Origin: Betaproteobacteria bacterium
GTDB lineage: Bacteria > Pseudomonadota > Gammaproteobacteria > Burkholderiales > SG8-41
Length of the DNA: 28,194 nucleotides
Assembly: GCA_025356695.1 (NCBI GenBank)
Contig: JANXSE010000386.1
Span: 1-28,194, forward strand
Direction: 5' to 3'
Shown piece by piece: positions 1-28,194 of this stretch. How positions within the stretch are numbered: position 1 is the first letter of the stretch; every line of letters begins with the position of its first letter. The position numbers and the translations under genes were made by a program. The notes under the pieces were generated by a model. That model was not told the origin of the DNA. It saw only the letters and a list, made by a program, of their open reading frames with translations, and ran no database searches.

Positions 1-1205
1 TTGAGCCCGATCGCCATGTTCGCCAGTTGCTTGCTGCGCAGACCGAAGGCGAGATGCGCGTCGCCGCCGAGTGTGGCTTCTTCGAGTATGTCGTCGGTCT
101 GCACCAGCACCTTCATCGGCAGGCCGGCCGACATGATTTCCATCAACTTGTCTTTTTGCGCGCCCTGCAACTGCGCGTCGCCCAGGCAGATCAGATAGTC
201 GGGGAAGCGCACCATGTCCCGCGTATCGAGGCCGTCGGCGCCAAACGCCGCGAACAACCCATCGTGCTGCGCCTCGCGGTATTGCGCCTCAAGCTCGAGT
301 TCGGCAATCGCGATCGCTTTCGCCAGCTCGACGGCCTTGGGCAAGCGGTCGCGCCAGGCGGCGAGTGCGCTGTCGCAATTGTCGAAAACGAAGGAATGCG
401 GCTGCTCGGCGGCAGACGCACCCTCGACGCCGCCGTAGAAACGCTGTGACTTGAGCACGTTCAGCAGCGCCTCGATGCGCCGCCGCCGCGCCGCCGGCAG
501 CGCGCTGCGCGGTGCGGTCTTGTCGAGCATGCGCGACATCGCGTCAAAATCAAATTCGTCCTCGTGCGCATTGCCGACCGACGCCTTGAGACTGGCGGCG
601 CTGCGCCCGGCTTTGGAGCCGGCGAAATCGGCGCGCAGAATTTCCGTGAGCTTGAGGATCAGCCGGCTGATGTCGGCGCGGAAACGACACGCCTTCTGTT
701 CCTGCACCGCGCTCCAGGCGTGGCGCAGAATATTCGTCGGCAAAGCCCGGCCGCAATCGACCACCTCGCCGTCGACCTTCAACGCGGCGCGCGCGCGGGC
801 GAGACTGTCCTTGAGCTTGTTGTCATCGGCGTGCAGCAGAAGCTGTTGCGCGGCACGCTCCCACAGCGCCGACAGCCAGCCGTTGGCGCCGGCCGCCACC
901 GCGGTGCGGATCTGCTGTTCGAGCCGCAGCAGGTGGTGCGTCACGCGGTCAGCGTCGTCGTCGTGCGCCACCGCATGCGCGAGTCCGTCGATGATGCCAG
1001 AGAGCGATTGCACGCAATGGCGGTCGGCCGCGGCATTGCGCACGAGCAGCAGCGGAAAATCGTAGCGCAGCTGTGTGAGATCGCGGTAGCGCGCGAGCAG
1101 CGCGGGCCGCAGATCGATTTCAGCCGCCGTATCCGGCGCCGCCGCGGACCGCTTGCCGGTCAGGTGAAAGGCAACGTGTTCCTGCAGTTCTGCTTCCATG
1201 TCCAT
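1..1205 (-). CDS. Uncharacterised protein downstream of korB, C-terminus missing
   Basis: A reading frame runs without a stop from an ATG at 1205 to the left edge of the window (401 codons). An in-frame TGA at 1220-1218 lies just upstream, so the start is ATG 1205 or the ATG two codons later (1199). It begins 39 bp after the korB stop on the same strand and is probably the last visible gene of the nfn-kor operon. The visible part is soluble-looking, rich in Ala, Leu, Arg and charged helices, with no signal peptide or membrane segment. Scattered Cys residues form no CxxC cluster. I do not recognise the family. The missing C-terminus could hold a ferredoxin-type domain, since KorAB lacks one, but that is conjecture. 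The absence of stops over 1.2 kb and the operon position support it being real. Confidence 0.8.
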   Translation of the reverse strand, partial: MDMEAELQEHVAFHLTGKRSAAAPDTAAEIDLRPALLARYRDLTQLRYDFPLLLVRNAAADRHCVQSLSGIIDGLAHAVAHDDDADRVTHHLLRLEQQIRTAVAAGANGWLSALWERAAQQLLLHADDNKLKDSLARARAALKVDGEVVDCGRALPTNILRHAWSAVQEQKACRFRADISRLILKLTEILRADFAGSKAGRSAASLKASVGNAHEDEFDFDAMSRMLDKTAPRSALPAARRRRIEALLNVLKSQRFYGGVEGASAAEQPHSFVFDNCDSALAAWRDRLPKAVELAKAIAIAELELEAQYREAQHDGLFAAFGADGLDTRDMVRFPDYLICLGDAQLQGAQKDKLMEIMSAGLPMKVLVQTDDILEEATLGGDAHLAFGLRSKQLANMAIGL

Positions 1206-1244
1206 GTCCGCTTTCGTTCAGTATCCGTTCGTTATGCCGGCGGC

Positions 1245-2228
1245 TTACGCCACGCGTGGCTCCGCGTCCTGCGGCCACACCGTGACTTTGTCGAGCTCCT
1301 TATTGAGCCCCTTCTCGATCAGTTCGGTCGTGCGCAACTGCCCGGAGTGGCGCGTGTCTTCGTAGCACGGCACGTCCGGGTTGTGATACAGGATGCCGAC
1401 CGGTATCGGATCCGTGCTGGAGGCTATTTCGCGCGCACGGTCGATGTTCAGCGGATCGTGCGTCAGCTGGTTCTTGTAGACCTTGGCGAGCGTCGGACTC
1501 ACCTTGAGGCCGCGCTCGTGATTGAGCAGCAGGATGCGGTTCGGGTCGTGCATCGCCGGATCGTGGATTTTCGGCAGCCATTCGGGGCAGCGCTGCACGA
1601 TGCGCACGAACGACAGCCCCTTGTGATGGTAGGCGGCGGAGAGGATGTCGTAGAGTGCCTCCGGTATCCAGTCAACCGCCTGCGCGACGAACGACACATT
1701 CTGCACACCCAGCGTGACGGTCAGCGGATTGAGCGCGTCGAGGTAGGAGCCCTTCGGCGTCGTGTTGCTCTTGGTGCCGATCGGCGAGGTCGGCGAGGCC
1801 TGCATCTTGGTCAGGCCGTAAATCTGGTTGTCGTGCAGCATCACCGTGATGTTCATGTTGTAACGGATGGCGTGGATCCAGTGCGCCGCACCGATCGAGC
1901 AGCAATCGCCGTCGCCGGTGTTGACGAACACCGTGAGGTCCGGGCGCGCCATCTTGACGCCTTCGGCGATCGGCAGCGCGCGGCCGTGGATGCCGTGAAA
2001 ACCGTAAGTCTTCATGTAGTGCGGGAAACGGCTCGAACAGCCGATGCCCGAGACGAACACGGTCTTCTCCGGACGCAGGTCTTCGTTGCGGCACAGGCGC
2101 TGCACCGCGGTGAGGATCGCGTTGTCGCCGCAGCCCGTGCACCAGCGCGGCACGCCGCTCTGATAGTCCTCGAGCTCGTGGTGCTCCTCGAACATCTGGA
2201 GCAGGCATTCGGTGGCTGCCATGTTCAT
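1245..2228 (-). CDS. korB: 2-oxoacid:ferredoxin oxidoreductase, beta subunit
   Basis: A 327-aa thiamine-diphosphate-binding beta subunit of a 2-oxoacid:acceptor oxidoreductase (OFOR/KGOR type), which decarboxylates 2-oxoacids oxidatively to acyl-CoA and passes electrons to ferredoxin. Visible features are WCTGCG (C30, C33), GIGCSSR (C64) and QRCPEW (C214), matching the four-Cys [4Fe-4S] ligation of OFOR beta subunits. The GDGD (105-108) to HDNQIYGLT (from residue 132) stretch is the ThDP/Mg motif. The start overlaps the korA stop in an ATGA, so translation is probably coupled. Substrate (2-oxoglutarate, pyruvate or other) cannot be fixed from sequence; the kor label reflects overall resemblance to two-subunit KorAB enzymes. 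The cytoplasmic complex would be oxygen-sensitive, in line with the FNR-like box upstream of the operon. Confidence 0.93.
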   Translation of the reverse strand: MNMAATECLLQMFEEHHELEDYQSGVPRWCTGCGDNAILTAVQRLCRNEDLRPEKTVFVSGIGCSSRFPHYMKTYGFHGIHGRALPIAEGVKMARPDLTVFVNTGDGDCCSIGAAHWIHAIRYNMNITVMLHDNQIYGLTKMQASPTSPIGTKSNTTPKGSYLDALNPLTVTLGVQNVSFVAQAVDWIPEALYDILSAAYHHKGLSFVRIVQRCPEWLPKIHDPAMHDPNRILLLNHERGLKVSPTLAKVYKNQLTHDPLNIDRAREIASSTDPIPVGILYHNPDVPCYEDTRHSGQLRTTELIEKGLNKELDKVTVWPQDAEPRVA

Positions 2229-4171
2229 GATTTTTTCGCCTTCCCTTGCTTGGACTTCACGGCCGGTTTGAGCTTGCCGCGGATGAGACCGCAGATGGTG
2301 GACGGTTTGATCGGCGCGCCGCGCACCTCGCTCCAGCAGTCGACATCGACCAGAAAACGCGAACGCAGCAGGATCGCAAGCGCCGAGTAGCGGCGGTTGT
2401 TCTCGTCGATGATCTCGTCGTTCGGATCGTCGGACCAGTTGCCTTCGATCGTCATCACTTTCTTGAAGCGCCGCATCGCCTCGCCGATGCCCGGCGGCAG
2501 CGGCTGCAGGAACCGGAGATGCATCGAAGACACTTTATGGCCTTCGGCGCGCATCAGTTCGACCGCCTCTTCGATCGCGCCCTTGGTGCTGCCCCACCCC
2601 ATGATCAGCAGGTCGCCCGACTGGTCGCCGAACAACGGCGGCGCCTTCAGCGTTTTCTGCAGGGCGGCGAGCTTGAGACTGCGCGCGTGGATGCTTTGTT
2701 CGTTGATGTCGGCGTCGTAGGCGACGTGGCTGGCGCGGTCGTGGGCGAGCCCCGTCAGCGTGTGTTCGCCGCCGGGCTGCCCCGGAATGAAGCGCCGCGC
2801 GAGGCCGGTGGTCTTGTCCCAGTCGTAGGGCAGCGCACCGGGCGGTATCACGCTCTGGTCGATCGGCGGCGCCAGCCACGACTCGCTGAACTGCGGGCGC
2901 GGAAACGGCTGCTGCGAGGTCGCCAGATTGGAATCGGTCAGCACCACCACCACCATGTTGAAGGTCTCGGCGATCTTGCGCGCGGTAATGATGGAGTAGA
3001 AGCAGTCTTCGATCGTGCTCGCCGCCATCACCACTTTGGGCGCGTCGCCGTGACTGCCGAAAATCGCCGTCATCAGGTCACCCTGCTCGGCCTTGGTCGG
3101 CTGTCCCGTGCTGGGACCGCCGCGCTGCACGTTGACGACGACGAGTGGAATCTCGCCCATCACCGCCAGCCCGATCGCCTCCTGCTTCAACGAATAGCCG
3201 GGGCCCGAGGTGATCGTCACCGTGCACTTGCCGGCGTAGGAAGCGCCGATGGCGAAAGCGCAGGCCGAGATCTCGTCTTCGGCCTGGTGCACGATGCCGC
3301 CGATCCGTTCCAGCACATCCGACAGGTAGTGCGAGGCCGAGGTTGCCGGCGTGATCGGATACATCGAGCAGATTTCCATGCCCGAGGCGAGCACGCCGAG
3401 TGCCAGCGCAGTATTGCCATTGACCACGATCTGCGCCTCTTTCGCGCGCGTGGCCGGGATGCTGTATTTGAAATCGAGGTTGACTTCGGCCCAGATGAAA
3501 CCGGCGTCGAGCAATTTGACATTCGAATCGATCACGCTCTGCGCCTTCTTGCCGAAGGTCAGCGCGATCTGCTCGCGCGCGACCTCGAGATCAAGACTGT
3601 AGATGCTGCACAGCATGCCCAACGCGAACATGTTCTTGCCGCGGCGCGCATCGCTGACGAGTGCCAGGCATTCGCGCTCCATCGGGATCTCGTAGACGCG
3701 ATAGCCGGCCTTTTTCAACGCGTCGTGTGTTTCGATGTAGGAAGCGACGATCGCCGGATCGGAATTTTCGCGCCACATGCTCTCGAGCAGGATGATGCAA
3801 TCCGGGCTCAATTCACCGGAGCGCACGCGCCCGAGCAGCACCTGCTCGTTGAATGCCACCACCAAGCTGGTATTGTCGCCGCCGTTGCTGACCGGGCCCG
3901 GGCCGATGCGGATGCGGTTGCCGCTGGCACCCGCGACGCTGCGCGCCGGCGGCCGGATCTCGGCGGGAATGATCTCCACCGTCCAGATACCGTTGCCCAT
4001 TTTTGCCGCGATCGAGCCGAGCGACTGGCCGCAGCGCTGCGCACCCTCGCCGGAATCGCTGATGATCTCGACGATGTGCTCCTTGAGCACCTTGACCGGT
4101 TTGCCTGATTCCGATTTTTTTGCCGGACGGCGGGTCTGCCGCACCGGCTCTTTGAAGGATATGTCGTTCAT
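2225..4171 (-). CDS. korA: 2-oxoacid:ferredoxin oxidoreductase, fused gamma-alpha subunit
   Basis: A 648-aa protein with an N-terminal gamma domain (about residues 30-215, beginning EIISDSGEGAQ) fused to an alpha (pyrimidine-binding) domain from about residue 245, which contains YPITPATSASHYL. Further on are the conserved GPG and RGGPSTGQPTK motifs and a C-terminal transketolase-like domain. The fused gamma-alpha layout is usual for KorA-type enzymes that lack a separate ferredoxin-like delta subunit, so electrons should pass to a soluble ferredoxin. The N-terminal 28 residues are a basic, low-complexity lead and the C-terminus is a Lys-rich tail. The start overlaps the nfnB stop (ATGA at 4171-4168) and the stop overlaps the korB start, so all three are translationally linked. 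The substrate is not determined. Confidence 0.93.
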   Translation of the reverse strand: MNDISFKEPVRQTRRPAKKSESGKPVKVLKEHIVEIISDSGEGAQRCGQSLGSIAAKMGNGIWTVEIIPAEIRPPARSVAGASGNRIRIGPGPVSNGGDNTSLVVAFNEQVLLGRVRSGELSPDCIILLESMWRENSDPAIVASYIETHDALKKAGYRVYEIPMERECLALVSDARRGKNMFALGMLCSIYSLDLEVAREQIALTFGKKAQSVIDSNVKLLDAGFIWAEVNLDFKYSIPATRAKEAQIVVNGNTALALGVLASGMEICSMYPITPATSASHYLSDVLERIGGIVHQAEDEISACAFAIGASYAGKCTVTITSGPGYSLKQEAIGLAVMGEIPLVVVNVQRGGPSTGQPTKAEQGDLMTAIFGSHGDAPKVVMAASTIEDCFYSIITARKIAETFNMVVVVLTDSNLATSQQPFPRPQFSESWLAPPIDQSVIPPGALPYDWDKTTGLARRFIPGQPGGEHTLTGLAHDRASHVAYDADINEQSIHARSLKLAALQKTLKAPPLFGDQSGDLLIMGWGSTKGAIEEAVELMRAEGHKVSSMHLRFLQPLPPGIGEAMRRFKKVMTIEGNWSDDPNDEIIDENNRRYSALAILLRSRFLVDVDCWSEVRGAPIKPSTICGLIRGKLKPAVKSKQGKAKKS

Positions 4172-5688
4172 GATTTTGCCGCCGCCGCGATACGCACGCG
4201 CGCGAAGTTGCGCTCCCTGAGATCGATGCCGAAGAGTTTGTTGCCGGTATCCCTGCCCTCGCCCGCATAGGGCAAATCAGTGTCGCGAATGCCGAGATAG
4301 GCTTTCATGCCGCGCGCCGCGCGCCGCCCCGCGCCCATCGCCTCAATCACGGTCGCCGCCCCCGTGACGATGTCACCGCCGGCGAAGACGCCCGACTCGG
4401 AGGTCACCAGCGTGTCGTCGGCAGCGATGTAGCCCCACTTGTTCAACTTCAGTTGCGAGGTCTGGCCCATGATCGGATTGGCGTTGGTGCCGATCGCGAA
4501 CACCACCAGGTCGGTCTCGAAATCGTGTTCGCTGCCGGCCACCACCACCGGGCGGCGTCGCCCCGAGTCGTCGGGTTCGCCGAGTTCCATGCGCACGCAG
4601 CGCATGCCGCTGACGCCGCCCTTGCCGTCGTCGATGATCGCCACCGGGTTGGTCAGCCAGTGAAATTCGACGCCCTCTTGCTCGGCATGGTGCACCTCCT
4701 CGGTGCGCGCCGGGCATTCGGTGCGCGAACGCCGGTAGATGCAATAGACTTTTTCCGCACCAAGACGAATGCACACACGCATCGCATCCATCGCCGTGTT
4801 GCCCGCACCGATCACCGCCACGCGTTTGCCGATCGGCAGCGGCGTATCGAAGTTCGGAAATTCCTTCGCCCGCATCAGATTGCAGCGCGTCAGCAGTTCG
4901 TTCGCCGAGAGCACCCCGTTGAGCGTATCGCCCGGAATGCCGAGCATGGTCGGATAACCCGCGCCGGTGCCGACGAACACGGCATCAAAGCCCATTTCGT
5001 CCTTCATCTGCTCGATCGTGAAGAGGCGCCCGACCAGCGTATTGCATTCGAACTTGACGCCGAGCTTGCGCAGATTGTTGATCTCGGCATCGATCACCTC
5101 GTTGGGCAGACGGAAGTCCGGAATGCCGTAGCGCAGTACGCCGCCCGGCAGATGGAAGGCCTCGTAGACGGTGACGTCGCAGCCGGCTTTCGCCATGTCG
5201 GCCGCGCAGGCGATGCCGGCGGGGCCCGAGCCGACGATGCCGATCTTGAAATCGTTCGGTTCGATATACGGAATGTTGGCCCAGCCCTCGGCGATGGCGG
5301 TGTCGCCAACAAAGCGTTCAAGCCGGCCGATGGCGACCGGCTCCAGCGACTCGCCAACGGTACAGACGCCTTCGCACTGGTTTTCCTGCGGACACACACG
5401 TCCGCAAATCGCCGGCAGCAGATTGGTGTCGGCGATGACGTCGTAGGCGCCGCGGAAATCCTTCTCCGTCATTTTCTGGATGAAAGCCGGAATGTTGATG
5501 CCGACCGGACAGCCGTCAACGCAGGGCTGCTCGGGACACATCAGACAGCGCTCGGACTCCTTCAGCGCGTCTTCCAGACGGAAGCCGCAGGCGACTTCGG
5601 AAAAATTTTTCGCGCGCTCCTGCGGATCCTGCTCACGCATCGGGGTGCGCTGTTGCGGAATGGTACGAATGGTTTTTTTCTTGGCCAT
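4168..5688 (-). CDS. nfnB: Nfn/GltD-like FAD, NAD(P) and Fe-S oxidoreductase large subunit
   Basis: A 506-aa member of the glutamate synthase small subunit/NfnB (SudA) family. The N-terminal ferredoxin-like segment has two Cys sets: C48, C51, C56, C60 (CLMCPEQPCVDGC) and C95, C99, C105, C109. An FAD-binding VGSGPAG follows at 152-158, and a second Rossmann motif, VIGAGNTAMDA, lies farther on. In NfnAB complexes this subunit carries the [4Fe-4S] clusters and the bifurcating FAD and works with NADP(H) and ferredoxin. The next gene upstream is its NfnA-like partner and the next two encode a ferredoxin-reducing 2-oxoacid oxidoreductase, so an Nfn role is favoured over glutamate synthesis; no gltB large subunit is present. 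Electron bifurcation itself is inferred from the family. Confidence 0.88.
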   Translation of the reverse strand: MAKKKTIRTIPQQRTPMREQDPQERAKNFSEVACGFRLEDALKESERCLMCPEQPCVDGCPVGINIPAFIQKMTEKDFRGAYDVIADTNLLPAICGRVCPQENQCEGVCTVGESLEPVAIGRLERFVGDTAIAEGWANIPYIEPNDFKIGIVGSGPAGIACAADMAKAGCDVTVYEAFHLPGGVLRYGIPDFRLPNEVIDAEINNLRKLGVKFECNTLVGRLFTIEQMKDEMGFDAVFVGTGAGYPTMLGIPGDTLNGVLSANELLTRCNLMRAKEFPNFDTPLPIGKRVAVIGAGNTAMDAMRVCIRLGAEKVYCIYRRSRTECPARTEEVHHAEQEGVEFHWLTNPVAIIDDGKGGVSGMRCVRMELGEPDDSGRRRPVVVAGSEHDFETDLVVFAIGTNANPIMGQTSQLKLNKWGYIAADDTLVTSESGVFAGGDIVTGAATVIEAMGAGRRAARGMKAYLGIRDTDLPYAGEGRDTGNKLFGIDLRERNFARVRIAAAAKS

Positions 5689-5777
5689 GTCATCACTTTC
5701 TTGCCGGCGATGCCGATTACGGAAGCCCTACTGCAAATCTCGCCGGCTACACTGCGACCGCCGGCATACTCGTCAAG

Positions 5778-6731
5778 TCAACCGCCGCCGACGTCTTCAA
5801 ACGGATCGGGCAGGCCCGGGCTCTCGACCGGCAGTTCCGCCATCGCGGCGAGCGCCTCCGCCAGCGAAGGCTCGGCATGAATTTCATTGCGCATGCGACA
5901 GGTCGCCGACCAGCGCTGCAGGGCGGCTTTTTCTTCCGGCACAAACCGCTTGAGGCGCGTCATCAGATCTTCAAAATCGACCTTGTGTCCGTCGAAGTCG
6001 GGGCCGTCAACGCAGGCGAACTTGATTTCGTCACCGAGCTTGACGCGACAACCGCCGCACATGCCGGTGCCGTCCACCATCAGCGGATTCAGACTGACGA
6101 TGGTCTTGATGTTGTGCGGGCGTGTGGCTTCGGCACAGCCGCGCATCATGATCGGCGGCCCGATGGCGACGAACTCGTCGATGTCAGGGTGTTTTGCAAT
6201 CGCCTGTTTGATGCCTTCGGTGATCATGCCTTTGATGCCGGCCGAACCGTCGTCTGTGCAGACGATGAATTCGTCGCAATAATTTTTGAACTTGTCTTCC
6301 CAGAACATCAGCTTCTTGTTGCGAAAGCCGACGATGCCGATGACGTAGGCGCCGGCTTCCTTGAAGGCACGCGCATGCGGAAAAATCGGCGCCACACCGA
6401 GGCCGCCGCCGACGCAGGCGACCTTCTTCACTTTGTCGATATGGCTGGGGATACCCATCGGGCCGGTCACCGCATACAAACTGGTGCCGACCTTGCAGTC
6501 CTGCTGCATTTCGCGAGTGGTCTTGCCGACTGCCTGGATCACCAGTGTGATGGTGCCCTTCTGGCGGTTGAAATCGGCGATGGTGAGTGGAATGCGTTCG
6601 CCGTGTTCGGTCGACATCACAATGACAAACTGCCCGGCGCGGGCCGCTTTTGCCATCAACGGATGGTGTACCTCAAGCAGGTACGTCACATCCGAAAAAT
6701 CCTCGCGCGCAACGATCGCGAAATTGGACAT
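5778..6731 (-). CDS. nfnA: NfnA/SudB-like ferredoxin-NAD(P) reductase small subunit
   Basis: A 317-aa FAD/NAD-binding protein of the dihydroorotate dehydrogenase electron-transfer/NfnA family. The flavin motif is RIPLTI (46-51), the pyridine-nucleotide motif is GGGLGVAP (108-115), and the [2Fe-2S] segment is DGTGMCGGC with D220, C225, C228 and then C240 in FACVDGP. The one-Asp, three-Cys spacing resembles the unusual cluster ligation described for Nfn small subunits. About 40 residues beyond the usual end form a Glu/Pro-rich tail. A GAGGGG ribosome-binding site precedes ATG 6731. It is the first gene of the operon, 89 bp upstream of nfnB. Together NfnAB would exchange electrons among NADH, NADPH and ferredoxin in the cytoplasm; direction in vivo is not determined. 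Confidence 0.88.
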   Translation of the reverse strand: MSNFAIVAREDFSDVTYLLEVHHPLMAKAARAGQFVIVMSTEHGERIPLTIADFNRQKGTITLVIQAVGKTTREMQQDCKVGTSLYAVTGPMGIPSHIDKVKKVACVGGGLGVAPIFPHARAFKEAGAYVIGIVGFRNKKLMFWEDKFKNYCDEFIVCTDDGSAGIKGMITEGIKQAIAKHPDIDEFVAIGPPIMMRGCAEATRPHNIKTIVSLNPLMVDGTGMCGGCRVKLGDEIKFACVDGPDFDGHKVDFEDLMTRLKRFVPEEKAALQRWSATCRMRNEIHAEPSLAEALAAMAELPVESPGLPDPFEDVGGG

Positions 6732-6872
6732 TCGATTGCCCCTCGGTCAGATCATGCCGACTCGTCTCGCGATACCTGCCAAGCCCGTCAGATTGCCGTG
6801 GTGCGGCGGACTTACGCGATGGCTATTGGCATGTTGTGGGGGCTAATCTATAACCTCGCTTCGCCGCTGATA

Positions 6873-6886
6873 TTGATTTGGCGCAA
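6873..6886 (-). promoter_or_regulatory. FNR/ANR-like box upstream of nfnA
   Basis: The minus strand reads TTGCGCCAAATCAA, with one perfect half (ATCAA) and one weak half against TTGAT-N4-ATCAA (8 of 10). It differs at only two of 14 positions from the better box before the hemerythrin gene. A TAGATT at 6850-6845 could be the -10, which would put the box centre near -41.5, as in class II FNR activation. The operon's oxygen-labile Fe-S enzymes make this sensible. Confidence 0.45.
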
Positions 6887-6929
6887 GGTTTACGGCGTTT
6901 TTGCGCCGCGTCAAATCCCGACCGTGGTG

Positions 6930-7988
6930 TCAGGGCTTGATTTCGCGTGTCGCCGCAAACGAATTGCCGAAACAGGGCACATACACCGAATGCGTACCGG
7001 GCCCGCCCGCCACCATGATGCAGATTTCTTCGGGCCTGGTGGAAATCGGCAGCATCGTGTCATGGTTGATGGTGCCGAGTTCGGCGCTGCGCGAATCGAG
7101 CACACGCTGCAGGTCGCGGCCGGACATCAGGCCGGCACGCATCTTCGAGGCCTCCCACAGGCGGCACTTCAACTCCGCTTTGCTGACACCGCCACGCTGC
7201 AGAATGTCGGCGTGTTCGGGGCCGATCATGAGCCACGGTTCGCCGCCGTGCGTATATTCATTGCTCGGCGGGTGGATCATGGTCTGGGCAAACACATGCA
7301 CGAGCTCGGCGGCGTCCTTGCTATGCGAGTTCATGTTCATGGTGCCCTCGGCGCCGACCACGGTCACAGTGCTCGCCGATTTTGCGAAGCCGCGCTCGAC
7401 GTGCAGCGCCTCCCAAGGCGAGTCGTCTTCGTTTTCGGCGCAGCAGAAGCTGTACTTGCCGGGCTGGCCTTGCGTCGCGCGGTCCATTTCGCCGGGCAGC
7501 GCGCCGCCGACGTTGCGCAATATCAGACGCAGCGCACGGCCGAGGGTGGCGTTGGCCCACGCACCCTCGCCGATGCAATTGAAGGTCGCATTGACCTCCA
7601 GCGTTTTGGCGACGGGCCCGTTGATGATGATCCAGATCGCCACCGGGTTGGTGGTCGCCTGGATCGCCTGCAGATTGAAAGCGGTGTCGGCACAGGCCTC
7701 GACCGCCGCGATCAGCGCCGGCAGATACGCCGGCTCGCAGCCGGCCATCACTGCGTTAATGGCGATGTTCTCGACCGTCGCATTGGCGAATCCCGGCGCC
7801 AGCACGGCGATGACCTCATTGCGTTTGCGCGTTGTACCTTCGAGCATGCGCGCGACGCGTTCCTGCGTCGGCGGCACGATCGGCAGGCCATCGCTCCATT
7901 TGCGTTCGCGATAGAGCCGGTTGATGGCGTCGAGATCGTCGGGCGCCTCGATCAATTGCGCCGCGCTGGCTGGACTCATTGTGCTCAT
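6930..7988 (-). CDS. Conserved uncharacterised partner of the UGSC selenoprotein
   Basis: A 352-aa soluble protein without a signal peptide or membrane segments. Its ATG (7988) overlaps the TGA stop of the selenoprotein gene (ATGA at 7988-7985), so the two are almost certainly co-translated; a second in-frame ATG lies three codons on. Recognisable conserved-looking segments are KWSDGLPIVPPT (30-41), INGPVAKTL (122-130), ANATLGRALRLILRNVGG (145-162), PGKYSFCCAENE (176-187) and WEALHVERGF (192-201). Eight Cys residues (84, 99, 138, 182, 183, 275, 323, 339) include the adjacent pair 182-183. I recall proteins of this kind beside UGSC-type genes but know no assigned reaction. A two-subunit redox enzyme with the selenoprotein is inference from gene coupling only. 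Confidence 0.85.
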   Translation of the reverse strand: MSTMSPASAAQLIEAPDDLDAINRLYRERKWSDGLPIVPPTQERVARMLEGTTRKRNEVIAVLAPGFANATVENIAINAVMAGCEPAYLPALIAAVEACADTAFNLQAIQATTNPVAIWIIINGPVAKTLEVNATFNCIGEGAWANATLGRALRLILRNVGGALPGEMDRATQGQPGKYSFCCAENEDDSPWEALHVERGFAKSASTVTVVGAEGTMNMNSHSKDAAELVHVFAQTMIHPPSNEYTHGGEPWLMIGPEHADILQRGGVSKAELKCRLWEASKMRAGLMSGRDLQRVLDSRSAELGTINHDTMLPISTRPEEICIMVAGGPGTHSVYVPCFGNSFAATREIKP

Positions 7989-8527
7989 CTCACTTGCTGT
8001 CCGGTGGCAAGCTGCACCACCTCATCGACACAGGCAGCGGCGAGTGTGCGCACTTCGTCGCGCGTGCGCGCGCCGAACGGATGCGCGATCACCGCGATCG
8101 GCAGCCCAGCGTGACCGAGTGCCCGCGCCTGCGCGCGGCCCAGCGTCAGGAAGGCGCTCGAACAGATGGCGACCGCGGCGCGGCCGCGTTTGACGATTTC
8201 CACACTGTCGTGGACACTCCACGACGAGCATGACCCTCAATCACCGGACCCGGTGATCACCAGGTCGCATTGCTCCGCCAGTTCCCTGTAAACCGCATCG
8301 TCGGCTGGCACCGAGGCCGCGCGCTTCTTGCGCTTGATGATTTTCACCACACCGTGGCGCGCGGTCAGCAGTTCCGCCAGATCATCGACCAGATGGTCGA
8401 AGTTGGGTTTGGCATTGTCGATAAAACCGACCACCTTGCCCTTGAGGCCGGCCAGCGTCTGGCCGGCCGTCTCGGCGCCACTGCTGCGCACCGCGGTCGG
8501 GTTGTACAACAGGATTGAAGCAGTCAT
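7985..8527 (-). CDS. UGSC-motif selenoprotein (Sec97 encoded by in-frame TGA)
   Basis: Reading through the TGA at 8239-8237 gives a 180-aa protein starting at ATG 8527, with GGAG 8 nt upstream. The residues round the TGA are ITGSGD-U-GSCSSWSVHD, so Sec97 and C100 form a UxxC redox pair. This matches the family known as UGSC (seleno)protein, named for this motif. The frame is continuous on both sides: residues 1-96 include NAKPNFDHLVDDLAELL, and residues 98-180 run to the TGA at 7987-7985. A perfect 7-bp hairpin 11 nt after the TGA fits a bacterial SECIS. A conventional call would give a truncated 96-aa protein plus a spurious 72-aa ORF. The substrate is unknown; the UxxC suggests thiol/selenol redox chemistry. 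Expression needs SelA, SelB, SelD and tRNA-Sec elsewhere in the genome. Confidence 0.9.
8207..8225 (-). promoter_or_regulatory. SECIS-like stem-loop for Sec insertion
   Basis: On the coding (minus) strand GTCGTGG-AGTGT-CCACGAC forms a perfect 7-bp stem with a 5-nt loop. The loop begins 18 nt after the TGA and has G as its second base. Both agree with the general rule for bacterial SECIS elements: a short hairpin inside the coding region, with the apical loop roughly 16-37 nt after UGA and a G among the first two loop bases. Confidence 0.8.
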
Positions 8528-8589
8528 CGCATTCTCCGTGCGGCCGCGCGGGCAGCCCTGAATGATCGCATCGTCGCGGTCAGGGCCTG

Positions 8590-8595
8590 ATTGTA
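8590..8595 (-). promoter_or_regulatory. Extended -10 promoter of the selenoprotein operon
   Basis: The minus strand reads TGC-TACAAT, an extended -10 element, ending 62 bp upstream of the selenoprotein ATG. No good -35 is visible. It lies back to back with the SDR promoter, so the two divergent operons share about 20 bp of core promoter. Confidence 0.5.
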
Positions 8596-8603
8596 GCAAG
8601 TGA

Positions 8604-8609
8604 TAGAAT
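8604..8609 (+). promoter_or_regulatory. Extended -10 promoter of the SDR-GST operon
   Basis: TGA-TAGAAT is an extended -10 element 23 bp before the SDR start, with only a weak -35. GGGGAGA at 8621-8627 is the ribosome-binding site. The leader would be short. Confidence 0.5.
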
Positions 8610-8632
8610 CGCCGCGCATCGGGGAGAACACA

Positions 8633-9367
8633 ATGGACACCGGACTCAAAGGGAAAACCGTGCTGATCACGGGCGCGAGCCGCAACATGGGGCGCGTCGC
8701 GGCGCTCGCCTTCGCCGCCGAAGGCGCCAATCTGGCGATCTGCACGAGTGCGCGCATGACCGAACTCAATGCCGTCGCCGACAAGGCGCGCAAGCTCGGC
8801 GTCAAGGTCGTCGCTGAAAAATGCGATGTCACCGATGGTGAGGCGGTCAAAGCCTTCATCGCGAAAACGCGCGCGGAACTGGGCGGCGTCGATGTCGCCA
8901 TCAATCTCGCCGGCAACCGCCACGAGGTGAAGTTTCTCGAACAGACGCTCAAGGGCTGGCACGATAACATCGCCGTCAACCTGACCGGTCCCTTCCATAT
9001 CTGCCAGCAGGTAATCCCGCTAATGATGGAAAAGAAACACGGCCGCATCATCAATATCGCGGGGGTTACGCCCTACATCGGCGGGCCACCGGCAAAATCG
9101 ATGGTCAAGCTCGGCATCGTTGGCCTCACGCGCGGACTTGCGCGCGAATTCGCGCCTTACAACATCACCGCCAATTGCATCGGCCCCGGCGGTGTAACGC
9201 GGCTCGACCTCGATCCGGACGAGCACAACAAGGCGCTGCGCCCGGGGCAGACGCGCATGGGCACCGCCGAAGAAATCGTGTCGCTGATGATTTATCTCGC
9301 CAGCGACAAAGCCGGCTATATCACCGGCCAGTGTTATCTCGCCAACGGCGGCAGATATTTTCAATAG
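8633..9367 (+). CDS. SDR-family Rossmann protein with degenerate active site
   Basis: A 244-aa short-chain dehydrogenase/reductase fold. It has the cofactor motif TGASRNMG (13-20), CDVTD (64-68), NLAG (91-94) and N116 in the NIAVNLTG segment, and it ends in the usual TGQCYLANGG. The catalytic region departs from the family. K159 aligns with the active-site Lys of YxxxK, but the Tyr position is K155 (KSMVK), and the Ser position falls on A143/G144 in NIAG. It may therefore be a non-canonical dehydrogenase, an isomerase- or hydratase-like SDR, or an NAD-binding regulatory protein. Y148 is close by and could substitute. The start is ATG 8633 because GGGGAGA precedes it; a GTG at 8600 would extend it by 11 codons into the promoter. 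It is followed after 35 bp by the GST gene. Confidence 0.9.
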   Translation: MDTGLKGKTVLITGASRNMGRVAALAFAAEGANLAICTSARMTELNAVADKARKLGVKVVAEKCDVTDGEAVKAFIAKTRAELGGVDVAINLAGNRHEVKFLEQTLKGWHDNIAVNLTGPFHICQQVIPLMMEKKHGRIINIAGVTPYIGGPPAKSMVKLGIVGLTRGLAREFAPYNITANCIGPGGVTRLDLDPDEHNKALRPGQTRMGTAEEIVSLMIYLASDKAGYITGQCYLANGGRYFQ

Positions 9368-9402
9368 TCACCGGCAACACCTATCAACCTGAGGGGGTTT
9401 TC

Positions 9403-10032
9403 ATGCTTACGCTTTATTTCAGTCCCGGCGCCTGTTCGACGGCGTCGCACATCGGCATCGAAGAAACCGGCGTCGCCTACACCGAACGGCCGATCCTGAT
9501 TTCAAAAGGCGAACAGAAGACCGCCGAATATGCAAAGGTGAATCCGCGCGGCAAGGTGCCGGCACTCGACGTCGACGGCCGCGTCATTACCGAGAACACC
9601 GCCATTTTGAGTTATCTCGGCCGCCGCTTTCCGGAGTCCGGCCTGCTGCCGGCAGACCCGATCGATGAAGCCCACTGCATCGGTGCCATGGCGTGGTTTT
9701 CGAACATCGTGCATCCGTCGTATCAGCGTTACATGCGCGCCGAGCGCTTTGCCGAGGGCGATGCCGCAATCGCCAGCGTCAAGGAGATGGGCAAAAAAAC
9801 GTTCTGGGCGAACCTCGAAGAAATCGATTCACTGCTCACCGGCAGGCAGTGGTGCGTCGGCGACAAATTCAGCGCCGCCGACGCCTACGCGATTGTGTTC
9901 TACGGCTGGGGCCTGCGTGCCGAGCTGCCGCTGGCCACGCTCGCCAATTTCACGGCGCTCAAGGACCGCATGTTGAAGCGCCCCAAGGTGATGAAGGTGT
10001 TGCAAAGCGAACAGAGCGTGCTGGTGAAATAA
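9403..10032 (+). CDS. Glutathione S-transferase family protein (beta-class-like)
   Basis: A 209-aa protein with an N-terminal thioredoxin-like domain (1-80) and an all-helical C-terminal domain. SPGACSTASHIG (7-18) puts a Cys at position 11, as in bacterial beta-class GSTs. NPRGKVPAL has the cis-Pro glutathione-binding turn and ENTAILSYL is the following gamma-glutamyl-binding loop and helix. Length is usual for the family. The start is ATG 9403 with GAGGGGG upstream; the longer frame from 9175 overlaps the SDR gene and is rejected. It is co-transcribed with the SDR gene, and a strong terminator follows 19 bp after the stop. It probably works on electrophilic intermediates or in glutathione-dependent chemistry; the substrate is not visible. 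Confidence 0.93.
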   Translation: MLTLYFSPGACSTASHIGIEETGVAYTERPILISKGEQKTAEYAKVNPRGKVPALDVDGRVITENTAILSYLGRRFPESGLLPADPIDEAHCIGAMAWFSNIVHPSYQRYMRAERFAEGDAAIASVKEMGKKTFWANLEEIDSLLTGRQWCVGDKFSAADAYAIVFYGWGLRAELPLATLANFTALKDRMLKRPKVMKVLQSEQSVLVK

Positions 10033-10050
10033 CGCGGACCTGCGCGAGAC

Positions 10051-10079
10051 AAAACGGGGAGCCTGTGGCTCCCCGTTTT
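10051..10079. terminator. Bidirectional intrinsic terminator
   Basis: AAAACGGGGAGCC, a TGT loop and GGCTCCCCGTTTT form a 13-bp perfect stem with A and T runs at the outer ends, and three more T follow on the plus strand. It lies between the convergent GST (plus) and NHL (minus) genes and can stop transcription from both sides. Confidence 0.93.
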
Positions 10080-10102
10080 TTTGTAACCGCAATCGAATGC
10101 GA

Positions 10103-11098
10103 CTACTTGCGGATAAACTTCCGCACCGTCATGCCGCCGGTCTCGGCCATGTAGATATTGCCGGCCGCGTCAGCCGCCACGCCTTCGCCAACACTGAACG
10201 ACTCGGGATCGGCACCGAGCCCTGGAATGAACGACTTCACCACGCCGTCACGCGCGCTGCCGATGTGAATGCCGCGCTTGATCCCCGGGTTGAGCTTGGC
10301 GTTCGACTGGTGGTCGGCGACGTAGAGCGTGTCGTTGCCATCAATGAAGATGCCGCTGGGCCGGCCGAACTGCTTCCACTCGGCAATGAATTTTCCGTCC
10401 TGGTCGAAAATCTGCACGCGGTTGTTGGAACGGTCGGCGACAAACAAGCGGCCCTGCGAATCAAACGCCAGACCGTGCGGCGTGTCAAATTCGCCGGGCG
10501 CGCTGCCCTTCTTGCCCCAGGTCTTGATGAACTTGCCGTCCTTGCTGAATTTGACGATGCGTGCGTTCGAATCGCCGCCGTGGCCGTCGGCAACGAAAAT
10601 GTCGCCATTGGGCGCAACAATCACGTCCGAGGGTTGATTGAACGTGTCGTCCGAGGCTCCAGCGACGCCGGGCTTGCCGAGCGTCATCAGGACTTTGCCG
10701 TCGGCGCTGAATTTGACGACAACGTGGCCCTTGTTGCCCTTGCCCTGCTGGTCGGTCACCCAGACGTTGCCCTCGCGATCGACCGCAATGCCGTGCGGCA
10801 CGACAAAGATGCCGGCACCGAAGGTTTTCAGAAATTTTCCCGACGCATCGAGTTGCACCACCGGCGGCACGTTGTTGTCGGCGCAGCCGTTGCCGCCACA
10901 GCGTTCAGCAACCCAGACATGGCCGTTGCGATCAACATCCACCGCCCCGGTTGAGCCCCAGTGGCGGTTATCGGGCAGTTTCGCCCAGCCGTCTTCGACG
11001 AACGGATTAGGCGGATCCGCCGGCGCCGCCGCCAGCACCGGCGTCAATGCAAACGTCGCCAGCAAAATTACCGATAATCCGCGAAATAGCTTGCCCAT
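10103..11098 (-). CDS. Exported NHL-repeat beta-propeller protein
   Basis: A 331-aa protein with a signal peptide (MGKLFRG, a hydrophobic core, then VLAAAPA at about 20-27). Repeated blades follow, of the form PxGIAVDxxGNVWVTD, PSDVIVAPNGDIFVADG, PHGLAFDSQGRLFVADR and PSGIFIDGNDTLYVADH. These are NHL or six-bladed-propeller repeats as in SMP-30/TolB-like and peptidyl-alpha-hydroxyglycine lyase relatives. Cys residues in ERCGGNGCADN near residue 70 could form a disulfide in the periplasm. GGGGGA precedes ATG 11098. No enzymatic activity can be assigned; such proteins bind ligands or act as lactonase-like enzymes. It stands alone, between a terminator and a promoter shared with the hemerythrin region. 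Confidence 0.88.
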   Translation of the reverse strand: MGKLFRGLSVILLATFALTPVLAAAPADPPNPFVEDGWAKLPDNRHWGSTGAVDVDRNGHVWVAERCGGNGCADNNVPPVVQLDASGKFLKTFGAGIFVVPHGIAVDREGNVWVTDQQGKGNKGHVVVKFSADGKVLMTLGKPGVAGASDDTFNQPSDVIVAPNGDIFVADGHGGDSNARIVKFSKDGKFIKTWGKKGSAPGEFDTPHGLAFDSQGRLFVADRSNNRVQIFDQDGKFIAEWKQFGRPSGIFIDGNDTLYVADHQSNAKLNPGIKRGIHIGSARDGVVKSFIPGLGADPESFSVGEGVAADAAGNIYMAETGGMTVRKFIRK

Positions 11099-11163
11099 GG
11101 TCTGTCCCCCGAGATGAAATGGCGTCCGTGCGGCGCCCGCCGCCGGATCACTTGTTTTTTGCC

Positions 11164-11192
11164 AGCTTCCGCCTCAGCCGTTCCGCCGTCAA
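11164..11192 (-). promoter_or_regulatory. Shared TTGACG-N17-GAAGCT element upstream of the NHL gene
   Basis: On the minus strand TTGACG (11192-11187) is followed after exactly 17 bp by GAAGCT (11169-11164), then TGGCAAAAAA. The same arrangement occurs before the second MBL gene and the second Bug gene. The TTGACG is a good -35. The GAAGCT is a poor sigma-70 -10, so another sigma factor or an activator may be involved. Confidence 0.5.
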
Positions 11193-11200
11193 GCCGGAAT

Positions 11201-11214
11201 TTGACCCAAATCAA
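11201..11214 (+). promoter_or_regulatory. FNR/ANR/DNR box of the hemerythrin gene
   Basis: TTGACCCAAATCAA matches TTGAT-N4-ATCAA at 9 of 10 positions. AATAAT at 11236-11241 is a good -10, and a start near 11249 puts the box centre at about -41.5, the class II activator position. Confidence 0.75.
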
Positions 11215-11280
11215 TACCGCCGGAACGGCACGGCGAATAATGACTCCAGCGCGCAGAGGTTCCTGCGCAGTGGAGACCCC

Positions 11281-11853
11281 ATGAAAACGGCAGATGCAGT
11301 CCGGTTGTGGCATGACGAGCACGCGCGGTTTGCGCAACTGCTCGATTTTCTCGACACACAGATGCTGGTCTTTCACGAAGGCGGGCATCCGAATTACGAA
11401 CTGATGCGCGACGTCATCCATTACCTGCAACATTATGCCGACCGCTACCACCATCCGCGCGAAGACGTTGCCTTTGAATTGTTGCTCAAACGCGAACCGG
11501 CACTGGCGCCGCAGATCAAACGCCTGATGCACGAGCACCGCGTCATCAATACCGTCAGCGCGAAGCTCTACAAATATCTGGAAGACATTCTCGAAGACGC
11601 CTTCATCGCGCGCGAAACAGTCGAGGCGGTGGCGGCGACTTATCTGGTCTATTACCGCAGCCACATCGCATCGGAGGAATCCGACATTCTGCCGCAGGCG
11701 GCGCAACTGATGACGGAGGCCGACTGGGCGCAGGTCGCGGCGGCGATCCCGTCGACGCCGGACCCGCTGTTCGGCAAGGAAGTCGGCGCGCGCTATCGCG
11801 ACCTGCACGCGCAAGTCGCGCTCGAAATGCGGGCCGGCGCCGAAAACGCCTGA
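11281..11853 (+). CDS. Hemerythrin-like HHE-domain protein
   Basis: A 190-aa helical protein of the hemerythrin HHE cation-binding family. Candidate di-iron ligands are H11/H14 (WHDEH), H57, H58 and E61 (HHPRED), H84 and H86 (MHEH), and the H and E of RSHIASEES in the fourth helix. The first 150 residues form the four-helix bundle. Such proteins bind O2 or handle NO and iron in the cytoplasm. GGAGA at 11272-11276 precedes ATG 11281. An FNR-type box and -10 upstream point to induction at low oxygen or by NO. It is monocistronic and convergent with the cupin gene 8 bp after its stop. Confidence 0.92.
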   Translation: MKTADAVRLWHDEHARFAQLLDFLDTQMLVFHEGGHPNYELMRDVIHYLQHYADRYHHPREDVAFELLLKREPALAPQIKRLMHEHRVINTVSAKLYKYLEDILEDAFIARETVEAVAATYLVYYRSHIASEESDILPQAAQLMTEADWAQVAAAIPSTPDPLFGKEVGARYRDLHAQVALEMRAGAENA

Positions 11854-11861
11854 GCCGCGGT

Positions 11862-12452
11862 TCAGGGCTCCTTGCCGTCCATCAGAATAAAGGCAATGCG
11901 GCAGACCTCCTTGCCGCGGTTCACCCAGGCGTGGTTGGTCGCCTGCTGTACCACCACGTCACCGGCCTTGAGATGCACCTCGCCGTCGTCGAGCAGCATG
12001 TCGATTTCGCCGGACATGATGATGGCGTAATCGAGGCTACGCGTGCGGTGCATCATCGGATGCCGCACCGGCACGCCCTTGGCCGGCGCGTGATCGCCCA
12101 CCACTTTCATCATGGTGTTGACGTCCATCTTTTCGACTTCCGCTTTCATCGGCGGAAAATCCACGATACGGAAAATCGTGCCATTGGCCGGCGGAATCAG
12201 GCCAACCTTGGTCTTCGCGCGATCTTCGGTCGATGAATAGTCGGGCGGATACTGGCTGGTAACCCACATTTCACCGGCCGGGTTCGGCGAGCGCAGCGAA
12301 GTCAGCGCGACCGGGCCGTCGGCCAGCGCGATGGCGCGGCCGTTGGCATCAAGTGCGGTGACGACGCGGCGCACTTCCGGCGCCTTGTTTTGAGCGAATG
12401 CCGATGTTGTCGCGATCAACACCAGTGCCATTACCGTGAGCAGTATTTTCAT
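11862..12452 (-). CDS. Exported cupin-domain protein
   Basis: A 196-aa protein with a clear signal peptide (MKILLTVMALVLIATTSAFA, cleavage before QNK). A C-terminal cupin domain has motif 1 around MHRTRSLDYAIIMSGEIDML and motif 2 in LKAGDVVVQQATNHAWVN. The start is ATG 12452, chosen because GGGGAGG lies just upstream; a longer frame to 12533 has no ribosome-binding site. The pattern resembles small periplasmic cupins of Burkholderiales, often beside catabolic genes. A bound metal is plausible but the substrate is unknown. Confidence 0.88.
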   Translation of the reverse strand: MKILLTVMALVLIATTSAFAQNKAPEVRRVVTALDANGRAIALADGPVALTSLRSPNPAGEMWVTSQYPPDYSSTEDRAKTKVGLIPPANGTIFRIVDFPPMKAEVEKMDVNTMMKVVGDHAPAKGVPVRHPMMHRTRSLDYAIIMSGEIDMLLDDGEVHLKAGDVVVQQATNHAWVNRGKEVCRIAFILMDGKEP

Positions 12453-12543
12453 GACGCCTCCCCTTTTTGTAGTTATAAGCCATCCAGAATTTTCTCCCTC
12501 ACCCCGCAATAGAAGGAGAAGGGGACCCGCCAACCACGACTAA

Positions 12544-13581
12544 TCAGTAGCAGCCACCCGCCATGCAGGTACCGCTGCCATCGAACTCCAGCGTCCTGCC
12601 ACTGATGCCGAGGTAAACGGGGCGGCCCTTGACCTGGTCGATGAACGCCTTGGTATAGGTGTTCGGCCGCAGCACGCCGCCTGCAGTCGCCGCTTCGTTG
12701 ACGTGCGAGACGATCACCGACGCCGGCCGCAGCAGCTCGTTGATCGCGAACGCCGCAGAATCCGGCAGGATCGCCGCGAGGCCGAGGTTCATCAGCACGA
12801 GATTGGGCTGGTGAAACGCGCGGATCACCGTCTGCATCTCACCGTGAATGCCGGTGTCGCCCGACAGGTAGGCGCGCAGGCCGTTGCTGAACTTCAACAC
12901 ATAACCGATCGGCGGATCGAGGCTGACGTTGAGGTTGTCGGGTGCGACGCCTTTCTGCTGCGCATCGGTCAAGAGGTCGCGCGCCACCCGTGCGTCGTGC
13001 GAGGCAAATACCGCAGTGATCTCGACACCGCGCGCCGCCCCCGCCGCCTTGATGATGCGCGTGCCGCCCAGATGAATCGAGGCCAGACAGGGTGCAGACT
13101 GTACCGCGGCGATAGTGACGCCATCCATGGCGCACGCAGGCGTCGGCTTGCCGCGGATGTTTTCGATCTTCTTGCCGAGGAAGGCTGTCGTGCTGGCGAT
13201 CATCACCAGCGCCGAATTTTTCGCCGCCGCGATTTCAGCAGTGGTTGAATTGGGTGCGGCCGACACCGTTTCGGGCTTGTCGCAGCTGCCGGTATTGTTC
13301 AACGCCGCAAGCTTGCGGTCACCCATATGGTCGCCGTGGGCGTGACTGAGCAGCACTGCATGCACGGTGCCGAGCCGCGGATCGTTCGCGCCCATCACCG
13401 TCTGCCCGGCATCGTACAGAATGCGCACGCCGGTCGGATCTTCGAAGATAGTGGCGCGATCGCGGTCGCACAACTCACCCGCCTGCGAACCGAGCGGTGT
13501 GATCTTGACGTTTTGCGCCCATGCAGACGCACCAAGCAACGACAGTAGCAACAGTCCCGCTACAAATTTTTTCGAGTTCAC
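12544..13581 (-). CDS. Exported metallo-beta-lactamase-fold hydrolase, copy 1
   Basis: A 345-aa MBL-fold protein with signal peptide (MNSKKF, hydrophobic core, ASAWA). The metal motif is SHAHGDH (79-85), later ligands are in ASHDARV and SGDTGIHGEM, and SHVNEA supplies a terminal His. The GTG at 13581 is favoured as start because GGGGGGA lies 6 nt upstream and it yields a clean signal peptide; ATG 13599 would add six residues (MAGGII) ahead of it. It is a tandem paralogue of the next gene upstream (87 bp away), with most of the sequence alignable without gaps and nearly identical tails ending CMAGGCY. It is probably a periplasmic zinc hydrolase; the substrate is unknown. Confidence 0.9.
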   Translation of the reverse strand: MNSKKFVAGLLLLSLLGASAWAQNVKITPLGSQAGELCDRDRATIFEDPTGVRILYDAGQTVMGANDPRLGTVHAVLLSHAHGDHMGDRKLAALNNTGSCDKPETVSAAPNSTTAEIAAAKNSALVMIASTTAFLGKKIENIRGKPTPACAMDGVTIAAVQSAPCLASIHLGGTRIIKAAGAARGVEITAVFASHDARVARDLLTDAQQKGVAPDNLNVSLDPPIGYVLKFSNGLRAYLSGDTGIHGEMQTVIRAFHQPNLVLMNLGLAAILPDSAAFAINELLRPASVIVSHVNEAATAGGVLRPNTYTKAFIDQVKGRPVYLGISGRTLEFDGSGTCMAGGCY

Positions 13582-13668
13582 GATGATCCCCCCAGCCATT
13601 CACTTCGATTGATCCCGCCTGCAGGTTCAGTCGCAGGGTGAACAACTTTGTTGCCCCCTGCCGTCCCA

Positions 13669-14709
13669 CTAATAACAGCCGCCGGCCATGCAACTGCCAC
13701 TGCCATCAAACTCCAGCGTCCGGCCGCTGATGCCGAGATAGACCGGCCGGCCCTTGACCTGGTCGATGAAGGCCTTCGCCCGCGTGTCCGCGCGAATGAC
13801 ACCGCCGCTCGTCACGCCCTCGTTCGGATGCGACAGAATCACCGACGCCGGACGCACCAGTTCGTTGATCGCATAGGCCGCCGCATCGGACTGGATGGCA
13901 TTGGTGCCCATATTGATCACGGCAAGATTGGCGCGATGGAATTCGCGCACGACGGTGCGCATTTCGCTGTGCAGTCCGGTGTCGCCCGTGAGGTAAACGC
14001 GCAGGCCGTTGGTGAATTTGACGACGTAACCGCTGGGCGCGCCGAGCGTGACGCTGATGTTGTCGGCCTCGAGCGATTTCTTCTGCGCATCGGTCAGCAG
14101 ATCGCGCGTCAGCGTGCTGTCATGCGACGCGTAGACGGTGATGATTTCAACACCGTTCGCCGCACCGGCCGCCTTGACGATTTTGCTGCCGCCCAGTTCC
14201 ACCGGCGCCAGACAGGGTGCCGCCTGCACGGCGGCGATCGCACCGCCCGGCTCTGCGCAGTTGCCGGTCGGCTTACCGCGGATGTTTTCAATCTTCTTGC
14301 CGAGGAAGAAGGCCATGTTGCGGATCATGATCAGCGACGCGTTTTTCGCCGCGGCAATTTCCGCAGTGGTCGAATTCGGCAGCGCGGAAACGGTCTCCGG
14401 CTTGTCGCAGGTCCCCATGTTGAGTCCAGCGATCTTGCGGTCGCCGATGTGGTCGGTATGCGCATGGCTCAGCAACACCACGTGCACGGTGCCGAGACGC
14501 GGATCATTGGCGCCCATCACCGACTGGCCGGCGTCATAAAGAATGCGTACGCCGGTCGGATCTTCGAAAATCATCGCGCGGTCGCGGTCGCACAACTCGC
14601 CCGGATGCGTGCCGAGCGGCGTGATCTTCACATTCTGCGCCGACGCTGCCGCGCCGATCGCCGTCAATGCAAGCGCGAACACTCCCAATGCAATACGTTT
14701 TGCTTTCAT
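13669..14709 (-). CDS. Exported metallo-beta-lactamase-fold hydrolase, copy 2
   Basis: A 346-aa paralogue of the neighbouring MBL protein, with signal peptide (MKAKRI, hydrophobic core, AAASA), SHAHTDH (81-87) and the later TGDTGLHSEM and SHPNEG. The mature N-terminus QNVKITPLG and the tail FDGSGSCMAGGCY are almost the same in both copies, so the duplication is clear. The central part around residues 110-170 varies more. GGGGGAG precedes ATG 14709. A TTGACG-N17-GAAGCT element lies upstream, and copy 1 is probably read from the same promoter. Confidence 0.92.
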   Translation of the reverse strand: MKAKRIALGVFALALTAIGAAASAQNVKITPLGTHPGELCDRDRAMIFEDPTGVRILYDAGQSVMGANDPRLGTVHVVLLSHAHTDHIGDRKIAGLNMGTCDKPETVSALPNSTTAEIAAAKNASLIMIRNMAFFLGKKIENIRGKPTGNCAEPGGAIAAVQAAPCLAPVELGGSKIVKAAGAANGVEIITVYASHDSTLTRDLLTDAQKKSLEADNISVTLGAPSGYVVKFTNGLRVYLTGDTGLHSEMRTVVREFHRANLAVINMGTNAIQSDAAAYAINELVRPASVILSHPNEGVTSGGVIRADTRAKAFIDQVKGRPVYLGISGRTLEFDGSGSCMAGGCY

Positions 14710-14779
14710 GCAGAACTCCCCCGAATTAGATCTTCAATGACAATTGCGCCGCGAACCGGCCACAGTTTGATTTTTTTGC

Positions 14780-14808
14780 AGCTTCCGCCTCATCGATGAC
14801 CGCGTCAA
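14780..14808 (-). promoter_or_regulatory. Shared TTGACG-N17-GAAGCT element upstream of MBL copy 2
   Basis: TTGACG (14808-14803), 17 bp, GAAGCT (14785-14780), then GCAAAAAAA on the minus strand. GATGAGGCGGAAGCTG here is almost the same as GCTGAGGCGGAAGCTG before the NHL gene. Confidence 0.5.
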
Positions 14809-14821
14809 GCGCAGCCGCCGC

Positions 14822-15793
14822 TCAATCCGCCTTTGCGCCGGAGGCCTTTACCACCGGCCCCCACTTGGCCATTTCGTCGCGAATGAATTTTGCAAACTCT
14901 TCGGGCGAGCCGCCCGCGGTGTCGATACCGGCACCGCCCAGGCGCTCTTTCACATCTGCCAACGCGAGGATACGATTCGATTCCATATTGAGTTTCATGA
15001 TGATCGTGTGCGGCGTCCCCGCCGGCGCCATCAGGCCGTACCAAATCGAGGCGGCGACTTTCGGGAAACCAAGTTCGGTCATGGTCGGCGCGTCGGGTGC
15101 GATGGGCAAACGCGCCGGACTGATTGCAGCCAGTACTTTGGTACGGCCGGATTTGAGATGCGGCAAGTGCGGTGCAAGCGCATCGAACATGAGTTGTACC
15201 TGACCGCCGGCGACATCGGCAGCCCCCGGCGCACTGCCTTTGTACGGCACGTGCTGGATCGGCGCCCCGGTCACGCTCTTGAACAATTCGCCGACCAGAT
15301 GCGGCGCGCCGCCGGAGCCCGACGAGGCAAAGCTGATGGTATTGGGTTTGGCCTTCGCCAGAGCAATCAATTCGCCCACGCTTTTCACCGGCAGCTGGGC
15401 GTTGGCCACCATGATCATCGGCATCGTTGCATAGAGGCAGACCGGTGCAAAATCCCTGACCGGGTCGTACGGCAGCTTCGAATACATATGCGGCCCGATG
15501 CCGTGCGTGGTAATCGAACCGAGCAGCAGCGTGTAACCGTCGGGCTGGGCCTTGGCCACGGTCTCGGCGGCAATCTGACCGCCACCACCGGCGCGGTTAT
15601 CCACCACCAGCGTCTGTCCCAGGGAATCGCCGAGTTTCTGCGCCATCACGCGCGCCACCAGATCAGCTGCACCACCCGGCGGCACCGTAACGATCAGGCG
15701 CACCGGGCGCAGCGGATAATTGCCCTGCGCCAGCACGGCGGCCGATGAAAACAGCAGGGGCGCGGCAAGCACGGCAAGTCTGGATTTGTTCAT
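14822..15793 (-). CDS. Bug/TctC-type solute-binding protein, copy 1
   Basis: A 323-aa periplasmic binding protein of the Bug (Bordetella uptake gene)/TctC family, with signal peptide MNKSRLAVLAAPLLFSSAA then VLAQ. Family signatures are YPLRPVRLIVTVPPGGAADLVAR, VVDNRAGGGGQIAAE and QPDGYTLLLG. These proteins bind small carboxylates for tripartite TctABC uptake or as orphan sensors; no tctA or tctB lies nearby. The start is ATG 15793 with AGGG upstream; the longer frame to 15823 is less likely. It lies 69 bp downstream of the AtuA-like small gene on the same strand, probably in the same catabolic operon. Confidence 0.93.
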   Translation of the reverse strand: MNKSRLAVLAAPLLFSSAAVLAQGNYPLRPVRLIVTVPPGGAADLVARVMAQKLGDSLGQTLVVDNRAGGGGQIAAETVAKAQPDGYTLLLGSITTHGIGPHMYSKLPYDPVRDFAPVCLYATMPMIMVANAQLPVKSVGELIALAKAKPNTISFASSGSGGAPHLVGELFKSVTGAPIQHVPYKGSAPGAADVAGGQVQLMFDALAPHLPHLKSGRTKVLAAISPARLPIAPDAPTMTELGFPKVAASIWYGLMAPAGTPHTIIMKLNMESNRILALADVKERLGGAGIDTAGGSPEEFAKFIRDEMAKWGPVVKASGAKAD

Positions 15794-15862
15794 GAAGAAA
15801 GCCCTGGATCGAAAAGGTGTCAAACGCTAACGCGTGACGGGTGGCGGCGTCAATACGCGCCG

Positions 15863-16174
15863 TCAAATCGGGATTTGCACATCGAGCAACGGCGCATGCT
15901 GCTGCGCGCCATAGACATCGGTGTCACCCACCGCGCCGGAGGGAATGCGCCGCTCGATGGTGGCCTTCCAGGCAAACGCCGGCGGATATTCGGTAAACAC
16001 CACCGCCGATTCGGCCACGTTATAGAGCTTTGCAATCAACGCAGCGGTGATGACACTGGTGGCGCGCACCTGTTCGAAGGTGGCGGCATCGCCGAACATG
16101 ATGTCGAGTGTCAACTCGAAGGGGCCGGCGTTCTTGCTCTTGCACGCTTTCGCGATGTCACCGAGTCTCTTCAT
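15863..16174 (-). CDS. AtuA-like small (ferredoxin-fold) protein
   Basis: A 103-aa protein matching the C-terminal AtuA-like ferredoxin-fold domain that in many proteins is fused to the DUF1446/AtuA large domain. It includes RSGAVGDTDVYG-like IPSGAVGDTDVYGAQQ near the end. The ATG (16174) comes one base after the stop of the large AtuA-like gene, so the two are a split form of one functional unit. A longer frame to 16270 overlaps the large gene and is rejected. Function follows the large subunit and is not known in detail. Confidence 0.85.
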   Translation of the reverse strand: MKRLGDIAKACKSKNAGPFELTLDIMFGDAATFEQVRATSVITAALIAKLYNVAESAVVFTEYPPAFAWKATIERRIPSGAVGDTDVYGAQQHAPLLDVQIPI

Positions 16175-16175
16175 A

Positions 16176-17537
16176 TCAGATGTCGTGGTATTCGAGCGGG
16201 AACATTTCAAGCGGATCGTCGGGTTCGACGACGTGGCGCAGCGAAAACTGGTAGATCGCGCCGCGCTCAATGTCCGACGGCGAAAACGGGAAGGCCATGT
16301 TGCCTTCCTTGCACAAGCGCCCTGGAAAATCCGAATGCAGCAGCGTCACGCGTGTGAGTCCCACCACCGCGTTGGCAATCTCCTGCGTTTTCGCCACTGC
16401 TTCGGCGAGGATGCCGATTTCGTGCGAGGCAGCGCCGTGCAGGGGCTCCGCCGCGCCCATCACGCCGTTTTTGCCGTAGAGGCGCAGCACCAGTTGATAA
16501 TCTTCCGGCGACACATTCAGCGCCGCGACCTTGGTCGCCACCGCCGCGCGTACGCTGTCGGCAAAGCTGTCGATCTGCGCAATCAGGCCCGGGTCGCGCG
16601 TGCCGGCAAAGGTGATCGCGCTGTAGCCTGTTTTTTCCGCGCCTTCGAGCTTGATCGTATAGGGCTGCGGTTTCCACACCATGCCCGAGACGCGCACCGC
16701 GCGCGGCGACAGCGCTTCGATTTTGCAGGCACTGGTATCCAGAATGCCGCCGGGCTCGCGGTGAAATATCGGGCTGGCGTTTTCATGCAGCGCCTGCACC
16801 GCCACAGAAAGCGGTGTGCAGGCCAGTTCCGGATTGATCGGTTCGACCTCGACATAATCTTCGCCGACCGTCGCCATCAGGCAGTCGTGTTTCTTCGGCG
16901 CCGCTGCGTTGCAGGCACATTCGAGCATCTTGCCGGCAAACCACGCCGGCGCCGGCGGAATGCCGTGATGCATGGCCAGCGCCGCCCACGGCGCCGGATC
17001 AGTGCTGCGGCCGGCAAGAATGACCTGCGCGCCGGCTTCGAGTGCCTTGAGATAAGGCTGCGGCCCCATCATGCCGACGATGCGCTCGGCACGATCGACC
17101 ACCGCATCGCTCAATGCCGCCGCACTGCCGAGCGGTTTGACGCAGCCGGCCTTGATTTTCTGCTTCAGCCAGCCTTTATCGACTTCCGAATGGATCAGTG
17201 CGAGTTTGAAATGCAGACCGTGCTCGCGCGCAATCTCGCGCACGAGATCAGCACACAGTTGAAGATGCGGCTCGCCGCCGGCACCGCCGCTGGTGCCGAT
17301 CATCATCGGTATGCCGTTGGCGATGGCACCGCGCAGCAGCAAGCCGAGATCGCGTTTGATCGACAGCGGCGTGGTAAACGGTTTTCCCGAGCCGAGATAA
17401 TGCGGCCCCGGGTCCGAACTGCCGCCGTCGACGCCGACCATATGCGGCGCGCGCTTGAGACCGGCGGCGAGCGAACTCTCGGGAAAACCGTAACCGAGAA
17501 TGCCGCTCGCCGAGATCATGCGCACCGCTTCGGTCAT
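16176..17537 (-). CDS. AtuA-like (DUF1446) acyclic terpene utilisation family protein
   Basis: A 453-aa protein of the AtuA/DUF1446 family. Typical stretches are MISASGILGYGFPESSL at the N-terminus, HMVGVDGGSSDPGPHYLG, IGTSGGAGGEPH and LAGRSTDPAPWAALAMHHG. AtuA belongs to the Pseudomonas citronellol/geraniol (Atu) gene cluster, but many relatives sit in unrelated catabolic clusters, so terpene use should not be assumed. The start is ATG 17537 with GGAG upstream; the frame to 17621 overlaps the amidohydrolase gene. It lies 31 bp from the amidohydrolase stop and one base from the small AtuA gene. Confidence 0.9.
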   Translation of the reverse strand: MTEAVRMISASGILGYGFPESSLAAGLKRAPHMVGVDGGSSDPGPHYLGSGKPFTTPLSIKRDLGLLLRGAIANGIPMMIGTSGGAGGEPHLQLCADLVREIAREHGLHFKLALIHSEVDKGWLKQKIKAGCVKPLGSAAALSDAVVDRAERIVGMMGPQPYLKALEAGAQVILAGRSTDPAPWAALAMHHGIPPAPAWFAGKMLECACNAAAPKKHDCLMATVGEDYVEVEPINPELACTPLSVAVQALHENASPIFHREPGGILDTSACKIEALSPRAVRVSGMVWKPQPYTIKLEGAEKTGYSAITFAGTRDPGLIAQIDSFADSVRAAVATKVAALNVSPEDYQLVLRLYGKNGVMGAAEPLHGAASHEIGILAEAVAKTQEIANAVVGLTRVTLLHSDFPGRLCKEGNMAFPFSPSDIERGAIYQFSLRHVVEPDDPLEMFPLEYHDI

Positions 17538-17568
17538 GCGAACTCCGCCGTTACGCAAACGTCGTGCA

Positions 17569-18657
17569 TCAGCGTGCTTTCTTCGGCACTTTCCAGCCCA
17601 GCAGCTTCGCCGCGTTGCCACCGATGATCTGGTCTTTCTGCTTGCGCGTCAGCTTCTTCGAGGCGTTGACGAAATCAACCGGCTTGTAATAACCCATGTC
17701 ATACGGGTAATCGGTGCCGATGACGACATGGTCGGCGCCCCACAGATTGACCAGATGCTCGAGCTGCGCATGGCTGAACACCATGGTGTCGTAATACATC
17801 TTCTTCATGTAATGCGTCGGCGGTTTGGTGATGAAGTCGTGGCACTCCGGACGCACGCGGTAGGCGTGGTCCATGCGCGCCGGATAGTGGCCGGCATAGC
17901 CGCCGCCGTGCGCAGCAACGAACTTCAGCTTCGGATGGCGCTCGAGCACGCCGCCGAACACGATATGGTTCAGCGCCAGCGTGGTGTCGAGCGGATTGCC
18001 GATGATGTTGGCCAGGAAGTGCTGGCTGATGCGGCGCGGGTCGGTGAAGCCGGCCGGATGCAGGAAGATCATCGCGCCCAGCGACTCCAGCTTCGCGAAG
18101 AGCTTTTCAAAGCGCGGGTCGGAGAGTTCCAGCCCGTTGACGTTGGTGCCGATCTCGACGCCGAAGAAACCGAGCTTCTTCATGCAGTATTCGAGCTCGG
18201 CGATGGCCAGCGACGGGTCCTGCATCGGCAGCGTAGCGATCGGCGCGAAACGGTCCGGATGGGTGGCGGTGATTTCGGCCAGGCGCTCGTTCACCAGGCG
18301 CGAGGTCTGGCGGCCGAGGTCGGCGTCGATGCCGTAGTAATACTGCAGCGGCGAAGTCGAGATCGCCTGCACATCGATGTGCATTTTGTTCATGTCGGCG
18401 ATGCGCTGCTCGACCGAGGTCAGCTTGCGGTCGAGCGCGGCACGCAGCTTCTGCTGGTGCGCCTTGGTGCGCGGGTCCTTGTACTGCGCGGCCCAGTCGG
18501 AGGCCGGCGAATCGGCCTTCTGCGCGATCAGATCGGCGGCCGGCGTGTGAATGTGGCAGTGCAGATCGACGCCGAAGCTCTTATTGGCCTTGGCAACGGT
18601 CTTGCGACTGGCCGGTTTTTTGGCCGCGCATGAAAGCGACCCGCAGGTGAACAGCAT
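17569..18657 (-). CDS. ACMSD-like amidohydrolase (COG2159 type)
   Basis: A 362-aa TIM-barrel amidohydrolase. Metal ligands are visible as DLHCHIH (D31, H33, H35), FLHPAG, AAHGGGYAGH and GTDYPYDM (the catalytic Asp). The family includes 2-amino-3-carboxymuconate semialdehyde decarboxylase and gamma-resorcylate decarboxylase, so a decarboxylase or hydrolase in aromatic or related catabolism is likely. The first 28 residues (MLFTCGSLSCAAKK, then Lys-rich) are an unusual lead with no clear export signal. GAGGAG precedes ATG 18657. It heads the AtuA-like operon and has its own promoter. Confidence 0.9.
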   Translation of the reverse strand: MLFTCGSLSCAAKKPASRKTVAKANKSFGVDLHCHIHTPAADLIAQKADSPASDWAAQYKDPRTKAHQQKLRAALDRKLTSVEQRIADMNKMHIDVQAISTSPLQYYYGIDADLGRQTSRLVNERLAEITATHPDRFAPIATLPMQDPSLAIAELEYCMKKLGFFGVEIGTNVNGLELSDPRFEKLFAKLESLGAMIFLHPAGFTDPRRISQHFLANIIGNPLDTTLALNHIVFGGVLERHPKLKFVAAHGGGYAGHYPARMDHAYRVRPECHDFITKPPTHYMKKMYYDTMVFSHAQLEHLVNLWGADHVVIGTDYPYDMGYYKPVDFVNASKKLTRKQKDQIIGGNAAKLLGWKVPKKAR

Positions 18658-18696
18658 GTGTTGCTCCTCGTTTACGTTGAAAGCGGAAAGACTGCG

Positions 18697-18725
18697 ATGT
18701 TATTGGAAGCGGCCGTCCAATACAA
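18697..18725 (-). promoter_or_regulatory. Promoter with overlapping inverted repeat before the amidohydrolase
   Basis: TTGTAT (18725-18720), 17 bp and TAACAT (18702-18697) make a fair sigma-70 promoter 40 bp before the gene. ATTGGA-N8-TCCAAT (18702-18721) is an inverted repeat inside it, extended outward by TGT/ACA. That position suits a repressor or LysR/GntR-type operator. Confidence 0.4.
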
Positions 18726-18788
18726 CGGCGCGGGCCCTGCCGTCACGAATGCGCGACAGTACCTTGTTCCCGGCAGGGGGCGCCGGTA

Positions 18789-19769
18789 TCAATCAACCCT
18801 GGCGCCGGAATCCTTGATGACCTTCGCCCACTTGGTAACTTCTTCGCGGATGTAAGCGGTGAACTGCTCGGCGTTGTTCGATACCGGATCGAAACCAAGC
18901 ACGGCGAGGCGCTCTTTCACGTCGGGCATGGCGATGACCCGTGCGATCTCGGTGTTGAGTTTGACGACAATCGCCTTCGGTGTGCCGGTGGGCGCAAAAA
19001 AACCGATCCAGGTGTAGTCCTCGTAATTGTGAAAACCCTGCTCGGCGACGGTGCCGACCTCGGGCAGCGACGGCATGCGCTGCGGACTGGTCACCGCAAT
19101 GCCGCGGATCTTGCCCGACTTGATCAGCGGCACCGTCGGCGGCATCGCCGTCAGGCCGACCGAGATCTGCCCGGCGGCAACCGCCAGCATCGCCGGTGCC
19201 GCACTGCTATAGGGTATGTGCGTGACATCGAGTTTCGCCATCAATTTCAACAGACGCTCGCCGGTCAGATGCGGCGTGCTGCCCGCCCCCGAAGAGCCGT
19301 ATTGCAGCTTCTGCCTGCGACCGAGCGCAATCAGTTCCTGCAGATTGTTCGCCGCCAGCGAAGGATGCACGAAGATCATGTTGGGACTGACACCGGCGTT
19401 GATGATGGGCGAGAAATCCTTGAACGGATCGTAGCCCGGGTCCTTGTAGAGACTGGCGGCCGCCGCGTACTGGCTGCTGTTACACAACAGCGTGTAGCCG
19501 TCGGGCACGCCCTGCGCCGCGATGCGCGTGGCGATGGTGCCGCCGGCGCCGCCGCGATTATCGATGACGATGGTCTGCCCGACGATATCGGCAAGCTTCT
19601 GCCCGACCACGCGCGCCATGATGTCGATCGGCCCGCCCGCGGCGCCGCCGGCCAGCACACGCACCGGTTTGGACGGATAAGCGTCGGCCGCCCGGACCTG
19701 GGCCGATACACCCAATAACGCCGCCATTGCAACCGCGAACGGCGCAAAACACTTAGTGCACTGCGGCAT
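18789..19769 (-). CDS. Bug/TctC-type solute-binding protein, copy 2
   Basis: A 326-aa periplasmic Bug-family protein. It has a signal peptide (MPQCTKCFAPFAVAMAALL through QVRA), YPSKPVRVLAGGAAGGPIDIMAR, VIDNRGGAGGTIA and VPDGYTLLCN. It is clearly related to copy 1 but quite diverged, so this is not a recent duplication. The start is ATG 19769 because AGGAGGAG lies directly upstream; the 50-residue extension to 19919 crosses the promoters and is rejected. It is upstream of the amidohydrolase by 131 bp. It probably delivers or senses the small acid degraded by the cluster. Confidence 0.92.
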   Translation of the reverse strand: MPQCTKCFAPFAVAMAALLGVSAQVRAADAYPSKPVRVLAGGAAGGPIDIMARVVGQKLADIVGQTIVIDNRGGAGGTIATRIAAQGVPDGYTLLCNSSQYAAAASLYKDPGYDPFKDFSPIINAGVSPNMIFVHPSLAANNLQELIALGRRQKLQYGSSGAGSTPHLTGERLLKLMAKLDVTHIPYSSAAPAMLAVAAGQISVGLTAMPPTVPLIKSGKIRGIAVTSPQRMPSLPEVGTVAEQGFHNYEDYTWIGFFAPTGTPKAIVVKLNTEIARVIAMPDVKERLAVLGFDPVSNNAEQFTAYIREEVTKWAKVIKDSGARVD

Positions 19770-19796
19770 GACTCCTCCTGACTGGTTTTTTTGTGC

Positions 19797-19825
19797 AGCA
19801 TCCGCTGCCGCGGCGGTGCCGTCAA
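19797..19825 (-). promoter_or_regulatory. Shared TTGACG-N17-GATGCT element upstream of Bug copy 2
   Basis: TTGACG (19825-19820), 17 bp, GATGCT (19802-19797), then GCACAAAAAAA on the minus strand. It is the third copy of the pattern, 28 bp from the start codon, which leaves a leader of about 20 nt. Confidence 0.5.
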
Positions 19826-19836
19826 GCATGGCGGCC

Positions 19837-19863
19837 TCAAGTTCGGGCCGATGCTGCCGATAA
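19837..19863 (+). promoter_or_regulatory. Sigma-28 (FliA) promoter of the chemoreceptor
   Basis: TCAAGTTC-N11-GCCGATAA matches the FliA consensus TAAAGTTT-N11-GCCGATAA at 6 of 8 bases in the -35 and at all 8 in the -10, with exact spacing. It lies 74 bp upstream of a chemoreceptor gene, a typical FliA target. Confidence 0.8.
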
Positions 19864-19937
19864 TGGGCACAGGGGGATGAAACACGCCACCACGGCGCGG
19901 GCTCCCTCGCGTCCGCCACAGGAGCAGGAGACTCACC

Positions 19938-21557
19938 ATGAAACTGCGCGAAAAAGTCACCGCGGGGTTTTCCGCACTGGTCGTCATTTCCTTACTCTCG
20001 GCAACCGCCGGGCTTTACGGCATCTGGCGCTCCCAGCAATCGCTGCACGATATTACCAACGTCAGGATGGAACAGTCGCGCGTCGCCTCCGATATCATCG
20101 ACAACGTGCAGATGAACTATATCGCCACCGCTAACCTGAGCCTGGCGCAGGGAAAAATCACACCCGAATTCAAGGCAGCGATGAAAGAGACCTCGGCGCG
20201 CATCACCGCCTATTACGAATACCTCGAAAAATTCGCCGCCGATCCGCGCCTGCTTGAAAAGCTGACCGCGGCGAAAGCCGCGCGCAAACAATACACCGAG
20301 GCGCGCGGCCGCGCGCTCGATCTCTATGCCGCCGGCAATGTTGTCGAGGCCAACCGCGTATTGACGAGCGAAGTCAACGACGGACGCGCGCAGTACGCGA
20401 AGGTGATTTACGAGTTGCGCGCGCTGGTGCGCGAAAACAGCGAGGCGGCGACCGCGGCATCGGATGCGCAAAGCATACGCCTGCTGGTGGTGGCGTCGAT
20501 CTGCGCCCTGTTGATGGTCATCGGCACCGTCGGCTTTGCCATTACCATGTTGACGGCACTGCGCCGGCAGTTGGGCGGCGACCCGCAGGATGCGATGAAT
20601 GTTGCACATGCCGTGGCCGCCGGCAACCTCTCCATCGACGTGGCGGTTAACGAAGGCGACCACGCCAGCGTAATGGCCTCGATGCTGGCCATGCGCAACA
20701 GCCTGCGCGAAATGGCCAGCGCGGTGCGGGCACAAGCCAACGAAGTCGCCAGTAAATCGGTCTCGCTGATGGCCACCTCGCAGGAAATGGCCGGCGCGGT
20801 CGAACACCAGTCCGACGAGACGGCCAGCATGGCCGCCGCTATTGAGCAGCTGACCGTCAGCATCGACGTGGTGTCGGGCAATGCAAAATCGGCCAACGAT
20901 GCCGCCGTCGCCGCCAACACCATGATCGAGGAAGGCCGCGGCGTCATCGCACAGGCGGTCAACAGCATCCACGGCATCGCCTCGGCAATGACGCAGGCCG
21001 AGCGCGACATGACCGATCTGCGTAGCGAAGCCGCGAAGATCACCGGTGTGGTGAAGGTGATCAGCGAGATCGCCGAACAAACCAACCTGCTGGCGCTCAA
21101 TGCAGCGATCGAGGCGGCGCGCGCCGGCGAATCAGGCCGCGGCTTTGCCGTAGTGGCCGACGAGGTGCGCAAACTCGCCGAACGCACCGCCGCCGCCACC
21201 GAGGAAATCGTCGGCATGCTGGCAGGCATGCACAAGGCGACCGAGCGCACCGCCGGCAAGATGGCCATCGCCGTACAACAGGCGATGGAAGGCGAAAAGC
21301 TCACGGGTGCCGCCGATGATTCAATCCGTACCATCGGCGAGTCGAACAACATCGCCGCCAGTGCGGTGACCGACATTTCCAACGCGATATCCGAACAATC
21401 GCAGGCCTCGACGCAGATCGCGCAGAAGGTCGAGGGCATCGCCAACATGACCGAACGCACCTCGGCGGCGATGAAATCGCTGTCGTCGATTGCCGGCGGA
21501 TTGTCGGCGCTGGCCAAAACTCTGGAAAATACCAGCGGCCGCTTCGCGGTCGCCTGA
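19938..21557 (+). CDS. Methyl-accepting chemotaxis protein
   Basis: A 539-aa chemoreceptor. TM1 is about residues 9-30, the periplasmic four-helix-bundle sensor 31-180, TM2 about 182-205 and HAMP about 206-260. The methyl-accepting and signalling coiled coil follows, with its hairpin tip [21 protein letters not shown] (378-398). There is no C-terminal NWETF-type CheR-binding pentapeptide, as in many short receptors. GGAG about 12 nt before ATG 19938 is the ribosome-binding site. It sits in the inner membrane, feeding CheA/CheW. The ligand is unknown, although the divergent Bug and catabolic operon suggests a related carboxylate. Confidence 0.95.
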
Positions 21558-21572
21558 GTCGGTCAGAACCGC

Positions 21573-22565
21573 TTAGTCAGCAACCACGACTACCGGTTTG
21601 CCGACCATGCGGCGCGACTCCAGCGCGTGCAGCGCATCGTGCACGTTGTCCAGCGTGTAGCGCCCGGCAATTTCGATTTTGAGTGACCCGTCGAGCAGCG
21701 CGGCGAAGATGTCCGCCGCGCGCCGCCGTGTGCTGTCTGCATCCGCGATATGATCCGCCAGTCGCGGCCGCGTCAAAAATAACGAACCGGCCTCGCCGAG
21801 TTCGAGCGGATCAAGATCGCGCACCGCACCGGCCACCGCGCCGAAATTGACGATGAGCCCGCGCTTCCTCGCTGCGCGGAAGCTGTCGCGCAACGTCGCC
21901 TTGCCGATGGGATCGAAGACAACGTCAACACCCTGCCCGCCGTTCGCGGCACGCACCGCCTCGGCAAAACGACCGTCGTCATACAACAACGCGACATCGG
22001 CGCCACACGAACGTGCCACTGCCGCTTTTTCTTCCGCACTAGTCGTGGCGAAGACGCGCGCACCGGCGCGTTTGGCGAGCTGAATTAAAATCTGGCCGAT
22101 ACCGCCGGAGGCAGCGTGTATCAGGCAGGTTCTGCCCGGCGCAAGCTGGCCGACATCGTGCGCCAGATAATGCGCAGTCAATCCGTGAAACAACGATGCA
22201 GCGGCCATCTCAAGCGACAGCGCGTCGGGCACCTTCACCGCGCGCCATGCCGGCACCACTGCATATTCAGCGTAACTGCCCCAGACGATGCACCACGCGA
22301 CGCGGTCGCCCACCGCGAGGTCATTCACGTCGGCGCCGAGCGCAACGATTTCACCGGCCCCTTCCATGCCCAGCGTGCAAGGCAGACTCACCTTGTAGGT
22401 CTGCGAGTTTGCATACTTGCCCTCGCAGGTATGCACGTCCATGAAGTTGATACCGGCACGGCGCACGCGCACCAGCACTTCACCGGCTTGGGGCACCGGC
22501 ACCGCGATGTCGCGGTGGGTCATGGCGGCGAGGCCGCCGTAATGGTCGATCTGGATGCATTTCAT
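21573..22565 (-). CDS. Quinone-oxidoreductase-like MDR family NADPH reductase
   Basis: A 330-aa medium-chain dehydrogenase/reductase of the QOR1 type. The N-terminal GroES-like domain has GEVLVRVRRAGINFMDV and LGMEGAGEIVALG. The Rossmann domain has HAASGGIGQILIQLAKRAGA and VFDPIGKATL. Zinc-ligand Cys clusters of alcohol dehydrogenases are absent, so it should be a zinc-free NADPH:quinone or enone reductase. AGGAC lies before ATG 22565. It converges on the chemoreceptor gene with only 15 bp between stops and no visible terminator. Confidence 0.92.
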   Translation of the reverse strand: MKCIQIDHYGGLAAMTHRDIAVPVPQAGEVLVRVRRAGINFMDVHTCEGKYANSQTYKVSLPCTLGMEGAGEIVALGADVNDLAVGDRVAWCIVWGSYAEYAVVPAWRAVKVPDALSLEMAAASLFHGLTAHYLAHDVGQLAPGRTCLIHAASGGIGQILIQLAKRAGARVFATTSAEEKAAVARSCGADVALLYDDGRFAEAVRAANGGQGVDVVFDPIGKATLRDSFRAARKRGLIVNFGAVAGAVRDLDPLELGEAGSLFLTRPRLADHIADADSTRRRAADIFAALLDGSLKIEIAGRYTLDNVHDALHALESRRMVGKPVVVVAD

Positions 22566-22639
22566 TTTGTTTGTCCTGAGATGGATTTTACTCGGAAGCG
22601 CGGCGCTTCAAGTTCGCCGGGTGTGGCCCGGCGGGCCAG

Positions 22640-23080
22640 TTACTTTTCTTGCTTCGCCAAGAAAAGTAATCAAAAGAAGGCGACCCCTGGCTCGCCAGCC
22701 CTGCGGGCTTCCCTGCGCTGCTCGCCCTGCCGGGCGGCTGCGCAACTCGCCCTCGCGATGAAACTGCGAGGGCTCAGACAGTGCTCGCCGACTGCCCCCA
22801 ACAGGGCTGTGCTGCTCCGCGGCTCTCAAGGGGAAGCGAAAACCATACGGCGTGCCACCGCTTTCGGGAATCGTTAACGCCGGTAAGCGCGGGGAAGAGT
22901 CTCTTGTGAGACGCCGAGTAACGCAAACGAATCTGGGGGTGTCGGCGAGGACTGTCTGAGCCCTTGTCGCATTTTGACAAGGGCGAGTTCCGCAGCCGCC
23001 AGATTCGTTGAGTAACGCAGGGAACCCCCGTAGGGGGCGTCTCAACAGGGCGACTTTCTCTTGGCCGCCCAAGAGAAAGT
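22640..23080. repeat. Palindrome-rich intergenic element with terminal hairpins
   Basis: The ends are similar-looking 12-bp hairpins: TTACTTTTCTTG/CAAGAAAAGTAA (22640-22669) and ACTTTCTCTTGG/CCAAGAGAAAGT (23053-23080). Inside are a 24-bp inverted repeat with one mismatch (22769-22792 and 22941-22964), ACGAATCTGG/CCAGATTCGT (22927-22936 and 22999-23008), an 8-bp hairpin CCCTTGTC/GACAAGGG (22961-22983) and a direct repeat GAGTAACGCA (22916, 23010). Short ORFs here lack protein character. It looks like a dispersed, non-coding repeat seen in beta- and gammaproteobacteria. Confidence 0.6.
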
Positions 23081-23149
23081 AAGTAGCTGCCGGGCTACCC
23101 CCGGCGAAGTTGATCTTGAAGCACCGCGCTTATTGAAAGCAATACATGC

Positions 23150-23176
23150 GGCGCAATGCGCTTCGCTTATTGCGCC
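23150..23176. repeat. REP-like palindrome
   Basis: GGCGCAAT and ATTGCGCC, 11 nt apart, form a perfect 8-bp stem within GCGGCGCAATGCGCTTCGCT and its continuation TATTGCGCCCTAC. Its form is that of small dispersed palindromes scattered between genes in proteobacteria. The rest of 23081-23209 shows nothing else. Confidence 0.5.
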
Positions 23177-23209
23177 CTACAAAAAAATAGCGCGCCGATG
23201 CAGCACCAG

Positions 23210-23241
23210 AAAAAACAAAGGGGGCAACCAAGTTGCCCCCT
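23210..23241 (-). terminator. Intrinsic terminator of nrdJ
   Basis: AGGGGGCAAC and GTTGCCCCCT (23219-23241) make a 10-bp stem with a 3-nt loop. On the minus strand it is followed by TTTGTTTTTTC. It lies 24 bp after the nrdJ stop. Confidence 0.92.
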
Positions 23242-23265
23242 CGTCAATCAACCCGCCGAATCAAA

Positions 23266-26121
23266 TCAACCGCAAGCCCCGATCGCCCCACACGCCGTGC
23301 AGAACTCACAGCCATCCTTCTTGATCACCGCCGCGTTACCGCACTCCTTACACGGCTTGCCGTGCACGGGCTTCAACGCGTAGTCGCTGCCGCGAGTGTC
23401 TTCTTCGGGCATTTCGAGCACACCCATTTCGTTCACCGGGAAACCGCGCTCGTCGAGTATGCCGAGCATGGCAAAACGGTGGATCATCAGCCGTGCCATA
23501 TAGGCCACGGTGCTGGGGAAATTCTGCTGGCGGTCGTCGCCGGGCACACGCGCCATGAAGTCGCCGAGCGGCTCGTCGTACGACAGCAGTTTGCGCAGCT
23601 TCATGCCGATCCACGCCGGGTCGATTACGCGCATGTCGAGCGAGAGCAGCTTGCACAGGCCGTCGAGCGCGCGCGGGTAGACGCCGGCAAGCCAGACCGA
23701 ATACGGACGGCGCTGGCCGTTGGGCAGCACGAGTTCTTTCAGCATTAGCACGAAATCGTCGCCCGACACCGGATTGAGAATATCGACCGTCCACGACATG
23801 GTACCGTCGGTGCCGGTCTTCGGCTCTTTCTTCGCGAACAAGGCGTCCAGCACCGGCGATTTGCCGTCGTCGTTCTTCAAGGCACCGAGTTGATCGACGC
23901 GGAAGCGCACGATGCGTGCAAACGCCGCGACCACGCTGGGCACGCGCGTGACCTTGCCGTCAGGCGGCAGCGCGCAACCGAAAGCGTCACCGCCGGAACG
24001 CGCCAGCATGTCGAGTTTGGTGCGCAGCCATTTCTTGTCCTGCGCGCGCATGTCCATCGACAGCGTCTTGGCTACCGCGCCGATGCCGCGCGGCTGCTCG
24101 TTGCCGTTGACCCACACTTCGAACGGATAGGAAACGCCGTTTTCGACGTGGCCGACGAAGATCGCGAAGCGGCCGAACGGCGATTCGACCATGTACGTCC
24201 ACGACGGGTTGCCGCCGGGCATGCCGGGGCGGCCGGGCCAGCGCAGACTGCACAGCGCCGGTTCGGGGGCGGCTTCAAGGCGGATGCGACGATCGACGTC
24301 GGAGGTGTCGAGATCGTTCGGCTGCGCCTGCGCCGGTGCCGGCGTGGCGCTGGCGCCGACCGACAGCACGCTACCGAGCACCGCATTCGGACGGTAGGTG
24401 GTAATGCCTTTCAGGCCGGCCTTCCACGCCTCAAGGTAGAGGTCCTGGAACTGTTCGTACGGATAATCTTCCGGCACGTTGACCGTCTTGCTGATCGCCG
24501 AATCGACAAAGGGCGCGACCACCGCAACCATGAGCATATGATCGAGTGCAGAAATCTCCAGCGCGGTAACGAATTGCGGCGGCAGATTTTCAACGTCGCC
24601 GCCGCGGTGTTTGTAGAGGCGCCATGCGTAATCCTCGACGTCGTAGGTCTTCTTCGAGCCGTCGGCTTCGCGCTTCTTGCGCTGATACGTCCACGAATAC
24701 GGCGGCTCGATGCCGTTCGAGGCGTTGTCGGCGAAAGCCAGCGAAATGGTGCCGGTCGGCGCGATCGACAGCAGATGGCTGTTGCGCATGCCGTGGCGGG
24801 CGATGTCTTTCTTGACCGCATCGGGCAGGCGCGAGGCAAAACGCGGTTCGGCCAGATATTGCTGGGCGTCGAACAACGGGAAGGCGCCCTTCTCCTTGGC
24901 AATATCCACCGAAGCCGCATAGGACTCATTGCGCATGTGTTCGGCAATTTTCGCGCCCATCACGCGGGCTTCCTCGGTGTCGTATTTGAGGCCCAGCATG
25001 ATCAGCGCATTGCCCAGCCCCGTGAAGCCGAGACCGACGCGGCGTTTGGCCTGCGCTTCCTGGTGCTGCAGTTCAAGCGGCCACACCGTAACATCGAGCA
25101 CGTTGTCGAGCATGCGCACCGACGGGCGCACCACGCGGCCGAAGGCGTCGAAATCGAAACGCGCTTTCGGCGTGAAGGCATCGACGACGAAGCGTGTCAG
25201 GTTGATGCTGCCGAGGCAGCAGCAGCCGTACGACGGCAGCGGCTGCTCACCGCAGGGATTGGTCGCCTCGATCTTTTCACAATACGAAAGATTGTCGTCT
25301 TCATTCATGCGGTCGATGAAGACCACGCCCGGTTCGGCGTGGTGATAGGTCGACTCCATGATCTGCTGCCAGAGGTCGCGCGCCTTGGCGCTGCGGTAGA
25401 CCCAGTTGCCGTCGGCGCGCTGCTTGGGCGACTCGTCGCCCTTGGTGCGCGGTTTCGCCTTGTGCACCAGTTCCCACGGGCCGTCGTTTTCGACGGCGCG
25501 CATGAACGCGTCGCTCACTGCCACGCTGACGTTGAAGTTCTTCAGGTCGCCGTTGTCCTTGGCGTGGATGAATTCCTCGATGTCCGGATGGTCGCAGCGC
25601 AGGATGCCCATCTGCGCGCCGCGCCGCGCACCGGCCGACTCCACCGTCTCGCAACTGCGGTCGAACACGCGCATATAGGAAATGGGGCCGCTGGCGCTTG
25701 AGTGCGTGCCCTTGACGAACGCGCCCTTGGGACGGATCGTCGAAAAGTCATAACCAACGCCGCCACCGCGCCGCATGGTCTCGGCGGCTTCCATCAGCGC
25801 GACATAAATGCCGGGCTTGCCGTCCACCATCTGCGACACCGAATCGCCGACCGGCTGGACGAAACAATTGATCAGCGTGGCCTTCAAATCGGTGCCGGCG
25901 GCGGAATTGACGCGCCCGCCGGGGATGAAACCACCGCGCAGCGCGTGAAAAAACTCGGGTTCCCAGTGCGCCGGGTCTTTTTCGACCGCGGCCAGTGCCT
26001 TGGCCACCCGCTTTCGAACCTCGTCGACCGTCTGCTCGCCACCCTTGGCGTATTTTTCAAGCAGTACGTCTATGCTGACCTGTTGATCCGGAATTGCCAG
26101 CATCGGGTCGTCGAGTTTCAT
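23266..26121 (-). CDS. nrdJ: Class II B12-dependent ribonucleotide reductase
   Basis: A 951-aa adenosylcobalamin-dependent ribonucleoside-diphosphate reductase, making dNTPs without oxygen. C86 in [12 protein letters not shown] and the NPCGEQPL motif (N288, C290, E292) are the active-site residues of the class II barrel. After about residue 600 come two tandem, similar modules ([12 protein letters not shown] and [12 protein letters not shown]) with [16 protein letters not shown] and LSMDMR/LSLDMR landmarks, which look like a duplicated TSCPD domain. The C-terminus is a zinc-ribbon-like C924, C927, C938, C941, C944, C950 set that may serve as the redox-active tail. GGGAGA precedes ATG 26121. 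No B12 riboswitch is visible upstream; an FNR-like box is. Confidence 0.95.
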
Positions 26122-26191
26122 ATTTTTAGTCTCCCGGGAGTCGCGCGTTCAACGGCGCGTGGTAACGATAATGCGCGCCGCACGGCGTGCC

Positions 26192-26205
26192 ATGATTTGA
26201 ATCAA
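26192..26205 (-). promoter_or_regulatory. FNR/ANR-like box upstream of nrdJ
   Basis: The minus strand reads TTGATTCAAATCAT, 9 of 10 against TTGAT-N4-ATCAA. A TATCGT (26170-26165) or CATTAT (26173-26168) would be the -10, putting the box near -41. Anr/Dnr control of nrdJ is described in Pseudomonas aeruginosa, so this fits an oxygen-independent reductase. Confidence 0.65.
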
Positions 26206-26249
26206 AAACGATACGCACGACGCTGCGTGCGCCGTGTGTGTAACAGGGT

Positions 26250-26558
26250 TCACTGGATAGCGTCCTCAAGAATTTCCGGATGCCGTTGTGCAATGCGGAT
26301 CAGGCTTTTCGCCGCGCCGGAGGGGTCACGCGCGCCCTGCTCCCATTTCTGCAGCGTGCGCACGGACACGCCGAGCAGCACGGCGAACTCCGCCTGGCTC
26401 AGACCGCTCGCATTGCGAACGCTCACCACCGCGGGCACCTTCACGCTCGCCTTTTTGGTGGTTGCCGCGGATTTTTTCGGTCTGACCCTGCGCATCAGGT
26501 CGCGGTGTGACGGCTGAAGCTCGGACTTTTTCTTGTTTGAACGCATATTTTTCTTCAT
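26250..26558 (-). CDS. Small HTH (XRE) regulator, possible orphan antitoxin
   Basis: A 102-aa basic protein with a C-terminal helix-turn-helix, LSQAEFAVLLGVSVRTLQKW, followed by EQGARDPSGAAKSLIRI. It resembles HigA/NadS-like antitoxins of type II toxin-antitoxin pairs. The N-terminal 45 residues are Lys/Arg-rich. The start is uncertain: ATG 26558 has GGAGG only one base away, ATG 26546 has it 13 away, and a TTG at 26594 would start too close to the -10. No toxin ORF lies on either side (nrdJ downstream, a protease upstream), so it is alone. The TATACAAT promoter and CCCC-ATT-GGGG palindrome just upstream suggest autorepression. Confidence 0.75.
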   Translation of the reverse strand: MKKNMRSNKKKSELQPSHRDLMRRVRPKKSAATTKKASVKVPAVVSVRNASGLSQAEFAVLLGVSVRTLQKWEQGARDPSGAAKSLIRIAQRHPEILEDAIQ

Positions 26559-26597
26559 GCCTCCGGCGAGCAGAAATTGACTCGTCTTGTGCAAAGA

Positions 26598-26616
26598 ATT
26601 GTATACCCCATTGGGG
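26598..26616 (-). promoter_or_regulatory. Promoter and palindromic operator of the HTH gene
   Basis: The minus strand has CCCCAATGGGG (26616-26606) directly followed by TATACAAT, a good -10. The palindrome abutting the -10 is placed as a repressor operator for the HTH protein itself. Confidence 0.55.
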
Positions 26617-26671
26617 CACAGTCGCTATCGCCGGACAGAAATTTTTTTTGCGCAGTGCAGCGCGCGCGGCA

Positions 26672-27502
26672 TCAGTCGCAGCGGTTGGCGTCCATGCCGC
26701 GGCGGATGCGCGTTTCGGCGGCGCGCGTGATCGCCGTGGCGTAGTTCAGGTTGCTCAAACGCACCTCTTCGGTGCCGACAATGCCGGAGCGCCCGTCGGG
26801 CTTGGCGGAATTGATCGCGATCAACACGTCACCCCGGTCTGCCGTGCGCAAGGTGACCGGGCCGCCCGACTGGCCCTCGGTCATCGAGCAGGCCATGCGC
26901 CAACGGCTGTCCGGATCGACGCGGGCCAGCCGGCAGCCCAGGTGGCCGACCAGCCCCGCGTTCATACCGCCCGGGTAGCCGGCGGAAATCAGCGGCCGGT
27001 TCATGACGGCCGCCGGCGGCGCCACCGCAAACTCAAAATAGCCGACCTGATCGCCCAGTTTCTGGCTGCGGCCGCTCTGCGGATCAAGCAGTTTCACCAG
27101 CGCCCAGTCGTCCACCGTATCGGCGTCCGCCCAGAACGGCCCGGCGTCGATGATGCGGCCGACACCGCGCAGCGCAAACGCCGCGATGTCTTTGCCCGGC
27201 TGCCCGACCTCGAACATCACCTCCTTGCGCGTGGCCTCGAAGGCCACGTGGTAGTTGGTCAGCAGATGGCAGGGCGAAATCAGCACGCCGGTGCCGCGAT
27301 ACTTGCTCATCACCACCAGTCCGTCGGTTTTGGCGATCGGATAGACGATGCCGACGGCGTTGAACTGGCGGTAATCGGGGGAGAGACGGTTGATGATGAC
27401 GCGGGGGTCGGTGACTTGCGGCGCCTGCGCGAAGAGCGCGCTCGAACACGCGAGCAGCATCAGGGCCAATACGGATTTCTTAAGCGGCGTGATACAGGGC
27501 AT
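26672..27502 (-). CDS. Exported trypsin-like serine protease
   Basis: A 276-aa protein with a signal peptide (about 1-25: MPCITPLKKS, hydrophobic core, ALFAQA) and a trypsin-like fold. Catalytic residues are visible: H85 in LLTNYHVAF, D131 or D132 in TVDDWALVKL, and S212 in EGQSGGPV. C190 and C205 could form a disulfide. There is no PDZ domain, unlike DegP/HtrA. It is probably periplasmic or secreted. The ribosome-binding site before ATG 27502 is weak; Met15 is a poorer alternative since it removes the positive n-region. It stands alone, with no visible terminator. Confidence 0.87.
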   Translation of the reverse strand: MPCITPLKKSVLALMLLACSSALFAQAPQVTDPRVIINRLSPDYRQFNAVGIVYPIAKTDGLVVMSKYRGTGVLISPCHLLTNYHVAFEATRKEVMFEVGQPGKDIAAFALRGVGRIIDAGPFWADADTVDDWALVKLLDPQSGRSQKLGDQVGYFEFAVAPPAAVMNRPLISAGYPGGMNAGLVGHLGCRLARVDPDSRWRMACSMTEGQSGGPVTLRTADRGDVLIAINSAKPDGRSGIVGTEEVRLSNLNYATAITRAAETRIRRGMDANRCD

Positions 27503-27546
27503 GGCGGGATTCTAGGGGCAATTACCCGTGAACGCGACGTCGCATC

Positions 27547-27695
27547 CGTAGGTTGGGCTGACGCAGGAAGCCCAACACCAACGGTCTTCCCTTAATCCAC
27601 CCACTTCTCATACACGCGAGTCACCATTCAGCGTTGATAACGCCAATCGCTTTTTGGGTTGGGATGTTGGGCTTCCTGCGTCAGCCCAACCTACG
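27547..27695. repeat. 149-bp element with perfect 31-bp terminal inverted repeats
   Basis: Positions 27547-27577 and 27665-27695 are perfect inverted copies 31 bp long (beginning CGTAGGTTGGGCTGACGCAG and its mirror). The 87 bp between holds no ORF or further structure. It has the form of a MITE or a paired REP-type element. It sits 16 bp from the degenerate end of the attC-like site. Confidence 0.85.
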
Positions 27696-27710
27696 CGCTG
27701 TACGGATGAT

Positions 27711-27775
27711 GAACAACTCCGGGAAGCCGGCCAAGTGCCATGCCGGAGCGAGTCGGCTCGAGCGAAGTGTTAAGT
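27711..27775 (-). other. attC-like integron recombination site
   Basis: On the minus strand the site runs from R'' ACTTAAC (27775-27769), which fits RYYYAAC and contains the TAA stop of the glyoxalase gene, through ACTTCGCTCGAGCCGAC to a partly complementary GCCGGCTTCCCGGAG and a final GTTGTTC (27717-27711). The first half closely parallels known attC left halves (TAACAATTCGTTCAAGCCGAC type). The last block departs from GTTRRRY at two positions, so the site may be terminal or decayed. Confidence 0.6.
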
Positions 27776-28159
27776 CGCAGCTTGAACGAGGTTGATGAGG
27801 TTCCCGCATGTGTCCTCAAAGAGAACCACAGTCACAGGCCCCATGTTTGAAGGCTCGCCGCGGAAGTTGACGCCAAGGGCCTTGAGCTTCTGATATTCAG
27901 CGGCTATGTCCGTGGTCATGAACGCGGTTGCCGGAATACCGGCATCGAAGAGTGCTTGCTGAAATGTGCGTGCTGGCGGAAAAGCCATCGGCTCCAGAAC
28001 CAGTTCAACACCTTCTGCGCCCTCTGGCGAAGTTACTGTGAGCCAGCGGAACTGCCCCATTGGGATGTCATGCTTCTTCTGGAAGCCGAGCACTGACGTA
28101 TAGAAGCCGAGTGCTCGGTCTTGATCTTCGACAAAGATGCTAGCGAGAGTTATCTTCAT
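27770..28159 (-). CDS. Glyoxalase/bleomycin-resistance (VOC) family protein, cassette-borne
   Basis: A 129-aa VOC-fold protein with two beta-alpha-beta-beta-beta halves: ITLASIFVEDQDRALGFYTSVLGF at the N-terminus and FMTTDIAAEYQKLKALGV in the second half, ending VLFEDTCGNLINLVQ. Metal-ligand-like residues include E52 or E56 and the C-terminal E115 region. GAGG precedes ATG 28159. Base composition is visibly lower in GC than the neighbours. It is bounded by GTTAGGC (28192-28186) on its 5' side and an attC-like site overlapping its stop, as in an integron gene cassette. VOC proteins range from glyoxalase I to antibiotic-binding proteins; no substrate can be assigned. Confidence 0.88.
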   Translation of the reverse strand: MKITLASIFVEDQDRALGFYTSVLGFQKKHDIPMGQFRWLTVTSPEGAEGVELVLEPMAFPPARTFQQALFDAGIPATAFMTTDIAAEYQKLKALGVNFRGEPSNMGPVTVVLFEDTCGNLINLVQAAT

Positions 28160-28185
28160 TGGCGGACCTCGGTATGTTGTCTGCG

Positions 28186-28192
28186 GCCTAAC
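28186..28192 (-). other. Integron core-type site at the cassette 5' end
   Basis: GTTAGGC on the minus strand fits GTTRRRY, the crossover site at which a cassette begins, 26 bp before the VOC ATG. The preceding AC and the window edge leave the upstream cassette unseen. Confidence 0.6.
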
Positions 28193-28194
28193 GT

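What the first reader, a model, noticed from the sequence alone, without database searches (positions are those of the whole stretch)
7985..8527. UGSC selenoprotein hidden by an in-frame TGA
Seen: the frame from 8527 is open to TGA 8239-8237 and stays open for 83 more codons after it. The flanking residues GD-U-GSC reproduce the motif that names the UGSC family, with Sec97 and C100 as a UxxC pair. Known: UGSC is a rare, functionally uncharacterised prokaryotic selenoprotein family. Inference: this is a genuine selenoprotein rather than a pseudogene, because the motif, frame continuity and hairpin all agree. Routine annotation would miss it or split it.
Basis: partly seen in the sequence, partly recalled or inferred. 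Interest (0 to 1): 0.9.

Follow-up and report, generated by a model that had tools for sequence, protein, structure and literature searches.

The report
A UGSC selenoprotein with obligate partner
The apparent stop codon in this bacterial gene most likely codes for selenocysteine, the gene forms a pair with its uncharacterised neighbour, and some relatives of this bacterium carry dozens of such selenium genes, hinting at an unrecognised class of selenium enzymes.

Summary
Frame 8527-7985(-) is a UGSC-family gene (PF24696; NF041046 over its cut-off) whose TGA 8239-8237 is read as selenocysteine. In the window and relatives, 148 of 148 distinct UGSC domains that cover the codon have TGA there, with conserved protein after it. 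Two homologues read elsewhere have Cys. The hairpin behind TGA exceeds a synonymous-codon null. SelB and tRNA-Sec were each over cut-off in 18 of 20 relatives' genomes. No genome is held for the window. The family is known since 2008: a new member of a known kind.

The less expected part lies around it. UGSC is half of a unit: a 352-aa partner without a Pfam domain adjoins it in 143 of 146 testable distinct cases (77 fused, 45 downstream, 21 upstream). Its Sec domain resembles the C-terminal Sec domain of glycine reductase protein B (GrdB). Copy number is extreme: 58 matches, 51 with TGA as only stop, in one 5.7-Mb draft relative. TctC solute-binding genes lie nearer to it than other genes do. 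I infer a substrate-specific two-part selenium reductase or lyase (about 0.4 likely).

The parts
7985..8527 (-). UGSC-family selenoprotein gene, 180 aa with Sec97 (first in-frame TGA) and C100
8237..8239 (-). TGA read as selenocysteine
   Evidence: TGA in 148 of 148 distinct covering domains, window included; Cys in L160 and L161
8207..8225 (-). core of the bacterial SECIS hairpin (8-bp stem, GUG loop), within a longer hairpin of about 8200-8233
   Evidence: all 8 pairs kept in 42 of 42 distinct close sequences; codon bias beyond the protein
6930..7988 (-). partner gene, 352 aa, no Pfam or NCBIfam family; its ATG overlaps the UGSC stop (ATGA), so translational coupling is likely
   Evidence: pairing; model pLDDT 93.9
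8534..8537 (-). GGAG, likely ribosome-binding site of the UGSC gene
   Evidence: sequence
5778..6731 (-). NfnA-like FAD/NAD-binding subunit; neighbour, not a conserved partner
   Evidence: found in 2 of 5 close homologous loci
4168..5688 (-). NfnB/GltA-like oxidoreductase; neighbour
1245..4171 (-). 2-oxoacid:ferredoxin oxidoreductase genes (two ORFs, 2225-4171 and 1245-2228); neighbours

Best explanation
Supported by sequence (about 0.97): the gene is a functional UGSC selenoprotein gene; a SECIS hairpin right behind TGA 8239-8237 directs Sec into position 97, giving a 180-aa protein with a Sec-x-x-Cys site. Seen in relatives as fusion or adjacency, inferred here from the ATGA overlap (about 0.93): UGSC is one half of a two-part protein whose other half is the 352-aa product of 6930-7988. 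Inferred (about 0.4): the unit is a substrate-specific Sec-dependent reductase or lyase that works like protein B of glycine reductase. Sec97, at the start of a helix in a flavodoxin-like domain, attacks a carbon of a small organic substrate held by the partner, a leaving group departs, and the C-Se bond is resolved with C100 and an outside thiol. Many diverged copies, often near a TctC binding protein, would each serve another imported substrate. The confidence below is for the first two steps together; the chemistry is 0.4.
For: Family and frame. Codon: 172 UGSC domains in 158 loci and the window, 151 distinct; 148 distinct ones cover the codon and all have TGA there, the other 3 are cut by the end of their stretch. 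In the 169 uncollapsed rows the motif ends GSC 133, GAC 22, GGC 14, so C100 is constant. The search words do not include the Sec codon. Natural Cys homologues L160 and L161. SECIS: 147 genes (144 by a stricter collapse), mean z -1.78 against synonymous codons, 75 of 147 in the best 5%, against 15 and 18 of 147 and 11 of 145 in three control stretches; where +7 is Ser the codon is AGT in 125 of 125 (123 of 123 collapsed) against 5% elsewhere; the apical loop nearest the usual distance starts 22 nt behind the U of UGA in 115 of 147 and has G in its first two bases in 136 of 147. Machinery. Across 60 genomes near G009, SelB is in 7 of 8 with UGSC and 13 of 52 without (p 0.0013). Pair: of 151 distinct domains 5 lie too near a stretch end; of the other 146, 77 have the partner fused, 45 within 600 nt downstream, 21 directly upstream on the same strand, 3 none in reach. 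GrdB likeness: hhalign probability 75.8, E 2.3e-5, Sec on Sec; with the Sec column masked the same 94 columns align, score 34.9 against at most 23.3 in 150 column-permuted controls. TctC: in the 79 long loci and the window, 94 of 174 TctC but 182 of 623 other genes lie within 1.5 kb of the unit; shuffling labels within loci gives 73.2 on average and never 94 in 5000.
Against: No genome is held for the window, so its own Sec machinery is untested. G002 and G018 lack a tRNA-Sec over cut-off, and G002 and G013 a SelB over cut-off (G013 has pieces at contig ends); G078 has one TGA copy but no SelB; these are drafts. Some genome rows have no TGA (4 of 58 in G017, 2 of 40 in G007, 2 of 26 in G012, 5 of 35 in G013); many are fragments or weak, three without TGA were read, one of them, L159, with a degenerate motif; 3 rows of G017 and 1 of G007 have a further TAA or TAG, so some copies are broken. 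The GrdB probability falls to 34.6 with Sec masked, and the short GrdB-like family gives only 1.2. The partner shows no likeness to GrdB, and no solved structure matches either model at E <= 0.001. The nearest TctC in the window is about 6 kb away. In G009 there is no TctC excess within 500 bases (2 of 19 against 1.3 expected) and a moderate one within 3 kb (8 of 19 against 3.9). Of four genomes from other phyla looked at, two (L077 with L080, L078) have a transporter gene at the unit and two (L067, L071) do not.
Confidence: 0.92

Rival explanations
1. UGSC is a general thiol-selenol oxidoreductase (thioredoxin- or peroxiredoxin-like, as the 2008 survey supposed) that reduces peroxides or disulfides; the partner is its docking or regulatory domain.
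For: Sec-x-x-Cys is a classic redox motif (recalled); [quoted passage not shown]
Against: The model of a fused homologue (L008, pLDDT 91) is a five-stranded alternating beta-alpha domain; the fold matches listed include receiver domains, Rossmann proteins and lumazine synthases. Dozens of diverged copies near TctC genes suit substrate specificity better than a general antioxidant.
Confidence: 0.25
2. A selenoprotein of the two-part unit, but not an enzyme: a Sec-based sensor or regulator of uptake genes.
For: Nearness to TctC genes; a cluster of 9 flanking genes whose scanned representative is a LysR regulator, 6 of them within 1.5 kb.
Against: No DNA-binding or signalling family in either half; scanned representatives of other neighbour clusters are catabolic enzymes such as MmgE/PrpD, CoA-transferase and amidohydrolase.
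Confidence: 0.15
3. The frame is a pseudogene or a genuine stop, and the 83 codons after it are untranslated.
For: TGA is a stop by default, and the window's Sec machinery is unseen.
Against: dN/dS 0.02-0.13 after the codon; TGA in 148 of 148 distinct domains, and the three copies without TGA that were read have Cys (two) or a degenerate motif (one), not another stop; hairpin beyond synonymous expectation.
Confidence: 0.02
4. The extreme copy numbers are artefacts of mixed or redundant draft genomes.
For: The genomes are draft MAGs of many contigs, and some rows are fragments or two pieces of one gene.
Against: The 22 distinct G017 copies held in loci have a median nearest-copy identity of 60% and none at 95% or more (assignment of seven of the loci L039-L061 to G017 by shared contig prefix); G017 shows one SelB over cut-off and one strong tRNA-Sec; many other genomes also hold ten or more matches.
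Confidence: 0.1

Closest known systems
UGSC-containing selenoprotein family (NF041046, PF24696; PMC2398784)
   Same: Same domain, Sec-x-x-Cys motif, over both curated cut-offs, SECIS behind TGA; that paper already reports a fusion to a conserved domain 'Unknown_1' (passage only, supplement not read), which may be this partner.
   Different: The passages seen give no function and suppose a Trx-like fold; a 2016 table lists 26 and 33 for it, which I take as organisms and genes (PMC5029168, passage). Here it is a two-part unit in up to 51 TGA-only copies per draft genome.
Glycine/sarcosine/betaine reductase protein B, GrdB (PF07355), and its fluoroacetate relative FarB (PMC10838667)
   Same: Sec domain with a similar motif, aligned Sec on Sec over 94 columns; a substrate-specific, often multi-copy Sec subunit with a second subunit (PMC10838667, abstract and passages).
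   Different: UGSC lacks the GrdB N-terminal part; the partner does not resemble GrdB, and GrdE (PF09338) is in only 2 of 11 UGSC genomes searched.
Short GrdB-like selenoproteins in the same genomes (16 loci among L112-L129, motif mostly U-P-N-C, once U-P-R-C)
   Same: Also have a TGA followed by further protein, and share the genomes.
   Different: Profile comparison with UGSC gives probability 1.2 only.

Membership tests
UGSC selenoprotein family | Full-length match over curated cut-off | tested here: met
   PF24696 166.8 bits (cut-off 25), NF041046 127.5 (cut-off 125)
UGSC selenoprotein family | UGSC motif with in-frame TGA and conserved Cys at +3 | tested here: met
UGSC selenoprotein family | SECIS hairpin directly behind TGA | tested here: met
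UGSC selenoprotein family | Sec machinery in the same genome | tested here: inconclusive
   SelB and tRNA-Sec present in relatives; no genome held for the window
UGSC selenoprotein family | Selenium in the purified protein | not testable with these tools
   needs 75Se labelling or mass spectrometry
GrdB (glycine reductase protein B) | Homologous C-terminal Sec domain | tested here: inconclusive
   hhalign 75.8, 34.6 with Sec masked, score above 150 permuted controls; no GrdB chain found in PDB with profile A3
GrdB (glycine reductase protein B) | PF07355 N-terminal domain | tested here: not met
   No PF07355 match in the window's UGSC or partner or in 79 partner sequences at E <= 1
GrdB (glycine reductase protein B) | Partner subunit GrdE (PF09338) | tested here: not met
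   No PF09338 match in the window's partner; PF09338 in 2 of 11 UGSC genomes
Thioredoxin fold | Thioredoxin arrangement of strands and helices | tested here: inconclusive
   Model of a fused homologue is alternating beta-alpha, Sec after the third strand; fold lists are capped

The most novel reading that the evidence does not exclude
UGSC-partner units are a large unrecognised class of substrate-specific selenoenzymes, distant kin of glycine reductase protein B, that cleave carbon-heteroatom bonds of many imported organic acids. In TctC-rich betaproteobacteria they have multiplied to some fifty Sec genes per genome, so that most of these bacteria's selenium goes into a catabolic arsenal and not into antioxidant defence.
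Probability: 0.3. Interest if true: 0.88.

Novelty: new member of a known kind. Interest (0 to 1): 0.58.

Why it matters
UGSC has been listed since 2008 without a function in the passages I saw. Its partner gene, its likeness to GrdB and its nearness to binding proteins turn that into a direct experiment: test the pair against the ligand of the neighbouring binding protein. The copy number would also change the picture of where selenium is used: the largest bacterial selenoproteomes named in a 2026 review hold 57 and 63 genes of all families together (PMC13188914, passage), while one draft relative here shows 51 matches of this family alone with TGA as only stop (counted twice by eye).

Tried and rejected

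Corrected on recount: loci partly repeat places and are short, so the first counts (169 of 169; 142 of 166 with a partner downstream; 108 of 188 TctC against 229 of 670) hold duplicates or a length bias. One search repeats them on distinct genes and long loci. The 24 domains first counted as partnerless turned out to have the partner upstream in 21 cases. The conclusions did not change; of the odds only that for the pair step rose slightly.

Literature: UGSC with selenoprotein, 8 papers listed, passages with the word seen in all 8; family accessions; selenoproteome size, TctC, Betaproteobacteria and UAG variants; GrdB and D-proline reductase (listing; PMC10838667 abstract and passages). In these listings and passages I saw no word of this expansion or of a UGSC-GrdB link; the 2026 groundwater study behind the figure of 63 is not held.

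Full report
What was checked. The frame 8527-7985 on the minus strand is as described: 96 codons, TGA at 8239-8237, 83 codons, TGA. Read through, it matches PF24696 over residues 8-175 and passes the NF041046 cut-off; the part before TGA alone does not pass the latter, so a caller that stops there would lose the gene or truncate it.

Is TGA read as Sec? A scan of GTDB genomes found 89 relatives, kept 80 and gave 79 loci. Of 97 aligned places, the window included, 96 cover codon 97 and all 96 have TGA; the other, in L076, begins behind it. With HMMs over 158 loci and the window there are 172 UGSC domains, 151 of them distinct: 148 distinct ones cover the codon and have exactly one stop, TGA; 3 are cut by the end of their stretch. 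Whole-genome searches do list some copies without TGA (4 of 58 in G017, 2 of 40 in G007, 2 of 26 in G012, 5 of 35 in G013; two more strong ones). I read three: L160 (GDCGTS) and L161 (SDCGSC) have Cys at the place, L159 has a degenerate motif. Selection after the codon is purifying against five close homologues, dN/dS 0.02-0.13.

The SECIS. In 147 genes the 45 nt from TGA fold better than synonymous versions (mean z -1.78; 75 in the best 5%), control stretches much less so (15 and 18 of 147, 11 of 145). In 42 distinct close sequences all eight pairs of the stem are kept, and the codons are fixed beyond the protein: where +7 is Ser the codon is AGT in 125 of 125 (background 0.05), Ser +5 is TCG in 125 of 129, His +9 CAC in 111 of 115; collapsed to 144 genes, AGT is 123 of 123. 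The stem shows almost no covariation; the evidence is synonymous constraint. The two Cys copies do not keep this hairpin.

Machinery. No genome is held for the window. In 20 relatives' genomes tRNA-Sec was found at 74-81 bits in 18 (the search also rings in all 14 controls, over the cut-off in 5, so only these strong hits count) and SelB over cut-off in 18. Among 60 genomes near G009, itself included, UGSC is over cut-off in 8, SelB in 20, both in 7 (Fisher p 0.0013). The exception, G078, has a TGA copy without SelB. selA and selD were not searched.

The unit. The next gene, 6930-7988, overlaps the UGSC stop as ATGA and has no Pfam or NCBIfam family; 79 partner sequences, the window's among them, gave only scattered weak matches in Pfam. 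Of 151 distinct UGSC domains 5 lie too near a stretch end; of 146, 77 have the partner in the same open frame, 45 in a separate frame within 600 nt downstream, 21 directly upstream on the same strand, and 3 (L064, L081, L137) none in reach, all three near a stretch end. A search of 5.8 billion proteins scored 7,998 candidates and kept 7,937 relatives of the partner; in the 120 listed, the only names given were hypothetical protein. A fused homologue (L008) models well (pLDDT 91), the window's partner too (93.9). UGSC is an alternating beta-alpha domain with Sec between the third strand and its helix.

Kinship to GrdB. Profile comparison with six GrdB proteins from G005 and G017 aligns Sec on Sec over 94 columns (probability 75.8, E 2.3e-5 for one pair). 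With the Sec column masked the same 94 columns align (score 34.9, probability 34.6); 150 column-permuted controls reach at most 23.3, the reversed alignment 16.5, the partner alignment 13.0. The short GrdB-like family gives only 1.2. I take this as fair, not conclusive, evidence. In fluoroacetate respiration a GrdB-like protein is predicted to attack a C-F bond with its Sec (PMC10838667, abstract and passages), which shows the range supposed for such a nucleophile.

Copy number. In 25 genomes behind the loci there are 1 to 58 matches each. These genomes were chosen because they hold UGSC; among 60 genomes near G009 only 9 have any match (8 over cut-off), yet six of those have 6 to 26. In G017 I counted by eye, twice, 58 rows: 54 with TGA, 51 of them with TGA as only stop and 3 with a further stop, and 4 without TGA; a few rows are fragments or pieces of one gene. 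In G009 19 of 19 have TGA. The copies are diverged: in 22 genes of G017 the median nearest identity is 60%, none at 95%.

Neighbours. With crude ORF calls in the 79 long loci and the window, TctC genes (one BLAST cluster that holds the window's two Pfam-confirmed TctC genes) make up 77 of 199 genes within 1 kb of a unit and 3 to 20% in most bins farther out; 94 of 174 TctC but 182 of 623 other genes lie within 1.5 kb, and within-locus shuffling never reaches 94 in 5000 (mean 73.2). TctC is very common in these genomes: G009 gave 386 candidates, of which 150 were scored and listed; using those, 8 of 19 UGSC genes have one within 3 kb against 3.9 expected (40 of 2,000 shuffles reach it; contig lengths approximated), with no excess within 500 bases. 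Of four genomes of other phyla, two have an MFS or ABC transporter gene at the unit (L077 with L080, and L078) and two have not (L067, L071). In the window itself the nearest TctC lies about 6 kb away.

Verdict. The partner, the GrdB likeness and the copy number are what a specialist would not expect, and they give a testable proposal for its function that I did not meet in the listings and passages seen.

Noticed in passing
L110-L131 (22 PF07355 matches): All 22 GrdB-family frames that one search found in these genomes run into a TGA with further protein after it (U-G-T/S or U-P-N/R-C), so they look like further selenoproteins; the matches to PF07355 end just before the Sec.
   Followed up: partly
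window 1245-6731 and L001 3290-8761: NfnA-NfnB-POR proteins are 98-99% identical between the window and L001, but the UGSC protein beside them is 90% and L001 has a TctC gene upstream where the window has an SDR gene: the cassette or its flank was probably exchanged.
   Followed up: partly
window 8600-19919: SDR, GST, NHL, metallo-beta-lactamase-fold, TctC, AtuA and amidohydrolase genes keep their company in L002 and L003.
   Followed up: no
L004, L010, L011, L020, L047, L063, L069, L074; L001, L044, L064: Record titles name Bordetella parapertussis or Chitinophaga pinensis for drafts whose UGSC loci group with environmental betaproteobacteria; the labels are probably wrong.
   Followed up: no
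G009: 386 first-look TctC candidates in a 6.2-Mb genome; 150 were scored and all of those listed pass the cut-off.
   Followed up: no
L082-L095, L105-L109, L148 and others: In 21 distinct cases the partner gene comes before the UGSC gene instead of after it; many of these are the best PF24696 match of their genome and may form a subfamily.
   Followed up: partly
L159 (G017:C76:15700-19000): A fused UGSC-partner protein whose Sec motif has degenerated while the partner half is kept; the partner may act alone in some copies.
   Followed up: partly
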